Shown piece by piece: positions 1 through 64,000 of a stretch of DNA of 64,000 nucleotides (positions are counted from its first letter, which is position 1; every line of letters starts with the position of its first letter). The translations under genes were made by a program, and so were the position numbers. Under the pieces are notes generated by a model. That model was given only the letters and a program-made list of their open reading frames with translations. It had not been told where the DNA came from and ran no database searches. The stretch comes from Enterobacter sp. JBIWA008 (GTDB lineage: Bacteria; Pseudomonadota; Gammaproteobacteria; Enterobacterales; Enterobacteriaceae): the NCBI RefSeq assembly GCF_019968765.1, contig NZ_CP074149.1:2232001-2296000 (forward strand). Direction: 5' to 3'.

Positions 1-36
1 GATGCGGGTGAGCTGTTGGTAGTTATTGTTTTTCAT
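1..36 (-). CDS. 5' end of an unidentified gene (cut by window edge)
   Basis: A start codon at 36-34 opens a frame that runs off the left edge after 12 codons (MKNNNYQQLTRI). A good ribosome binding site (GAGGA) lies about 7 nt upstream. It is on the same strand as ynfM, starting 75 nt after the ynfM stop. Too little is visible to assign a function; a chance frame cannot be excluded. Confidence 0.5.
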   Translation of the reverse strand, partial: MKNNNYQQLTRI

Positions 37-56
37 GAAGTCCTCGTGTCTGAATC

Positions 57-83
57 AGCCGATGACAAAAATTAGCATCGGCT
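57..83 (-). terminator. hairpin between ynfM and the next gene
   Basis: An 8-bp perfect inverted repeat (AGCCGATG / CATCGGCT) with an 11-nt loop lies just after the ynfM stop. There is no long T-run, so it may be a weak terminator or an mRNA-stabilising hairpin. Confidence 0.3.
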
Positions 84-110
84 TGATTTAAACACGAAGG
101 CGCTGGAATG

Positions 111-1364
111 TTAATGCAGACGTTTATGCAAACTGGTGCCCACCAGCAGCGCCGCGCACAGCATCAGCGCGATAAACCCGCCCACGCCGTTCCAGCCGTA
201 GTGATGCCAGAACACGCCGCCGAGGGTCCCGGCGATGCTGGAACCCAGGTAATAGCTAAACAGATACAGCGACGATGCCTGGCCTTTGGCGCGACGCGCG
301 CGCGGGCCAATCCAGCTGCTGGCGACCGAGTGAGCGGCGAAAAAACCCGCAGAGAAGAGCAGCATTCCGGCAAAAATCAGCCACAGGGAGGAGAAGAGCG
401 TCAGCAGCAGGCCAACCAGCATCACCGCCGTGAAGAACAGCATGACCGGGCCGCGTCCGTAGCGTGCGGTCATCGCCCCGGCTTTCGGTGAACTCCACGT
501 TCCGGTCAAATAAGCAACCGAGAGTAAACCGACAACGGCCTGATTCAGATGCCAGGGTGAGAGCATCAGGCGGTAGCCAATATAGTTAAACAGCGTGACG
601 AAGGAGCCCATCAGCAGGAAGCCGATCAGAAACAGGCGCGGCAGCCCTTTGTCACGCCAGTGCAGGCGGAAGTTGATAAACAGCGTTTTTGGGCGCAAAG
701 AGGTCGGGCGGAAATGGCGCGATTCTGGCAGAATTTTCCAGAACATCAGGGCCGATGCCAGCGCAAAACACCCGATCACCGCCAGGGCAATACGCCAGTT
801 AAAGAAGTCCGTAAAGACTCCGCTCAGCAGGCGTCCGCTCATTCCGCCAATGGAGTTCCCGCTGATGTAAAGCCCCATAGAGAAGGCAACAAAGCTCGGG
901 TGGATCTCCTCGCTGAGGTAGGTCATCCCGACCGCCGCCACGCCGCTGAGCGAGAGCCCAATTAGCGCACGCATCACCAGAATACCGTGCCAGCTGGTCA
1001 TCATCGTCGAGAGTAACGTACAGACCGAGGCCAGCATCAGCGCGGTCACCATCACCGGCTTACGGCCAATGGCGTCGGACAACGGCCCGGTAAAGAGCAG
1101 GCCGATCGCCAGCATGCCGGTAGAAATAGAGAGTGAAACGCTGCTGCTGGCTGGCGATACGCCAAACTCGTGAGAGAGAACGGGCAGGATCGGCTGAACG
1201 CAATAGAGCAGGGCGAAGGTCGCCAGACCGGCGGAAAAGAGCGCCAGCGTGACGCGCATAAATTGGGGGGTACCACGTTTAATGAACTGGACCGGCTGCG
1301 ATGCTGCGGGTAAATCATTGATATCTTTAGCCGGATCGATATCAATAGTAGTTGTACGACTCAC
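111..1364 (-). CDS. ynfM: YnfM, MFS transporter of the inner membrane
   Basis: A 12-helix major facilitator of 417 residues; the substrate is not established. The core reads almost like E. coli YnfM, including GPLSDAIGRKP in the first cytoplasmic loop and the SSWIGPRARRAKGQASSLY stretch late in the protein. The start chosen is GTG at 1364, giving V/M-SRTTT as in E. coli, with AAGGAAA just upstream; an ATG-like extension 18 codons longer lacks such support. It is divergent from ynfL, a LysR gene that probably regulates it; the two share the 121-nt region 1365-1485. Confidence 0.9.
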   Translation of the reverse strand: MSRTTTIDIDPAKDINDLPAASQPVQFIKRGTPQFMRVTLALFSAGLATFALLYCVQPILPVLSHEFGVSPASSSVSLSISTGMLAIGLLFTGPLSDAIGRKPVMVTALMLASVCTLLSTMMTSWHGILVMRALIGLSLSGVAAVGMTYLSEEIHPSFVAFSMGLYISGNSIGGMSGRLLSGVFTDFFNWRIALAVIGCFALASALMFWKILPESRHFRPTSLRPKTLFINFRLHWRDKGLPRLFLIGFLLMGSFVTLFNYIGYRLMLSPWHLNQAVVGLLSVAYLTGTWSSPKAGAMTARYGRGPVMLFFTAVMLVGLLLTLFSSLWLIFAGMLLFSAGFFAAHSVASSWIGPRARRAKGQASSLYLFSYYLGSSIAGTLGGVFWHHYGWNGVGGFIALMLCAALLVGTSLHKRLH

Positions 1365-1485
1365 AGAGTTTCCTTGCTTAAACATCCCCGTGATTTCTGG
1401 TGACGGGTATGACCACATGTTCAGGGTAGGAAAATGTAAATATTCTGTCTAATATATTAATAATCTCAAATGATACTTTAAAAAT

Positions 1486-2418
1486 ATGAATATTGAGCTG
1501 CGTCATCTTCGCTATTTTGTCGCCGTCGCCGAGGAGCTGCATTTTGGCCGCGCGGCGGCGCGGCTGAATATCTCTCAGCCACCGTTAAGCCAGCAGATTC
1601 AGATCCTGGAACAGCAGGTCGGGGCGCGCCTTCTGGCCCGCACCAACCGCAGCGTGAGCCTGACGGCGGCGGGTAAGCAGTTTCTGATCGACAGTCGACA
1701 AATTCTGAGCATGGTCGATGACGCCGCCGCACGGGCAGAACGGCTCTATCTCGGGGAAGCCGGAGAATTGCGCATCGGGTTTACCTCGTCCGCGCCGTTT
1801 ATCAGCGCCGTCTCGGAAACCCTGTCGTCATTCCGTCGTCACTTTCCGGATGTTCACATTCAGACGCGCGAAATCAACACCCGCGAGCAGATTGCGCCGC
1901 TGAATGAAGGTTCGCTGGATCTGGGGCTGATGCGTAACACCCAGCTGCCGGACACGCTGGCGTGGGAGGTGATCCTGCGCGAGCCGCTGATGGCCATGAT
2001 CCCGCACGATCACCCGCTGGCGTCGCGTCCGGCGGTCTCGCTGGCAGAGCTGGCAAAAGAGCCGTTTGTCTTTTTTGATCCACAGGTCGGGACGGGTCTG
2101 TATGACGATATCCTGGGGCTGATGCGCTGCTACGATCTTGCCCCGGTCATCACCCAGGAAGTCGGGGAGGCAATGACCATTATCGGCCTGGTCGCGGCCG
2201 GGCTTGGCGTGTCTATTCTTCCGGCCTCCTTTAAGCGGGTACAACTGCGCGAAATGCGCTGGGTGAGCATCGCCGAAGAGGATGCTGTCTCCGAAATGTG
2301 GCTGGTCTGGTCAAAACACCGGGAACAGGGCCATGCCGCGCAGCGCTTCAAACAGCAGCTAATTAGCGCCTCTGCCGGGCGGCATTTCCACGGAAAAGGG
2401 GGCAAAAATGTGCGGTAA
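1486..2418 (+). CDS. ynfL: YnfL, LysR-family regulator
   Basis: A 310-residue LysR-type regulator. The N-terminal winged helix-turn-helix (about residues 3-60) reads LRHLRYFVAVAEELHFGRAA followed by the recognition helix ISQPPLSQQI; the rest is a periplasmic-binding-like effector domain. It is transcribed away from ynfM, the usual arrangement for a LysR gene and its target. The effector is unknown. It ends 94 nt before mlc. Confidence 0.85.
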   Translation: MNIELRHLRYFVAVAEELHFGRAAARLNISQPPLSQQIQILEQQVGARLLARTNRSVSLTAAGKQFLIDSRQILSMVDDAAARAERLYLGEAGELRIGFTSSAPFISAVSETLSSFRRHFPDVHIQTREINTREQIAPLNEGSLDLGLMRNTQLPDTLAWEVILREPLMAMIPHDHPLASRPAVSLAELAKEPFVFFDPQVGTGLYDDILGLMRCYDLAPVITQEVGEAMTIIGLVAAGLGVSILPASFKRVQLREMRWVSIAEEDAVSEMWLVWSKHREQGHAAQRFKQQLISASAGRHFHGKGGKNVR

Positions 2419-2478
2419 ATCACATGGCTAAGTAAATATTTGACGACGGATATGGAAGTGCTTCACCATAGCAAACAG

Positions 2479-2501
2479 TTTATTTCGAAGCTCGAAAATA
2501 A
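2479..2501 (+). promoter_or_regulatory. candidate Mlc autoregulatory operator
   Basis: An imperfect palindrome, TTATTTCGAAGCTCGAAAATAA, sits immediately before the mlc start. A-rich/T-rich arms around CGAA/TTCG match the general form of Mlc and NagC sites, and Mlc is known to repress its own gene. The assignment is by resemblance and position. Confidence 0.55.
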
Positions 2502-2512
2502 GGGAGTACGAG

Positions 2513-3733
2513 GTGGTTGCTGATAGTCAGCCAGGGCATATCGATCAGATTAAGCAGACCAACGCTGGCGCGGTGTATCGCCTGATTGATCAGCTTGGTC
2601 CGGTTTCGCGTATCGATCTTTCGCGCCTGGCACAGCTGGCACCTGCCAGTATCACCAAGATTGTTCGCGAGATGCTGGAAGCGCACCTGGTTCAGGAGAC
2701 GGAAATTCAGGAGCCGGGCAGCCGTGGCCGTCCGGCAGTCGGGCTGGTGGTTGAAACGGAAGCATGGCACTACCTGTCAATGCGCATCAGCCGGGGGGAG
2801 ATTTTCCTTGCGCTGCGCGACCTGAGCAGCAAGCTGGTGGTGGAAGACCGCCTTGAACTGCCGCTCAACGCGGAGGAACCGCTCCTCGACGCGATTGTCT
2901 CACACATCGATCGCTTCTTTATTCGCCATCAGCAGCGGCTTGAACGCTTAACGGCGATTGCCATCACCATGCCGGGGATTATTGATACCGAAAACGGTAT
3001 TGTTCACCGCATGCCGTTTTACGACGATGTCAAAGAGATGCCGCTGGGCGAGGTGCTGAAAAATCATACCGGCGTGCCGGTTTATATTCAGCATGACATC
3101 AGCGCCTGGACGATGGCGGAAGCGCTGTTTGGCGCTTCCCGCGGTGCGCGGGATGTGATCCAGGTCGTTATCGACCATAACGTCGGAGCGGGCGTGATTA
3201 CCGACGGGCGTCTTCTTCACGCCGGTAGCAGTAGCCTGGTGGAAATTGGCCACACCCAGGTCGACCCGTACGGTAAGCGCTGTTACTGCGGAAACCACGG
3301 CTGTCTGGAGACCATTGCCAGCGTGGAAAGCGTGCTGGAGCTGGCGCAGGTACGGCTCAGCCAGTCCATGAGCTCCTCGCTGCACGGACAACCCCTGACG
3401 GTGGATTCCCTCTGCGCCGCCGCGCGCCAGGGCGATCTGCTGGCGAAGGACATTATTACCGGCGTGGGGAATAACGTTGGCCGCATTCTGGCCATTATGG
3501 TGAACCTCTTCAACCCACAAAAAATCCTCATTGGCTCACCGCTGAGTCAGGCGGCGGAGATCCTCTTCCCGGCGATCTCGGCCTGTATCCACCAGCAGTC
3601 GCTTCCCGCCTACAGCAAAAATATTGCGGTAGAAAGCACCCAGTTTTCCAACCAGGGTACGATGGCAGGCGCGGCGCTGGTCAAAGATGCCATGTATAAC
3701 GGCTCGCTGTTGATCCGGCTGTTGCAGGGTTAA
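2513..3733 (+). CDS. mlc: Mlc (DgsA), global repressor of sugar uptake genes
   Basis: A 406-residue ROK-family repressor, the same length as E. coli Mlc. It represses ptsG, manXYZ, malT and pts genes, and is inactivated by binding membrane EIICB-Glc during glucose transport. The winged HTH lies within residues 10-70 (LGPVSRIDLSRLAQLAPASITKIVREM). The ROK zinc motif CxCGNxGCxE is present near residue 257, preceded by the GHTQVD histidine. The GTG start at 2513 follows AGGGAGTACGAG. The C-terminus, needed for EIICB contact and oligomerisation, matches E. coli. The operator-like palindrome upstream suggests autoregulation. Confidence 0.95.
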   Translation: MVADSQPGHIDQIKQTNAGAVYRLIDQLGPVSRIDLSRLAQLAPASITKIVREMLEAHLVQETEIQEPGSRGRPAVGLVVETEAWHYLSMRISRGEIFLALRDLSSKLVVEDRLELPLNAEEPLLDAIVSHIDRFFIRHQQRLERLTAIAITMPGIIDTENGIVHRMPFYDDVKEMPLGEVLKNHTGVPVYIQHDISAWTMAEALFGASRGARDVIQVVIDHNVGAGVITDGRLLHAGSSSLVEIGHTQVDPYGKRCYCGNHGCLETIASVESVLELAQVRLSQSMSSSLHGQPLTVDSLCAAARQGDLLAKDIITGVGNNVGRILAIMVNLFNPQKILIGSPLSQAAEILFPAISACIHQQSLPAYSKNIAVESTQFSNQGTMAGAALVKDAMYNGSLLIRLLQG

Positions 3734-3863
3734 CTCTTTTCCGCAGATGTAAGAAAAATTGCGCTATCTCAAGCCGGGTAGCGCATGCATCCCGTAGACT
3801 TCCTCCTCTGAATTATTTAGCTGGTTTATATTTTCGAAGCATACCCAAGAGGTGAAGTGAGTC

Positions 3864-4559
3864 ATGCTTAAGCGTTTCTTTGTTACTGGTACAGATACCT
3901 CTGTCGGCAAGACCGTCGTATCCCGCGCATTGCTACAGGCGCTGGCAGCAAGCGGTAAACGCGTGGCAGGGTACAAACCGGTCGCAAAAGGCAGTAAAGA
4001 GACGCCAGAGGGATTGCGTAATAAAGACGCCCTGGTGCTGCAAAGCGTCTCGTCACTGGAACTGCCTTATCACGCGGTCAATCCCATTGCGTTAAGCGAA
4101 GAGGAGAGCAGCGTAGCGCACAGTGGCCTGATTAATTATCCCCTGCTGTCCGACGGTCTGGCGAACCTGAGCGAGAAGGTGGACCACGTGGTGGTGGAAG
4201 GGACGGGCGGCTGGCGCAGCCTGATGAATGATTTGCGTCCGCTGTCCGAATGGGTCGTGCAGGAACAGCTTCCGGTGGTAATGGTGGTAGGTATCCAGGA
4301 AGGGTGCATCAACCACGCGCTGCTGACGGCGCAGGCGATAGCCAATGACGGCCTGCCGCTGATTGGCTGGGTGGCAAACCGCATCAACCCGGGCCTGGCG
4401 CACTACGCGGAGATCATTGACGTGCTGAGCAAAAAACTGCCCGGGCCGCTGGTGGGTGAACTGCCTTATCTGCCGCGCGCAGAGCAGCGTGAGCTAGCGC
4501 AGTACATCGATCTCTCTGCCCTCGGTGGCGTGTTGACCGTAGATCGAGTCGTGGCGTAA
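3864..4559 (+). CDS. bioD: BioD2 (YnfK), dethiobiotin synthetase paralogue
   Basis: A 231-residue ATP-dependent carboxylase of the BioD family, converting diaminopelargonate and CO2 to dethiobiotin in biotin synthesis. The P-loop GTDTSVGKT is at residues 8-16, and VEGTGGW forms the second nucleotide motif. As in E. coli this copy lies next to mlc, away from the main bio operon, so it is the ynfK-type paralogue; whether it contributes to biotin synthesis here is not shown. Its last 66 nt overlap the 3' end of clcB, which converges on it. Confidence 0.9.
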
Positions 4560-5804
4560 CGTCCGCGACAGCACGGACGCCACCACGCAGGCGACCAGCA
4601 GGCCGGGCAGTAAAAAATACTGCCCGGTCATTTCACAGACCATCAGCGCCGACATAATGGGCGCATGCGTGGTCGCGGCAAGTAGCGTTGCCATCCCCGC
4701 CAGCCCCAGCAAAATCAGCGTCTCAGAACCCGGCAGCCACAGCGCGAAAAGCTGCGCGAACAGCATTCCTGTTGCCATACCGACAAACAGCGTGGGCGTA
4801 AACACCCCGCCCGGCGCGCCCGATCCGCTGCTTGCCAGTACCGCCAGCAGCTTACAGATGAACACCCCGGCAATCACCGACAACAGCGGCGGCGCGAGCA
4901 GAAAAGCCTGAACCACGCTGTAGCCATTCCCCCACACCTTCGGCGTGAGGAGAGACAGCACTCCGACGATCGCACCGCCCAGCGCTAATTGCCACGGCGG
5001 CGAAAGCTTGAGGCGCAGGAAAAGTCCGTGGCTGAAGTCCATCAGCCACATCAGCAGCGGTCCGCAGAGACCCGCCACCAGCCCCATCGCGACCAGCAGG
5101 CCATAATCGGCCGCGGTGAGGATGCCGCTCAGATGGACCTCATAGAGCGTGCCGGCACCGGGTGCCAGGAGCTGCGTGGTGAGAAGCGCCACCACCGCCG
5201 CGATAACCACGGGGCCGAGCGAGGCCAGCATCAGCGTGCCAAACAGAATCTCAGCGATGAACAGGCTTCCGGCTAAGGGTGCATGGTAGGCGCTGGCCAT
5301 CCCGGCCGCGGCACCACAGGCTATCCATAATTTCCATTCGGATTTGGGCGTAAAGCGCCGGGCGAAAAAGGAGGCGGCGAGCGCGGCAAGCAGGATCATC
5401 GCACCTTCACGCCCGATGGCGCTTCCGCTGGCAACGACCAGCAGCGACGCAAGGGATTTCACAAGGCTGGCGCCGTAGTCAAGCTGGCCGTCATCGGTCT
5501 CCAGTGCTTCCATATAATCGGTTGGCGCGTGAGGCCGCTGCGCGGTCAGGCGCTGCCATCCCCAGAGCAGCAGCCCGGCAGCCAGCCCACCCAACGCAGG
5601 CGTCAGCGCGCGTCGCCAGGGCGAGAGCGACGCGGCGGCATTCACCAGGCTGCCGCTGTCGTTGCTGAGAAGCAGCCACTCCAGCAGGTACATGCTGTGG
5701 CGGAACACCGCAACGGCCATCGCTGCCAGCACGCCGGTGACGGTGGCAATCAGTAGTCGACGAAACATCGCGCGGATGTCGGGGTAAGAATGAAGACGTT
5801 CCAT
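4494..5804 (-). CDS. clcB: ClcB, ClC-family chloride/proton transporter
   Basis: A ClC-type polytopic membrane protein of 436 residues. ClC motifs [11 protein letters not shown] and [11 protein letters not shown] are both present. The relevant E. coli role is chloride conductance coupled to extreme acid resistance. An alternative start at 5768 ([10 protein letters not shown]) matches the E. coli N-terminus better and would give 424 residues; neither start has a strong ribosome binding site. It is convergent with bioD and overlaps its stop by 66 nt. Confidence 0.9.
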
Positions 5805-5875
5805 GAGTCGCGTTTTAACGGGGACGATACGATATTGTGGCGGGAAGTCGCGGGGTTAGCAAAAGGTCTGCGTGC

Positions 5876-5899
5876 GAAAAAGCCGGGCGATGCCCGGCC
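5876..5899 (-). terminator. intrinsic terminator of the osmVWXY operon
   Basis: On the minus strand a GCCGGGC stem with a 3-nt loop is followed by TTTTT, directly after the osmV stop. Classic rho-independent form. Confidence 0.8.
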
Positions 5900-5906
5900 T
5901 GAAAGG

Positions 5907-7055
5907 TTAGCCGTCGCTATGAATATTCAGCGCCCGACGCGTACGCCCGGAGCTCAGGTACTCGGCAATATAGTCCTGCGAAATCTCGCCGTTGTATCGA
6001 CCATCCTCATCCACAATCGGCATCCAGCTGGTGTTGCTCTCATAAAGGCGTGACAGCACCACGCGCAGGTTATCTTCTGCTTTTCCAGTCATGCGGAACG
6101 GATGCAGAATGTCGGCGCAGGTCCCGCTGGCGTTACGCGCTTCGCGACGCTTCACAAAGCCCAGCGGCTTGCCGTGCTCGTCAACCACGGTGATCGCGCG
6201 AATATCGTTATCATCCATGGTCGCAAAGGCCTCGGGAAGCGGAGTAGAGCCCCGCACCGTAATGGTCGGCTGCTGGTCGGTGACGTCGCCTGCCGACACC
6301 AGCAGCAGGCGCTTCAGGGTGCGGTCCTGACCGACAAACGAGCCGACAAACTCATTCGCCGGTTTCGCCAGCAGTTCATCCGGGCTGGCGCACTGCACGA
6401 TTCTCCCCTGACGGAACACCGCAATACGGTCGCCAAGCTTCAGGGCCTCATCGATATCGTGGCTGACCAGCATGACGGTCTTTTTCAGCTTGCGCTGCAT
6501 CTCGAGGAACTGGTTCTGGATCACCTCGCGGTTGATCGGGTCCACCGCGCCGAAGGGTTCATCCATCAGCAGTACCGGAGGATCCGCCGCAAGGGCGCGG
6601 ATTACGCCGATACGCTGCTGCTGGCCGCCGGACATTTCGCGCGGGTAGCGGTTGAGGAACTTATGGGGATCCATCGCCACCATATCCATCAGCTCTTCGG
6701 CGCGGGTTTTGCAGCGCGCTTTATCCCAGCCCAGCATGCGCGGCACGACGGTGATGTTCTCTTCGATAGTCATGTTCGGGAACAGGCCAATCTGCTGGAT
6801 CACGTAGCCAATGTTGCGGCGCAGGGTGACGGTATCCATCCCGCTGGTATCTTCGCCGTTAATCAGGATCGTCCCGCTGCTGGGCGTAATGAGACGGTTA
6901 ATCATCTTCAGGGTGGTGGTCTTCCCGCAGCCGGATGGGCCGAGCAGGACGCACATTTCTCCCTCGGGCACGTTCAGGTTGACGTTATCGACGGCCTTAA
7001 AGGTCTGGCCGTGCTTCTGTGAAAATTGTTTGGTGAGGTTTTCCAGTTTTATCAT
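5907..7055 (-). CDS. osmV: OsmV, ATPase of osmoprotectant ABC importer
   Basis: A 382-residue ABC ATPase that powers quaternary-amine (glycine betaine or choline-O-sulfate type) uptake. Walker A GPSGCGKTT is at residues 39-47, the signature is MSGGQQQR, and Walker B is LLMDEPFGAVDP. The last ~120 residues look like tandem CBS domains, typical of OpuA/OpuC/OsmV ATPases that sense ionic strength. The ATG start at 7055 overlaps the osmW stop (TAATG), showing translational coupling. The gene order V-W-X-Y equals the Salmonella OsmU system; E. coli K-12 has only the related yehWXYZ. Confidence 0.88.
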   Translation of the reverse strand: MIKLENLTKQFSQKHGQTFKAVDNVNLNVPEGEMCVLLGPSGCGKTTTLKMINRLITPSSGTILINGEDTSGMDTVTLRRNIGYVIQQIGLFPNMTIEENITVVPRMLGWDKARCKTRAEELMDMVAMDPHKFLNRYPREMSGGQQQRIGVIRALAADPPVLLMDEPFGAVDPINREVIQNQFLEMQRKLKKTVMLVSHDIDEALKLGDRIAVFRQGRIVQCASPDELLAKPANEFVGSFVGQDRTLKRLLLVSAGDVTDQQPTITVRGSTPLPEAFATMDDNDIRAITVVDEHGKPLGFVKRREARNASGTCADILHPFRMTGKAEDNLRVVLSRLYESNTSWMPIVDEDGRYNGEISQDYIAEYLSSGRTRRALNIHSDG

Positions 7056-7702
7056 TATCGAATCCCCTTTGGAGTCAAAACCACCTGCAGACGGTGCAGC
7101 AGCCAGTCGAGCACAATCGCTAAAAGACAAATCATCAGCGCACCCGCAATCAGCATGCGAATATCGCTTCCGCCGATGCCGTTGAGCAGCAGCAGGCCCA
7201 GACCGCCCGCGCCGATCACGGCGGCAATCGCCATTACGCCGATATTCATCACCACGGCGGTGCGGATCCCGCCGAAAATCACCGGCAGCGCCATCGGGAT
7301 CTCGACCCAGCGCAGCCTCTGCCAGAAGGTCATGCCGATGCCTCGTCCGGCTTCGCGCAGGCCCGGCGGCAGGCTGTCTAGCGCCGTATGGGTGTTACGC
7401 ACAATCGGCAGCAGCGAGTAGAGAAACACCGCCGCGATCGCGGGCAGGGCACCGATACCCTGACCGATCAGCGAAAACAGCGGGATCATCAGGCCAAACA
7501 GGGCGATGGACGGAATGGTCAGCACGATGGTGGCTATCCCCAGCACCGGCGTTGCCAGCCACTTGTGGCGGACAATCAGAATGCCCAGCGGTACGCCGAT
7601 GATGATGGCTAACCCTACGGCCAGCGCCACCAGCCACAGATGCTGCAGCGTCAGGGTTAAGATGTAATCCCAGTTGTCCAGAATGTAGTGAATCGTCTCC
7701 AT
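7055..7702 (-). CDS. osmW: OsmW, permease of osmoprotectant ABC importer
   Basis: A 215-residue inner-membrane permease with about five or six hydrophobic segments. The binding-protein-dependent permease loop lies around RGIGMTFWQRLRWVEIPMALP. It overlaps osmV at its 3' end and starts 8 nt after the osmX stop, so the four genes form one operon. Expected partners are OsmY, as the second permease, and the ATPase OsmV. Confidence 0.87.
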   Translation of the reverse strand: METIHYILDNWDYILTLTLQHLWLVALAVGLAIIIGVPLGILIVRHKWLATPVLGIATIVLTIPSIALFGLMIPLFSLIGQGIGALPAIAAVFLYSLLPIVRNTHTALDSLPPGLREAGRGIGMTFWQRLRWVEIPMALPVIFGGIRTAVVMNIGVMAIAAVIGAGGLGLLLLNGIGGSDIRMLIAGALMICLLAIVLDWLLHRLQVVLTPKGIR

Positions 7703-7710
7703 TGCGCCTC

Positions 7711-8610
7711 CTACAGCAGCTGTTTGCTACGCAGGAAATCGCGGGCGACCTGCTGCGGTGACTGATGGTCGATATCCACCTTCTTGTTCAGCTCGGTGAT
7801 AACGTCGTTGTTGAGCTGGGCAGAGAGGGTGTTGAGCGCCTCTTCCAGACCGGGGTTAGCCTCCAGGGTGTCTTTACGCACCACCGGCGTCACCGCGTAG
7901 CTCGGGAAGAAGCCTTTATCGTCTTCCAGCACCTTGAGGTCGAAGCCTTTCACGCGCCCGTCGGTGGTGTAAATCAGACCGGCGTCAACAAAGCCGTCGC
8001 GCACCGCGTTATAGACCAGACCGGGGTCCATCTGACGGATTTGCGGACGGTCCAGATCCATCTTGTAGGCTGCCTGAAGCGGCTTCATGCCGTCGCTGCG
8101 CCCGACAAACTCCAGGTCCAGGCCCAGCAGCCAGTTTTTGTCCGGGTTGGTTTTACGGATCTGCTCAATCTTCGCCACCATCTCTGACATGGTGTTGATA
8201 TGTTCCGCCTCGGCGCGCTTGCGCTGCATGGCGAAAGCGTAGGTGTTGTTCATGTCTGCGGGCTTGAGCCAGACCAGACCGTGCTTCGCGTCCAGGCGTT
8301 TCACCGTCTCGTAAGACTCCTGCGGCGACATGCGCTTGTTGATGTGGTTAAAGATGATCAGCGACGTGCCTGTATACTCCCAGGTCATATCAATCTGCTT
8401 GTTGATCATCGCGTTGCGGGAGATCACCGTGGCAATGTTGGTTTGCGGCTGGACCTGAAAACCTTTCTTTTGCAGGTACTGCACGGTCATCGCCGAGAGA
8501 ATATGCTGCTCGGTAAAGCTCTTGGTCGCCAGAATCAGCGGGGCCGCCATCGCCTGGCTGGTGAACAGCGCCGCGGCACACAGCGCCGTCAGGCCGGAAA
8601 ACAGTCTCAT
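7711..8610 (-). CDS. osmX: OsmX, periplasmic osmoprotectant-binding protein
   Basis: A 299-residue exported binding protein. The first 22 residues form a signal peptide ([21 protein letters not shown]) with cleavage expected after AMA. The mature part reads like OpuAC-domain proteins ([16 protein letters not shown] near the N-terminus). It captures the substrate and delivers it to OsmWY. It lies between the two permease genes, the usual OsmU order. Confidence 0.87.
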
Positions 8611-8628
8611 AAAAGCTCCTTGTTATTG

Positions 8629-9339
8629 TTATCGAGCGAGATGGGGACTCATCACGCGACCCAGCGCAGCCAGCAGGGTATCGAGGATCAGGGCGAACAG
8701 GGCGGTGGCCGCCGCGCCGAGGATCAGGGTCGGGAAATCGTTCAGGTAAATGCCGGGGAAAATCAGCTCGCCGTAGCTGCTGGCCCCAATCAGGAACGCC
8801 AGCGGCGCGGTACCGACGTTAATGGCGGTGGCGATGCGGATCCCCGAGAGCATGACCGGCCAGGCAGCGGGAAGCTCAACCTGACGCAGGCGCTGCCATT
8901 TGGTCATCCCAATGCCGTTTGCCGCTTCCAGCAACGATGGCGGGACGGAGCACAGCCCGGCATAGGTATTGCGCACGATCGGCAGCAGCGAGGCGAGGAA
9001 CAGGGCGATAATGGCGGGCGTATCGCCAATACCAATCACCACCATCGCCAGCGCCAGAACGGCCAGCGGCGGCAGCGTGTTGCCGACGTTGAAGATTTGC
9101 ATCACATATTCGGCGATACCCCGCGCGGCCGGGCGGCTCAGCAGAATACCGGCTGGAATACCCACCAGCAGGGCAAAAAACATCGATGAGAAAACCAGAA
9201 TCATGTGCTGTTGCCCGAGATAGATCAGGTCAACCTGACGCGCTCTGATGGTCTCCAGCCCGATCCCCCAGGCGAGGAGGACGAGGACCACGATAATGGC
9301 GCCGACAAACAGCAGCGAACGTTTGAGTAATAGGTGCAT
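8629..9339 (-). CDS. osmY: OsmY-type second permease of the OsmU ABC importer
   Basis: A 236-residue permease, first gene of the operon. Hydrophobic segments fill most of the protein and the permease loop reads NGIGMTKWQRLRQVELPAAWP, closely parallel to OsmW. The ATG at 9339 is chosen because AGGGAG lies about 9 nt upstream; an 8-codon longer frame lacks this. Not to be confused with E. coli osmY, which encodes an unrelated periplasmic protein; the name follows the Salmonella osmVWXY scheme. Confidence 0.83.
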   Translation of the reverse strand: MHLLLKRSLLFVGAIIVVLVLLAWGIGLETIRARQVDLIYLGQQHMILVFSSMFFALLVGIPAGILLSRPAARGIAEYVMQIFNVGNTLPPLAVLALAMVVIGIGDTPAIIALFLASLLPIVRNTYAGLCSVPPSLLEAANGIGMTKWQRLRQVELPAAWPVMLSGIRIATAINVGTAPLAFLIGASSYGELIFPGIYLNDFPTLILGAAATALFALILDTLLAALGRVMSPHLAR

Positions 9340-9552
9340 TGCGGTGTGTCTCCCTGTGCGCATGCGTTATTGCAACCACCGGTTGCCTGTTGTTATGCCA
9401 TGTTTCGGCAGGGGTATTTCACCTATAGCAAGCGTTTGGGAAGGGTTCCAGCGAAGGGGTAAAATCAGTAACCCTATGAAAACAGTGACAACCTCAGGTT
9501 AAGCCTTATGGCGTAAGGGCTGATTGAGGGGCAGGCAGAATAGTCCTAAAGC

Positions 9553-9589
9553 GACTTTTTAAATGTGACGTTGTCACATTTAAAAAGTC
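9553..9589. repeat. perfect 17-bp palindrome with 3-nt centre
   Basis: The left arm GACTTTTTAAATGTGAC (9553-9569), centre GTT and right arm GTCACATTTAAAAAGTC (9573-9589) are exactly complementary. It lies between the 3' end of the YoaK-like gene and the osmVWXY promoter region. It could be a protein-binding site or a terminator-like RNA hairpin, but it is AT-rich. The inner TGTGA-N5-TCACA resembles a CRP site with one base too few in the spacer. Confidence 0.8.
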
Positions 9590-9615
9590 CTGGCACTGAA
9601 CTGGCGTCATTATCT

Positions 9616-10353
9616 TCACAGAGAGGAGCGAACCCGTCGAACCCGCGTCGAGACGGTGATAATTGAAACGATAGCGACCACGGCAAGCATCAACCCGAGC
9701 GCCAGCATGGCGTTAAACCCGATCCACCTGAACAGCAGCAGCCCCGCGATACCGCCCGTAATAAACGAGAAAAGGGTGGTTAAGTGGGTTTTCAGCTGAC
9801 TTTTTTGCGCCGCCGTATCTTTGGAGTAATCCCTGCGAAGCATTGCCACCATTACGGAGGCCAGGGAGATCCCCGCGTCCGTCAGCGTGCCGGTAATGTG
9901 CGTCGATCTCACCCGCCCGCCGGAAAGCTGCGTGGAGGTGGAATTATGAATTCCCATCAGAAAGCAGAGAAAAAGAATAATCGCGCTGTTGCTGGTAAGG
10001 GCATGAAAATACATCTCGTAGAAGGAGATGCCGGTCAGTAATATCCCCTCGATAAACAGAATCTGGCAAAAAATCAGCCTGACGTTATGAATAATGCCCC
10101 ATATCACGAGCGTGCGCGCAAGAATGGCGCCTGCGACAAAGGAGAGAATGATCGAGCCGAAAAAAATAATATCGCTCAGGTCGGTGGAAGAAACTTCGCT
10201 GGATAATTGTGAGGTGTTGCCGGTCATGTGTGAGGGGAAAAAACCAAATGCACCGAGGGCGATGGCATTCAGCAAACCTGCCGAGGTCGCCAGCCAGAGA
10301 GCAAGCCGGCGATCCTCCTTATGCGTTCGTTCTTTCTTGAGTCTAATCAGCAA
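9616..10353 (-). CDS. YoaK-like DUF1275 membrane protein
   Basis: A 245-residue membrane protein with about six hydrophobic segments, recognised as the YoaK/DUF1275 family by the N-terminal region SAGLLNAIALGAFGFFPSHMTGN and the MGIHNSTSTQLSGGRVRSTHITGT stretch. The function is unknown. The TTG at 10353 is preferred because GGAGGT stands 4 nt upstream; the longest frame, from another TTG at 10407, has no ribosome binding site. The CTG three bases further on is also possible. Confidence 0.75.
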   Translation of the reverse strand: MLIRLKKERTHKEDRRLALWLATSAGLLNAIALGAFGFFPSHMTGNTSQLSSEVSSTDLSDIIFFGSIILSFVAGAILARTLVIWGIIHNVRLIFCQILFIEGILLTGISFYEMYFHALTSNSAIILFLCFLMGIHNSTSTQLSGGRVRSTHITGTLTDAGISLASVMVAMLRRDYSKDTAAQKSQLKTHLTTLFSFITGGIAGLLLFRWIGFNAMLALGLMLAVVAIVSIITVSTRVRRVRSSL

Positions 10354-10508
10354 GAATACCTCCGGGTTGAGCTTTGCCTGAATAGTCAGGCTAGCAAAGC
10401 GGTGCAACAGGCTGTCCAGGATATAGCTTAATTATTATTCCCTCAGGCGAATTTCAGGGTTAAGTAATTAAATAAAATATCCTTGCTCAAGACAGGGGCG
10501 TGAAGACT

Positions 10509-11132
10509 TTACATCATGCCGTTATTTCCGTGACGCAAAAACGCCGGGCGCTGGTTAAGACGTTCAAACCAGGCCTCAATCGCGGGCACGTCGGGCTTAT
10601 CAAACGGCGTCATCTTCCAGCGATTCACCGACAGCCCAAGCACGATATCCGCAAGGGTAAAAGCCTCACCCGCCGCAAAGGCCCCGGTGCGCTGCAGCTG
10701 GTTTTCCAGAATGGTGATGCAGTGATTCCACTCTTTTATTCCCGCCGCAATGCGCTCAGGGTCGTTAAAGTCCGGGTTTTTACGCCCCAGCGCCGGGAAG
10801 ACATAGCGCCAGGCGTTATTGAATTCGGTCGCCTGCCAGTCCATCCAGCGCTCGACGTTGGCGCAGGCCTGCGGTGCGGCAGGCAGCAGATCGTGACGCC
10901 CGGCCTTGCGCGCCAGATAACGGCAGATGGCGTTGGACTCCCACAGCACGAAATCGCCATCAATGAGCACCGGCACCATGGCGTTGGGGTTCAGGGCACG
11001 AAACGCATCCGTTTCAGTAGAGGCAAAACCGCTGCCGTAATCTTCCTGTTGATACTCGAGGCCCGCTTCTTCGCAGGTCCAGAGCACTTTACGCACGTTT
11101 ATGGAGGTGGTTTTGCCGAGGATGTTAATCAT
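10509..11132 (-). CDS. glutathione S-transferase family protein
   Basis: A 207-residue cytosolic protein with a thioredoxin-like N-terminal domain (residues 1-80, including NAMVPVLIDGDFVLWESNAICRYLA, the cis-Pro and ES glutathione-binding motif) and an all-helical C-terminal domain (FTLADIVLGLSVNRW). Predicted to conjugate or reduce electrophiles with glutathione; the substrate is unknown. It lies 72 nt downstream of the MFS gene on the same strand, so the two may be co-transcribed. Confidence 0.82.
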   Translation of the reverse strand: MINILGKTTSINVRKVLWTCEEAGLEYQQEDYGSGFASTETDAFRALNPNAMVPVLIDGDFVLWESNAICRYLARKAGRHDLLPAAPQACANVERWMDWQATEFNNAWRYVFPALGRKNPDFNDPERIAAGIKEWNHCITILENQLQRTGAFAAGEAFTLADIVLGLSVNRWKMTPFDKPDVPAIEAWFERLNQRPAFLRHGNNGMM

Positions 11133-11204
11133 GTCGCCGCTTCTCTTCAGAGTGATGAATCGTTTAAAAACAATACACCAGCGGTGAAGAAAAGCGTCAA
11201 CTAA

Positions 11205-12407
11205 TCATCCGGCGAGAGATTTGTGAAGACGCGAAAGCAGAAGCGTCAACACCGCCGCGCCCAGGAGCAATATTCCGCTTAATAAAAACGTGCTCTGCCA
11301 GCCGAGATGGTCGAATACCAAGCCACCGGCAGTTGAACCGAGCGCAATGGCGAGCTGGATCACGGCGACCATTAACCCGCCACCGGCTTCAGCATCTTCC
11401 GGCAGCGTTCGCGCAATCCATGTCCACCATCCCGCGGGTGCTGCCGTCGCCAGCATCCCCCAGAAGCCTAACAGCAGGGCAACGATCCACACGCTGTGAC
11501 CGGTCAGTATCAACGCGCCTGCAATGACGGCCATCAGCAGGGGTATGGCGATTAACGTCAGATAAAACGCGGCGTTCAGGGTCAGAGCAACGAGCAGTGT
11601 ACCAACAAAACCCGCGACGCCGATGGTGAGTAAAATCAGCGACAAGCCGGAGGGGGTGACCTGCGTGACGGCTTCGAGAAACGGTCGCACATAGGTAAAC
11701 AGGGCAAACTGTCCCATAAAGAACAGGCCGCAGGCCAGCAGACCAATGAAAACCACTGGCTGGCGGAATAGCCGAAAGACGGATGCGCGTGACGCCGTAT
11801 TTTTATTGCCGTTCATATCGGGCAGGCTAAAACGTTGCCAGAGGAACGCCACTATCGCCACGGGAACCAGGCACAGGAAGGCGCCGCGCCAGCCAATGGT
11901 GGCGCCAAGATAACTTCCGAGCGGGGCGGCGACTACCGTCGCCAGCGCGTTTCCCCCGTTGAAAATCGCCAGCGCGCGAGATACCTGATGCTGCGGAACC
12001 AGGCGAATGGCCGTTGCGGCAGACATGGACCAGAACCCGCCTATAGCGATACCGATCAGCGCGCGGCCAGTCATGTAAAACAGATAGTTTGGGGCGAAAG
12101 CGATAATCATCCCCGAGAGCGCCATCAGGAGCGTCATGCCCAGCAGAAGGTGTTTGCGGTTCATATTCCCGGCAAGCCGGGAAAGGAAGAGGCTGGTCAG
12201 AACCGCCAGCGCGCCGGAAATCGCGATCCCCTGGCCAGCGAGCCCCTCCGTAACGCCCAAATCTCTGGCAAGAGGGGTAAGCAGGCTGACGGGCATAAAT
12301 TCCGAGGCAATCAGGACGAATACGCACAGGGTCATGGCAAAAATACCGCCCCAGTGCGCGCGTTCCTCATTCTGTAAGGTGGTAGAGTTCAGGGTGGACA
12401 TAGTCAT
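11205..12407 (-). CDS. MFS efflux transporter (DHA1 type)
   Basis: A 400-residue 12-helix transporter. Residues 20-60 (FAMTLCVFVLIASEFMPVSLLTPLARDLG) and the TGRALIGIAIGGFWSMSAATAIRLVP stretch resemble the NepI/AraJ/YdhP branch of drug and metabolite exporters. The substrate is unknown. It sits between the GST and hydrolase genes, all on the minus strand, with a divergent LysR gene beyond: a likely small detoxification cluster. Confidence 0.8.
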   Translation of the reverse strand: MTMSTLNSTTLQNEERAHWGGIFAMTLCVFVLIASEFMPVSLLTPLARDLGVTEGLAGQGIAISGALAVLTSLFLSRLAGNMNRKHLLLGMTLLMALSGMIIAFAPNYLFYMTGRALIGIAIGGFWSMSAATAIRLVPQHQVSRALAIFNGGNALATVVAAPLGSYLGATIGWRGAFLCLVPVAIVAFLWQRFSLPDMNGNKNTASRASVFRLFRQPVVFIGLLACGLFFMGQFALFTYVRPFLEAVTQVTPSGLSLILLTIGVAGFVGTLLVALTLNAAFYLTLIAIPLLMAVIAGALILTGHSVWIVALLLGFWGMLATAAPAGWWTWIARTLPEDAEAGGGLMVAVIQLAIALGSTAGGLVFDHLGWQSTFLLSGILLLGAAVLTLLLSRLHKSLAG

Positions 12408-12450
12408 CTTTCACGAAGCGCCGCCCGCCAAACGCGGACGGCGGAGAGGT

Positions 12451-13578
12451 TTATTTCAGGCTGGTTTTGAAGAACTGTTCAAACTGGCCGAACGGGATCT
12501 TCCCGGCAGCATTGTCGTAGAGATCGACATGGTTTGCGCCCGGAACAATCACCAGTTCCTTTCGCTTGCTGCCGACCGCCTTAAACGCATCTTCTGCAAA
12601 GTAGCGGGAGTGCGCCTTTTCACCGGTTACGATAAGCGTCGGGATAGTAATTTCCCCGGCATAGCTCAGCAGCGGCATATTCATAAATGACAGCGGCATT
12701 GTCGCGGTCCATGCGCCGGTGGAGTTGACGGAACGTGCGTGGAAGCCGCGCGGCATGCGGTAGTAGTCATAGAACTCCTTCAGTACCGGGTTCGGGTCTG
12801 CTGGCAGCGCCTCTGGCAGAATACGTTCAGCCGCCGTCACCTTGCCGTTCTCATCGACATAAATGTCATGGCCGCCGTGCGCGAAGGTACCGTTCTCAGC
12901 ATCTTTCCAGCGCTGTTCGTTCAGATACTGCAGAACGGCGCGGCGGTCAGACGTTGAATAGCGATCTTTCCCGTCGCCCACGCCGTGGCCCATCGCCCGG
13001 CTCATGTCGTACATCACGCTGGTGGCGACCGCCTTCACGCGGGTGTCCATGGAGGCCGCATTCAGCGCCATACCGCCCCAGCCGCAGATGCCGAGAATAC
13101 CGATGCGGTTACGATCCACCTCTTTCTGTAACCCCAGGAAATCCACCGCCGCGCTAAAGTCTTCGGTGTTGATATCCGGAGACGCGACGTTGCGCGGCTG
13201 GCCGCCGCTTTCGCCCGTATAGGACGGATCGAACGCCAGGGTCACAAACCCATTTTCCGCCAGGGTCTGCGCGTACAGGCCGCTGGACTGTTCTTTGACC
13301 GCGCCAAACGGCCCACTGACCGCAATCGCCGCCAGCTTGCGGTCGCCGCGATTATTGGGAAGATACAGATCGCCTACCAGGGTGATCCCGTACCGGTTCT
13401 GGAAGGACACCTTACGGTGATCGACTTTATTACTTTCGGCGAAGGTTTTATCCCATGTGCTCACCATCGAAACCGGTGCGTTTGGGTTGGTGGTTTCTGC
13501 ATAACTCATTGTCGTCACTCCACTTAATGATGCACAAAGCAGCATCGCAACGGACATTTTTTGGGTGAATGTTTTCAT
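12451..13578 (-). CDS. exported alpha/beta hydrolase, dienelactone-hydrolase-like
   Basis: A 375-residue protein with a signal peptide (basic MKTFTQK, hydrophobic MLLCASLSGV, cleavage near SYA-ET), so a periplasmic enzyme. The hydrolase fold shows a nucleophile elbow GILGICGWGGMA, where Cys replaces Ser as in dienelactone hydrolases, an acid region IPTLIVTGEKAHSRY and a histidine in VPGANHVDLYD. The substrate is unknown. It is 44 nt upstream of the MFS gene on the same strand and divergent from the LysR gene at 13692, its likely regulator. Confidence 0.78.
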   Translation of the reverse strand: MKTFTQKMSVAMLLCASLSGVTTMSYAETTNPNAPVSMVSTWDKTFAESNKVDHRKVSFQNRYGITLVGDLYLPNNRGDRKLAAIAVSGPFGAVKEQSSGLYAQTLAENGFVTLAFDPSYTGESGGQPRNVASPDINTEDFSAAVDFLGLQKEVDRNRIGILGICGWGGMALNAASMDTRVKAVATSVMYDMSRAMGHGVGDGKDRYSTSDRRAVLQYLNEQRWKDAENGTFAHGGHDIYVDENGKVTAAERILPEALPADPNPVLKEFYDYYRMPRGFHARSVNSTGAWTATMPLSFMNMPLLSYAGEITIPTLIVTGEKAHSRYFAEDAFKAVGSKRKELVIVPGANHVDLYDNAAGKIPFGQFEQFFKTSLK

Positions 13579-13691
13579 GAAAATGGACCCTGGGTTGTTG
13601 TGTTGCGGTCATTATAGTTAGCAGAAATAGTGCTGATTAGAGGCCGAAAACTGCTAGGATTCATATCATATTGTTATAAATCGGGGGCGTG

Positions 13692-14576
13692 ATGGCGAAG
13701 CGGGAAAACTATAATGAGCTGTACCTGTTCATGCAGGTGGTACGGGAGGGGAGCTTCACGGCGGCCGCGCTTCGGCTTGGTCTGGCGCAATCCGGGATCA
13801 GCCGCTCGGTTCGCGAGCTGGAAGAGCGGTTGGGTGTTCAGCTTCTGGTCCGCACCACGCGTAAGCTGTCGCTAACCCACGCGGGCGAACAGCTTTACCA
13901 GACCGCCGAGTCCGCGTTCGATACGCTCGATACGGGCCTGGCGACGCTGGCACACTATCGTCAGACGCCGTCCGGCACGGTGCGCATTAATGCCAGCCAG
14001 CACGCGATCGACAAATGTCTGCTGCCAAAGCTCGCCATTTTTAAACAGCGTTACCCGGATATCCGACTGGAACTGATAAATGAAAGCCGCTTCGTCGACA
14101 TTATCGCCGAGCGTTTCGACGCGGGTGTCAGACTGGGGCCGGAAGTGGGGCAGGGAATGATTGCGGTGCGTATCACGCCTGATATGGAAATGGCCGCAGT
14201 GGCTGCCCCGGAACACTTCAGACGCTACGGTTTTCCCCAGACGCCTGCGGATTTAGTGGCGCACCCCTGCATTGCCTACCAGTTTGTCGACGGTAGTGAC
14301 TATCAGTGGGAGCTGGTGCAGGACGGGAAAAAAATCACTCATCGGCCAGAGGGACAATGGGCGTTGTCTGACAGCTATATGGAAGCCGAAGCCGCCCGGC
14401 AGGGGCTGGGGCTGGCCTATGTCCCGGTGGAGCTGGTGGCTGACGATCTGGAGCGCGGAACGCTTATCCGGGTGTTGCAGCGCTATAGCCTGCGCATGGA
14501 CGGGCTGTACCTCTATTATCCGCACCGTAACGTGTCGCCTGCGCTTAGAGCGGTGATAGATACGCTTAAAATTTAG
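13692..14576 (+). CDS. LysR-family regulator next to the hydrolase gene
   Basis: A 294-residue LysR protein. The N-terminal HTH reads YLFMQVVREGSFTAAALRLGLAQSGISRSVRELEERLG, followed by RTTRKLSLTHAGE. The ATG at 13692 follows a G-rich ribosome binding site; a GTG three bases earlier is also possible. Divergent transcription from the exported hydrolase (113-nt gap) points to control of the hydrolase-MFS-GST genes. Confidence 0.83.
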   Translation: MAKRENYNELYLFMQVVREGSFTAAALRLGLAQSGISRSVRELEERLGVQLLVRTTRKLSLTHAGEQLYQTAESAFDTLDTGLATLAHYRQTPSGTVRINASQHAIDKCLLPKLAIFKQRYPDIRLELINESRFVDIIAERFDAGVRLGPEVGQGMIAVRITPDMEMAAVAAPEHFRRYGFPQTPADLVAHPCIAYQFVDGSDYQWELVQDGKKITHRPEGQWALSDSYMEAEAARQGLGLAYVPVELVADDLERGTLIRVLQRYSLRMDGLYLYYPHRNVSPALRAVIDTLKI

Positions 14577-14908
14577 GGCAGCGTTGTTATTCTGGAAGGC
14601 GCCTCGCAAACCGCAAATTAACCGTGCGAAATTCGGGGTTATGTCTTTTCTTCAACCGATCGGGGTCGTAAAGTGCCTGCGTTGCGGAATATCCGCAATC
14701 GGGCGTAGGAACCCGCATCCACCATATAGTGACATTTCGAATGTCGCGGCAGCGCCGATCCCGCTACAATTGCGGTGGCGCTGGCGGAGCAGCCGTTAGG
14801 CTGGCCGTTTTTCTATATGGGCGGTATTCCTACCTCTGTCAGCGCTACCCCCCGAGCGTAGGAACTCATTGGCTGGTTAAATGAATTGCATATAGAAGGA
14901 TGCCTTGT
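14577..14908 (+). ncRNA. P4-phage-like immunity/leader element (candidate)
   Basis: No confident protein gene lies in these 332 nt, but there is dense structure. The 10-mer GCGTAGGAAC occurs at 14703-14712 and again at 14856-14865, and between them TTCCTAC (14827-14833) is complementary to 7 nt of both copies. This order resembles phage P4, where the CI RNA carries a segment complementary to targets on both sides. Short hairpins (TTGCGGA/TCCGCAA, GACATT/AATGTC) add to this. The frame 14672-14884, with an ATG at 14741 giving 47 residues, resembles the small Ash/Icd-like frames found in P4-type immunity regions. The resemblance is from memory. Confidence 0.4.
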
Positions 14909-15364
14909 ATGGCTACTATTCCAACCCTGAATTATCTCCCGTCTGACGAAAGCGTCATTCTGCAACTTATCTCCCGGCCGCTTCCGGCTGATGCCGATCT
15001 GTTCGTCGTCGCCGACAACTGCGCCGCACTGGTGAGCGTGCTGGTCGAAATCGAGGATGCGAAGATGTTTACTGCGCTGTGCGAGCGTCTGCTGCACGCC
15101 CTGCGTAAGCTAAGAGAACTCTGCGATGTCGATCTTCCGCCTGACCTGATCGCGCAATTGATCATGGGTGAGAAAATGAACTCCTGCGTACCGGACTGCT
15201 GGCAGGATACCCTGACTCAGGTGGACTATGTGGTGGCGCTGACGCAAGCGGTTATGGGTGGAACGCTGCCCGCTCAGGTAGCGAAAGACCTGACGGGCCT
15301 GCTGCACGATATGGTGTGGCTGCTGGCTGAGTTTGTGAAGGAGCCGCGCATTACGGCGCATTAA
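14909..15364 (+). CDS. conserved small protein of P4-like immunity regions, function unknown
   Basis: A 151-residue acidic, helical, soluble protein without signal or membrane segment. It begins MATIPTLNYLPSDESVILQL and resembles small proteins that commonly follow Ash/Icd-like leaders in enterobacterial P4-type elements. The ATG at 14909 is chosen because AGAAGGA lies 8 nt upstream; the ATG at 14900 abuts that site. It directly follows the repeat/antisense element at 14577-14908 and ends at a terminator-like hairpin, so it looks like a self-contained unit left from a mobile element. Confidence 0.7.
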   Translation: MATIPTLNYLPSDESVILQLISRPLPADADLFVVADNCAALVSVLVEIEDAKMFTALCERLLHALRKLRELCDVDLPPDLIAQLIMGEKMNSCVPDCWQDTLTQVDYVVALTQAVMGGTLPAQVAKDLTGLLHDMVWLLAEFVKEPRITAH

Positions 15365-15378
15365 GGGCGCTGGCGTGG

Positions 15379-15398
15379 AGGGGCGGTAGCGCCCCTTT
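15379..15398 (+). terminator. intrinsic terminator after the 151-residue protein
   Basis: A 7-bp stem (AGGGGCG / CGCCCCT) with a GTAG loop followed by a short T-run, 15 nt after the stop codon. Confidence 0.6.
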
Positions 15399-15410
15399 GA
15401 AACCGTGTAA

Positions 15411-15821
15411 TTAACGTGATGAGTTCCCGGGATCCAGAAGCGACGTACCGTAGGAGTTGTCGATGGTACAAAGCCAGCGACCGTCGCTTTCCTGCCGAAA
15501 AACATAGGTTGCGCGGCGCGACATTTCCGTTATCCCACCCTGACCATCAGGAAAACGCAGAACGGTTTCCATAATAACAAGGGCATTGCCGCCACCTTCG
15601 ATTACCTGCATCTCCCCTTGTTCGACGAGCAGCTGATCCTGAAAATAATCAGAGATAGCAATAAACGCGCTGCGGATGTTTTCTTTGCCTTTAACCGTCA
15701 TGCCCGGCTTGACCACCAGAGCCGCATCTTCCGCGTAATACTCCATCAGGGCGTCATAGTTTTTGGTGGTGATGGCGTGGTCGCAGGATTCAATGATCTG
15801 GCGTAGCGGATGTGGGGTCAT
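15411..15821 (-). CDS. NTF2-like (SnoaL/DUF4440) protein
   Basis: A 136-residue protein of the nuclear transport factor 2-like cone fold: an N-terminal helix (PLRQIIESCDHAITTKNYDALMEYYAEDA) followed by beta strands ending in the GRWLCTIDNSYG motif of the YybH/SgcJ group. The catalytic or binding role is unknown. The ATG at 15821 is chosen for its GAGGA site 7 nt upstream; the open frame extends 54 codons further without such a signal. It lies at the GC-rich edge of the AT-rich defence module. Confidence 0.78.
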   Translation of the reverse strand: MTPHPLRQIIESCDHAITTKNYDALMEYYAEDAALVVKPGMTVKGKENIRSAFIAISDYFQDQLLVEQGEMQVIEGGGNALVIMETVLRFPDGQGGITEMSRRATYVFRQESDGRWLCTIDNSYGTSLLDPGNSSR

Positions 15822-16064
15822 GCGCGATTCCTCGTTAAGGGGTAAACACGTATTAACGTTACAGCCTGGCGTGTTTGTATAGCTACCAGGTTTTGTGGCG
15901 GGGGGCGTAGGGGGGAAGTTGAGGGGTAACGTTAGGTTTGCTAAGAGCGAAAAGCAGAACTTCGCGGTTAATCTCCCGGCCAAATAGTTGCATTACTCAC
16001 ATTACGGCGTGTTAATCAATGGAGAGCAGATCAATAAGAACAGAAATAAAAATTCCAAGCATTA

Positions 16065-16922
16065 CTACAAGTCTGACATTAGAGCCAAACACATAATCCG
16101 TTCCCAGTGATTCACAAAAGGCGAATTATTGATTATTGTTTGGAATATAAGGTCTTTAGCAGCATTTTTATCTACGGAGATTGGTAGTACTGAGTTATAT
16201 AGAGCTAAAAGCACAACTAACCTCGCACCAGCTTCTTTCGAGTATCTTAAAGATAAATCAAAATCGTTAAAATGTTTTTCCACTCTTTGTTTATGTGCAT
16301 TATCCCAATCAGCAGGTGGAGAAACAAAATATTCAATAACTCCAGGCTCATCATTTTTGCCAACCAAGTATCTAGCCGATATCCACTGTTCATCATAATA
16401 ACGGCTGTCGTCTAAATAGGGATGTATTATCTGTTCTGCTTCATTTCTTGCAAAAGCTTCCCCTTTACCATCCATATTACAATCTCGACAAGCTGGCACA
16501 AGATTAACAGGCAATATAGAAAACTGAGGATAGTGAGCTTTAGGCAAGTAATGATCTAAATTTCGAGGGCGCCCAATCCCACCACAGAATGGGCATTTTT
16601 CATTAGCAGCAGTCATCAGGGCATCATAAATAGCTCGAGCAGGCTTTTTCTTCCCAACAACATAATTTCCATAAAGCTTAACAAAGTCAGATTTCTTTAA
16701 CCGACCTACAACAATAGGGTCTTCCTCATCTTTGTTTTGCAGTGGTTGTATTGTATAAAGCTCACCAGTTAATGCCGATGCGTTGTATGAAGCTGCCAAT
16801 GTTTGCAAATCAGTTATTGCTTCATTCACTTTCAGCAACAAGCCCGGATTACCAGTTATGCCTTCGCGGCAGCTAGTCAGCATATCGGCATATGTATAAG
16901 CAGGTTGTTTAAGTTTCAACAT
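16065..16922 (-). CDS. HNH endonuclease, PtuB-like effector of a two-gene defence module
   Basis: A 285-residue protein with a central HNH nuclease of the zinc-ribbon type: CPFC at 110-113, LDHYLPK with the catalytic DH at 123-124, NLVPAC at 140-145 and CRDCN closing the second zinc pair. It fits the HNH partner (PtuB) of Septu and retron-associated PtuAB systems, which degrade DNA when triggered. The ATG at 16922 shares one base with the stop of the upstream ATPase gene (TGATG), so the two are translationally coupled. Base composition is clearly AT-rich against the flanking genes, a sign of transfer. The Septu assignment is inferred from the gene pair. Confidence 0.8.
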   Translation of the reverse strand: MLKLKQPAYTYADMLTSCREGITGNPGLLLKVNEAITDLQTLAASYNASALTGELYTIQPLQNKDEEDPIVVGRLKKSDFVKLYGNYVVGKKKPARAIYDALMTAANEKCPFCGGIGRPRNLDHYLPKAHYPQFSILPVNLVPACRDCNMDGKGEAFARNEAEQIIHPYLDDSRYYDEQWISARYLVGKNDEPGVIEYFVSPPADWDNAHKQRVEKHFNDFDLSLRYSKEAGARLVVLLALYNSVLPISVDKNAAKDLIFQTIINNSPFVNHWERIMCLALMSDL

Positions 16923-18439
16923 CACTTAATACTCCGATCTCTATGTGTGACAAGCGCTTTCAATAGAGCTCGGGCTTCAACACCAAGCTGGTTACGATAC
17001 TCATCGACTATATCCTCATATGTTCCACCTGACTTAACTGATTGGACTAATAAATCGTGAAAACCGGATTTAACTACTTCAAGACCAAATACCTCTCTTG
17101 TTAAGATTCCTACATTCTCACCAAATGTTTCAATGTCTGGCCTGCGAGATTCGGTAGACAATCTTGAACGATTGATTTTCCAAACACATCGTTTAGGAAC
17201 CTCTTGAAGTACCACAGGTGAGTGAGTTGCAATAATAGAAACACCATTTCTATCAAGTAGCAAATCAGACAGCGTACGAATAAAAGCAGACAGCAACGGT
17301 GGATGAAGATGGCTCTCTGGTTCATCAATTAGCACTAACGTTTTTTCTTCCACCGTTGCGACTAAACGTGTAAGTGTTAATAACACAACCGCATGACCGG
17401 AGCTCATTCTTTTTATACGTTTCCGTGCATTACTAACGAGCATCTCACCATTATATCCGGCTAGATTTTTCAGCTCCATGTTTGCAAAGTTTTCATCAGA
17501 CTCCAAAGTATCAATAGCCTGCAGCCATCTTTCACGCTTAGGAATCTGGCTAAAGCATAGCGTCAAAGCTTGTAGAAAGTCTTCATGAATATCATTTAGT
17601 CCTTTCAACGACTCTCCTTTTTTTTTCAAACCTATATAGAAGTAGCAAGTTCCCTTTGATGGATCAGGCTGTTCACTTGGTGGCTCGAATGGATCGAATG
17701 CGCTAAATGACACAGAGACTAAACTACTAAAGTAATCATTATCAATCGGATCATTACTCCACCCCTCCAGATCATAAAATTTTGCATTCGACGTACCTTT
17801 ACTGGTAACAGCTTCAATCATTCCGTTTAGAATTGTCGTTTTCCCCACACCATTACGACCTATGATCGCGTGAATATTGGTGCTTGGTTTTTCTCCTACT
17901 TTCACCTTAAATGATAATTCGATATCGGAAATTTTGTCTTGTGTAGGGCGAATGAACTTAAACTCAAAATTAGTCAGTGGATTCTTTCCCTCAAGCACTC
18001 GCGCAAACTGCCCTTTAATAACAGACAAACTAACATACCGAAGCAAAGACGTTTTAAAGACCTCCTCATCCTTAACAAGATCTATAAGTTCTGGCGCATA
18101 AGCTATATCTTTGAGCGCCTCAAGTAATGAAACTTTGACGGATTCTGTTAAATTCGAAATTTTCTGATAATAGTCGACATCCTGACCAACGGAAAAATAT
18201 CCTTCTGGGAGAATTCTAAACCTGCGCCCTAACGTGGAGTAAGTTGATTTTTCAGTAGTTTGTCCTTGAAAGCCAATCTTGACATTCCCAATATCATGCC
18301 GTTCACCTTTCTGATCAAACAGATACATGTAAAACATTGTAATGAACGAAAAGTCATTCCAACGATCCACATGCAGGTAAGCCGTACTAATGCCTACGGC
18401 AGGAATACGTTGCTCTCGGGGTACAATAATGATTTCCAT
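16922..18439 (-). CDS. ABC/SMC-type ATPase, PtuA-like sensor of a two-gene defence module
   Basis: A 505-residue ATPase. Walker A is GRNGVGKT at 194-201, a signature-like MSSGHA is at 345-350, Walker B with its glutamate is VLIDEPESHLHP at 369-380, and the switch ATHSP is at 404-408. This is the layout of single-chain SMC/ABC-like defence ATPases (PtuA, OLD, Gabija family fold). Residues 1-185 precede the P-loop and include a strand-rich part I cannot assign; PtuA proteins usually have the P-loop much closer to the N-terminus. It is first in an operon with the HNH gene. It likely senses infection and licenses the nuclease. Confidence 0.8.
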   Translation of the reverse strand: MEIIIVPREQRIPAVGISTAYLHVDRWNDFSFITMFYMYLFDQKGERHDIGNVKIGFQGQTTEKSTYSTLGRRFRILPEGYFSVGQDVDYYQKISNLTESVKVSLLEALKDIAYAPELIDLVKDEEVFKTSLLRYVSLSVIKGQFARVLEGKNPLTNFEFKFIRPTQDKISDIELSFKVKVGEKPSTNIHAIIGRNGVGKTTILNGMIEAVTSKGTSNAKFYDLEGWSNDPIDNDYFSSLVSVSFSAFDPFEPPSEQPDPSKGTCYFYIGLKKKGESLKGLNDIHEDFLQALTLCFSQIPKRERWLQAIDTLESDENFANMELKNLAGYNGEMLVSNARKRIKRMSSGHAVVLLTLTRLVATVEEKTLVLIDEPESHLHPPLLSAFIRTLSDLLLDRNGVSIIATHSPVVLQEVPKRCVWKINRSRLSTESRRPDIETFGENVGILTREVFGLEVVKSGFHDLLVQSVKSGGTYEDIVDEYRNQLGVEARALLKALVTHRDRSIK

Positions 18440-18702
18440 ATAATTTCCGAAAACCTTTTTTGTTTAGACTCACCTAATTATATCAAAAACAATAACAGAT
18501 GTATAAATATATTCTGCGAGAAACTTAAATATACAAGAAAACTCAAAAATTCTTTTTGCGGTTACGCTACTAATTAAAGGAAGTATCGTCAGGAGTTCTA
18601 ATTATTAGTTGAAATAATTTACATATGATACGCAGTTGGACTTTTGACATAATAAGATTCTAGCAAAGGCAGCTTCTGGCACAAAGCGGACCGCACCAGT
18701 AA
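18440..18702. other. AT-rich promoter region of the ATPase-HNH module
   Basis: These 263 nt are very AT-rich and hold no open frame of note. The upstream promoter of the minus-strand ATPase gene must lie here. At about 18650-18700 the composition shifts to GC-rich, marking the module's boundary. No direct repeats or integrase remnants were recognised. Confidence 0.5.
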
Positions 18703-19014
18703 CAAAATTACCCGGCAAGCGGCAACGTCAGGGAAACAGCGGAGGCAGCACAACGCGCGGTAAGAAGCTGTCTCACGGGTGCAGAGTCGGCTGCTCTGAT
18801 CCAGTACTCAACAGGAGAGCGTCCTGTTATTCAGGATGGGTATTCCGTTCCTGGTTTTGCTGATGAGAGCAGGACGGTATACGTCGCCTCTATGCACACA
18901 GCCGTGACGTGCGCAGCGACGATTAGCAGACGGCTCTCAGAGGAGTTATGCGACGGCCAGAGAGACGAAATCCCGTGTTACAGGCCATCCCGCTTTAGCG
19001 TGTTACAGGGCTGA
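18703..19014 (+). pseudogene. start-less 103-codon open frame, possible gene fragment
   Basis: After a TAA at 18700-18702 the frame stays open to TGA at 19012-19014. The translation has protein-like composition (for example SCLTGAESAALIQYSTGERP and later CDGQRDEIPCYRPSRF), but the first ATG is only at 18892. It could be the 3' part of a gene whose beginning was lost when the AT-rich module arrived, or a small phage-type frame starting at a rare codon. The product is not recognised. Its last 12 nt overlap the convergent gene at 19003. Confidence 0.3.
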
Positions 19015-19218
19015 GACGAGATCTCTGATCTTTTCAGCCTTTTCAAAATGGTCCAGCTTCATCTCCATAATCCACCAGTGCGCCACTTCCATAAGCAGTT
19101 CAGGATCGTCATTTTTATTAGCAAAAAAAGCATAAAACGAAAGCCCAACATCGCTTCCCTTAGAGGCAATTTTTGAATCACAGATCCTGATGATTTTTTC
19201 CTTCATTCCTTGCCGCAC
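19003..19218 (-). CDS. small conserved protein, possibly DUF6500 family
   Basis: A 71-residue soluble protein (IIRICDSKIASKGSDVGLSF, then FANKNDDPELLMEVAHWW). I believe it matches the uncharacterised DUF6500 family, but this is from memory. The GTG start at 19218 has AAAGGA 6 nt upstream; an ATG at 19206 lacks spacing for a ribosome binding site. It lies between the defence module and the yebG paralogue. Confidence 0.65.
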   Translation of the reverse strand: MRQGMKEKIIRICDSKIASKGSDVGLSFYAFFANKNDDPELLMEVAHWWIMEMKLDHFEKAEKIRDLVSAL

Positions 19219-19250
19219 GTCATTTCCTTTAGTCTTTTAATGTTCGGGCT

Positions 19251-19283
19251 AAAAAAAGCCGCAAGCAGATGGCTGCTTACGGC
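19251..19283 (-). terminator. intrinsic terminator of the yebG-like gene
   Basis: An 11-bp perfect stem (GCCGTAAGCAG / CTGCTTGCGGC) with a 4-nt loop is followed on the minus strand by seven T. It lies 30 nt after the stop. Confidence 0.85.
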
Positions 19284-19312
19284 TCCAGGAGCGGTGATGG
19301 TTTTTCTGACAA

Positions 19313-19630
19313 TCAGGCCGCTTTCACAGCCCTGATTTTTTTCGTGTCAACTGCGTCGGATTCAGTTTTATCCGCTGCAGCTGGAGCGTTGAGATCGGGA
19401 AGCTTGCTGGTACGCAGAATATGCTGCACGGTCTCTTTCTGCTCGGCGAGATACAGGCCAAGATTTTCAGCCTGCGTTTCATCCATCTGCATTCCGCTTT
19501 GCAACAGCCAGTCGGTGAACGCGTCTGCCATATCGAGCAGCTTGTCGTGAGCGTCAGCCTCTTTCTTACTGGCAAATGTCATTTTCTCTTCACCTTTTCT
19601 TACGACAACAAATTTTGTTTCAACAGCCAT
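19313..19630 (-). CDS. yebG: YebG-like SOS-inducible protein
   Basis: A 105-residue protein matching the YebG family: MAVETKFVVVRKGEEKM at the N-terminus, then FASKKEADAHDKLLDMAD and LAEQKETVQHIL. YebG is a small LexA-regulated protein of unclear function in the DNA-damage response. The ATG at 19630 is chosen to give the family N-terminus; the GTG at 19639 is upstream. A near-perfect LexA box stands just before it. The C-terminal tail differs from E. coli YebG and the locus is not the usual one, so it may be a second, mobile copy. Confidence 0.85.
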   Translation of the reverse strand: MAVETKFVVVRKGEEKMTFASKKEADAHDKLLDMADAFTDWLLQSGMQMDETQAENLGLYLAEQKETVQHILRTSKLPDLNAPAAADKTESDAVDTKKIRAVKAA

Positions 19631-19643
19631 TATGCGCACCTCA

Positions 19644-19663
19644 TACTGTAATTATATACAGTA
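19644..19663 (-). promoter_or_regulatory. LexA (SOS) box
   Basis: The minus-strand sequence TACTGTATATAATTACAGTA fits the consensus TACTGTATATATATACAGTA at 18 of 20 positions, with both CTGT/ACAG cores intact. It lies 14 nt before the yebG-like start, so LexA should repress this gene tightly. Confidence 0.9.
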
Positions 19664-19706
19664 TAACAGTTCCGGATTAATGTTGCAGCTAAAAATTGCT
19701 CACATT

Positions 19707-20687
19707 TTAACGAGCAGGGGGCTCATTCGAAAATCTCGCAGTAATCGCATCACGTTCATAGCCCTGGGGCTGCGTCAGTATCTGGTATAAATCAGGACGG
19801 CGACCGTGGATCCAGCGGCGTCCTGTGCTCATAGCAAGCAGGCTTAAATCGAGTTCAGCGCTCACCATCGCATCTTCGGCCGCCCAGGTTTCATTCACGA
19901 TCCTGCCATAGGGGTCGAGGATCATGGCATTGCCCGTGCGCACTTCGTCATCATCGGCACCGACGCCGTTGCTGAAGAGAAGAAATAAGCCGTTGTCATG
20001 CGCGCGGGCAGGCAGCCAGCGCATGAGCCATTCCCGACCGCCTGGCCCTTTGAAAGCCGCGGTAATTTCTTCCTTACGCGTTTCCCGCTCCTCCCAGAGC
20101 GCCAGCGGAATCGGCTTCATCCCGTGAGGGCTGCGGGAATCGGTACCGCCTGTTTGATGCGGCGCGAGAAGAATATCGGCACCCAGCAGCGCCGTCGCGC
20201 GCACATTTTCGACCAGATTATTGTCCCAGCAAATCAGGATACCGACCTTCACGCCCCACGGCGTATCAAAAATCGTAAAGCTGTCCCCGCTGCTGATGGC
20301 CGAATGTTCGAAAGCATGGAGTTTACGATGCGTATGCATTGAGCCGTCCGGCATACAGGCAACATAGGCATTGTAGAGGCGGCCATCGTCGGCGCGTTCA
20401 ATAAGACCGGCACCAATAAGCATTTGGTGTTTTATCGCCAGGGAACGAATGAGCGTCAGGGAAGGGCTGTCCGCAATCGGCTCTGCCAGCGCAGACACCT
20501 CCGCGGCGGTGAGCTTGGGGACATGCCAGTAGCCGGTGATACACATTTCAGGGAAAGTGAGAATGTTCACCTGCTCAAGCGCCGCCCGTTCAATAAATTT
20601 CTCCATTATCAGTAGATTGTATTTTTTGTTACTGGCCTGATGCTGAAACTGTACGGTTGCCGCCTTTAAGGATGTCAGTTCGTTCAT
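19707..20687 (-). CDS. nitrilase-superfamily amidohydrolase
   Basis: A 326-residue carbon-nitrogen hydrolase. The catalytic triad is visible: Glu in ILTFPEMCITGYW, Lys in HRKLHAFEH and Cys in VGILICWDNN. Members hydrolyse amides, carbamoyls or nitriles; the substrate here is not known. It is divergent from the LysR gene at 20788 across 100 nt, suggesting that regulator controls it. Confidence 0.85.
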   Translation of the reverse strand: MNELTSLKAATVQFQHQASNKKYNLLIMEKFIERAALEQVNILTFPEMCITGYWHVPKLTAAEVSALAEPIADSPSLTLIRSLAIKHQMLIGAGLIERADDGRLYNAYVACMPDGSMHTHRKLHAFEHSAISSGDSFTIFDTPWGVKVGILICWDNNLVENVRATALLGADILLAPHQTGGTDSRSPHGMKPIPLALWEERETRKEEITAAFKGPGGREWLMRWLPARAHDNGLFLLFSNGVGADDDEVRTGNAMILDPYGRIVNETWAAEDAMVSAELDLSLLAMSTGRRWIHGRRPDLYQILTQPQGYERDAITARFSNEPPAR

Positions 20688-20787
20688 GTTGCGTCTCCGG
20701 TTGTCATCGAGACTGAATTACATAACGATTGCCGATAACTGTATAATCAAATCATTTCCGAATTTGATAACCATCTGGAATGCAAAA

Positions 20788-21702
20788 ATGAACACCCGGT
20801 TGCTAAAGGCCTTTTTGATGCTGGCGGAAAAAGGAAATTATGCCGATGCGGCGCGGGCGCTGTTTATCTCGCAGCCGGCATTGACCAAACAGATTAATCT
20901 CCTCGAATCCCTGGTGAAGATGTCTCTTTTTTCACGAGGTCGTCACGGCGCAATACTGACCGCCAGCGGCAGGCGTTTGCTGCCAGAGGCTGAGAAGGTG
21001 GTCAGGCAGACCCGGCAATTTATGCAGCATGCTGATCGGGTATCGAAAGGAGTTGAAGGGCATATCGCCGTCGGGTTCGGACTTTCAAGCTTTTATCTGG
21101 CGCCACGCTGTATCGCTGACTTTCGTCGGGACTACCCGGAAGTAGAAATGTCATTGACCGATCTGCCTTCCTTCCAGCAGTACGAGCGATTGCAAAACGA
21201 TGAGCTGCAGGTCGGTTTTGTCAGGGTTCCTCCCCCCGTGGCGCTTGAATACCTGCCGTTATTTACCGATCGGCTGGTCCTGGTTGCACCCGCTGAGTCG
21301 CCGACGATGTCTGTCGGAGAGTGGCTCACGAAACGCCCTCTGTTGCGGCTGTATGATGAGCGGGGACGGGGATTAAACGCGCAGATTGACCGCTTCCTGC
21401 ATGACAACGGCCTTTTCATCACATCGACTCAGCTGACTGACGATATCCAAACTATCGTCGCGATGGTGGTTGCGGGTATCGGTGTGGCCATTCTGCCAAC
21501 CAGCGTGACGCATATCGCGCCGCCGGAGCTGGCGATTATTCCGCTAACGGGGGAGTCAATCAGCTGGAAGGTGGGCATCGCCTGGGACGCAGGCAGGGAG
21601 GATGTCATCCGTGACAATTTCATTGCTAGCGTAGCTGCTGCGTTTCCGGGCCACCCATGCTCCGCCGCCATGCCCCAGGCGCCTGACCGTACTGACGCTT
21701 AA
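20788..21702 (+). CDS. LysR-family regulator next to the nitrilase gene
   Basis: A 304-residue LysR protein; the HTH reads MLAEKGNYADAARALFISQPALTKQINLLE. The ATG at 20788 gives the family N-terminus (MNTRLLKAFL); the open frame extends 34 codons further upstream without support. It is divergent from the nitrilase gene. Its last 77 nt overlap the 3' end of rarA on the other strand, so the C-terminal tail (about 25 residues) is encoded antisense to rarA. Confidence 0.85.
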   Translation: MNTRLLKAFLMLAEKGNYADAARALFISQPALTKQINLLESLVKMSLFSRGRHGAILTASGRRLLPEAEKVVRQTRQFMQHADRVSKGVEGHIAVGFGLSSFYLAPRCIADFRRDYPEVEMSLTDLPSFQQYERLQNDELQVGFVRVPPPVALEYLPLFTDRLVLVAPAESPTMSVGEWLTKRPLLRLYDERGRGLNAQIDRFLHDNGLFITSTQLTDDIQTIVAMVVAGIGVAILPTSVTHIAPPELAIIPLTGESISWKVGIAWDAGREDVIRDNFIASVAAAFPGHPCSAAMPQAPDRTDA

Positions 21703-21976
21703 AGCTGCGGTTGAAGGACTGCTGGGAGTCAAAGCCCAGCGCGATCGCCACGTTAAGAATCGGTTCATCGCTGCGGGTTAAGCGCTCAACCGATTTTTGC
21801 AGCTTTTGCGCGCGAATATACCCGGCGAGGGGATAGCCCGTATGCTCTTTGAACAGGCGCTGGAGGTGCCATTTTGAGTAGCCGGATCGCCTGGCGACGG
21901 ACTCAATATCCAGACGGCTATCCAGGTTGTTGTCGATCCAGTCGAGTAAATCATGCATAAATGCGCCAGTGTTCAT
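21626..21976 (-). CDS. rarA: RarA, AraC-family activator of OqxAB efflux
   Basis: A 116-residue single-domain AraC/XylS activator of the MarA/SoxS/RamA group. The first HTH reads DIESVARRSGYSKWHLQRLFKEHTG and the second ILNVAIALGFDSQQSFNRSFKRQYGQAPGAWRR. Its location, divergent from oqxA, identifies RarA, which activates oqxAB and contributes to multidrug resistance in Klebsiella and Enterobacter. The ATG at 21976 has GGGAG 7 nt upstream. The gene's 3' end overlaps the convergent LysR gene by 77 nt. Confidence 0.85.
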   Translation of the reverse strand: MNTGAFMHDLLDWIDNNLDSRLDIESVARRSGYSKWHLQRLFKEHTGYPLAGYIRAQKLQKSVERLTRSDEPILNVAIALGFDSQQSFNRSFKRQYGQAPGAWRRSMGGPETQQLR

Positions 21977-22016
21977 CTGATTACTCCCACGCTGCCTGTA
22001 TAAAAGTATCTTTATC

Positions 22017-22076
22017 TGTTGCATTTAAAGGTGGCGCGTTTTTGTATTAATTGCAAGTTTTATTGTTGCATTTAAA
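22017..22076. repeat. direct repeat upstream of rarA
   Basis: The 13-mer TGTTGCATTTAAA occurs exactly at 22017-22029 and 22064-22076, 47 bp apart. Both copies lie within the rarA side of the rarA-oqxA intergenic region, so they may be operator sites for rarA. Confidence 0.5.
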
Positions 22077-22112
22077 TCCCTGGCCGAAACGGGTCTTTTC
22101 ACATCCGCTCAA

Positions 22113-22189
22113 ATAGCACATAAAGTGCAACAATTATTCTTGCACTTAGTTAAGCGCCTTCCTACAATCGCCGCGAATAGTGTATTCGC
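22113..22189 (+). promoter_or_regulatory. oqxAB promoter with marbox and two palindromes
   Basis: A sigma-70 promoter is visible: TTGCAC (22140-22145), 17-nt spacer, TACAAT (22163-22168). A marbox-like sequence (22113-22131) fits 12 of the 14 defined positions of AYnGCACnnWnnRYYAAAY and lies just upstream of the -35. An inverted repeat AAGTGCAA-N9-TTGCACTT (22123-22147) overlaps both the marbox and the -35. A second palindrome GCGAATA-N3-TATTCGC (22173-22189) lies at the start of transcription. RarA, MarA or SoxS should bind the marbox; OqxR may bind one of the palindromes. Confidence 0.65.
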
Positions 22190-22313
22190 AACTGTTACAG
22201 TTTTGTGGCGATGAACGACACAAATGGCCTTAAGACAGCCACCGGACAAAGGAAGTGGCGCGGTGCCTCCTGCTGCGTCTTGCCCGGCGGCGACAATTAC
22301 CGGAATAAAAATA

Positions 22314-23489
22314 ATGAGCCTGCAAAAAACCTGGGGTAACTCTCATATGAGCGCGCTGGGGGCAATGTTGCTCTCCGTGCTGCTCGTCGGATGCGATAAT
22401 AGCGTCGCGCAAAATGCAGCGCCGCCTGCGCCCGCCGTCAGCGCTGCTGACGTGGTGGTGAAATCCATTAGCCAGTGGGATAGCTTTAACGGCCGGATTG
22501 AAGCGGTGGAGAGCGTTCAGCTCCGTCCGCGCGTGTCCGGCTACATTGATAAGGTGAATTACACCGACGGCCAGGAAGTGAAGAAGGGCGAGGTGCTGTT
22601 CACGATTGATGACCGAACCTATCGCGCGGCGCTGGAACAGGCGCAGGCTAACCTGGCGAGAGCCAAAACGCAGGCCAGCCTGGCGCAAAGCGAGGCTAAC
22701 CGTACCGATAAGCTGGTCAATACCAACGTTGTCTCCCGCGAAGAGTGGGAGCAGCGTCGTTCGGCAGCCACTCAGGCGCAGGCCGATATTCGCGCCGCGC
22801 AGGCGGCAGTGGACGCCGCGCAGCTCAACCTGGACTTCACCAAAGTCACCGCGCCTATCGACGGCCGCGCCAGCCGGGCGATGATCACCAGCGGGAACCT
22901 GGTGACTGCGGGCGACACCGCCAGCGTCCTCACCACGCTGGTCTCGCAGAAAACGGTTTACGTTTACTTTGACGTGGACGAGTCAACCTATCTTCACTAT
23001 CAAAACCTGGCCCGCAGCGGGCAGGGGGCGTCCAGCAACCACACGGCGCTTCCGGTTGAGATTGGCCTGACGGGCGAGGAGGGCTATCCCCATCAGGGCA
23101 AAGTGGACTTCCTTGATAACCAGCTGACGCCGAGTACCGGCACCATCCGCATGCGCGCGCTGCTGGATAACGCGCAGCGCCAGTTCACGCCGGGACTTTT
23201 TGCCCGCGTACGCCTGCCGGGCAGCGCGGAGTTCAAAGCCACGCTTATCGACGACAAAGCGGTTCTGACCGATCAGGATCGTAAGTACGTTTATATCGTC
23301 GATAAAGAGGGGAAAGCGCAGCGCCGGGACATCACGCCGGGCCGTCTGGCAGACGGTTTACGCATCGTGCGGCAGGGGCTGAACCCTGGCGATAAAGTCA
23401 TCGTCGAGGGTTTACAGAAAGTGTTTATGCCGGGTATGCCGGTTAACGCGAAAACCGTTGCCATGACCGCCACCAGCGCCCTCAACTGA
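22314..23489 (+). CDS. oqxA: OqxA, periplasmic adaptor of RND efflux pump
   Basis: A 391-residue membrane-fusion protein, the known length of OqxA. The N-terminus is a lipoprotein signal with lipobox LLVGC, followed by a lipoyl/beta-barrel core (YIDKVNYTDGQEVKKGEVLF) and a coiled-coil hairpin rich in Ala and Gln. It links OqxB to an outer-membrane channel (TolC) for export of quinolones, quinoxalines, nitrofurantoin and chloramphenicol. The ATG at 22314 matches known OqxA; longer starts do not. It lies 24 nt before oqxB. Confidence 0.95.
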   Translation: MSLQKTWGNSHMSALGAMLLSVLLVGCDNSVAQNAAPPAPAVSAADVVVKSISQWDSFNGRIEAVESVQLRPRVSGYIDKVNYTDGQEVKKGEVLFTIDDRTYRAALEQAQANLARAKTQASLAQSEANRTDKLVNTNVVSREEWEQRRSAATQAQADIRAAQAAVDAAQLNLDFTKVTAPIDGRASRAMITSGNLVTAGDTASVLTTLVSQKTVYVYFDVDESTYLHYQNLARSGQGASSNHTALPVEIGLTGEEGYPHQGKVDFLDNQLTPSTGTIRMRALLDNAQRQFTPGLFARVRLPGSAEFKATLIDDKAVLTDQDRKYVYIVDKEGKAQRRDITPGRLADGLRIVRQGLNPGDKVIVEGLQKVFMPGMPVNAKTVAMTATSALN

Positions 23490-23513
23490 TCCCTTGACCT
23501 GAGAATCCACTCC

Positions 23514-26500
23514 ATGGACTTTTCCCGCTTTTTCATCGACAGGCCGATTTTTGCCGCGGTGCTGTCGATTCTGATTTTTATCACAGGGTTAATCGCCATC
23601 CCGCTGCTGCCGGTGAGCGAATATCCTGACGTCGTGCCGCCAAGCGTGCAGGTGCGCGCGGAGTACCCGGGCGCCAACCCGAAAGTGATTGCCGAGACGG
23701 TGGCGACGCCGCTGGAAGAGGCGATCAACGGCGTTGAGAACATGATGTACATGAAGTCCGTCGCGGGTTCCGATGGCGTGCTGGTAACTACCGTCACCTT
23801 CCGTCCGGGAACCGATCCGGATCAGGCGCAGGTTCAGGTGCAAAACCGCGTTGCGCAGGCCGAAGCGCGTCTGCCGGAAGACGTGCGGCGTTTGGGCATC
23901 ACTACCCAGAAACAGTCCCCGACGCTGACGCTGGTGGTGCATCTGTTTTCGCCGAACGGTAAGTACGACTCCCTGTATATGCGTAACTACGCCACGCTGA
24001 AGGTGAAGGACGAGCTGGCGCGCCTGCCCGGCGTCGGCCAGATCCAGATTTTCGGCTCGGGTGAATATGCGATGCGCGTCTGGCTGGATCCCAACAAGGT
24101 GGCGGCCCGCGGGCTAACCGCTTCGGACGTGGTGACGGCGATGCAGGAGCAGAACGTGCAGGTGTCCGCCGGGCAGCTTGGCGCCGAGCCGCTGCCGAAA
24201 GAGAGCGATTTCCTGATCTCCATTAACGCCCAGGGGCGTCTGCATACCGAAGAAGAGTTCGGCAATATTGTCCTGAAAACGACGCAGGACGGTACGGTCG
24301 TCCGCCTGCGCGACGTGGCGCGTATCGAAATGGGGTCCGGCAGCTATGCGCTGCGTTCCCAGCTGAACAATAAAGACGCGGTCGGGATTGGTATCTTCCA
24401 GTCGCCGGGGGCGAACGCCATCGATCTGTCTAACGCGGTGCGCGCGAAAATGGACGAACTGTCCACGCGCTTCCCGGCAGATATGAAGTGGGCGGCACCT
24501 TACGATCCGACCGTTTTCGTGCGCGATTCGATCCGTGCGGTCGTGCAAACGCTGCTGGAAGCGGTGGTGCTTGTGGTGCTGGTGGTGATCCTGTTCCTGC
24601 AAACCTGGCGCGCGTCGATCATTCCGCTGATCGCGGTGCCGGTTTCGGTGGTGGGTACCTTCAGCATTCTCTACCTGCTCGGCTTCTCGCTGAATACCCT
24701 GAGTTTGTTCGGGCTGGTGCTGGCCATCGGTATCGTGGTGGACGACGCCATCGTGGTGGTGGAAAACGTCGAGCGAAACATAGAAGAGGGGCTGGCGCCG
24801 CTTGCGGCGGCGCATCAGGCGATGCGAGAAGTGTCCGGGCCGATTATTGCGATTGCGCTGGTGCTGTGCGCGGTGTTTGTCCCGATGGCGTTCCTCTCGG
24901 GCGTTACCGGTCAGTTCTACAAGCAGTTTGCGGTGACGATCGCGATTTCTACGGTCATCTCCGCCATTAACTCGCTGACGCTCTCTCCGGCACTGGCGGC
25001 ACTGCTGTTAAAACCGCACGGCGCGCCGAAAGATTTCCCGACACGGCTTATCGATCGTCTGTTCGGCTGGATTTTCCGTCCATTTAACCGCTTTTTCCAC
25101 CGCAGCTCTAACGGCTATCAGGGGCTGGTGGGCAAAACGCTCGGCCGACGCGGCGCGGTGTTTGTGGTGTATCTGCTGCTGCTCTGTGCCGCCGGCGTCA
25201 TGTTTAAAGCGGTGCCCGGCGGGTTTATTCCGACGCAGGACAAGCTGTACCTGATTGGCGGCGTGAAAATGCCGGAAGGTTCGTCGCTGGCGCGCACTGA
25301 CGCGGTGATCCGCAAAATGAGCGAAATCGGGATGAATACCGAAGGCGTGGACTACGCGGTCGCGTTCCCGGGGCTGAACGCGCTGCAGTTCACCAACACG
25401 CCGAATACCGGAACGGTCTTCTTCGGCCTGAAGCCGTTCGACCAGCGTAAACATACTGCGGCGGAAATTAACGCGGAGATCAACGCGAAAATCGCGCAAA
25501 TTCAGGAAGGCTTTGGCTTCTCCATCCTGCCACCGCCGATTTTAGGGCTGGGTCAGGGGTCGGGCTATTCTCTGTACATCCAGGATCGCGGCGGTCTGGG
25601 CTATGGCGCGCTGCAAAACGCGGTGAACACCATGTCCGGCGCGATTATGCAGACGCCGGGGATGCATTTCCCGATCTCAACCTACCAGGCTAACGTTCCG
25701 CAGCTGGACGTGCAGGTTGACCGTGACAAGGCGAAAGCGCAGGGCGTGTCGCTGACCGATCTTTTCGGTACGCTGCAAACCTATCTGGGCTCGTCGTACG
25801 TGAATGACTTCAACCAGTTCGGGCGTACCTGGCGCGTGATGGCGCAGGCCGACGGGCAGTTCCGCGACAGCGTGGAAGATATTGCGAATCTGCGCACCCG
25901 TAATAGCCAGGGTGAAATGGTGCCGATTGGCAGTATGGTGAAAATCACGACCACCTACGGGCCGGATCCGGTGATCCGCTACAATGGCTACCCGGCGGCA
26001 GACCTGATTGGCGATGCCGACCCGCGCGTGCTCTCATCTGCGCAGGCGATGACGCAGCTGGACGCGATGTCTAAGCAGATCCTGCCAAACGGGATGAACA
26101 TTGAATGGACGGACCTGAGCTTCCAGCAGGCGACGCAGGGCAATACGGCGCTGATCGTCTTCCCGGTCGCGGTTCTGCTGGCGTTCCTGGTGCTGGCGGC
26201 GCTGTATGAAAGCTGGACGCTGCCGCTGGCGGTGATCCTCATCGTGCCGATGACCATGCTCTCCGCGCTGTTTGGCGTCTGGCTGACCGGTGGCGATAAC
26301 AACGTGTTCGTGCAGGTGGGGCTGGTGGTACTGATGGGGCTGGCGTGTAAAAACGCGATTCTTATCGTGGAGTTTGCCCGCGAGCTGGAAATTCAGGGCA
26401 AAGGCATTATGGAGGCCGCGCTGGAGGCGTGCCGCCTGCGTTTACGCCCGATTGTGATGACCTCCATCGCCTTTATTGCCGGGACCATTCCGCTGATCCT

Positions 26501-26669
26501 CGGACACGGCGCGGGCGCAGAAGTGCGTGGCGTCACCGGGATTACGGTGTTCTCCGGGATGCTGGGCGTGACGCTGTTTGGTCTGTTCCTGACGCCGGTG
26601 TTCTACGTGACGCTGCGTAAGTTGGTGACGCGCGGGAAAAAAGAGGAAAGGGACGTTCTGCCTGCGTAG
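23514..26669 (+). CDS. oqxB: OqxB, RND multidrug efflux transporter
   Basis: A 1051-residue HAE1-type RND pump of the inner membrane, proton driven. It begins MDFSRFFIDRPIFAAVLSI, and the two essential aspartates of transmembrane helix 4 are in GIVVDDAIVVVENVERN. Two large periplasmic loops follow helices 1 and 7. Together with OqxA and TolC it exports fluoroquinolones and other drugs. It is intact, without frameshift. Chromosomal oqxAB is normal in Klebsiella and many Enterobacter, so this is an intrinsic copy rather than the plasmid-borne form. Confidence 0.95.
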   Translation: MDFSRFFIDRPIFAAVLSILIFITGLIAIPLLPVSEYPDVVPPSVQVRAEYPGANPKVIAETVATPLEEAINGVENMMYMKSVAGSDGVLVTTVTFRPGTDPDQAQVQVQNRVAQAEARLPEDVRRLGITTQKQSPTLTLVVHLFSPNGKYDSLYMRNYATLKVKDELARLPGVGQIQIFGSGEYAMRVWLDPNKVAARGLTASDVVTAMQEQNVQVSAGQLGAEPLPKESDFLISINAQGRLHTEEEFGNIVLKTTQDGTVVRLRDVARIEMGSGSYALRSQLNNKDAVGIGIFQSPGANAIDLSNAVRAKMDELSTRFPADMKWAAPYDPTVFVRDSIRAVVQTLLEAVVLVVLVVILFLQTWRASIIPLIAVPVSVVGTFSILYLLGFSLNTLSLFGLVLAIGIVVDDAIVVVENVERNIEEGLAPLAAAHQAMREVSGPIIAIALVLCAVFVPMAFLSGVTGQFYKQFAVTIAISTVISAINSLTLSPALAALLLKPHGAPKDFPTRLIDRLFGWIFRPFNRFFHRSSNGYQGLVGKTLGRRGAVFVVYLLLLCAAGVMFKAVPGGFIPTQDKLYLIGGVKMPEGSSLARTDAVIRKMSEIGMNTEGVDYAVAFPGLNALQFTNTPNTGTVFFGLKPFDQRKHTAAEINAEINAKIAQIQEGFGFSILPPPILGLGQGSGYSLYIQDRGGLGYGALQNAVNTMSGAIMQTPGMHFPISTYQANVPQLDVQVDRDKAKAQGVSLTDLFGTLQTYLGSSYVNDFNQFGRTWRVMAQADGQFRDSVEDIANLRTRNSQGEMVPIGSMVKITTTYGPDPVIRYNGYPAADLIGDADPRVLSSAQAMTQLDAMSKQILPNGMNIEWTDLSFQQATQGNTALIVFPVAVLLAFLVLAALYESWTLPLAVILIVPMTMLSALFGVWLTGGDNNVFVQVGLVVLMGLACKNAILIVEFARELEIQGKGIMEAALEACRLRLRPIVMTSIAFIAGTIPLILGHGAGAEVRGVTGITVFSGMLGVTLFGLFLTPVFYVTLRKLVTRGKKEERDVLPA

Positions 26670-26685
26670 GGACGCTGTAGATAAT

Positions 26686-26718
26686 AAAAACCGCCTTCAT
26701 GGCAAGGCGGTTTTTTTT
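26686..26718. terminator. bidirectional terminator between oqxB and oqxR
   Basis: A 7-bp stem CCGCCTT / AAGGCGG with a 6-nt loop, flanked by five A and eight T, so it can stop both the convergent oqxAB and oqxR transcripts. Confidence 0.85.
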
Positions 26719-26732
26719 GCACTCAATGAAAG

Positions 26733-27212
26733 TTAAAGGGCTTCTTTATATTTGGCGATAAGTTCAGGCACCGGATCGCAGCCGCTGGTATCGGCTTTTT
26801 TCACTTCTTCCAGCGCGCTTGCCACAGTATGGCGGGCTAATACCGCTAACGAAGCCTCCTCGGCTTCTTCGGATATTGATTTGAAGTACCAGCAGGCGTT
26901 AGCGCTGACCACACAGCGGGCCGGCACGTCAGGGCGCGAGGCCCACAGCTTTTTATCTTCAATAACCGAAAGGTAGATGTCGCGCAGGGTGATCTCTTCC
27001 GGCGGGCGACCAAGATGAATGGAGCCGTTACGGCCAAGCGTTGAGACGATAATGCCGTCACGCGTCAGCGGTACCATCAATTTACGGATGAAGCTCGGGT
27101 TCGCTTCCAGGCCGTAGGCCAGAATTGCACTCGTCGAACGTTCACCCAATTGCTCCGCCATCGCTACGCTGAGAACCATCTGCAAAGCTGTCGGGAAGCG
27201 GTAATCTAACAT
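26733..27212 (-). CDS. oqxR: OqxR, Rrf2-family repressor of oqxAB
   Basis: A 159-residue Rrf2-type repressor. The winged HTH lies in residues 1-80 (YRFPTALQMVLSVAMAEQLGERSTSAILA, then LEANPSFIRKLMVPLTRDGIIVSTLGRNGSI). Unlike the cluster-binding Rrf2 proteins such as IscR it has only isolated cysteines in the C-terminal half. In Klebsiella its loss derepresses oqxAB and raises drug resistance; here it appears intact. The ATG at 27212 gives the known N-terminus MLDYRF; the frame stays open 34 codons upstream. Confidence 0.88.
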   Translation of the reverse strand: MLDYRFPTALQMVLSVAMAEQLGERSTSAILAYGLEANPSFIRKLMVPLTRDGIIVSTLGRNGSIHLGRPPEEITLRDIYLSVIEDKKLWASRPDVPARCVVSANACWYFKSISEEAEEASLAVLARHTVASALEEVKKADTSGCDPVPELIAKYKEAL

Positions 27213-27463
27213 TTTTGTATCCTGGGTTGCGGTGAATCTTGTTCTTTTTGGCACCGCAGAGGTGAATAAGCAATAAACAACAATATAACAAATACGGTAA
27301 TTATTTTGAAGCAATCTGCGGCATTTGCGATCAAACCCCCTGTTCTGGTTTAGCTAAACGTGCGGTCCGGGAAGTCAACCGTCTCCACGACTTCTGGTTA
27401 AGTGCTCAACTCAGCGGGCGTTTCTCTGCTCACGGTGAAGCGGGTGATAGCCCAATATCGGAT

Positions 27464-28012
27464 TTATCTAAAGCTCCATTGTGCTGTAATGACAAATACA
27501 GAGGGGATGATTAGACCCACATCCATTCCAAAATAAGAGGTAAAATTATACTGGAACCCATGATAAATGTACGGAGAGAACCCTATACCTGTTACTTTTT
27601 TAAAATCATGGTACGAACCATGGTCGCCACAATCGTCGAAAGTATCAAAGAAAAATTCACCTACATATCCATAGATTCCCTTAAAAACCCAACCGTTATC
27701 CCATCCAGCCCAGTCTCTTCTAACGCCGGCAGCCAGACATCTGTCATTAAAGCTGTTTTTCATTGTGCCGAGCACAACGCTATATTTCGACGTGTCCGAG
27801 AATTTCCTCTCTACGGATACAAACTTATTTTCAAAGTTCTCTGTGTATTGTCCGTGATTATGTGTCAGATGATAAACGTATGAGCCAGTGTTAATTGAGT
27901 ACAAATTTATTTCATCTGCAGAGCAATGCAATGTAACCAGATAAAAACTTCCGCACCACAGCCATGTGGGGTGTCTTTTCCGAACTGTCTGCTTATGTGG
28001 AATATTATACAT
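27464..28012 (-). CDS. exported barrel-like protein of unknown function, AT-rich
   Basis: A 182-residue protein with an N-terminal hydrophobic segment (LWCGSFYLVTLHCSA) that may be a signal peptide, then alternating aromatic strands and a C-terminal aromatic residue near the end (QWSFR), as in small outer-membrane barrels. The pattern NTGSYVYHL...FENKFVSVERKF...YSVVLGTMKNSFNDRC recalls a family of small exported proteins carried by lambdoid phages, but this is from memory. The coding is much more AT-rich than its neighbours, consistent with transfer. It stands alone between oqxR and the SulP gene. Confidence 0.6.
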   Translation of the reverse strand: MYNIPHKQTVRKRHPTWLWCGSFYLVTLHCSADEINLYSINTGSYVYHLTHNHGQYTENFENKFVSVERKFSDTSKYSVVLGTMKNSFNDRCLAAGVRRDWAGWDNGWVFKGIYGYVGEFFFDTFDDCGDHGSYHDFKKVTGIGFSPYIYHGFQYNFTSYFGMDVGLIIPSVFVITAQWSFR

Positions 28013-28270
28013 ACTTGCTCACTTTGGCTAACGTACTGAATTTAAAGGGGCTAGTTTCGGCATGCAACTGTACAAACTCTAGCATATATACAGGGAATTG
28101 AGATGCTCACGTCACTTGTTGGGGGTTACAGAACCTGTCAGCAAACCATTCCTCACGCTCTTATAACCAGTCAGAACGTTGGCTGCCTCAGTCCGGAGCA
28201 TTTAAATACCAGAGGCTTACTGAGAAGTGTGCCAACATTACGTGGGTAATATTTATATCCGGAGAATAAC

Positions 28271-29986
28271 GTGTTCGGAAAAGTTTTATTAAACTACATG
28301 CCAGGGTTACAAAATTTGTTAGCCTACGATAAAAGCTGGCTAAAACAGGATGTTAAAGCCGGGTTATCCGTGGCGGCTGTCGCGCTACCCGTTGCTATTG
28401 CGTATGCTGAGCTGGCGGGGGTTGGGGCAATAGTGGGGCTCTATTCCTGCGTTTTACCGATGATAGCGTATGCACTGTTTGGTTCTTCACGTCAGCTTAT
28501 CGTCGGCCCTGATGCCACGACCTGCGCGGTGATTGCGGCCGTCGTGTTTCCTCTTTCTGCGGGTAATCCCGAACTGCACTGGCAACTGACAATCATCATG
28601 ACATTGATGATGGGCGGATGGTGCCTGCTTGCCAGTAAGTTTCGCCTGGGCGCACTTGCCGATCTGCTTTCTCATCCCATTCTTACGGGTTTGCTTAATG
28701 GCGTAGCCGTGACGATTATTGTCGGGCAATTAGGCAAGGTTTTGGGGATCAAGCTAGATGAAGCGCAGGTTATTGAGAAAATAATGGCCTTGCCAGGCCG
28801 ACTTTCGGAAAGCCATTTATTAACCGTAGGGATATCACTCTTAACGTTAATTATTTTAATGGTTATTAAAACGTATCGCAGCCAGTGGCCAGCACCGTTG
28901 ATTGCCATTGTGCTGACAACGGCACTGGTGTGGGCGACGTCCGCGCAGCAGTATGGTATCGCCACGATTGGGGGAGACGGTTTCCAGCCTGGTTTACCCG
29001 TCGTTCACTGGGGAGCGTTCCAGCCCGGTCCGATGCGTGATTTAGTGATCCCGGCGCTGAACCTGGCTTTGGTCAGTTTTGTTAGTCTAATGCTGACCGC
29101 CCGCAGTTTTGCCGCGAAAAATGGCTATGAAATTAATGCTGATGCTGAGTTCAGAGCGCTGGGTATTGCGAACATTATGTCTGGGTTATCTCAGGGGTTT
29201 GCTATCAGTGGCGCCGATTCCCGGACCGCGGTTAATGATTCAGTTGGAGGGAAAAGTCAGCTGGTTTCCGTAATCGCAGCCTTACTCATCGGTATCGTCG
29301 TGGTATTTTTCACTCAGCCATTACAATTTATTCCGGTATCTGCATTAGGTATTGTTCTGATGTACGCATCCTGGTCATTGATTGATTTACGTGGATTATG
29401 GAACCTGAGGCGCAGAAATAAACAGGCATTTCGTCTGGCCTTCTTTACCTTTGGCTGCGTTTTAATTATCGGCGTTATCCAGGGGATCGGCCTTGCGGTG
29501 TTGCTTGGCCTGTTACAGTTCCTTCGTACAGTGTTTCGTCCCTCAGAGCACCTGCTGGGCACTGACGAAGATGGAATGATTCACTCATTAGGAAATACTA
29601 ACGATATTAAAATGGTCCCGGGTGTGCTGATGTATCGATTTAATTCACCGTTGACCTATTTTAATGTGGCTTATTTTAAGCGTCGGGTATTAAACCTGGT
29701 TGATGGTGCAGCCATACAACCTAAATGGGTGGTCATTGATGCCGTTGCTTGCTTCACCTATTCAGACATCAGCGTTCTGGCAACCATTAATGAGTTAAAG
29801 CGCGACCTGAAAGGTCGACAGATTAAATTAATCCTTGCGGGCAGAAAAACGGAATTAACGCGCTGGTTTAAAGACAGTCGGCCAACGATGAATGACGAAG
29901 ACATGATTCTTGCGCCAGACCTCTATCTCGCGCTTCGGTTCATTCAAAGTAAAGAGAGTGCGAGTGAATCAGGTGGAGAGGCATAA
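28271..29986 (+). CDS. SulP-family anion transporter with STAS domain
   Basis: A 571-residue SLC26/SulP inner-membrane transporter. The transport core carries VGPDATTCAVIAAVVFPLSAG and a SGADSRTAVNDSVGGKSQL loop; the C-terminal ~110 residues form a cytoplasmic STAS domain (VVIDAVACFTYSDISVLATINELKRDL). Candidate substrates are sulfate, bicarbonate or dicarboxylates. It differs clearly from E. coli DauA. The GTG start at 28271 has GGAG 6 nt upstream. It stands alone, with moderately AT-rich coding, in the accessory stretch. Confidence 0.82.
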   Translation: MFGKVLLNYMPGLQNLLAYDKSWLKQDVKAGLSVAAVALPVAIAYAELAGVGAIVGLYSCVLPMIAYALFGSSRQLIVGPDATTCAVIAAVVFPLSAGNPELHWQLTIIMTLMMGGWCLLASKFRLGALADLLSHPILTGLLNGVAVTIIVGQLGKVLGIKLDEAQVIEKIMALPGRLSESHLLTVGISLLTLIILMVIKTYRSQWPAPLIAIVLTTALVWATSAQQYGIATIGGDGFQPGLPVVHWGAFQPGPMRDLVIPALNLALVSFVSLMLTARSFAAKNGYEINADAEFRALGIANIMSGLSQGFAISGADSRTAVNDSVGGKSQLVSVIAALLIGIVVVFFTQPLQFIPVSALGIVLMYASWSLIDLRGLWNLRRRNKQAFRLAFFTFGCVLIIGVIQGIGLAVLLGLLQFLRTVFRPSEHLLGTDEDGMIHSLGNTNDIKMVPGVLMYRFNSPLTYFNVAYFKRRVLNLVDGAAIQPKWVVIDAVACFTYSDISVLATINELKRDLKGRQIKLILAGRKTELTRWFKDSRPTMNDEDMILAPDLYLALRFIQSKESASESGGEA

Positions 29987-30029
29987 GAAGTTAAAGGCTT
30001 GCCCGCCAACTGCGAGCAAGCCACCCGCC

Positions 30030-30644
30030 TTAGCGATACAGCGTCTTTTCCGCAACCGGAATAAGCAGCCCGGAGCGCCAGTCCGCGAGTGTCAGCTGCG
30101 CAAGCCTGCCCAGCGCGGTATAAAACGGATGCCCGGCGTTGTCGACAAATACCGACAGGAAACGGGTGCTCCACGGCAGCAGGTGCCACGCCAAAAGCTG
30201 AGCGCACTCCAACTCGCGGCCATTCTCGGCCAGCCACGCTGCCAGCAGCAGCAGCGTTCCGATATGATCTTCCGGTTCATTCTGCTGCATCTCAAACGCG
30301 ATATTGTTCTCGCGCATCCACTGGCGCAGCGCGAGGGTCGAGTCGCCAAACAGCACGGATTCGCGGTCCAGCCAGACGGATCCCCAGGGCGGAGCGGGCA
30401 GGGCGTAAGGGCCAATAAACAGCCTTTGCCAGGCGTCCGTCAGCGGCTCATCGGAAGATGAGGCAAACGTATCGGCAACGGGCTGCAGCGTTTCCGGCGG
30501 CAGGGGCCAGTCCTGAACCCATTCGCCCGCGGTAAGGGCTTGCACCAGCGGCGCGGCCTGCTCGCTGTCTGGCGCGAAATAAAACAGCGCACCCAGCACC
30601 CGGGCGCTGAACGCGAACGATTCACGATGTGAGACGTCTTTCAT
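30030..30644 (-). CDS. dmsD: DmsD, twin-arginine proofreading chaperone
   Basis: A 204-residue all-helical TorD/DmsD-family chaperone, full length. It binds the Tat leader of DmsA/YnfE-type reductases until the molybdenum cofactor is in place. The hinge-region signature is visible in LFIGPYALPAPPWGSVWLDRESVLFGDSTLALRQWM. It is downstream of ynfE on the same strand with a 93-nt gap; in E. coli, ynfG and ynfH lie between. Confidence 0.9.
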   Translation of the reverse strand: MKDVSHRESFAFSARVLGALFYFAPDSEQAAPLVQALTAGEWVQDWPLPPETLQPVADTFASSSDEPLTDAWQRLFIGPYALPAPPWGSVWLDRESVLFGDSTLALRQWMRENNIAFEMQQNEPEDHIGTLLLLAAWLAENGRELECAQLLAWHLLPWSTRFLSVFVDNAGHPFYTALGRLAQLTLADWRSGLLIPVAEKTLYR

Positions 30645-30681
30645 TAAATCTTCCTTGCCTGCGCGGAGGGTGTCCGCGTGA

Positions 30682-30741
30682 CTGAGTTAACCAATAATAC
30701 TGACCATAGAATAAACCACTGTCACGCAATTCACCCGCTAC
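30682..30741 (-). pseudogene. ynfH: remnant of the ynfH membrane-anchor gene
   Basis: Directly after the ynfE stop, one frame reads VAGELRDSGLFYGQYYWL. This aligns without gaps to the C-terminal end of YnfH/DmsC anchors, which read like VAGEMIGRVLFYG (from memory). Only about 20 codons survive and no stop follows in frame. It indicates an internal deletion that removed ynfG and nearly all of ynfH. Confidence 0.45.
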
Positions 30742-33176
30742 ACCTTCTCGATCTGCACCAGATTGGTGTGCTGCGGGTTGCCTTTTGCCAGCGGTGAAGG
30801 GCGGTGCGTGGTCAGAGTGTTGATGCATGACCCGTGGTCGATACGATCGCCACTCATATTGGCATCGTGCCAGGCACCCTGACCCATGGCGCTCACGCCG
30901 GGCATGATGCGCGGCGTGACTTTCGCTTCAATTCTCACCTCACCGCGGTCGTTAAAGACGCGCACCGTATCTCCGTTTTTAATGCCGCGTTTTTCGGCAT
31001 CAACAGGATTAAGCCAGATCTCCTGGCGGCAGGCCGCTTTCAGCACGTCGACGTTACCGTAGCTCGAGTGGGTACGGGCCTTAAAGTGGAAACCGAACAG
31101 CTGCAGCGGGAACTGCGCGCGCTCGGGCGCATCCCATCCGTCGAAGGTTGATGCGTAGACGGGCAGCGGGCTGATGGTCTCATCTTTTTCCAGCTCCCAG
31201 GTGGCAGCAATCTCCGCCAGCTTGCTGGAGTAAATTTCAATCTTACCCGACGGCGTTTTCAGCGGGTTCGCTTCCGGATTTTCACGGAATTTTTTATAGG
31301 CCACAAAGTGGCCGTTCGGATCCTTGCGCTTGTAAATGCCCATTTTTTTCAGCTCGTCATAGGACGGCAGTTTAGGATCTTTTTCGAGCATTTTGGCATA
31401 CAGGTACTGCAGCCACTGTTCCTGCGTCCGTCCTTCGGTAAATTTCTGATGGATATCCGGCCCGAGGCGTTTCGCTACTTCGCTCATGATCCAGTAGATC
31501 GGCTTACGCTCGAACTTCGGCGCGGTCACGGGCTGAAGGAATATCAGGTAGCCCATATTGCCCGCATAATCGTTAGGAATGATGTCTTCCTGCTCGACAG
31601 TCATCAGGTCCGGCAGCACGATATCGGCGTACTTCGCTGACGACGTCATGAAGTTGTCGATGACGACAATCATTTCGCACTTGCTTTCATCCTGCAGGAT
31701 TTCGTGGGTTTTATTGATATCCGAGTGCTGGTTGATGATGGTATTGCCCGCGTAGTTCCAGATGAACTTAATGGGCACGTCCAGCTTATCCTTGCCGCGC
31801 ACGCCGTCGCGCAGGGCGGTCATCTCCGGCCCGCGGGCGATGGCGTCCGTCCAGCTGAAGCAGGAGATTTGGGTTTTGACCGGGTTATCCGGTAGCGGCA
31901 TACGTTCAATGGTGATGGTGTAGGTTGACTCACGCGCGCCGCTGTTACCGCCGTTGATGCCCACGTTTCCGGTGAGGATAGGCAGCATGGCAATGGCGCG
32001 GGACGTCAGCTCGCCGTTCGCCTGGCGTTGTGGTCCCCAGCCCTGGCAGATGTAGGCCGGTTTTGCAGAGCCAATTTCGCGGGCAAGCTTGATGATGCGA
32101 TCCGCGGGAATGCCGGTGATGCGTGAGGCCCACTCCGGCGTTTTAGCCGTGTTGTCATCACCCTGGCCGAGAATGTACGCTTTGTAGTGGCCGTTAGCAG
32201 GCGCGCCTTCTGGCAGCGTTTTTTCGTCATAGCCAACGCAGTATTTATCCAGGAACGGCTGATCGACCAGGTTTTCATCGATCAAGACCCAGGCGATCCC
32301 CGCTACCAGCGCGGCATCGGTACCCGGACGGATCGGGATCCATTCATCTTCGCGTCCGGCTGCCGTATCGGTATAGCGCGGGTCGATAACGATCATGCGC
32401 GCGTTGGAGCGTTCGCGAGCCTGCTCCAGATAATACGTAATCCCGCCGCCGCTCATGCGCGTTTCCGCCGGATTATTGCCGAACATCACCACCAGTTTGG
32501 TGTTTTCAATATCCGAGGTGCTGTTGCCGTCGTTACTGCCGTAGGTGTAGGGCATGGCGCAGGCGATTTGCGCTGTGCTGTAGGTGCCGTAGTGGCTCAG
32601 GAAACCGCCGTAGCAGTTCATCAGGCGCGCCACCAGCGAAGCGTAAGGGGAGGAGCGGGTGATATTGCCGCCGACAATCCCGGAAGAGTAGTTAATATAC
32701 ACCGCTTCGTTGCCGTATTTGTCGACCACGTCTTTGAGGCTGGCGGTGATGATGTTCAGCGCTTCATCCCATGTGATGCGCTCAAACTTGCCTTCGCCGC
32801 GTTTGCCCACGCGTTTCATCGGGTAGTTCAGGCGGTCGGGGTGATTGATCCGACGGCGAATTGAACGTCCGCGCAGGCAGGCGCGCACCTGATGGTTACC
32901 GTAAATATCCTCGCCGGTGTTATCCGTTTCGACCCAGTACACTTCCTCGTCACGGACGTGCAGACGCAGCGCACAGCGGCTGCCGCAGTTGACAGAGCAG
33001 GCGCCCCAGACCACTTTATCTTCAGAAGGCTGAACGGCGTCCTTCACCGCCGCGGCGGCGCTTCTTAAACCAAAAGGAAGCGAGATCCCACCAGCGGCAA
33101 GCGCCAGAGAACCTATTGCCGTAGATTTCACGAGAGTTCGACGGCTAATCCCGCCGTGATGTTCAATATCGGACAT
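30738..33176 (-). CDS. ynfE: YnfE, DmsA-like selenate/S- or N-oxide reductase catalytic subunit
   Basis: An 812-residue molybdopterin oxidoreductase exported by Tat. The leader has SRRTLVKS near residue 12. The [4Fe-4S] cysteines follow in WGACSVNCGSRC and RACLRGRS, and the TYSTAQ serine is the likely Mo ligand. It reads closest to E. coli YnfE, whose system is linked to selenate reduction. Normally it works with Fe-S subunit YnfG and anchor YnfH, which are absent here; dmsD follows directly. It may be orphaned or borrow DmsB/DmsC from elsewhere. Confidence 0.9.
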   Translation of the reverse strand: MSDIEHHGGISRRTLVKSTAIGSLALAAGGISLPFGLRSAAAAVKDAVQPSEDKVVWGACSVNCGSRCALRLHVRDEEVYWVETDNTGEDIYGNHQVRACLRGRSIRRRINHPDRLNYPMKRVGKRGEGKFERITWDEALNIITASLKDVVDKYGNEAVYINYSSGIVGGNITRSSPYASLVARLMNCYGGFLSHYGTYSTAQIACAMPYTYGSNDGNSTSDIENTKLVVMFGNNPAETRMSGGGITYYLEQARERSNARMIVIDPRYTDTAAGREDEWIPIRPGTDAALVAGIAWVLIDENLVDQPFLDKYCVGYDEKTLPEGAPANGHYKAYILGQGDDNTAKTPEWASRITGIPADRIIKLAREIGSAKPAYICQGWGPQRQANGELTSRAIAMLPILTGNVGINGGNSGARESTYTITIERMPLPDNPVKTQISCFSWTDAIARGPEMTALRDGVRGKDKLDVPIKFIWNYAGNTIINQHSDINKTHEILQDESKCEMIVVIDNFMTSSAKYADIVLPDLMTVEQEDIIPNDYAGNMGYLIFLQPVTAPKFERKPIYWIMSEVAKRLGPDIHQKFTEGRTQEQWLQYLYAKMLEKDPKLPSYDELKKMGIYKRKDPNGHFVAYKKFRENPEANPLKTPSGKIEIYSSKLAEIAATWELEKDETISPLPVYASTFDGWDAPERAQFPLQLFGFHFKARTHSSYGNVDVLKAACRQEIWLNPVDAEKRGIKNGDTVRVFNDRGEVRIEAKVTPRIMPGVSAMGQGAWHDANMSGDRIDHGSCINTLTTHRPSPLAKGNPQHTNLVQIEKV

Positions 33177-33307
33177 GGCTCACCCCATCATTATAATTGC
33201 GTATTATTTTTCCCGAAATGATAACCGGGCTAATGATGGGGTGAGTGTTACTGATTTGGGGGTATTAAATCTTAATCCTTATCAAATCAAAGGGGATTGA
33301 GGGTAAA

Positions 33308-33577
33308 TTACTGGGCGTCAGCAGCCCCGTTGCCTGTACGCGTATACAAAATTTTAAAGGTGTCGTTGGCGCAATGGCCCACCACCTGCGTGCCCGCCTG
33401 GTCTGCCTGGTCGTTCGGCACAATGCTCAGCGTAAAACCTGATTCAGGCACGCCGTTGTTGATAATTTTCTGCTGAATGTCGCTTTTCACGCGCTCGCAG
33501 GAATCCGGTGCCGCCAGCGCGGCCGTTGAGGCACTCATTAACAGCAGGGCGGTAATCCAGGGTAGCCGTTTCATCAT
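33308..33577 (-). CDS. ynfD: YnfD, small periplasmic protein (DUF1161)
   Basis: An 89-residue exported protein: signal peptide MKRLPWITALLLMSASTAALA and a mature part with DSCERVKSDIQQKIINNGVP and QVVGHCANDTFKILY, diagnostic of YnfD. The two cysteines could form a disulfide. The function is unknown. Start at the first or second Met. It lies upstream of ynfE on the same strand. Confidence 0.88.
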   Translation of the reverse strand: MMKRLPWITALLLMSASTAALAAPDSCERVKSDIQQKIINNGVPESGFTLSIVPNDQADQAGTQVVGHCANDTFKILYTRTGNGAADAQ

Positions 33578-33679
33578 GTCGCTCCTTTTCTCTGTGTAGA
33601 GATTAATTTTAGCAGGCTTCGTGTAAACAACTGTATTTGCTAATATGATTGGGAATAATCTCCCTGTACGGTAATAAAT

Positions 33680-34390
33680 GTGAAGAAATACGCAGCGATA
33701 ACGCTACTGGCAGCAACACTGGTGGGGTGCGATAACAGCTCCGCGCCGCTGTCGTTTACGCCCGAGATGGCGAGTTTTTCGAACGAATTTGATTTTGACC
33801 CGCTGCGCGGCCCGGTCAAAGACTTTACCCAGACCTTGTTCAACGAGAAGGGTGAAGTGTCCAAACGGGTCACCGGCACCGTGTCAACGGAAGGCTGTTT
33901 CGATACCCTTGAGCTGCACGACCTTGAGGCGAACACCGGCGTGGCGCTGGTGCTGGATGCCAATTACTATCTTGATGCGGAAACCCAGCAGCGCAAAGTG
34001 AAGCTGCAGGGGAAATGCCAGCTGGCCGAACTGCCGTCAGCCGGGGTGACGTGGGATACCGACGACAACGGTTTTGTGGTGGCGGCGCACGGCAAAGAGA
34101 TGGAAGTGAAGTATCGCTACGATGCGGATGGCTACCCGCTGGGCAAAACCACCGTCTCCGGAGATCGGCATCTGTCCGTTCAGTCGACGCCGTCTAAAGA
34201 CGTTCGCAAAAGAATGGATTACTCGGCAGTGAGCATGCTGAACGACAAGCCGCTCGGTAACGTCAAGCAAAGCTGCGATTACGATCGACACAATAACCCG
34301 GTGAGCTGCGATCTAACGATCACCGATGATAGCGTCAAACCCGCCGTTGAGCGCAAATACACCATCAAAAACACGATTGAATACTACTGA
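33680..34390 (+). CDS. ynfC: YnfC, predicted lipoprotein
   Basis: A 236-residue lipoprotein of the UPF0257 family. The start is GTG (KKYAAITLLAATLVGCDNS), with lipobox LVGC at residues 14-17. The remainder is beta-rich and soluble. No function is established. It is convergent with speG, separated by a hairpin terminator. Confidence 0.88.
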   Translation: MKKYAAITLLAATLVGCDNSSAPLSFTPEMASFSNEFDFDPLRGPVKDFTQTLFNEKGEVSKRVTGTVSTEGCFDTLELHDLEANTGVALVLDANYYLDAETQQRKVKLQGKCQLAELPSAGVTWDTDDNGFVVAAHGKEMEVKYRYDADGYPLGKTTVSGDRHLSVQSTPSKDVRKRMDYSAVSMLNDKPLGNVKQSCDYDRHNNPVSCDLTITDDSVKPAVERKYTIKNTIEYY

Positions 34391-34394
34391 GAAT

Positions 34395-34418
34395 AAAACC
34401 GCGCAGATTACTGCGCGG
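34395..34418 (-). terminator. terminator at the speG-ynfC junction
   Basis: An 8-bp stem CCGCGCAG / CTGCGCGG with a 4-nt loop is followed on the minus strand by TTTTATTCT, ending the speG transcript. It may also act weakly for ynfC. Confidence 0.75.
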
Positions 34419-34968
34419 TCGGTTTCAGCAGGCTGGCGCCTGACGGCTTGTGCCCGGCCAGGTGCTGATGCTGGAAGATGCACATGCGAATGGTATTGCG
34501 GTATTCGCCGTTGATAAAGAACTCGTGAATCAGCTCGCCTTCCACCATAAAGCCCAGCTTGCGGTAGATATGGATCGCTTTCTCGTTCTCTTTATCCACA
34601 ATCAGGTAAAGCTTGTAGAGATTCAGAACGTTGAATCCGTAATCCATTGCCAGCTTTGCTGCCCTTGAGGCAAGGCCTTTTCCCTGATGCTCAGGGGAGA
34701 TGATGATCTGAAACTCCGCCCGGCGGTGAACGTGGTTGATCTCAACCAGCTCCACAAGACCGGCTTTTTCGCCTTCACACTCCACAACAAAACGACGTTC
34801 ACTTTGATCGTGAATGTGCTTATCGTAGAGATCGGACAGTTCAACAAAGGCCTCGTAAGGCTCTTCGAACCAGTAGCGCATTACGCTGGCGTTATTGTCG
34901 AGCTGGTGGACGAAGCGCAGGTCTTCACGCTCCAGCGGACGGAGTTTAACGTCGCAGGATACCGACAT
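34408..34968 (-). CDS. speG: SpeG, spermidine N1-acetyltransferase
   Basis: A 186-residue GNAT acetyltransferase, same length as E. coli SpeG. It acetylates spermidine with acetyl-CoA to prevent polyamine toxicity. The acetyl-CoA binding loop is [14 protein letters not shown]; the N-terminal part ([31 protein letters not shown]) is typical. The ATG overlaps the ynfB stop by one base (TAATG), so ynfB and speG are co-translated. Confidence 0.95.
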
Positions 34969-35306
34969 TACGGGGCTACCGTGCGGCCAGTGCGGCGATC
35001 CAGACAGCGCAGGGTGTTAGGCTCCCAGTAGGCGTTGACGTTTGCACTTTGCTGACACTTATCGCGCGCGTCAAAAGCGACGTCTTCTTTGTCCCACTCT
35101 TTTTCAGCACGTTTGTTGACCTTCTGACGAAGGTTACGGGTGTCATTCCATTGTTCTTTGTCCATGGCGGCGTTCTGGCGGCTTTGCGCGCTGTCACCAG
35201 ACTCAATAATGAGCTTGCTGGTTTCCGCTGTCGCAGAGGTGGCAAAGGCGAACGATGACAGCGCCAGCAGGGCTGTCAGACAAAGGCGTTTGCTTAATGT
35301 GGTCAT
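34968..35306 (-). CDS. ynfB: YnfB, small periplasmic protein (DUF1283)
   Basis: A 112-residue exported protein. The signal peptide is [26 protein letters not shown]; the mature part is charged and helical with [20 protein letters not shown] containing two cysteines. The ATG at 35306 matches E. coli YnfB; the frame continues 25 codons further up. First gene of a ynfB-speG operon. The function is unknown. Confidence 0.87.
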
Positions 35307-35458
35307 AGCGTTTCCTTTTAAACGGGTGCAGATAATCAAGTTACCCCGAACAGATTCTACACCAAAGCGAAATGACGTCATACCCGCAGGGCAAGTATGG
35401 AAAACTAAAGGGTATCATCAGGTATGATGGTTAAATAAATCCTCATCTGACGTGAAAT

Positions 35459-35785
35459 ATGCTTAAAACGACGCTGCTTTTTTTTGCCACCGCGCTTTGC
35501 GAAATCATCGGCTGCTTCCTGCCCTGGCTCTGGCTGAAGAAGGAGGGAAGCGCACTGTTGCTGATCCCGGCGGGCGTCGCGCTGGCCCTGTTTGTCTGGC
35601 TGCTAACGCTGCATCCGGCTGCGAGCGGCCGAGTCTACGCCGCTTACGGTGGCGTCTATGTCTGCACGGCGCTGCTGTGGCTACGCGTGGTGGACGGCGT
35701 CAAGCTCAGCGCATACGACTGGGCCGGCGCGCTGATTGCCCTGTGCGGCATGCTGATTATTGTGGCGGGATGGGGACGGGCCTGA
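35459..35785 (+). CDS. ynfA: YnfA, small four-helix membrane protein (UPF0060)
   Basis: A 108-residue inner-membrane protein with four hydrophobic helices, resembling the small multidrug resistance family. It contains [20 protein letters not shown] with the conserved glutamate in helix 1 and [17 protein letters not shown]. In Shigella a YnfA homologue exports cationic dyes and drugs; the role here is inferred. Confidence 0.9.
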
Positions 35786-35830
35786 GTCCCCGGTTTTTGT
35801 GATCGTTAGCTGATTTCATGATCATTATAC

Positions 35831-35850
35831 TTGTATGGTAGTAGTGTAGT
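35831..35850 (+). promoter_or_regulatory. candidate RspR operator upstream of rspA
   Basis: The 9-mer ATGGTAGTA (35835-35843), inside a partly symmetric ACTTGTATGGTAGTAGTGTAGT region, occurs identically on the other strand before rspR (42990-42998). Sharing between a GntR-type regulator gene and its expected target suggests the operator. Confidence 0.4.
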
Positions 35851-35896
35851 TGCGTAAATTTCCAGCATCACAACGAACGATGTAAGGAAAGGAATT

Positions 35897-37111
35897 ATGA
35901 AGATTGTCGCGGCTGACGTGTTTGTTACCTGCCCGGGGCGGAACTTTGTCACCCTTAAAATCACCACCGACGAGGGGATTGTCGGCCTCGGTGACGCTAC
36001 GCTGAACGGGCGTGAACTCTCCGTTGCTTCCTACCTGAAAGACCACCTTTGCCCGCAGCTGATTGGCCGCGATGCGCACCGCATCGAAGACATATGGCAG
36101 TTTTTCTATAAGGGCGCCTACTGGCGTCGTGGACCGGTCACCATGTCGGCTATCTCCGCCGTGGACATGGCGCTGTGGGACATCAAAGCCAAAGCGGCCA
36201 ACATGCCGCTCTACCAGATGCTGGGCGGCGCATCCCGCGATGGCGTGATGGTTTACTGCCACACGACCGGTCACACCATTGACGACGTGCTGGAAGATTA
36301 CGCCCGCCATAAAGAGATGGGCTTCAAGGCTATCCGCGTGCAGTGCGGCGTGCCGGGCATGAAAACCACCTACGGCATGGCCAAAGGGAAAGGGTTGGCC
36401 TACGAGCCTGCGACCAAAGGCGACTGGCCAGAAGAGCAGCTGTGGTCCACCGAAAAATACCTCGACTTCACGCCGAAGCTGTTCGACGCGGTGCGCAGTA
36501 AATTTGGTTTTAATGAACATCTCCTGCACGACATGCACCACCGCCTGACGCCAATCGAAGCGGCGCGTTTCGGCAAGAGCATCGAAGCGTATCGCATGTT
36601 CTGGATGGAAGATCCAACGCCTGCGGAAAACCAGGCCTGCTTCCGGCTGATCCGCCAGCATACCGTCACGCCAATTGCGGTGGGGGAAGTGTTTAACAGC
36701 ATCTGGGACTGCAAGCAGCTCATCGAAGAGCAGCTCATCGACTATATTCGCACCACCATTACCCACGCGGGCGGGATCACCGGGATGCGTCGCATCGCGG
36801 ACTTCGCCTCGCTCTACCAGGTGCGAACCGGCTCGCACGGTCCGTCGGATCTCTCGCCTGTATGCCACGCCGCCGCGCTGCATTTCGACCTGTGGGTGCC
36901 GAACTTTGGCGTCCAGGAATATATGGGCTATTCCGAACAGATGCTGGAGGTCTTCCCGCACAGCTGGCGCTTTGATAGCGGCTATATGCATCCGGGCGAC
37001 AAGCCGGGGCTGGGCATCGAGTTTGATGAAAAACTGGCGGCGAAATACCCCTACGATCCGGCCTATCTGCCGGTGGCCCGTCTTGAAGACGGCACGCTGT
37101 GGAACTGGTAA
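35897..37111 (+). CDS. rspA: RspA, D-mannonate dehydratase-type enolase
   Basis: A 404-residue mandelate racemase/enolase-superfamily protein of the ManD subgroup. It dehydrates D-mannonate to 2-keto-3-deoxygluconate, though low activity is known for several members. Diagnostic parts are [30 protein letters not shown], the [10 protein letters not shown] strand and the [20 protein letters not shown] region. The name comes from an effect on starvation sensing in E. coli. It is the first gene of rspA-rspB-MFS, with AAGGAAAGG before the ATG and the putative RspR site about 55 nt upstream. Confidence 0.92.
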
Positions 37112-37125
37112 ACGAGGAGCGAACG

Positions 37126-38145
37126 ATGAAAAGCGTAGTGATTCAACAGCCGAACGAACTGGTGATTGAAGAGCGGCCACTTCCGGAGCCAGCCCCTGGT
37201 GAAGTGCGTGTCAAAATTAAGCTGGCGGGGATCTGCGGTTCAGACAGCCACATCTATCGCGGCCATAACCCGTTTGCGAAGTATCCGCGCGTGATCGGTC
37301 ATGAGTTCTTTGGCGCGATCGACGCCGTGGGCGAGGGTGTCGACAATGCCCGTCTGGGCCAGCGCGTCTCGGTCGATCCGGTGATCAGCTGCGGGCACTG
37401 CTATCCGTGTTCCGTCGGAAAACCGAACGTCTGCACCTCGCTGGTGGTGCTGGGCGTACACCGCGACGGGGGCTTCAGCGAATACGCGGCGGTACCGGCT
37501 AAAAATGCCTGGCCCATCCCGGATGACATTCCTGATAAACACGCCGTCATGGTTGAGCCCTTCACCATCGCCGCCAACGTGACGGGGCAGGCCAGTCCCA
37601 CCGAGCAGGACGTCGCGCTGATTTACGGCGCAGGGCCGATGGGGCTGGTCACCGTGCAGGCGCTGAAGGGCGTCTATAAGGTGAAGCAGGTTATCGTGGT
37701 TGATCGCATTGACGAACGTCTGAAAATGGCCCAGCGCAGCGGCGCGGACTGGGTGTTGAATAACGGCGAGCAGTCGCTGCAGGCCGCGTTGGAAGAAAGG
37801 GGCATCAAACCGACGTTAATCATTGATGCCGCCTGTCATCCTGCGATTTTGCAGGAAGCGATTACCCTGGCCTCACCGGCGGCGCGCATCGTGCTGATGG
37901 GCTTCTCCAGCGAGCCGAGCCAGATTGTCCAGCAGGGTATCACCGGCAAAGAGCTGGCAATCTTCTCCTCGCGCCTCAATGCCAACAAATTCCCGGTCGT
38001 CATCGACTGGCTGAAAAAAGGGCTGATCGACCCTGAAAAACTGATCACCCATACCTTTGACTATCACCATGTAACAGACGCCATTGAACTGTTTGAGAAG
38101 GACCAGCGGCAGTGCTGCAAAGTCTTGCTCACGTTCGGTCAATAA
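37126..38145 (+). CDS. rspB: RspB, zinc-dependent sugar-acid dehydrogenase
   Basis: A 339-residue medium-chain dehydrogenase. Catalytic zinc motifs are GICGSDSH and GHEFFG; the structural zinc loop is CGHCYPCSVGKPNVC; the NAD fold carries YGAGPMGLV. It is thought to oxidise a hexonate such as L-gulonate, feeding the YdfI/RspA route. The ATG at 37126 has AGGAG upstream and lies 14 nt after the rspA stop, so the two are co-transcribed. Confidence 0.92.
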   Translation: MKSVVIQQPNELVIEERPLPEPAPGEVRVKIKLAGICGSDSHIYRGHNPFAKYPRVIGHEFFGAIDAVGEGVDNARLGQRVSVDPVISCGHCYPCSVGKPNVCTSLVVLGVHRDGGFSEYAAVPAKNAWPIPDDIPDKHAVMVEPFTIAANVTGQASPTEQDVALIYGAGPMGLVTVQALKGVYKVKQVIVVDRIDERLKMAQRSGADWVLNNGEQSLQAALEERGIKPTLIIDAACHPAILQEAITLASPAARIVLMGFSSEPSQIVQQGITGKELAIFSSRLNANKFPVVIDWLKKGLIDPEKLITHTFDYHHVTDAIELFEKDQRQCCKVLLTFGQ

Positions 38146-38160
38146 TCATTTACGCGGTTA

Positions 38161-38182
38161 AGAGCCTGCGCAGACAGGCTCT
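38161..38182 (+). repeat. hairpin between rspB and the MFS gene
   Basis: An 8-bp perfect stem AGAGCCTG / CAGGCTCT with a 6-nt loop and no T-run. It may tune mRNA stability or partial termination between rspB and the transporter. Confidence 0.55.
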
Positions 38183-38218
38183 ATGTGGTACGCATCTTAC
38201 CCTTCAGAGATAGCCATT

Positions 38219-39586
38219 ATGACGCAAGCACAACCTCAAAGAACCACCTCAGATCTGGTGAAAGCCGCCGTTTCCGGCTGGCTGGGCACCGCCCTGGAGT
38301 TTATGGACTTTCAGCTTTACTCGCTGGGGGCGGCCCTGGTCTTTCACGAGATTTTCTTCCCGGAACAGTCAGCCGCGATGGCGCTGATCCTGGCGATGGG
38401 CACCTACGGCGCAGGCTACATAGCACGTATTGTCGGCGCTTTTATCTTCGGCAGAATGGGCGACAGCATTGGCCGTAAGAAGGTGCTGTTTATCACCATC
38501 ACCATGATGGGGATCTGCACCACGCTGATTGGCGTCCTGCCCACCTATGAACAGATCGGGATTTTTGCTCCGGTTCTGCTGGTGACGCTGCGTATTATTC
38601 AGGGCCTGGGCGCCGGGGCTGAGATCTCCGGGGCCGGGACCATGCTGGCGGAGTACGCGCCGAAAGGGAAGCGCGGCATCATCTCCTCGCTGGTGGCGAT
38701 GGGAACGAACTGCGGGACGCTGAGCGCAACGGCGATTTGGGCCGTGATGTTCTTTGCCCTTGACCGTGAAGAGCTGATAGCCTGGGGCTGGCGCGTGCCG
38801 TTCCTCGCCAGCGTCGTGGTGATGATCTTTGCCATCTGGCTGCGTATGAACCTCAAGGAGAGCCCGGTATTTGAGAAAGTGAACGATGCACAAACCGCGC
38901 AGCCGGACACGTCGCTGGGTTCAATGGTGAAAAGTAAATCCTTCTGGCTGGCGACCGGCCTGCGTTTCGGCCAGGCCGGCAACTCGGGTCTGATCCAGAC
39001 GTTCCTCGCAGGTTATCTCGTTCAGACGCTGCTGTTCGATAAGGCCATTCCTACCGATGCGCTGATGATCAGCTCCATTCTCGGGTTTATCTCCATTCCG
39101 CTGCTGGGCTGGCTTTCCGATAAAGTAGGGCGCCGTCTGCCGTACATTATCCTCAATATCTCCGCCATTCTTCTCGCATACCCGATGCTGTCGATCATCG
39201 TCGATAAGAGCTATGCGCCGGGGACGATCATGCTCTCTATCATCGTTATTCATAACTTTGCCGTGCTGGGGCTGTTTGCGCTGGAAAATATCACCATGGC
39301 GGAGATGTTTGGCTCGCGAAATCGCTTTACCCGTATGGCTATCTCGAAAGAGGCGGGTGGTCTGGTGGCGGTGGGCTTTGGTCCGGTACTGGCGGGTATA
39401 TTCTGCAATATGACCGGCACCTGGTGGCCGATTGTCGCCATGATGGTGGCCTATTCCGTGATTGGGCTGGTCTCGGCGATCCTGATGCCGGAAGTGCGCG
39501 ACCGTGATTTGAGCGCAGCGCATGATGCAGCCGAGTCTGCGCCAAAAGAGACGGTCGGTTATGGCGCTGTCTCCTCGCGACGCTAG
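38219..39586 (+). CDS. ydfJ: MFS sugar-acid transporter (MHS type, YdfJ-like)
   Basis: A 455-residue major facilitator of the metabolite:proton symporter branch (ShiA/ProP-like), with TALEFMDFQLYSLGAALVFHEIFFP in helix 1 and FIFGRMGDSIGRKKVLF in the first loop. In E. coli the equivalent gene ydfJ, between rspB and ydfI, is disrupted; here it is intact. It probably imports the sugar acid used by RspAB and YdfI. The ATG at 38219 gives MTQAQ. Confidence 0.8.
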   Translation: MTQAQPQRTTSDLVKAAVSGWLGTALEFMDFQLYSLGAALVFHEIFFPEQSAAMALILAMGTYGAGYIARIVGAFIFGRMGDSIGRKKVLFITITMMGICTTLIGVLPTYEQIGIFAPVLLVTLRIIQGLGAGAEISGAGTMLAEYAPKGKRGIISSLVAMGTNCGTLSATAIWAVMFFALDREELIAWGWRVPFLASVVVMIFAIWLRMNLKESPVFEKVNDAQTAQPDTSLGSMVKSKSFWLATGLRFGQAGNSGLIQTFLAGYLVQTLLFDKAIPTDALMISSILGFISIPLLGWLSDKVGRRLPYIILNISAILLAYPMLSIIVDKSYAPGTIMLSIIVIHNFAVLGLFALENITMAEMFGSRNRFTRMAISKEAGGLVAVGFGPVLAGIFCNMTGTWWPIVAMMVAYSVIGLVSAILMPEVRDRDLSAAHDAAESAPKETVGYGAVSSRR

Positions 39587-39606
39587 TGGTTTATAGCTTG
39601 CGCGAC

Positions 39607-39639
39607 ATGTCACACAACTTTGTTTTTATGTCACACCAC
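39607..39639. repeat. tandem direct repeat upstream of ydfI
   Basis: ATGTCACACAAC (39607-39618) and ATGTCACACCAC (39628-39639) match at 11 of 12 positions and are 21 bp apart, two helical turns on the same face of the DNA. A pair of binding sites for an activator is the natural reading; the protein is unknown. Confidence 0.5.
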
Positions 39640-39806
39640 ATGACCAAAAGTTAATATAAATCAAAATATCAAACGGCAGTATCAGTATGGTTGATGGCAG
39701 TTACTTTTTTACTCCAACTGCCATTCTAGTTGGTGTAGTCAGCAGGCGCTGCCGCTTCAGAAGGCGCGGCAGCGATCCACGGCTTTCTAATTAACGAGTC
39801 TTAATC

Positions 39807-41270
39807 ATGGAAAATACCTTATTACAGGCCAACGCGACGCTGCCTCTTTACGATCGCGATAGCCTTAAAGCACGCATTGTACATTTAGGCTTTGGCGCAT
39901 TTCACCGCGCGCATCAGGCGGTGTATGCCGACATTCTCGCCGCCGAACACGGCAGCGGCTGGGGCTACTGTGAGGTTAACCTGATTGGCGGCGAGCAGCA
40001 GATTGCCGATCTGAACGCGCAGGATAATCTTTATACCGTGGCGGAGATGTCTGCCGATGCATGGACATCCCGCGTGGTTGGCGTGGTCAAAAAGGCGCTG
40101 CATGCGCAGGTTGACGGGCTGGAGAGCGTGCTGGCGGCGATGTGCGAACCGCAGGTGGCAATTGTCTCGCTGACCATCACCGAGAAAGGGTACTGTCACT
40201 CACCGGCGACCGGACAACTGATGCTCGATCACCCGTTTATCGTCGCCGATCTGCAAAACCCGCACCAGCCGAAATCCGCGCCGGGCGTGGTGGTGGAAGC
40301 GCTGGCGCGTCGCAAAGCGGCGGGTCTGCCTGCGTTTAGCGTGATGTCCTGCGATAACATGCCGGAGAACGGCCACGTGATGCGCAATGTGACCTGCGCT
40401 TACGCCCGGGCGGTAGACGGCGAGCTGGCGGACTGGATCGAGGCTAACGTCACCTTCCCGTCAACCATGGTGGATCGCATCGTGCCCGCGGTTACGCCCG
40501 ATACGCTGGATAAAATCGAACGGCTGACCGGCGTGCGCGATCCGGCGGCGGTCGCCTGTGAACCGTTCCGCCAGTGGGTGATCGAGGATAACTTTGTGGC
40601 AGGACGTCCCGAGTGGGAAAAGGCTGGAGCCGAGCTGGTGTCAGACGTGATCCCGTTTGAAGAGATGAAGCTGCGCATGCTCAACGGCAGCCACTCGTTC
40701 CTGGCGTACCTGGGCTATCTGGCGGGCTATCAGCATATCAACGACTGTATGGAAGATAAGAACTACCGCCTCGCCGCGCACGCGCTGATGCTTAGCGAGC
40801 AGGCACCTACGCTGAAGGTCAAAGGCGTCGATTTAGGACGCTATGCCGATCTCCTGATTGCCCGCTACAGCAACCCGGCCCTCCGCCATCGGACATGGCA
40901 AATCGCGATGGACGGCAGCCAGAAGCTCCCGCAGCGTATGCTGGACTCCGTGCGCTGGCACCTGGTGCACCAGAAACCTTTCCCGCTGCTGGCGCTGGGC
41001 GTGGCAGGGTGGATGCGTTATGTCGGCGGCGTGGACGAGCAGGGTAACGCCATCGACGTGAGCGATCCGCAGCTGGCGGTGATTCAGGCGGCGGTGAAGG
41101 GAAGTGCGGAAGGGGAAGGCCGGGTCAAGGCGCTGCTCGGCATTGAGGCCATCTTTGGTAAGGAGTTACCGCAGGAGCCGCGCTTTGTTGCTGCGGTGAT
41201 GACCGCGTACCAGTCGTTGCTGCAAAAGGGTGCGAAAGCGACCGTCGCGCAGTACGCGTCTCAACGGTAA
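39807..41270 (+). CDS. ydfI: YdfI, mannitol dehydrogenase-family oxidoreductase
   Basis: A 487-residue polyol/hexuronate dehydrogenase of the UxuB/MtlK long-chain family. The N-terminal Rossmann fold begins [17 protein letters not shown]; the catalytic lysine region is in [23 protein letters not shown]. It probably interconverts fructuronate or mannonate with NAD. It follows the transporter after a 220-nt region with the 21-bp-spaced repeats, so it likely has its own promoter. Confidence 0.9.
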
Positions 41271-41313
41271 TTCAGCACATGCCGCCGTTCGCGGCGGCAT
41301 GTCTGCACACCGT

Positions 41314-41517
41314 TTAGTGCATCCCCAGGCGAATCAGCTCAATCGGCTCGAACTTACCTTCGCATCCTTCCACTTCAACCGTTTTGCTGCGGCGTACCTG
41401 TGCGGCATCCAGCCCGTCGCTGTGGATCGCTTTAATCACGCCAGTTTTGCCCGTGCCGCTAATCATGACGCGGCTGCCGGTGGTGATTGCATTGCGGTTA
41501 CGGTCGTATGTCATCAT
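41314..41517 (-). CDS. ydfZ: YdfZ, small selenium-associated protein
   Basis: A 67-residue protein, same length as E. coli YdfZ ([40 protein letters not shown]). YdfZ is reported to bind selenium through its single conserved cysteine, Cys in EGCEG. AGGAG is 8 nt before the first ATG; a second ATG follows at once. An FNR-type site sits at the right distance upstream, fitting the known anaerobic induction. Confidence 0.9.
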
Positions 41518-41609
41518 GGTATTTTCTCCTCTCTAACCTGTTCGTTACGGCGTTATTTCAGGGTTGCCGTTCACGGAGCATATAAATACGCCTGTCTGCA
41601 TCACATGTT

Positions 41610-41625
41610 TTTGTTTTTGATCAAA
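41610..41625 (-). promoter_or_regulatory. FNR-type site upstream of ydfZ
   Basis: The minus strand reads TTTGAT-CAAA-AACAAA, one mismatch in each half to TTGAT-N4-ATCAA extended form. A -10-like TATTTATA lies at about 41581-41588, which places the FNR centre near -41.5, as at class II anaerobic promoters. Confidence 0.5.
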
Positions 41626-41804
41626 CTCACACTTTTTTCTTTATTGTGTAAGGCGCTGACCGTTCAAGACAGCAATTTACAAAGTGGACCTTTATTTTCA
41701 TTCATTGATAGTTTCAGCAGGGAAGCGTTGAGGGTTGGTTTATATTCCCGGTGCCATTCTGGGTACAGGAAATAACCCTTTTATCAAAATAAGGAGTCAG
41801 GCTT

Positions 41805-42236
41805 ATGTATAAGAAGATTTTGATGCCTGTTGATGTGTTTGAAATGGATTTGAGCGACAAAGCGGTTCGCCACGCGGCAAACCTTGCGAAGGCGGAGGGT
41901 GCCTCGATTACCCTGGTCAATATTCTGCCGGCCAGCAGTCGCTCCCTGCTGCGCGGATTTAACGCCGATATTAAAAAGTTCGAAGAATATATGACTGAGG
42001 AGTCCGGGAAGAAAATGAACGCGTTAAAAAGACTGTTCGATATCTCGCCGGAGAAAATTGACAGCCTGGTACGCTTTGGCAACGTCCGGGATGAAATTAT
42101 CAGGCTGAGTAAGGAAGGGGAATATGACGTGATCGTCATCGGATCGAAAAATCCGGGCATCACCACCCATCTGCTGGGGTCAAATGCGGAATCTATCCTG
42201 CGCTACGCCACTATTCCGGTGTTGGTCGTTCGCTAA
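41805..42236 (+). CDS. universal stress protein, UspG-like
   Basis: A 143-residue single-domain Usp. MYKKILMPVDVFEMDLSDKAVRHAANLA at the N-terminus and the ATP-binding loop GSKNPGITTHLLGSNAESILRYATIPVLVVR at the end match the UspG/UP12 type. The role is nucleotide binding and stress resistance. It has a strong AAGGAGT site. It is a second Usp in the window besides uspF at 46017. Confidence 0.88.
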   Translation: MYKKILMPVDVFEMDLSDKAVRHAANLAKAEGASITLVNILPASSRSLLRGFNADIKKFEEYMTEESGKKMNALKRLFDISPEKIDSLVRFGNVRDEIIRLSKEGEYDVIVIGSKNPGITTHLLGSNAESILRYATIPVLVVR

Positions 42237-42269
42237 ACCTATCGCCGCACCCGAAAGGGGCGGCGAATA

Positions 42270-42956
42270 TTACTCTTCGCTAAACCACTCGCTATTTTCC
42301 TGACGAATCAGCTGCACGGATTCGCTGATTTCCTGCAGATGCAGCGTCATCGCTTTTTCCACTCCGTCCGGGTCGCGTTTTTCCAGGGCGCTGAAAATAT
42401 CATGATGCTGTCGGAGCAGCATTTCCGGCGGGGAGACGTGATCGAGGCTCATGTAGCGCACGCGGTCAATGGTAGCCTTGATGTTTTCGATGGTGTCCCA
42501 GGCCAGCTGGCAATCCGCAATCTGCGCCAGTTTCTGGTGGAATTCATCATCAAGCTGGAAGAAATCGTTCAACTGCTTACGGTCAATCGCAATCCGCTGC
42601 TGGTGCAGGTTCTGCTCCAGCTGGTAACACTGGTTGTCGTTGATAAGCGTTGCGGCACGGCGCGCCACCGCGCATTCAATGGCCTGGCGAACAAAACAGC
42701 CGTTGCGTACCTGAGAGAGTGAAATTTTGTTCACGTAGCTGCCGCGCTGCGGGCGGATCTGAATCAGACCGTTTTCCGCAAGCTTAATAAACGCTTCACG
42801 CACCGGCTGACGGGAAACGTCAAAACGCACGGAGACCTCTTTTTCAGAAAGCGGCGTTCCCGGTGGGATCAGGCAATGGACAATATCACGTCGCAAAATG
42901 CGATAGATTTGCTGGTTAACGGGCTGGGTGGGATTGAGTTGCGATTCAGCGGCCAT
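42270..42956 (-). CDS. rspR: RspR (YdfH), GntR-family repressor
   Basis: A 228-residue GntR/FadR-subfamily (FCD) regulator. The winged HTH reads [37 protein letters not shown]; the C-terminal FCD domain has metal-type histidines ([29 protein letters not shown]). It represses rspAB in E. coli. The 9-mer found before rspA also lies 34 nt before this start on the opposite strand, suggesting autoregulation. Confidence 0.9.
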
Positions 42957-42989
42957 GAGTTGTCATTTCTCAGAGAGTTAGCCTGAACA

Positions 42990-42998
42990 TACTACCAT
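42990..42998 (-). promoter_or_regulatory. candidate RspR operator upstream of rspR
   Basis: ATGGTAGTA on the minus strand, identical to the 9-mer at 35835-35843 before rspA, and followed in both cases by a TGT within two bases. Confidence 0.35.
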
Positions 42999-43047
42999 TC
43001 TTTTATAAACCGAAACAGACCCGGCCCGCAGGCCGGGAAGGGCTGCG

Positions 43048-43794
43048 TTAGCCACGATGGACGCTAAGTCCGGCAAAACTCTGGCTGACTGGCATCATTT
43101 CCACGGTATTGATGTTGACGTGTTTTGGCAGCGTCGCCACCCACCAGACCGTTTCGGTGACATCTTCTGGCGTCAGCGCGTTTGCATTTTCGTAGGTCTT
43201 GCCCGCCTTTGCGTCATCGCCCTTGAAACGCACGTTGGAGAACTCGGTGCCGCCCACCAGGCCTGGTTCGATATCGGTGACGCGAATGGCGGTGCCGTGC
43301 AGATCGGTCCGCAGATTAAGGCTGAACTGGCGGACAAATGCTTTCGTTGCGCCATACACGTTGCCGCCCGCGTAAGGCCAGCTCCCGGCGGTGGAACCGA
43401 TATTGATGATGTGGCCGCGGTTGCGCTCGACCATGCCCGGCAGCACCGCGCGGGTCATATAGACCAGCCCTTTGTTGTTGGTGTCGATCATGTTTTCCCA
43501 GTCTTCCACGCTGGCTTTGTGCGCGGGTTCCATGCCCAGCGCCAGACCGGCATTGTTGACCAGCACGTCGATGGCGCGCCACTCGGCGGGCAGGTTGGCA
43601 ATCATCTCTTCAATGGCCGCGCGGTTACGCACATCCAGCTGCGCGGTCAGAATGCTGTCGCCTAATTCGTCTTTCAGCTCCTGTAAACGCTCCTGGCGGC
43701 GGCCGGTCGCAATAACCTTATGCCCGTTGGCGACGAAGCGACGCGTGATGCTTTCACCAAAACCTGCCGTTGCCCCGGTAACTAAAATAATCAT
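43048..43794 (-). CDS. ydfG: YdfG, NADP-dependent 3-hydroxy acid/malonic semialdehyde dehydrogenase
   Basis: A 248-residue short-chain dehydrogenase, same length as E. coli YdfG. The cofactor loop is TGATAGFGES; NNAG follows near residue 80; catalytic Ser is in INIGSTAGSWPYAGGNVYGATKAFVRQ with YxxxK. It oxidises L-allo-threonine and 3-hydroxypropionate-type acids and reduces malonic semialdehyde from pyrimidine breakdown. The ATG at 43794 matches the E. coli start. It diverges from dcp. Confidence 0.93.
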   Translation of the reverse strand: MIILVTGATAGFGESITRRFVANGHKVIATGRRQERLQELKDELGDSILTAQLDVRNRAAIEEMIANLPAEWRAIDVLVNNAGLALGMEPAHKASVEDWENMIDTNNKGLVYMTRAVLPGMVERNRGHIINIGSTAGSWPYAGGNVYGATKAFVRQFSLNLRTDLHGTAIRVTDIEPGLVGGTEFSNVRFKGDDAKAGKTYENANALTPEDVTETVWWVATLPKHVNINTVEMMPVSQSFAGLSVHRG

Positions 43795-43936
43795 CTCACT
43801 GTTCCTCAACGCTTTTTGTGTTGTACTAACATAGCACGGCCGCAGAGGGTGCGTTAAGGCAACATTTGTATGACGGCGTTGCAGGGGATGGCGGCCTGGC
43901 CTACTCTGGGAGGATACCCGTACTCAGGAGCGAAAG

Positions 43937-45970
43937 ATGACGGCTACGAATCCCTTTTTTGAAATTAGCCTGCTGCCTTACCAGGCACCCCATTTTGATG
44001 AGATCAACGACGGCCACTATCGCCCGGCCTTTGATGAAGCCCTTCGCCAGAAGCGGGCGGACATTGACGCGATTGTCTCTCAGGCCGCTGCGCCGGACTT
44101 CACTAACACCGTGCTGGCGCTGGAGAAAAGCGGCGCCATGCTCTCGCGCGTTAGCAGCGTGTTTTTCGCCATGACTTCCGCGCACACCAATCCGTATTTA
44201 CAGAAGCTGGAGGAACAGTTCTCCACCGAGCTTGCCGCGCTGGCAAACGATATCTGGCTGAATGACGCGCTATTCGCCCGCGTGGAGAGCGTCTGGCAGG
44301 ACCGTGCCGCGCTGGATGCCGAATCCCGTCGGCTTGTCGAGGAGACCTGGCAGCGGTTTATTCTCGCCGGCGCGCGTCTTAATGAAACCGAAAAAGCCGA
44401 GCTGAAGGCGCTGAATACCGAGGCGGCGACCCTGACCAGCCAGTTTAACCAGCGTCTGCTGGCTGCCGATAAGACGGGCGGGCTGGTGGTGGATTACGCG
44501 CACCAGCTTGATGGGCTCAGCGCCAACGAGATTGCCGACGCGGCGCAGGCTGCCGCGGAGCGAGGGCTGAACGATCGCTGGCTGATCCCGCTCCTGAACA
44601 CCACCCAGCAGCCCGCGCTTTCTGCGCTGCGAAATCGTCAGACCCGCGAAAACCTGTTCAACGCGGGCTGGACGCGCACCCAGAAAGGGGATGAAAACGA
44701 TACCCGCGAGCTGATCCTGCGCCTTACGGCGCTTCGTGCGCGGCAGGCCCGCCTGCTGGGCTTTGAGGATTACGCCAGCTGGAGCACTGCCGACCAGATG
44801 GCGAAAACCCCGGACGCCGCGCTGGAATTTATGCGCGGCATTGTGCCCGCCGCCCGCGCCCGCGCAGAGCGCGAGCAGGCCGATATTCAGAAAGTCATTG
44901 ATGACGAGCAGGGCAGTTTCACCGTGCAGGCCTGGGACTGGGCCTTTTATGCCGAACGCGTTCGCCAGGCAAAATATGCCCTCGATGAGTCGCAGATCAG
45001 GCCTTACTTTGCGCTCAATACCGTTCTGCAGGATGGCGTATTCTGGGCAGCCAGCCAGCTGTTTGGCATTCGCTTTGTGGAGCGCTTCGATATCCCGGTT
45101 TATCACCCGGACGTTCGGGTATGGGAAATTTTCGACCATACCGGTGAGGGCATGGCGCTGTTTTACGGCGACTACTTTGCCCGTGATTCCAAACAGGGCG
45201 GGGCATGGATGGGGAACTTCGTCGAACAATCCTTCGAGTTTGCTGCCCGTCCAGTGATCTACAACGTCTGTAACTACCAAAAACCGGCTAACGGCGGCGT
45301 CGCGCTTCTCTCCTGGGATGACGTGATCACCCTGTTCCACGAGTTCGGCCATACGCTGCACGGCCTGTTTGCCAGCCAGCGTTTCGCCACGCTCTCCGGC
45401 ACCAATACGCCGCGTGATTTCGTTGAATTCCCGTCACAAATTAATGAGCACTGGGCCAGCCATCCACTGGTGTTTACCCACTACGCCCGCCATTATGAAA
45501 CCGGTGAACCGATGCCGGACGCGCTGCGGGAAAGCATGCTCAACGCGACCCATTTCAACAAGGGTTATGACATGACGGAGCTGCTGGCTGCCGCGCTGCT
45601 GGACATGAACTGGCACGGCATCGGTGAGGCTGTTTCGAGCGTGGAGGATTTTGAAGCGGCAGCGTTGAAAAAAGAGGGGCTGGATCTGCCCGCCGTACCG
45701 CCGCGCTATCGCAGCAGCTATTTTGCCCATATCTTCGGCGGTGGCTACGCGGCGGGATATTACGCCTACCTGTGGACGCAAATGCTTGCAGACGACGGCT
45801 ACCAGTGGTTTGTCGAGCAGGGTGGTTTGACTCGTGAAAACGGACAAAAATTCCGTGAGGCGATTTTGTCGCGCGGCAATAGTACTGATTTAGCTGAACT
45901 TTACCGGAACTGGCGCGGCCACGATCCGAAGATTGAACCGATGCTGGAAAATCGCGGGTTGAACGAATAG
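43937..45970 (+). CDS. dcp: Dcp, dipeptidyl carboxypeptidase II
   Basis: A 677-residue M3-family metallopeptidase, close to the E. coli length of 681. It removes C-terminal dipeptides from peptides. The zinc motif HEFGH is at 468-472, with the third ligand glutamate about 25 residues on, in FVEFPSQINEHW. It is cytoplasmic, without signal peptide. It ends at a bidirectional terminator shared with uspF. Confidence 0.95.
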   Translation: MTATNPFFEISLLPYQAPHFDEINDGHYRPAFDEALRQKRADIDAIVSQAAAPDFTNTVLALEKSGAMLSRVSSVFFAMTSAHTNPYLQKLEEQFSTELAALANDIWLNDALFARVESVWQDRAALDAESRRLVEETWQRFILAGARLNETEKAELKALNTEAATLTSQFNQRLLAADKTGGLVVDYAHQLDGLSANEIADAAQAAAERGLNDRWLIPLLNTTQQPALSALRNRQTRENLFNAGWTRTQKGDENDTRELILRLTALRARQARLLGFEDYASWSTADQMAKTPDAALEFMRGIVPAARARAEREQADIQKVIDDEQGSFTVQAWDWAFYAERVRQAKYALDESQIRPYFALNTVLQDGVFWAASQLFGIRFVERFDIPVYHPDVRVWEIFDHTGEGMALFYGDYFARDSKQGGAWMGNFVEQSFEFAARPVIYNVCNYQKPANGGVALLSWDDVITLFHEFGHTLHGLFASQRFATLSGTNTPRDFVEFPSQINEHWASHPLVFTHYARHYETGEPMPDALRESMLNATHFNKGYDMTELLAAALLDMNWHGIGEAVSSVEDFEAAALKKEGLDLPAVPPRYRSSYFAHIFGGGYAAGYYAYLWTQMLADDGYQWFVEQGGLTRENGQKFREAILSRGNSTDLAELYRNWRGHDPKIEPMLENRGLNE

Positions 45971-45992
45971 AGTCAGTCTCGTCAGAAAAAAG

Positions 45993-46018
45993 AACCGGGC
46001 TTCGCGCCCGGTTTTTTT
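45993..46018. terminator. bidirectional terminator between dcp and uspF
   Basis: An 8-bp stem AACCGGGC / GCCCGGTT with a 5-nt loop, T7 on the plus side and TTCTTTTTT on the minus side. Confidence 0.9.
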
Positions 46019-46451
46019 ATCTTACGACAAGCACAGGGCATTTCGCATGCCGTACCACTGCCGCAGCGTTTGAACCCAACAGATATGTCGATATATCAGG
46101 CTTGTGGGAAGCGATGATAATCAGGTCTGCATCGATCGTGTCAGCGAGCTTAAGAATCTGATCCTTAGGGGATCCCGTCACGGCGTGGGTCTGGATCTTG
46201 TCGGGAGGGATTTTGAATTGCTTAACGATTTCATCCAGCTTCGCTAAGGCCGCGCGCTGGAACTCTTTCAGCTTCGGCATTTCTACCGAGTAGGCCAGGC
46301 CTAATGATGAATAATACGGAAGCGATGGAATAACAGTAAGAAAGTGAACTTTAGCTGTGTTAAGTGCTGAATGTGCCTGGACGAAGGGGATAACCATGTG
46401 CGTCAGGCTATCTTCCGAAATGTCAATTGGAACCAAAATTGAGTTGTACAT
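46017..46451 (-). CDS. uspF: UspF, universal stress protein
   Basis: A 144-residue Usp, same length as E. coli UspF. It begins [17 protein letters not shown] and contains [21 protein letters not shown], which is diagnostic. The ATP-binding end is [32 protein letters not shown]. The ATG at 46451 follows GAGGGT; an 8-codon longer start at 46475 is weaker. UspF is associated with fimbria-mediated adhesion. Confidence 0.92.
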
Positions 46452-46679
46452 TTGACCCTCCTGAGTGTTTTTCACACAGTTCAGGTTAGACCGCTAATGT
46501 CAGGAAAACAGAGAGCAGGCTGTCATAACGGGGACAAATTTCGGCTATGTGATATTCGTGCAGTCGAACTTGCCTGCGATCTCGTCAACGTGGCGTGACG
46601 ACGAACGTTTCACGAGCAGGGGCATCCGGGGATGAATCTTTTCGCCTCATGGTCCGTTTTCAGCAAAATGGCAAAGCTT

Positions 46680-46701
46680 CAACCGGGCGCAACGCCCGGT
46701 A
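46680..46701 (-). terminator. hairpin after mgtC
   Basis: A 7-bp stem ACCGGGC / GCCCGGT with a 5-nt loop lies 7 nt after the mgtC stop on the minus strand. The T-run is poor, but there is no further gene downstream before uspF. Confidence 0.55.
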
Positions 46702-46707
46702 TCCTGG

Positions 46708-47379
46708 TCATATTGCGTGGCAGCTTACGGATGCCATGATTTTATTACCGCCAATATTACCCATAATCAGATCGAGTAATTTTCGGTATTCCTCCCGGGT
46801 CATTACCTCAGCCCGAATTTCGGTTTTTCCTTCAGCCTGCGCCGTAGCGGAATAAATCGCTTTCAGACCTAACGTCAACTCTTTCGCCATATTAACGACG
46901 CTCTGACGCACCGCATCTTCATGCTCATTATTGCAGGTGATCTTCAGGACATAGCATTTTTCACCTTCATGGAGCACGGGCAGTTGATTAATTCGCTGCG
47001 CGGCTTCGCGAAGCAAAATGTTGGCGCAGAGAATAATTAGGCTGGCCATGGCGGCATTCCAGAACTGACCTAATCCGCACAGCACGCCAATTCCGGCCGA
47101 GCACCACAGCGTTGTGGCGGTGTTTAAACCACGAATATTCATTCCTTCACGCATAATGACGCCTGCGCCAAGAAAGCCTATTCCGGAGACGATCTGTGCT
47201 GCGATACGCCCCGGGCTATCAGGATAAGTAGATACGGAACTTAAAATGAACACTGCCGCACCCGTGGCAACCAGTGCATTGGTACGAAGCCCGGCCATAC
47301 GCTGGCGCCACTGTCTTTCCGCGCCAATAATTGCGCCCAGCAGCATCGCTGCGAGCAGATGAGAGATATAAGGGAACAT
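46708..47379 (-). CDS. mgtC: MgtC, virulence-type membrane protein
   Basis: A 223-residue inner-membrane protein close to Salmonella MgtC, including GAIIGAERQWRQRMAGLRTNALVATGAAVFILSS and SGIGFLGAGVIMREGMN, followed by a soluble C-terminal ACT-like domain. MgtC inhibits the F1Fo ATP synthase and supports growth in low magnesium and in macrophages. The ATG at 47379 starts MFPYIS. No mgtB or mgtR follows: the next gene is uspF. Upstream are about 290 nt of leader with two tiny ORFs, as in Salmonella. Confidence 0.92.
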   Translation of the reverse strand: MFPYISHLLAAMLLGAIIGAERQWRQRMAGLRTNALVATGAAVFILSSVSTYPDSPGRIAAQIVSGIGFLGAGVIMREGMNIRGLNTATTLWCSAGIGVLCGLGQFWNAAMASLIILCANILLREAAQRINQLPVLHEGEKCYVLKITCNNEHEDAVRQSVVNMAKELTLGLKAIYSATAQAEGKTEIRAEVMTREEYRKLLDLIMGNIGGNKIMASVSCHAI

Positions 47380-47464
47380 CAGCCTGTCGCCTGTTAACGT
47401 TATTAAAGAATAAGCGTCAGCGCTTTGCAAAGCACATCATAACGCCATTTAAATGCTAAGCGTG

Positions 47465-47509
47465 TCAGGATGACGGTGGCGGAAAGAGTGAATGTGTAAA
47501 AATGAACAT
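47465..47509 (-). CDS. mgtP: proline-codon leader peptide (mgtP-like)
   Basis: ATG at 47509 opens a 14-codon frame, MFIFTHSLFPPPSS, with GGGG 7 nt upstream. Three consecutive proline codons sit before the stop, 86 nt before mgtC. In Salmonella the mgtCBR leader holds mgtP, whose proline codons sense low proline by ribosome stalling. Position, length and proline codons agree. A small hairpin AAGCG-CTGA-CGCTT followed by ATTCTTT (47410-47427) could be the attenuator it controls. Confidence 0.5.
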   Translation of the reverse strand: MFIFTHSLFPPPSS

Positions 47510-47584
47510 CGCGATGCCCCACAAATTGAGCGGTTTTACTATTTCGGGATACAATCGCTTAAAGAGGATTGCTGCCCACCGTTT

Positions 47585-47620
47585 AAGGTAAGCAGCGAGA
47601 AATTTGCGCTAGCTTACCTT
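47585..47620 (-). promoter_or_regulatory. leader hairpin overlapping the end of the first leader ORF
   Basis: A 9-bp outer stem (AAGGTAAGC / GCTTACCTT) plus a 4-bp inner stem (AGCG/CGCT) with one bulged A and a 9-nt loop. The last codons of the upstream leader ORF (AAG GTA AGC TAG) form one arm, so a translating ribosome would open it. This is the usual logic of translation-coupled attenuation. Confidence 0.55.
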
Positions 47621-47647
47621 CGTATCGACTATAAAATAACTTTCCAA
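47609..47647 (-). CDS. first leader peptide of mgtC (mgtM-like)
   Basis: TTG at 47647 opens a 12-residue frame, MESYFIVDTKVS, with AGGAG exactly 7 nt upstream: an excellent ribosome binding site for so short a frame. It is about 20 nt after the predicted transcription start and ends within a hairpin. In Salmonella the first leader ORF, mgtM, senses ATP. I cannot confirm sequence similarity, only position and design. Confidence 0.4.
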   Translation of the reverse strand: MESYFIVDTKVS

Positions 47648-47675
47648 CGAAGGACTCCTGTGAAAATTTATTGCC

Positions 47676-47703
47676 AGTATAGTCAGGGCCGATAATGAGT
47701 AAA
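47676..47703 (-). promoter_or_regulatory. predicted mgtC promoter
   Basis: Minus strand: TTTACT (47698-47703), 16-nt spacer, TATACT (47676-47681). Initiation near 47668 gives a leader of about 289 nt, close to the Salmonella mgtC leader. A single PhoP-like TGTTTA half-site lies further up at about 47738-47743 on the plus strand with a poor partner, so PhoP control is possible but not clear. Confidence 0.4.
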
Positions 47704-47835
47704 GCGAAAAAACAGCCTCCGTTATGAATTGTTTAAGTTCGAAGGGCATGTTTTTAAGACGTCATCTGATTTTCAAAAATACCCGGTATACTACATTTTC
47801 TTTTTTACAGGCGATAACAGACAAAGGCAGGCAGT

Positions 47836-49044
47836 ATGTCTCTTCGTTCGCTGCGGGCATTATGCCTGACAAGTTTTTTCATTGCGGATGTCCGCGATGG
47901 CCTCGGTCCTTTTCTCGGTATTTTTCTGACCGAACGCCACTGGACCCCCGATGATATTGGCATTCTGATGACGGCAGGTGGGCTGGCGGGATTAATCGCT
48001 ACGCTGCCGGCGGGATTCATCACCGACACCTCACGCAGCAAGCGGACGGTGCTGGCGCTGGTGTGCCTGCTCATCACCCTTAGCACGCTCCTGCTCTGGT
48101 TTAGCCAGCAGAGCGCAGTTGTCGCGGTTTCGCAAATCGTCTCCGGTATCTGCGCGGCGTTTGTCGGGCCGCTGATCGCAGGAATTACGCTGGGGCTGAC
48201 CGGCCAGAGCGGGTTCAGCGCGCAGATGGGCAGAAATGAGGCTTTCAATCACGGCGGCAACTTTGTCACCGCGCTGATTGCGGGCGGCATTGCCTGGTAC
48301 TGGGGCGTCGGCGGGATTTTCCTGCTGATGACCTGTACCACGCTGTTAACGCTCTGCGCGCTGCTTGCCATTCGCAGCGGAGATATCGATAACGACGCGG
48401 CGCGGGGACTCTCTTCGTCAGCGAGCGTGCCGGTTCCCGGCTTTGCCGTGCTGATTAAAAACCGGGCGCTGTTTGTGACCGGACTGACGCTGCTGCTGTT
48501 TCACCTGGCGAACGCCGCGCTGTTGCCGATGCTGAGCATGAGGGTGGCCGCGGCACCTGCCTCGATCAACCCCGGTTTGTACGCGGCGGCCACCGTCATT
48601 ATCTCGCAGGCCGTGATGATCCCCGTCGCCATCTGGGTCGCCCACCGAATAGACCGCTACGGCTACTGGCGCTTGATTTTGCTGGCGCTGCTGGTGATGC
48701 CGGTGCGCGCGGGGCTGGCGGCGTCGACGGACGCGCCGTTAATGATGATCCCGGTACAAATCCTCGACGGGCTGGCCGCAGGGATCCTGGGGGTTGTGGT
48801 TCCGTCGTTTATCGTGGTGCTGCTGCGCGGAAGCGGGCACGTCAATGCCGGGCAGAGCGTGGTGATGCTGATGCAGGGGGTTGGGGCATCCATGAGCCCG
48901 GCGTTAACCGGCACGATTGCGGGTCATTACTCATTTGCAGCGGCATTCAGCGTCCTGTGCGCGATTGCGCTGGTGGCCGTCCTGATCTGGTGGTGCTTTG
49001 CGCACCGGACCTGGGAAACAGACAGTACGCCGGGTGGGGCATAG
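47836..49044 (+). CDS. MFS transporter of unknown substrate
   Basis: A 402-residue 12-helix transporter. The first loop reads DVRDGLGPFLGIFLTERHWTPDDIGILMT, and GFITDTSRSKRTVLA forms the inter-helix motif. It resembles uncharacterised fosmidomycin- or drug-type exporters of proteobacteria. It is divergent from mgtC across 456 nt and convergent with ldhA. Confidence 0.78.
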   Translation: MSLRSLRALCLTSFFIADVRDGLGPFLGIFLTERHWTPDDIGILMTAGGLAGLIATLPAGFITDTSRSKRTVLALVCLLITLSTLLLWFSQQSAVVAVSQIVSGICAAFVGPLIAGITLGLTGQSGFSAQMGRNEAFNHGGNFVTALIAGGIAWYWGVGGIFLLMTCTTLLTLCALLAIRSGDIDNDAARGLSSSASVPVPGFAVLIKNRALFVTGLTLLLFHLANAALLPMLSMRVAAAPASINPGLYAAATVIISQAVMIPVAIWVAHRIDRYGYWRLILLALLVMPVRAGLAASTDAPLMMIPVQILDGLAAGILGVVVPSFIVVLLRGSGHVNAGQSVVMLMQGVGASMSPALTGTIAGHYSFAAAFSVLCAIALVAVLIWWCFAHRTWETDSTPGGA

Positions 49045-49063
49045 CCGCCGCCCGGCGTCACGC

Positions 49064-50053
49064 TTATGCCAGTTCGTTAGGGCACGCTTCGCCCCTTTCC
49101 AGCTGCTGCAGGTTACCCAGCGTGGTTTCCGAAATGCTGATCAGCGCTTCTGCAGTCAGAAATGCCTGGTGTCCGGTAAACAGCACGTTATGACAGGCGG
49201 ACAGGCGGCGGAATACGTCGTCCTGAATCACATCATTAGACTTGTCTTCAAAGAACAGATCGCGTTCGTTCTCGTACACGTCCATCCCCAGCGCGCCAAT
49301 TTTCTGAGTTTTCAGCGCTTCGATAGCGGCCTGAGAGTCAACCAGCCCGCCGCGGCTGGTGTTGATGATCATCACGCCATCCTTCATCTGGTCAAACGCC
49401 GCCTGGTTAAGCAGGTGGTAGTTCTCCGGCGTCAGCGGGCAGTGCAGGGAGATCACGTCAGACTGCGAGAACAGGGTTGGCAGGTCGACGTACTCCACGC
49501 CCAGATCCAGCGCCGCGGCGCTTGGGTACGGATCGAACGCCAGCAGACGCATGCCTAAGCCCTTCAGAATGCGCAGGGCAGCGACGCCGATTTTACCGGT
49601 GCCGATAACGCCCGCGGTTTTGCCGTACATGGTAAAGCCGGTCAGCCCTTCCAGCGAGAAGTTGGCGTCACGGGTACGCTGATAAGCGCGGTGAATACGA
49701 CGGTTGAGCGACATCATCATGCCAATCGCATGTTCCGCCACCGCTTCCGGGGAGTACGCCGGGACGCGCACCACCTTCAGACCCAGCTCTTTCGCCGCGT
49801 CGAGGTCCACGTTATTAAAGCCCGCGCAGCGCAGGGCGATGTACTTCACCCCCTGTTTTTTCAACTCTTGCAGCACCGGCCGACTGCCGTCGTCGTTAAC
49901 AAAAATACAGACGCCTTCACAGCCGTGCGCCGTTTTGGCGGTTTTTTCGGACAGCAGAAAGTCGAAAAATTCAAGCTCAAACCCGTAAGCCTCGTTAACA
50001 TGTTGCAGATACTTTTTGTCGTACTGCTTTGTGCTATATACCGCGAGTTTCAT
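49064..50053 (-). CDS. ldhA: LdhA, fermentative D-lactate dehydrogenase
   Basis: A 329-residue NADH-dependent D-2-hydroxyacid dehydrogenase, same length as E. coli LdhA. It reduces pyruvate to D-lactate in mixed-acid fermentation. The nucleotide loop is GTGKIG; catalytic Arg is in NTSRGGLVDS, Glu in DVYENE and His in TGHQAFLT. ydbH, on the other side, diverges from it as in E. coli. Confidence 0.96.
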   Translation of the reverse strand: MKLAVYSTKQYDKKYLQHVNEAYGFELEFFDFLLSEKTAKTAHGCEGVCIFVNDDGSRPVLQELKKQGVKYIALRCAGFNNVDLDAAKELGLKVVRVPAYSPEAVAEHAIGMMMSLNRRIHRAYQRTRDANFSLEGLTGFTMYGKTAGVIGTGKIGVAALRILKGLGMRLLAFDPYPSAAALDLGVEYVDLPTLFSQSDVISLHCPLTPENYHLLNQAAFDQMKDGVMIINTSRGGLVDSQAAIEALKTQKIGALGMDVYENERDLFFEDKSNDVIQDDVFRRLSACHNVLFTGHQAFLTAEALISISETTLGNLQQLERGEACPNELA

Positions 50054-50263
50054 AAGACTTTCTCCAGTGATTTTGCATTCACGTTAGCATGATTAAAATT
50101 ATCTTACAATTTCTAAAATATTATTGAATTCAATAAGTTCTATCAATTATTCTAGAGCATCTATCCTTAAAAATGGCATTCCCTTCAACTGACTGGCTAA
50201 ACATGCGACAATGATCGGCACTGCCGGCTTAATTCTTTCGCTAAATCAGGATATTAACTGCCC

Positions 50264-52903
50264 ATGAAGGGTAAATACAAAGCCGCTCTTGCGCTTTTAC
50301 TGCTGTTCATATTGTTGCCGCTGACGCTGCTGATGACGCTCGCTCAGTGGGTACCGACGCTCGCTGGGATCTGGCTGCCCGTCGGGACGCGCATCGCTTT
50401 CGAAGAGAATCCGAAACTCACCCGCCACGCGCTGGCGATCCCCGATCTTCGCTATCTGGTTGAAGACTGCGAAATTGCCCGTATCGAAAACGTGACGCTG
50501 TCACATCCGAGCCGCTGGAAGCTGGATATCGGCGCGCTGGATCTTAACTCCGTCTGTCTGAGCAAAATTCCCCAGTCTGCGCCCTCAACGGTCGCCCCCA
50601 AAACGCTGGCCCAGTGGCAGGCGGTATTACCGAATACCTGGATCACGGTTCACCGTCTGACGCTGTCGCCCTGGCAGCAGTGGCAGGGCGAGCTGCATGC
50701 GTCGCTGACGCCGTCCATTCAAGAGATCGCCTATAAAGGCGAACAGGTCAGCATTAAAGGCACGCTTCGCGGCCAGACGCTCTCGGTCAGCCAGTTCGAT
50801 GTACAGCTCCCGGACCAGCCGCAGCCGATTAAGCTGGTGGGCGAGTTTACCTTGCCGCTGGTGCCGGACGGCGTGCCGGTGGAAGGCCACGCGGTCGCGA
50901 CCTTTAACGTGCCACAGTTAACGTCTCTGGTCGATGCCGATCTGGACTGGGAAGACAATCAGGGACAGCTGGTGGTGATGGCGCGGGACAACCCCGATCC
51001 GCTGCTCGACCTGCCGTGGCAGATCACCGCGGAACAGCTGAACATCAGCGACGGGCGCTGGAACTGGGATCTTTCGGGTATGCCGCTGAGCGGTCGCGTT
51101 TCGCTTCGTGCCGACAACTGGCAGCAGGGGCTGGATAAAACCACCCTGACCGGACGACTGAACGTGCTGACCCAGGGTGACGCGGGGAAAGGCAACGCGG
51201 TACTGAATATTGGGCCCGGCAGGCTCAGCATGGAAAACAGCGACATGCCTCTGCATCTCAGCGGCGAGGCGAAGCAAAAGGATCTTATTCTTTACGCCAA
51301 ATTGCCCGCAACGCTGACCGGCAGCCTGTATGAACCGCAGCTGGCCTTTGAGCCGGGCGCGCTGCTCCGCTCGCGCGGGCGCATCATTGACTCACTCGAT
51401 ATCGATGAAATCCGCTGGCCGCTGGCGGGAGTGAAGCTGACGCAGAAGGGCGTGGACGGGCGTTTACAGGCCATTCTGCGCGCCCATGAAAACCAGATGG
51501 GCGATTTTGAACTTCACCTGGACGGCCAGGCCAACGACTTTTTACCCGACAACGGCCTGTGGCAGTGGCGCTACTGGGGGAAAGGCGGTTTTACGCCGAT
51601 GCATGCCCGCTGGGACGTCGCCGGGAAAGGCGAGTGGCGCGACAACTTGATTGAGCTAACGGCGCTCTCCACCGGTTTTGACAAGCTCCAGTACGGTACG
51701 ATGGAGGTCAGCAAGCCGCGTCTGGTGCTGGATCAACCGGTGCGCTGGTTGCGTGACCCCGAAAAACCGGCCTTCAGCGGCGCGCTGTCGCTCAATGCCG
51801 GGCAAACCCTGTTCTCCGGCGGCAGCGCGTTGCCGCCCTCGGTCCTGACCTTCAGCGTCGACGGCACCGACCCGACCATTTTCCAGTTTAAGGGCGACCT
51901 CCGTGCGGACAAAATCGGTCCGGTACAGGTGAACGGTCGTTGGGATGGCGTGCGTCTTCGCGGGCAGGCCTGGTGGCCGAAACAGTCGCTCACCGTGTTC
52001 CAGCCGCTGATCCCGCCGGACTGGAAAATGACGCTGCGCGACGGGGAGCTTTACGCGCAGGTCGCCTTCTCGGCGGCGGCCGATCAGGGCTTTGAGGCGG
52101 GCGGGCACGGCGTGCTGAAATCCGGCAGCGCATGGATGCCGGATAACCAGATTAACGGCGTCGATTTTGTCCTGCCGTTCCGCTTCAGCGAGGGTACCTG
52201 GTCTCTCGGCACGCGCGGTCCGGTCACCTTGCGCATTGGCGAAGTGGTAAACCTGGTGACCGCGCGCAACATTACCGCCGATCTACAGGGGGACTATCCC
52301 TGGACGGAGGATAATCCGCTGCTCCTCACCAACGTGAAGGTGGAAACCCTCGGCGGGAAAATCACCATGCAGCAGCTTCGGATGCCGCAGCACGATCCGG
52401 CCCTGCTGCGCGTGGACAATATCTCCTCCAGCGAGCTGATCGGCGCCGTTAATCCGAAACAGTTTGCCATGTCGGGGCCGGTGAGCGGGGCGCTGCCGTT
52501 CTGGCTGGACAATGAAAAATGGATCATTAAAGATGGCTGGCTGACCAACCCGGGGCCCATGACGCTGCGCATCGACAAAGATACGGCAGACGCCATCGTG
52601 AAGGATAATATGGTTGCGGGCGCGGCGATTAACTGGCTTCGCTATATGGAAATTTCGCGTTCGTGGACGAGAATCAATTTAGATAACCTGGGTGAATTAA
52701 CCATGCAGGCGACCATCAAGGGGACCAGCCGGGTGGATGGCAAAAGCAGCTCCGTCAACCTGAACTATACCCATGACGAGAATGTCTTTACCCTCTGGCG
52801 CAGCCTGCGTTTTGGGGACAACCTGCAAACCTGGTTTGAGCAACACGCGGCGATACCTGCTCCCCGCAGTTCGACTGGCAAGGAAAGTGAGGAACAACAA
52901 TGA
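50264..52903 (+). CDS. ydbH: YdbH, AsmA-like intermembrane lipid-transport protein
   Basis: An 879-residue protein anchored by an N-terminal transmembrane helix (YKAALALLLLFILLPLTLLMTLAQWVP), the rest a long periplasmic beta-rich repeat (AsmA/TamB/YhdP type). Such proteins form a hydrophobic groove carrying phospholipids from inner to outer membrane; YdbH works redundantly with TamB and YhdP. Its stop overlaps the ynbE start (ATGA). Confidence 0.92.
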   Translation: MKGKYKAALALLLLFILLPLTLLMTLAQWVPTLAGIWLPVGTRIAFEENPKLTRHALAIPDLRYLVEDCEIARIENVTLSHPSRWKLDIGALDLNSVCLSKIPQSAPSTVAPKTLAQWQAVLPNTWITVHRLTLSPWQQWQGELHASLTPSIQEIAYKGEQVSIKGTLRGQTLSVSQFDVQLPDQPQPIKLVGEFTLPLVPDGVPVEGHAVATFNVPQLTSLVDADLDWEDNQGQLVVMARDNPDPLLDLPWQITAEQLNISDGRWNWDLSGMPLSGRVSLRADNWQQGLDKTTLTGRLNVLTQGDAGKGNAVLNIGPGRLSMENSDMPLHLSGEAKQKDLILYAKLPATLTGSLYEPQLAFEPGALLRSRGRIIDSLDIDEIRWPLAGVKLTQKGVDGRLQAILRAHENQMGDFELHLDGQANDFLPDNGLWQWRYWGKGGFTPMHARWDVAGKGEWRDNLIELTALSTGFDKLQYGTMEVSKPRLVLDQPVRWLRDPEKPAFSGALSLNAGQTLFSGGSALPPSVLTFSVDGTDPTIFQFKGDLRADKIGPVQVNGRWDGVRLRGQAWWPKQSLTVFQPLIPPDWKMTLRDGELYAQVAFSAAADQGFEAGGHGVLKSGSAWMPDNQINGVDFVLPFRFSEGTWSLGTRGPVTLRIGEVVNLVTARNITADLQGDYPWTEDNPLLLTNVKVETLGGKITMQQLRMPQHDPALLRVDNISSSELIGAVNPKQFAMSGPVSGALPFWLDNEKWIIKDGWLTNPGPMTLRIDKDTADAIVKDNMVAGAAINWLRYMEISRSWTRINLDNLGELTMQATIKGTSRVDGKSSSVNLNYTHDENVFTLWRSLRFGDNLQTWFEQHAAIPAPRSSTGKESEEQQ

Positions 52904-53085
52904 AAAAGATGGCTGGTGCGCTCACCGTTGCCGCGCTACTGACAGGCTGTACGCCGCGCATTGAAGTCGCTGCGCCAAAGGAGCCGATTACCATCAATAT
53001 GAATGTCAAAATTGAACATGAGATCCATATCAAGGTCGATAAAGACGTTGAAACTCTGCTGAAATCGCGCAGCGATCTGTTCTGA
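52900..53085 (+). CDS. ynbE: YnbE, small outer-membrane lipoprotein partner of YdbH
   Basis: A 61-residue lipoprotein: signal KKMAGALTVAALLTGCTPR with lipobox LTGC, then a short strand-forming tail (PITINMNVKIEHEIHIKVD). YnbE is thought to join YdbH at the outer membrane by beta augmentation. Translationally coupled to ydbH by a 4-nt overlap. Confidence 0.92.
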   Translation: MKKMAGALTVAALLTGCTPRIEVAAPKEPITINMNVKIEHEIHIKVDKDVETLLKSRSDLF

Positions 53086-53092
53086 GGATGCC

Positions 53093-53410
53093 ATGAAACG
53101 ATTAGCTCTGATTTTACTGGCGCTGGGGATGAACGTGCAGGCGGCTGCGCTGACCTTAAACGACGCCCGGGCGCAGGGGCGCGTGGGGGAAACCCTCAGC
53201 GGCTATCTTGCCCCGATTCAACAGGACGCGGAAACGCTGGCGCTGGTCAATCGTATCAATGCGGCGCGCACGGAAAACTATCAGAAGCTGGCTGACAGCA
53301 ATAATTTGCCGGTCGATGAAGTGGCCAAAATGGCAGGTCAAAAACTGGTTGCCCGCGCGCAGCCGGGCGAGTATGTGAAGGGCATTAACGGAAAATGGCT
53401 TAAAAAGTAG
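53093..53410 (+). CDS. ydbL: YdbL, periplasmic DUF1318 protein
   Basis: A 105-residue exported protein with signal peptide KRLALILLALGMNVQAAA and a helical mature part containing the INAARTENYQKLADSNNLPVDEVAKMAGQKL stretch. It is the third gene of ydbH-ynbE-ydbL, and has been proposed to act as a chaperone preventing YnbE self-assembly. It is convergent with feaR, whose stop abuts it (53411). Confidence 0.92.
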   Translation: MKRLALILLALGMNVQAAALTLNDARAQGRVGETLSGYLAPIQQDAETLALVNRINAARTENYQKLADSNNLPVDEVAKMAGQKLVARAQPGEYVKGINGKWLKK

Positions 53411-54361
53411 CTATCGGTAGCGCCTGCGGTATTCACCCGGCGAGACGCCAAAACGCTGCTTAAACGCCGTTGAAAAATGGCTATGGTCGGTAAACCCCCA
53501 GCTGTAGCCAATGCCCGCCAGCTTTTCATCATCGCCGGCAGTGCGCAGTACCTGCGCGCAGAGATCCAGACGACGGTTTTTGATGTACTGCGCCACCACC
53601 AGCCCCTTTTCGGCAAACATGCGGTAGAGGCTGCGCACGGACATACCGCTCTCGGCGGCAATCCATTCAGGACGCAGCGATTCAGACTGAATATGGTCGT
53701 CAATCAGCGCCACCACATGCTGGAACTGGCGCTCCTTGCGCGGCTGAATGATTTCACGCTGCTGGAAAGCGGGGCGCAGCAGGCAGATCATCGCTTCGAG
53801 CGCGGCTTCGCTTTCACGATCGCTCAGGTCGGCATTGCTCATACTCTCCATCAACAGGCGATGGCTCAGCTGTACCGTGGGTAAGGTGCGGGAAAGGGCG
53901 GTCGCGCAGCTTATCTCCTGGAAACGGCACTGCTGCTCAATAATCTGACGGGGAACCAGGAGCGAGATCTGGCGGGATTTTTCCTGCCAGTTGATCGAGC
54001 AGGGACGTGAGGCGTCAATCAGCGTGATATCGCCGGCTCTGAGCAACGCGCGACGGTCATCCTGCTCAATTTCCGCGCTACCATCGAGCTGGAACACGGT
54101 ATAGAACCAGGCATCGTTACTCTGAGCGATCTCCTGACGGGAGCGGAACAGGTTAACCCCGCCTGCGGTCACGGTGCTGAGCTTCAGGCTGCGCGCATAG
54201 CTGGTCTCCAGCTCGCCGAAGAATTTCCCCCCGGTGGGCTGCGCGTTAAAACGCCCGCAAACCTGGTTAATTTGCGCCAGCCACTGCTGATACTGTTCCT
54301 GCTCGCTTGCACACGCCATCGTTTCTCTCACTGCACCGTCAACGTTTTCGCATTGTTGCAT
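53411..54361 (-). CDS. feaR: FeaR, AraC-family activator of aromatic amine catabolism
   Basis: A 316-residue AraC regulator. The N-terminal sensing domain includes LKLSTVTAGGVNLFRSRQEIAQSNDAWFYTVFQL; the C-terminal double HTH reads LRPEWIAAESGMSVRSLYRMFAEKGLVVAQYIKNRRLD and GYSWGFTDHSHFSTAFKQRFGVSPGEYRRRY. It activates feaB and tynA when aromatic amines are present. It is about 15 residues longer at the N-terminus than E. coli FeaR; a Met at residue 15 may be the true start. It diverges from feaB. Confidence 0.9.
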   Translation of the reverse strand: MQQCENVDGAVRETMACASEQEQYQQWLAQINQVCGRFNAQPTGGKFFGELETSYARSLKLSTVTAGGVNLFRSRQEIAQSNDAWFYTVFQLDGSAEIEQDDRRALLRAGDITLIDASRPCSINWQEKSRQISLLVPRQIIEQQCRFQEISCATALSRTLPTVQLSHRLLMESMSNADLSDRESEAALEAMICLLRPAFQQREIIQPRKERQFQHVVALIDDHIQSESLRPEWIAAESGMSVRSLYRMFAEKGLVVAQYIKNRRLDLCAQVLRTAGDDEKLAGIGYSWGFTDHSHFSTAFKQRFGVSPGEYRRRYR

Positions 54362-54458
54362 TTGTGTTGCATTTTGTCAGAGCTATGAGGCTGACTATAG
54401 GAAAGAACACTCACCGGTAACAGCGATATAAGCGGCAATTATCGCGATTTGCGGAGCC

Positions 54459-54495
54459 TGTCACAGGTGGCAAAGCGAATGTCACAGAGACAAAA
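54459..54495 (+). promoter_or_regulatory. tandem FeaR boxes upstream of feaB
   Basis: Two direct copies of the TGNCA-N8-AAA motif reported for FeaR: 54459-54474 (TGTCA...AAA) and 54480-54495 (TGTCA...AAA), 21 bp apart. Both match exactly. They lie 65-100 nt before the feaB start. Confidence 0.7.
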
Positions 54496-54560
54496 GCGAG
54501 AACGCAAAACCCCACTTAGACTGGATGAACACCCTGCAAAGAATAACGAAGGAGTATCCT

Positions 54561-56060
54561 ATGTCTGAATCACTGGTAGCTATTCAGCCTGCCGTGCAGC
54601 AATTTTTAGACCGACAGCATGGCCTGTGGATTGAAGGGCGTCAGGCCGCATCGGACAGTGAAAAACGGCTGAACGTCTACAACCCGGCCACGGGCGAGGT
54701 CATTGCCTCGACAGCCGATGCCAGCGTCGATGACGTTGACCGTGCCGTCATGTCCGGGTGGCGCGCGTTTGTCTCCCGCAGCTGGGCCGGAAAACTCCCG
54801 GCGGAGCGCGAGAGGATCCTGCTTCATTTCGCCGATCTGGTCGAACAGCACGGCGAGGAGCTGGCCCAGCTTGAAACGCTGGAACAGGGCAAATCCATTA
54901 ACATTTCCCGCATGTTTGAAGTCAGTTGCACCCTGAACTGGATGCGTTATACCGCCGGGCTGACCACCAAAATTTCGGGTAAGACCCTCGACCTTTCCAT
55001 CCCGCTGCCGCAGGGCGCCCGCTATCAGGCGTGGACGCGTAAGGAGCCGGTTGGCGTGGTGGCCGGGATTGTGCCCTGGAACTTCCCGCTGATGATCGGC
55101 ATGTGGAAAGTGATGCCTGCGCTGGCCGCGGGTTGCTCTATCGTCATTAAACCGTCAGAGACCACGCCGCTGACGATGCTGCGCGTGGCGGAACTGGCAA
55201 GTGAAGCGGGCATTCCGGACGGGGTGTTCAACGTGGTAACCGGGAGCGGCGCGGTGTGCGGCGCAGCGCTGACCTCGCATCCGCATATTGCAAAGGTGAG
55301 CTTTACCGGCTCCACGGCGACGGGTAAGCAAATCGCCCGCGCGGCGGCGGACACGCTTACCGGGGTGACCCTGGAGCTGGGGGGTAAAAACCCGGCTATC
55401 GTACTGAAAGACGCGGACCCGGCGTGGGTGATCGAAGGCCTGATGACCGGGAGCTTCCTGAACCAGGGGCAGGTGTGTGCGGCGAGCTCGCGCATCTATA
55501 TTGAAGCGCCGCTGTTTGACACGCTGGTCAGCGGGTTTGAGCAGGCGGTGAAATCCCTGAGCGTCGGGCCGGGCATGTCGCCGGAAGCGTTTATCAACCC
55601 GCTGGTGTCGCGCGCGCACTGCGACAAGGTGCAGACCTTCCTTAACGAAGCGAAGTCGCGCAACGCGGAGCTGATCGTCGGTAACCGGGGGCCGGAAGGC
55701 AAAGGCTATTACGTTGCGCCTACTCTGGTGGTGAACCCGGATGCCTCGCTGCGCCTGACGCGTGAAGAGGTGTTTGGCCCGGTGGTCAACCTGGTACGCG
55801 TCGCCGACGGGGAAGAGGCGCTCCAGCTGGCAAACGACACCGAATATGGACTGACGGCCAGCGTCTGGACGCAAAATATCAGTAAGGCGCTGGAGTATAC
55901 CGACAGGCTGCAGGCGGGCACCGTCTGGGTGAACAGCCATACGCTGATTGACGCCAACCTGCCGTTCGGCGGCATGAAGCAGTCCGGCACCGGACGCGAC
56001 TTTGGTCCGGACTGGCTGGACGGCTGGTGCGAAACCAAATCGGTGTGCGTGCGCTACTAG
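54561..56060 (+). CDS. feaB: FeaB, phenylacetaldehyde dehydrogenase
   Basis: A 499-residue aldehyde dehydrogenase that oxidises phenylacetaldehyde and related aldehydes from TynA to the acid with NAD. NAD site [12 protein letters not shown]; catalytic Glu in [10 protein letters not shown]; catalytic Cys in [15 protein letters not shown]. The ATG at 54561 follows AAGGAG and matches the E. coli start; a 12-codon longer start exists. Downstream a terminator follows. Confidence 0.94.
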
Positions 56061-56070
56061 CAAAAGCATA

Positions 56071-56094
56071 AGGCAACCTGGAGGTTGCCTTTTT
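56071..56094 (+). terminator. intrinsic terminator of feaB
   Basis: An 8-bp stem AGGCAACC / GGTTGCCT with loop TGGA followed by TTTTT, 11 nt after the feaB stop. Confidence 0.88.
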
Positions 56095-56112
56095 AGTGTT
56101 TGTTCTCTCTAT

Positions 56113-57219
56113 TTAAAGCGACCACCGATCCCGCCCGGCCTCTTTCGCCCGGTACAGCGCCGCATCGGCGCGGGCGATGATCTCGGTGCCCGCCAGCCCC
56201 TCCGCCATGCTCGCAATCCCCATGCTTACGGTGACATGGTCGCTGACCGTGGAGGCGTCGTGCGGTATGGCTTCCGTACGCAGGCCGTCCTGAATACGCA
56301 GGGCAACCTTTTCCGCGATGTTTTCCGGGCAGTTAAACAGGATCACCACGAACTCCTCGCCGCCGTAGCGTGAAACCACATCGTCAGGCGTGCGCACCGA
56401 CTGCTTCAGCACCCGCGCCACGCGCGTCAGGCAGTCGTCGCCCGCCTGGTGCCCGTAGGTGTCGTTGTAGCGTTTGAAATAGTCGATATCCAGCATAATC
56501 ACCGAGAAGGTTTTTTTCTGCTCTACCGCGTTTTCCAGCACCACTTCCATTTTCCGGCGATTGGCGGTTTTGGTTAACGGATCCTGATGCGCCAGCGCAT
56601 CCAGCCTGGAGATCAGCAGCTGGTTTTGCTGGTTACGTCGCCAGGCCTCGTCAAACCAGCTCAGCAGGATGAAACGCCCGCAGATCAGGATCAGCGAAAA
56701 CACGCTCCAGATGACAATGAAGTGAAGGTTGAGGCCATCATTCAGTATCCAGCTTGCTATCGGCAGGGTGATCCAGAGCGGCAGCACAAAGGCGAGTAGC
56801 CCCTCAGGGTAAAAATAGAGCGCCGTTAAGCCGGCGAGCAGCAGAATGACGCACAGCGGCCAGACGTGCGGGAGCAGCAGCTGGGTGATAAACCAGAAGC
56901 AGGAGACCGACCAGATGGCGCTACAGATAAACAGCACTACGCTGATACCGGCGATGCGCCGCCAGGCCATCAGGACCAGCGCGGCAGAGAGGAGGATAAT
57001 GCCGAGCATCGAGGCATCGATCATTTTCGTCAGCTGCGGCGAGTGGGGATAAAGGGGATCGCTGGCCTTGAGCAGGACGTGTCGCAGCAGGATCATCACC
57101 GCGAAGCTGATATTCACGAAGGCCAGCCACGGCAGGTTCATCGCCAGCCCATGCATCACCATGGCATGGCGCGTCGGCCAGGTTGCTCTTTCAAGCGTCG
57201 GTTTTTTTCTTTTTTCCAT
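56113..57219 (-). CDS. membrane-anchored diguanylate cyclase
   Basis: A 368-residue protein with six or so hydrophobic segments in residues 25-190 and a C-terminal GGDEF domain. The active site is GGEEF at 286-290 and an allosteric inhibitory site RTPD stands at 276-279, so it should make c-di-GMP with product inhibition. The start DALAHQDPLTKTANRRKME of the catalytic domain is typical. It interrupts the E. coli gene order feaB-tynA. What its membrane domain senses is unknown. Confidence 0.88.
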   Translation of the reverse strand: MEKRKKPTLERATWPTRHAMVMHGLAMNLPWLAFVNISFAVMILLRHVLLKASDPLYPHSPQLTKMIDASMLGIILLSAALVLMAWRRIAGISVVLFICSAIWSVSCFWFITQLLLPHVWPLCVILLLAGLTALYFYPEGLLAFVLPLWITLPIASWILNDGLNLHFIVIWSVFSLILICGRFILLSWFDEAWRRNQQNQLLISRLDALAHQDPLTKTANRRKMEVVLENAVEQKKTFSVIMLDIDYFKRYNDTYGHQAGDDCLTRVARVLKQSVRTPDDVVSRYGGEEFVVILFNCPENIAEKVALRIQDGLRTEAIPHDASTVSDHVTVSMGIASMAEGLAGTEIIARADAALYRAKEAGRDRWSL

Positions 57220-57305
57220 AAAGCCCTTTCCCGTCCGGGGGATAAATCATGCAGGTGAGATATCAGTAACTATAAGCAAGCCCGGACGAAGCTCAAATGC
57301 AGAGG

Positions 57306-57331
57306 CAAAAAAAACCGGGCAATTGCCCGGC
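57306..57331 (-). terminator. intrinsic terminator of tynA
   Basis: Minus strand: CCGGGC-AATT-GCCCGG stem followed by eight T, just after the tynA stop. Confidence 0.85.
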
Positions 57332-57337
57332 GGGTGG

Positions 57338-59611
57338 TTATTTATCCTCTTTTTTCTTCCCGAGCGTTGGCGTCTCGTCGAAGAAGTTCCACGGTTTAAG
57401 CAGGGTATGCACCCATTCCGTCGGCATAATCGGCCACTCTTCCGCACGGGCGACGTGGGTGGTGCCGGTGGTCATCCAGACCACGTCATCCCGATCGTTC
57501 AGCGACTCGTTATCCTTGCTGTACTGCCCCAGGCCCGTGTCGTGGATGGAGCGGTTAGGGAACTTACCTTCAGGGTAGAGTTCATCCGGGTGGTAGCGGG
57601 TCACCCACAGCTGCTTGTCCATAAAGCTCAGGCGATGGTAGATCCACTCGTCCGGGGCAAATTTCGCGCCGGTCGCCACCGGGTGCGTCCCCCCCGCGTA
57701 AGGGATAATCTGGTACGAGACCGGGTTGCCCATGCGGTTCTCTTTACTTGTGTTGCTCAGCAGTCGAATCGTGCCCGGGTCGAATTTCTGCGCCGCCTGC
57801 TGCTCGGTATCAATATCGTACTGATTGATCTGCATGGTGCTGGTGCGCGGGCCACCGGCGGTATTCGGCTTCACTTGCGGATCCATCGCCACCAGCTTGT
57901 TGTTGATGCCGTCCACGTCCATATCCAGGCGGAAGTTATAGATGTGCTGGTGGGTGGTGCCCACGATGTTATGGTCGATCAGCGTGCCGTAACGCGTATC
58001 GTCTTTGGCGGTGGCATCGTGCATGGTTTTCGCCTGAACGCCTTTCACCGCTTCGATACCCGTTGCGCCGGCATCAATGCCGATGGTGCCGTTTTCATGG
58101 AACACCCAGTCGAAGATGTAATCGTAGTTGCCCACGGTGCTCACCCAGCGCACCACCAGCTCGCGGCGCTCGGTGCTGACGTTTGGCTGGCCCATCTCCT
58201 GATGCTTGTATTCCGGCCCCGCGTAGCGTTCGAAAATGGCGATCGCGCGCGGGATCTCCATCGGCGCGCCGGTGTAGTCGGGAATGGTTTCATTGAGCAT
58301 CACGGCGTTGGACGGCACGTCTTTACCGCGCACCAGCGATGAGGTCAGGGTGCCCATGCCGTAGTCGCCGGAGTCGAGATAGGCTTTAAAGTACCAGCCC
58401 ACGTCCGGATCGCCGTACGGGACGATCATGCCGCCGAGAGACCCCTGATACATAATCTGGCGCTTTTTGCCGTTGTCGTTATAGGTCACGGTTGAAATCA
58501 TCGGGCCGACGCGGGAGTCGAGGCTCAGGTGGAAATCCCAGTTCTGCCAGTGCACCATATCCCCGGTAATGGTGTAGTTCTTGCCTTCCGGTTCAGTGAT
58601 GTTAAGCGGTTTTTTCGGCGTTTCTATACGGTCGCGGCCATCGTAGGGGCGCGGGGTCATGGGCACCGGAATAACGGCGCCTTCTTCAATTTTCTGGATT
58701 TTCTTCTGCTCAAGATCCACCACGGCCACCAGGTTCTCAATCGGGTGCGCCCAGTAGTTACCGTCGCCGACATCCAGATAGCTCACCACCTTCAGCAGGC
58801 GATCTTCCTGCTTCAGACCGTCTTTACCGTCGAAATAGCCGACGGTCAGCGGCGTGGTAATCACTTTTTTCGGGTCGGTGATGCCGTGCTTTTTAAGTAC
58901 CTCGGCGAACTCGGTGCTGTCGTTGATAATTTGCTGAACCGCGGTGAAATCATCCAGCAGCACCATGCCGTGCGCGTCTTTTACCGGTTCCCAGCGCAGG
59001 ATTTTTTTATCCTTCAGGTCCACCACGCTCTCGATAACGTGCTTGCCATCGAGCATCACGATCTTCGCCTGGCGAGGGGCGTCCACTGCCGTACCGTTCA
59101 GCACAAAGTCCCACACTTTGGCTTTTTCTGGCTCGGCAAGGGCGATTTGGGTAAAGCGGGTATTCGGTTTAAAGTCCGCCGAGGCTTTCACAATCTCAAC
59201 GGCCTGCTTAATTTCGTCCGCCGTTAGCGCGTTTAACGGGTGAGGGCGTTTTTCAACCTGGAAGGTCTGGTCAAGGCCGGACTGGAAAACGTCGTTGATG
59301 AAGGTCTCAGAGATAAAGGCTTTTTTGCCTTTCATCACCACCGGCACCTCGAGCTTGAGGGTTTTACCGTTGACGATGGCGGTTTTTGCGCCCGGTTTGA
59401 CCTTCACAAAGGCACCGTCTTTCGCAATGGTGAACATCTGTGCGTAATCATCCCACTGAACGTCCGCGCCAAAGTCCTGCAGCGTTTTGTCCATCGGGAC
59501 CATATGCGCCTCACTGCCGTGGGCGAAAACAGGGGATTGCCAGGCGCAACACAGCGCAACGGCCATGGCCAGCGCCGTTCTACGGGCAGAAAAAGAAGAA
59601 TTGCTTCCCAT
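57338..59611 (-). CDS. tynA: TynA, periplasmic copper amine oxidase
   Basis: A 757-residue copper/topaquinone amine oxidase, same length as the E. coli enzyme. It oxidises tyramine and phenylethylamine to the aldehyde, ammonia and H2O2. Signal peptide MGSNSSFSARRTALAMAVAL to FAHG. The topaquinone precursor is Tyr496 in VGNYDYIFDW; copper ligands include HQH in GTTHQHIYNF. The ATG at 59611 gives the known N-terminus. The 5' untranslated region contains an ERIC element, and FeaR boxes lie beyond it. Confidence 0.96.
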   Translation of the reverse strand: MGSNSSFSARRTALAMAVALCCAWQSPVFAHGSEAHMVPMDKTLQDFGADVQWDDYAQMFTIAKDGAFVKVKPGAKTAIVNGKTLKLEVPVVMKGKKAFISETFINDVFQSGLDQTFQVEKRPHPLNALTADEIKQAVEIVKASADFKPNTRFTQIALAEPEKAKVWDFVLNGTAVDAPRQAKIVMLDGKHVIESVVDLKDKKILRWEPVKDAHGMVLLDDFTAVQQIINDSTEFAEVLKKHGITDPKKVITTPLTVGYFDGKDGLKQEDRLLKVVSYLDVGDGNYWAHPIENLVAVVDLEQKKIQKIEEGAVIPVPMTPRPYDGRDRIETPKKPLNITEPEGKNYTITGDMVHWQNWDFHLSLDSRVGPMISTVTYNDNGKKRQIMYQGSLGGMIVPYGDPDVGWYFKAYLDSGDYGMGTLTSSLVRGKDVPSNAVMLNETIPDYTGAPMEIPRAIAIFERYAGPEYKHQEMGQPNVSTERRELVVRWVSTVGNYDYIFDWVFHENGTIGIDAGATGIEAVKGVQAKTMHDATAKDDTRYGTLIDHNIVGTTHQHIYNFRLDMDVDGINNKLVAMDPQVKPNTAGGPRTSTMQINQYDIDTEQQAAQKFDPGTIRLLSNTSKENRMGNPVSYQIIPYAGGTHPVATGAKFAPDEWIYHRLSFMDKQLWVTRYHPDELYPEGKFPNRSIHDTGLGQYSKDNESLNDRDDVVWMTTGTTHVARAEEWPIMPTEWVHTLLKPWNFFDETPTLGKKKEDK

Positions 59612-59636
59612 CGTAGACCTCATCTTGTTGTGTTTA

Positions 59637-59757
59637 TACCCGTCATACTTCAAGTTGCAGGTGCGTTGGCTGCACTCACTCACCCCAGTCACGTACTTAT
59701 GTACGCTCCCGGGGATTCGTTCCCTTGCCGCCTTCCTGCAACTCGAATTATTTAGGG
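59637..59757. repeat. ERIC (IRU) repeat element
   Basis: About 121 bp flanked by inverted ends (TTCAAGTTGCAGG / CCTGCAACTCGAA). The middle reads CTCACCCCAGTCACGTAC and then GTACGCTCCCGGGGATTC, the conserved core of enterobacterial repetitive intergenic consensus sequences used for ERIC-PCR typing. It lies 26 nt before the tynA start, so it should be transcribed as part of the leader and fold into a long hairpin. Confidence 0.88.
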
Positions 59758-59805
59758 TTTATTGTGTTGTGACAGCCTTATCCTGACAGGCGCCTGAGAA
59801 AAGCG

Positions 59806-59843
59806 TTTGCCTGCATCTGCCAGATTATTTGTCAGCCTTGCCA
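59806..59843 (-). promoter_or_regulatory. tandem FeaR boxes upstream of tynA
   Basis: On the minus strand TGGCA-N8-AAA (59828-59843) matches the FeaR motif exactly; a second TGGCA 21 bp further on (59806-59822) is followed by AAA after 9 nt. The 21-bp spacing equals that at feaB. The ERIC lies between these boxes and the start codon. Confidence 0.6.
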
Positions 59844-59890
59844 GGTTAAAAAAAGAGCGGGGATAAATCACAGGGTCGTGCAGACCAATC

Positions 59891-59928
59891 TCCTCTCCCC
59901 ATTGGGGAGAGGCTCAGGGTGAGGGGAA
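59891..59928. repeat. small dispersed-type inverted repeat at the paaZ 3' end
   Basis: A 9-bp stem CCTCTCCCC / GGGGAGAGG with a 3-nt loop, followed by GCTCAGGGTGAGGGG. This CTCTCCCC-type sequence recurs in many enterobacterial intergenic regions. It is between tynA's promoter and the paaZ stop and may act as a transcript end. Confidence 0.6.
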
Positions 59929-59929
59929 C

Positions 59930-61972
59930 TTAGCTGAAATCGCCCCGCTGACGCGCCACCAGCGTCAGAATGGAGTAGAGCGCCACGGCCTGCTGGTGCT
60001 GGTTGAAAATCTCAACGGACCATTCCACCACGCCGGTTGGTTTTTCCTCGGCGGTGCGCTGTTTCTTCAGCGTTTTACGCTTGCAGGTCAGACGCACCTG
60101 AATGGTATCGCCCGGCTTAACCGGCTCGATAAAGCGCAGGTTTTCCATGCCGTAGTTGGCAATAACCGGCCCGACGCCCGCGTCAACAAACAGTCCTGCC
60201 GCGGCGGAAATCAGGAAGTAGCCGTGCACCACGCGCTCGCCAAAGATCGATTCTGCCGCGCCAATCTTGTCCATATGGGCGTAGAAGTGGTCCCCGCTCA
60301 GGCAGGCAAAGTTGACGATGTCCGCTTCCGTCAGGGTGCGGCGCGGCGTCAGCAGGCTGTCGCCCGGCTGCAGTTCCTCAAAGTATTTACGGAACGGATG
60401 CACGCGATCCTCCTGCACCGTTGCGCCCCGTACCCACTGCTTGCCAATGGCCGCCAGCATGGTCGGACTGCCCTGGATCGCGGTGCGCTGCAGGTAGTGC
60501 TTCACCGCGCGCAGGCCGCCCAGCTCTTCGCCGCCGCCCGCGCGGCCCGGGCCGCCGTGCACCAGCTGAGGGAGCGGGGAGCCGTGGCCGGTGGACTCTT
60601 TCGAGGCTTCCTCGTTGAGGATCTGAATACGCCCGTGGGCGCGCGCCGCGCCGGCAATAAACTGGCGGGCAATGTCCAGGTCTGCGGTGACCAGCGTACC
60701 CGCCAGGCTACCGCCGCCCGCGCGGGCAAGCGCCATCGCGTGCTCTGAATTGCGATACGGCATCAGCGTCGCTACCGGGCCGAAGGCTTCAGTTGAATGC
60801 ACCGCCGGGGTTTCGTCCGGCTGCGGGCAGAACAGCAGGGTCGGTGGGAAGAACGCGCCAGCGGAGTGCGGATCCGCTTTGCCACCCAGACGGATCTGGC
60901 AGCCTGCGGCGATAAGTTGATCCACTTTCTCCTGCACGTCGGCGCGCTGTCCGGCATTCACCAGCGCGCCCATCTTTACCCCGTCCTGCGCCGGGTCGCC
61001 CACCACCACTTTTTCCAGCCGGGCAATCAGCGCCTGGCTCACGGCATCAATCTGGTTTTGTGGGACGATAATCCGGCGAATGGCCGTACATTTTTGCCCG
61101 GCTTTGGCGGTCATCTCGCGGACCACTTCCCGGATGAACAGGGCAAACTCCGGCTGGTCCGGCGAAACGTCTTCCCCCAGCACGCAGCAGTTCAGGGAGT
61201 CGGCCTCCATGGTGAACGGAATCGAATTCGCCACGATATTCGGGTGCACGCGCAGGCTTTGCCCGGTGCTGGCGGAGCCGGTAAAGGTCACCACGTCCTG
61301 GCTGTCGAGCTGGTCGAGCAGATCCCCCGCGCCGCCGCAGATCAGGCTGATGGCGCCGTCCGGCACCAGCCCGCTGTCGACGATGGATTTCACCATCGCC
61401 TGGGTTACCTGTGCGGTAGCGGTAGCGGGTTTGATGATGGCGGGCATCCCGGCAAGCCAGGTCGGCGCCAGCTTTTCCAGCATCCCCCAGCAGGGGAAGT
61501 TAAAGGCGTTGATGTGTACCGCCACGCCGGATTTGGAGGTCAGGACGTGGCGCGCCGCAAAGCCGCCTTCTTTCGACAGCGGGATTAACTCATCTTCCGG
61601 CCACAGGGTGTCGTCCGGCAGCTCGCGGCTGCCCAGGCTGGCGTAGGTGAAGAGGGTGCCGATGCCGCCTTCAATATCTACCCAGCTGTCAGCCTTCGTC
61701 GCGCCCGTCTGGGCCGACAGGGCATAAAACGTCTCTTTCTCGCTAAGCAGGTGCTTTGCCAACGCTTTCAGCATGGCAGCGCGTTCAATAAAGGTCATCT
61801 TATGAAGCGCTTCGCCACCGCGCTCAATCGCGTAGCGACGAGCGGCCGCCATATCCAGCCCTTCGCTGGTGACTTCCCACAATGCTTCGCCGCTGATGGC
61901 GTGATGAATGGCGCGTTCGCGGCCCCGGCCAGACTGCCAGGTACCGGATAAGAAGCTGGCTAACTGCTGCAT
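59930..61972 (-). CDS. paaZ: PaaZ, bifunctional oxepin-CoA hydrolase / semialdehyde dehydrogenase
   Basis: A 680-residue fusion. Residues 1 to about 530 are an aldehyde dehydrogenase with catalytic Cys in [11 protein letters not shown] and Glu in [10 protein letters not shown]; the C-terminal 150 residues are a MaoC-like hot-dog hydratase ([19 protein letters not shown]...[10 protein letters not shown]). It opens the oxepin-CoA ring and oxidises the resulting semialdehyde in phenylacetate breakdown. It diverges from paaA; a PaaX-like operator lies close to its start. Confidence 0.95.
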
Positions 61973-62015
61973 CGCTTATCTCCAAATGTTACGTGATTTG
62001 CTCATTAATAGTTTA

Positions 62016-62030
62016 ATTATGAATCATAAA
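62016..62030 (-). promoter_or_regulatory. PaaX-type operator at paaZ
   Basis: Minus strand TTTATGATTCATAAT matches 13 of 15 positions of the E. coli PaaX consensus as I recall it (WWTRTGATTCGYGWT). It is 44 nt before the paaZ start. Confidence 0.55.
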
Positions 62031-62233
62031 AAGCAAGCTGAGTTTTTAATGAATTGTTAGCGTTGTGATCTGGCTGGATGAATCTCATCGCGTAAAGGCG
62101 CTTGTTGCAAGGCTTGATGCAAAAGCCTTGCGAGCAGCATCACAAAACCAGTAAACAATTCTTGGGGTTATATTTAACCTTTGTGTAACTTTTAAAAAAC
62201 AAAGTGATTCAACATTACGCTTTAAGTTGCAAA

Positions 62234-62248
62234 CTAACGAATCATAAA
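62234..62248 (-). promoter_or_regulatory. PaaX-type operator at paaA
   Basis: Minus strand TTTATGATTCGTTAG matches the same consensus at 12 of 15 positions. It lies 10 nt before the paaA start, where bound PaaX would block transcription until phenylacetyl-CoA releases it. Confidence 0.6.
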
Positions 62249-62257
62249 GGTGATGAC

Positions 62258-63187
62258 GTGACGCAAGAACAACGGTTTGAGCAGCGCATAGCGCAGGAGA
62301 CGGCGATTGAGCCTCAGGACTGGATGCCTGACGCCTACCGTAAGACGTTGATCCGCCAGATTGGTCAGCATGCGCACTCCGAAATTGTCGGCATGCTGCC
62401 GGAGGGGAACTGGATCGCCCGCGCGCCGACGCTGCGCCGAAAAGCAATCCTGCTGGCGAAAGTGCAGGACGAAGCCGGGCACGGGCTCTACCTCTACAGC
62501 GCGGCGGAAACGCTGGGCTGCGCCCGGGAAGACATCTACCAGAAGATGCTCGACGGCAGGATGAAGTACTCCTCCATCTTCAACTATCCGACCCTGTGCT
62601 GGGCCGATATCGGCGTGATTGGCTGGCTGGTGGACGGCGCGGCCATCGTCAACCAGGTGGCGCTGTGCCGGACCTCCTACGGTCCGTATGCCCGCGCGAT
62701 GGTGAAAATCTGTAAAGAAGAGAGCTTCCACCAGCGCCAGGGCTTTGAGGCCTGCATGGCGCTGGCGCAGGGCAGCGAGGCCCAGCGCCAGATGCTGCAG
62801 GACGCCATCAACCGCTTCTGGTGGCCGGCGCTGATGATGTTCGGGCCGAACGACGATAACTCGCCGAACAGCGCCCGGAGCCTGGCGTGGAAAATCAAAC
62901 GCTTCGGCAACGACGAGCTGCGCCAGCGCTTTGTCGACAACACGGTGCCGCAGGTGGAAATGCTGGGCATGACGGTACCGGATCCCGACCTGCGTTTGGA
63001 TGAAGAGAGCGGTCATTACCGCTTCGGCAAGATCGACTGGCGGGAGTTTGACGAGGTCATTAACGGGCGCGGCATCTGCAACCACGAGCGCCTGGCCGCC
63101 AAACGTAAAGCCTGGGAAGAGGGGGCGTGGGTGCGCGAAGCCGCACTGGCGCATGCGGAAAAACAACACGCCCGTAAAGTGGCTTGA
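62258..63187 (+). CDS. paaA: PaaA, catalytic subunit of phenylacetyl-CoA 1,2-epoxidase
   Basis: A 309-residue ferritin-like di-iron oxygenase subunit, same length as E. coli PaaA. Metal ligands are in [20 protein letters not shown] and [14 protein letters not shown] (ExxH pairs). With PaaBCE it epoxidises the phenylacetyl-CoA ring. The start is GTG at 62258 ([17 protein letters not shown]), preceded by AAAGGTGAT; the ORF continues upstream without need. First gene of the paaABC... operon. Confidence 0.95.
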
Positions 63188-63198
63188 GAGGAATCACG

Positions 63199-63486
63199 AT
63201 GAGCAACGTCTACTGGCCGCTGTACGAAGTGTTCGTACGCAGCAAACAAGGGTTATCCCACCGTCACGTGGGCAGTCTGCATGCCGCCGACGATCGCATG
63301 GCGCTGGAAAACGCGCGTGATGCCTACACCCGCCGCAGCGAAGGGTGTTCTATCTGGGTGGTTAAGGCGAGCGAGATTGTCGCCTCCCAGCCGGAAGAGA
63401 GCGGCGAGTTCTTCGACCCGGCGGAAAGCAAGGTTTACCGCCATCCGACGTTCTACACCATCCCTGACGGCATCGAGCATATGTGA
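63199..63486 (+). CDS. paaB: PaaB, bridging subunit of phenylacetyl-CoA epoxidase
   Basis: A 95-residue subunit, family length. It reads SNVYWPLYEVFVRSKQGLSHRHVGSLHA and ends YRHPTFYTIPDGIEHM. PaaB links the PaaAC core subcomplexes. The ATG at 63199 follows GAGAGG, 11 nt after the paaA stop. Confidence 0.95.
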   Translation: MSNVYWPLYEVFVRSKQGLSHRHVGSLHAADDRMALENARDAYTRRSEGCSIWVVKASEIVASQPEESGEFFDPAESKVYRHPTFYTIPDGIEHM

Positions 63487-63494
63487 GGCAAAGA

Positions 63495-64000
63495 ATGAAT
63501 TCAGTGACTGCCTATGCCCTGCGTCTGGGCGACAACGGTCTGGTGCTCTCCCAGCGCCTCGGTGCCTGGTGCGGCCACGCGCCGGAGCTGGAGATCGACC
63601 TCGCGCTCGCCAATATCGGTCTCGACCTGCTGGGCCAGGCGCGCAACTTCCTGACCTATGCCGCGGAGCGGGAAGGCCAGGGCGATGAAGATACCCTGGC
63701 GTTTGGCCGCGACGAGCGCCAGTTCCGCAACGTCCTGCTGGTAGAGCAGCCGAACGGCAGCTTCGCCGACACCATTGCCCGCCAGTACCTGATGGACGCC
63801 TGGAACGTGGCGCTGTATGAACGCCTGACCCAAAGCAGCGACGGCCAGCTTGCCGCCATTGCCGCCAAAGCAATCAAAGAGGCGCGCTACCACCTGCGCT
63901 TCAGCCGCGGCTGGCTGGTGCGTCTGGGCGACGGAACCGAAACGTCCGCGCAAAAAATGCAGCAGGCTATCGACAATCTGTGGCGTTTTACGGCGGAGCT
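63495..64000 (+). CDS. paaC: PaaC, structural subunit of phenylacetyl-CoA epoxidase (3' end outside window)
   Basis: The first 168 codons of PaaC, a ferritin-like fold that lost the catalytic metal centre and stabilises PaaA. It begins MNSVTAYALRLGDNGLVLSQRLGAWCGHAPELEIDLALANIGLDLLGQARNF in segments matching E. coli PaaC. Starts 8 nt after the paaB stop; the window ends inside it. Confidence 0.95.
   Translation, partial: MNSVTAYALRLGDNGLVLSQRLGAWCGHAPELEIDLALANIGLDLLGQARNFLTYAAEREGQGDEDTLAFGRDERQFRNVLLVEQPNGSFADTIARQYLMDAWNVALYERLTQSSDGQLAAIAAKAIKEARYHLRFSRGWLVRLGDGTETSAQKMQQAIDNLWRFTAE

Follow-up and report, generated by a model that had tools for sequence, protein, structure and literature searches.

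The two overlapping genes on the minus strand at 16065-18439 of the 64-kb stretch of DNA analysed here (hereafter the window) quite probably form a mobile PtuAB-like anti-phage module that belongs to the Ea59-Ea31 (PDC-M01) family. The observations behind this reading are the family relationship, intact motifs, pairing in an operon, a fold relation, recent movement and a defence-rich context. By analogy, the two proteins would form a complex that answers a trigger, acts on a substrate and has an antiphage effect.

Both reading frames are open, as a preliminary description of the locus had claimed for an overlapping ATPase and HNH gene. The ATPase gene is upstream (16922-18439, minus strand, 505 aa, Ea59/PDC-M01A family) and the HNH nuclease gene is downstream (16065-16925, minus strand, 285 or 286 aa, Ea31/PDC-M01B family). 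The HNH gene has two possible starts. A GTG at 16925 gives a protein of 286 aa and a 4-nt overlap with the ATPase gene, and an ATG at 16922 gives 285 aa and the TGATG overlap described previously; the ATG is the RefSeq choice for an E. coli copy of this gene. The motifs had been described as intact, and they are. Following a conserved N-terminal part (residues 1 to about 180), the ATPase has the Walker A motif GRNGVGKT (194-201), the ABC signature SSGH (346-349), the Walker B motif LVLIDEPE (368-375) and the H-loop IATHSP (403-408). The HNH protein has zinc cysteines (C111, C114, C146 and C149) and the residues D124-H125, N141 and N150, all of which are invariant in 65 of 65 alignment rows, the window protein included. 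AlphaFold models of the ATPase and the HNH protein have pLDDT values of 88 and 95, respectively.

To which family do these proteins belong? The HNH protein scores 385 bits against the PADLOC model PDC-M01B (PDLC04256), and its best 25 of 57 PADLOC models are all PDC-M01B, making this the best-scoring catalogued family for it. The ATPase scores 716 bits against PDC-M01A (PDLC04235) over residues 1-502; this is its second-best model, after a PtuA1 model (PDLC00282, 800 bits). Phage lambda's Ea59 and Ea31 proteins reach 667 and 375 bits, respectively, when scored against these two PDC-M01 models, and Ea59 scores 611 bits on PDLC00282. Over their full lengths the ATPase is 53-56% identical to Ea59 and the HNH protein 38-39% identical to Ea31, and the window and lambda pairs have their best PHROG families in common. 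The Walker A motif comes after roughly 190 residues in all three proteins compared, at position 194 in the window ATPase, 195 in Ea59 and 193 in L006. Among 50,697 phage records searched at the protein level, 19 contain a relative of the HNH protein, and 17 of the 19 (lambda, HK629, HK630 and other lambda-like records) give an identical 39.4% full-length match. In a tree of 63 ATPases, Ea59 is nested inside the bacterial family, grouping with Gilliamella, Psychrosphaera and Marinomonas proteins (100/100 support), and the window ATPase groups with that of Tatumella (100/100) and then with those of Vibrio, Photobacterium and Parashewanella. Taken together, the PADLOC scores, the identity with lambda, the PHROG assignments and the ATPase tree place the window pair: by sequence comparison it is a member of the Ea59-Ea31 family, the PADLOC candidate PDC-M01. 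The lambda pair, the closest named relative, was missing from the preliminary description.

The lambda genes are in the same order as those of the window, also overlap and match the same PADLOC models. They belong to a separate branch, however, and lie beside attP in an intact phage, whereas the window pair is in a chromosomal hotspot. They are b region genes for which the literature consulted, some of it available in part, states no function. A search by title and abstract, with subscription journals and bioRxiv mostly outside it, found no literature on the function of lambda ea59/ea31, and a literature search of similar reach found no experiments on the Ea59-Ea31/PDC-M01 family; PDC-M01 is a candidate name only, and the papers that carry it are, by their titles, genome surveys. 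The lambda pair is dispensable and its knock-down is described as giving no plaque defect in the available part of PMC10695390, which speaks neither for nor against defence. The ea59 CRISPRi value in the same source (EOP 13, S.D. 17) raised the idea of self-inhibition, but we treat it as noise. Otherwise, the accessible text of two further papers mentions ea59/ea31 as belonging to a region to delete or as one interaction partner (PMC12318184, PMC3224144).

Given that the PtuA1 model scores the ATPase above PDC-M01A, the PADLOC boundary between PDC-M01 and Septu (PtuAB) is blurred. Is the pair, then, a canonical Septu that has merely diverged? The preliminary description had noted a resemblance to Septu and proposed a search against defence HMMs, and the result of that search is divided. 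The 800 bits for a PtuA model favour Septu, though the next PtuA model gives the ATPase only 94 bits; against it, no PtuB model is found among the best 25 of the 57 PADLOC models for the HNH protein, which limits any PtuB match to 47 bits at most. As yardsticks we used two Septu pairs encoded elsewhere in the genus (L011 and L015), which score 689 and 379 bits, respectively, for PtuA and 345 and 261 bits for PtuB. The family profile aligns with the two yardstick PtuA proteins only over the C-terminal block from the ABC signature to the H-loop and for a short way past it. Their Walker A motifs are at positions 33 and 40 as against 194 in the window ATPase, which has about 155-160 more residues before this motif than they do. 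The HNH core aligns with the PtuB of one yardstick (E 4.8e-9 over 65 columns), a point in favour of Septu, and with that of the other at E 0.001 and 20% probability. Also in favour, PDC-M01 calls coincided with Septu calls in a Bacillus survey, as far as the available portion of that paper goes (PMC11811056).

Structural comparison upholds the resemblance as far as the nearest solved structures are concerned, these being PtuA and PtuB. A Foldseek search with the ATPase model ranks PtuA chains, from either retron I-A or Septu, in the first 44 PDB places (best E 2.3e-11); with the HNH model, the first four places go to retron PtuB (E 0.004-0.01, probability 1.00). The TM-scores of the ATPase model to PtuA are low (0.27-0.43 by query), and so the overall architecture differs from that of PtuA; in a viral structure library the best 50 rows were mostly generic ABC and other ATPases. 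We consider a canonical Septu unlikely, and rejected it as regards membership on the basis of the PtuB profile, the alignments with the yardsticks and the Walker A position, while retaining it as a guide to mechanism. The profile, Walker A and fold comparisons point instead to a relative of PtuAB that is not Septu by the features tested and that probably works in a similar way. Like Septu, it couples an ABC ATPase with an HNH protein and has a near fold and a related HNH core; unlike Septu, it has an extra N-terminal part in the ATPase and an HNH protein of a different family. The PDC-M01 candidate is thus set apart from Septu by a clear architectural mark.

Retrons come into question because their I-A effectors PtuA and PtuB (Ec78, Ec83) are the best PDB sequence matches of the ATPase, with Ec78 PtuA at the top, and the best structure matches of both proteins. 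The pair could accordingly be pictured as the effector portion of a retron, its reverse transcriptase (RT) having been lost or lying elsewhere. Its scores are, however, far under the NCBIfam cut-offs: 55 bits against 500 for the ATPase on the retron PtuA model, and 14.6 bits against 52 for the HNH protein on TIGR02646. The preliminary description had seen no RT alongside, and this holds for the whole 64-kb window, the genome's three RT matches all being elsewhere. It holds also for the homologues, among which 22 of 38 genomes have an RT; the nearest is about 10.5 kb from the pair on the same contig, the rest being further away or on other contigs, and none is within 10 kb of the pair on the contigs available for the 38 genomes, where some pairs are near contig ends beyond which an RT could lie. 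An Rfam gathering scan of 10000-25000 returned only a C4 RNA, at 14768 (Rfam lacks some RNA families). The RT searches and the NCBIfam cut-offs led us to reject a retron identity, and an origin as half of a retron has next to no probability in our estimation.

The PtuAB-like pair is nearly constant in its arrangement. A scan of 84,980 species genomes gave 307 HNH relatives, from which 80 loci were kept; eight of these proved to be lambda sequence within other organisms' assemblies and were excluded before counting, leaving 72. In 70 of the 72 non-lambda loci the HNH frame has an ATPase frame upstream in the same orientation, so the pairing is not due to chance. In 68 of these 70 the two frames overlap or are within 75 nt of each other; at L096 and L099 the gap between the end of the best ATPase frame and the HNH frame is 380 and 607 nt, respectively. 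As to the two unpaired loci, the contig breaks off where L134 begins, and for L158 the DNA examined contains no ATPase. The ATPase tree includes proteins of Pseudomonadota, Cyanobacteriota, Bacteroidota and Thermodesulfobacteriota, a single MAG representing each of the last two phyla, and other members are present on Streptomyces plasmids. The spread of the family is patchy: PDC-M01B is matched by 10 of 61 genomes of the genus at 1e-10 and by 2 of 274 genomes of a class sample at 1e-20, including the genome from which the window comes.

The pair had been described as more AT-rich than its flanks. Its GC content is indeed 0.396, against 56% for the window, but the AT-rich unit is larger than the two genes, extending from about 15945 to 18687 and including some 250 bp upstream of the ATPase. 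Only 4 of 617 sliding segments of the pair's length have a GC content as low as that of the pair or lower, and all four overlap it; the lowest value among the 569 that do not overlap it is 0.463. The same unit emerges from comparison with other genomes. A cassette of about 2.75 kb (15945-18687) is common to the E. coli island copies at 97-98% identity; in Tatumella its limits correspond to 15945-18691 of the window, and in a viral (IMG/VR) contig to 15924-18621. Sequence comparison shows that close copies of the cassette keep the region upstream of the ATPase gene (18440-18687, minus strand). This region has a promoter-like site at 18505-18477 (TATACA-17-TATAAT, with TG preceding the second hexamer), which is a match to consensus only; promoter-like sites in the region are not above chance.

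Copies of this cassette are found in several settings. In four of six E. coli records the cassette is in a tRNA-Thr (thrW) island and in two it is at icd; one of the latter is labelled a plasmid yet holds chromosomal genes. Identity is 97.6-97.8% in the four island records (one of which is shorter), 97.5% in Tatumella and 97.4% in the IMG/VR contig; the copy in the E. coli icd prophage is less similar, at 93.8% over 2.5 kb. A search around the pair in that prophage revealed no duplicated icd 3' end. The cassette thus passes with little change between genera, viral DNA and chromosomal sites.

At the insertion site we compared 12 regions of relatives, and the pair is absent from all 12. Nine of these regions include the left flank, eight of which extend across to the right one, and the remaining three have the right flank only. 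On the left the boundary is a SnoaL-like gene (15411-15821, minus strand, likely start 15821) that is kept in relatives lacking the pair. On the right is a 3' remnant of an FAD-dependent oxidoreductase gene (18704-18997, minus strand), marking the right edge of the replaced segment. Three relatives (L069, L071 and L073) keep an open oxidoreductase frame of 348-375 aa at the site; that of L069, which alone was scanned, has a Pfam DAO match. The GC-rich stretch at 18700-19000 was considered as a structured RNA, and instead matches the 3' end of the relatives' oxidoreductase gene. Near-identical copies elsewhere, 12 regions without the pair and the oxidoreductase remnant all indicate, judging from the alignments, that the insertion site is variable and that the pair is a newcomer there. 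The acquisition that had been proposed is borne out, as a recent one, and comparison across relatives, which had been suggested as a check, shows that the pair is not fixed.

A discrete cassette of this size that has moved into unrelated places, and that occurs in phage and prophage DNA, might also be a selfish element, in which the HNH protein acts as a homing-type endonuclease whose spread is aided by the ATPase. HNH domains are common among homing enzymes. On the other side, no target gene common to the window site, the tRNA-Thr island, the icd prophage and the viral contig was seen, the ABC ATPase is an obligate partner, and the closest structures are those of defence effectors. We also tried, and discarded, the idea that a palindromic motif at the cassette ends is a mobility signal; the motif occurs at 9 places genome-wide, as does a control pattern (9), and so is not enriched. 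(A 24-base form of the palindrome has one match in the window with at most three mismatches, at 18668-18691; the mean expected by chance is 0.00.) We regard a selfish element as distinctly improbable.

The anti-phage module draws support from the genes around it, with some counter-evidence at the site itself. Inserts at this site were annotated in four relatives, and two of the four have defence-type genes: a 1974-aa PDC-S37/Hhe-like helicase-nuclease in one, and an AbiV HEPN protein with a T5orf172 protein in another. The other two, which speak against the module, have no defence match; one encodes three proteins without a PADLOC or Pfam match and the other a LysR-like gene, its remaining ORFs having been judged by eye. 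In one E. coli island (L023) the near-identical cassette adjoins Lamassu LmuA and LmuB genes (657 and 1016 bits), and further on are a pAgo-associated nuclease and a PD-T7-1 match. Its neighbours in the three other E. coli island records are a DUF4297 gene and another gene of equal size, with product names that vary. In the IMG/VR contig the pair is beside a CI-like repressor gene, as judged by eye. We also searched 143 ORFs flanking 42 homologous loci (of 65 that qualified) with PADLOC at 1e-10. Matches were obtained to 322 models, many of which overlap; leading models among the best 25 of the 322 were mad3 (5), Old (4), AriA (4) and GajA (3), along with the type I restriction models REase_I (4), Specificity_I (3) and MTase_I (3). 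A control set of 51 window ORFs, drawn from the window's own chromosome and not from the homologues' genomes, matched two models, mad3 and mad8, and none of REase_I, Specificity_I, MTase_I or GajA. Such a neighbourhood may not be independent evidence, since PDC-M01 is itself a candidate defence class. The defence module of the preliminary description is upheld as to its surroundings; antiphage activity is what we infer.

Copies of the pair are found on plasmids as well as in the icd prophage, and its presence in plasmid and viral records would also suit a toxin-antitoxin-like module that stabilizes phages or plasmids and has no antiphage effect. WonAB, from the WASA-1 prophage of Vibrio cholerae, is pertinent here: in the part of PMC12137116 available it is a prophage-borne pair of ABC ATPase and nuclease, the nuclease is toxic when overproduced, and the pair aborts infection. 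A stability function nevertheless appears very improbable, as genes for restriction, Gabija or Lamassu lie next to several copies. WonAB also differs in its nuclease, WonB being predicted to be a PD-(D/E)xK enzyme, whereas the nuclease of the window pair is HNH; PD-T4-4 and WonAB were both rejected as identities for the pair, their nucleases being given as PD-(D/E)xK, not HNH, in the source text available.

How might an Ea59-Ea31 module work? By analogy with PtuAB, the ABC ATPase probably dimerises via its ATP sites, and the dimer would bind one or two HNH subunits and hold them inactive. The ATPase's own N-terminal part may sense phage infection, or infection may alter the nucleotide state; ATP binding or hydrolysis, or its loss, would then free the HNH active site. 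Cleavage by the freed HNH protein, whether of phage DNA or of an essential host RNA (a tRNA, for example), could then stop the infection. There are precedents for both kinds of substrate in the available text of PMC11555353 and PMC13096335: tRNA-Tyr is depleted by PtuAB of retron-Eco7 and cut by Septu EcB88, a system that requires both active sites, and Septu of E. coli ATCC 25922 is reported to cut nicked DNA.

The orphan lambda pair now has a place in a mobile ATPase-HNH family found in the company of restriction, Gabija and Lamassu genes. We lean slightly towards the view that ea59-ea31 is an unrecognised exclusion system of lambda, additional to rexAB and sieB, by which lysogens would block some competing phages via an Ea59-gated HNH nuclease. 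The family to which it would belong extends through Pseudomonadota and Cyanobacteriota to a Bacteroidota MAG and Streptomyces plasmids, and the window pair would be a recently mobilised cousin with the same N-terminal trigger domain of about 190 residues, a domain absent from the Septu proteins compared. The function of lambda ea59-ea31 becomes directly testable in lambda lysogens. Among 5426 complete E. coli genomes, at least 80% of the lambda pair is present in 68, and at least 80% of the window cassette, at more than 90% identity, in 90.

To the left of the AT-rich cassette that holds the ATPase-HNH pair lies a unit that is dispersed and multicopy in the genus. It comprises a C4 antisense RNA (Rfam RF01695, 65 bits) and, immediately downstream, a 154-aa ORF (window 14768-15364 together); a Pfam search with this ORF gave no match above the cut-off. 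When positions 14700-15990 were used as the query, 54 of the 61 genomes of the genus matched at least part of it, several of them at 3-6 places per genome, and many of the multi-place matches covered the C4-ORF portion alone.

Each end of the cassette carries an imperfect TCCGCT...AGCGGA-type motif (window 15940-15965 and 18668-18691). A genome-wide count found no enrichment of this motif, and it is possible that the end motifs are short homology serving cassette exchange. By eye, such motifs also accompany the cassette copies of E. coli and Tatumella, and they occur at the insertion site in relatives that lack the pair.

To the right of the cassette lie a DUF6500 gene (window 19003-19218) and, adjoining it, a YebG-like gene (window 19313-19664; PF07130, 112 bits). 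These two could be an SOS-controlled pair flanking the insertion hotspot. A palindrome resembling a LexA box, judged by eye, occurs at 19643-19664, at the YebG-like gene. In one relative (L071) the same hotspot is filled by three ORFs of 195, 389 and 385 aa (L071:2684-6144). PADLOC and Pfam scans of these returned zero matches; they are possible candidates for unknown defence genes.

The pair also occurs in an E. coli icd prophage (L025:10636-14574), flanked by the icd 3' end and a frameshifted integrase gene. A search of this prophage for another copy of the icd terminus found none. The pair in this prophage is thereby close to the attachment site, like the pair of lambda. In a viral contig (L167:4487-8020) a CI-like repressor gene, seen by eye, adjoins the pair on the opposite strand, and the surroundings, again by eye, read like a lambdoid early region.

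Lambda-identical DNA was found at this locus in eight species assemblies (L123-L130), for example those of Streptomyces, Oceanobacillus and Neobacillus. Three 'plasmids' of about 48.5 kb, which is lambda's length, show lambda's 39.4% match: NZ_CP104294 (Stenotrophomonas), NZ_CP068597 (Paenibacillus) and NZ_CP082339 (Salmonella). All this lambda DNA filed under other organisms probably represents sequencing controls.

The window has a second GC dip at 27000-28500 (GC 0.43-0.45).
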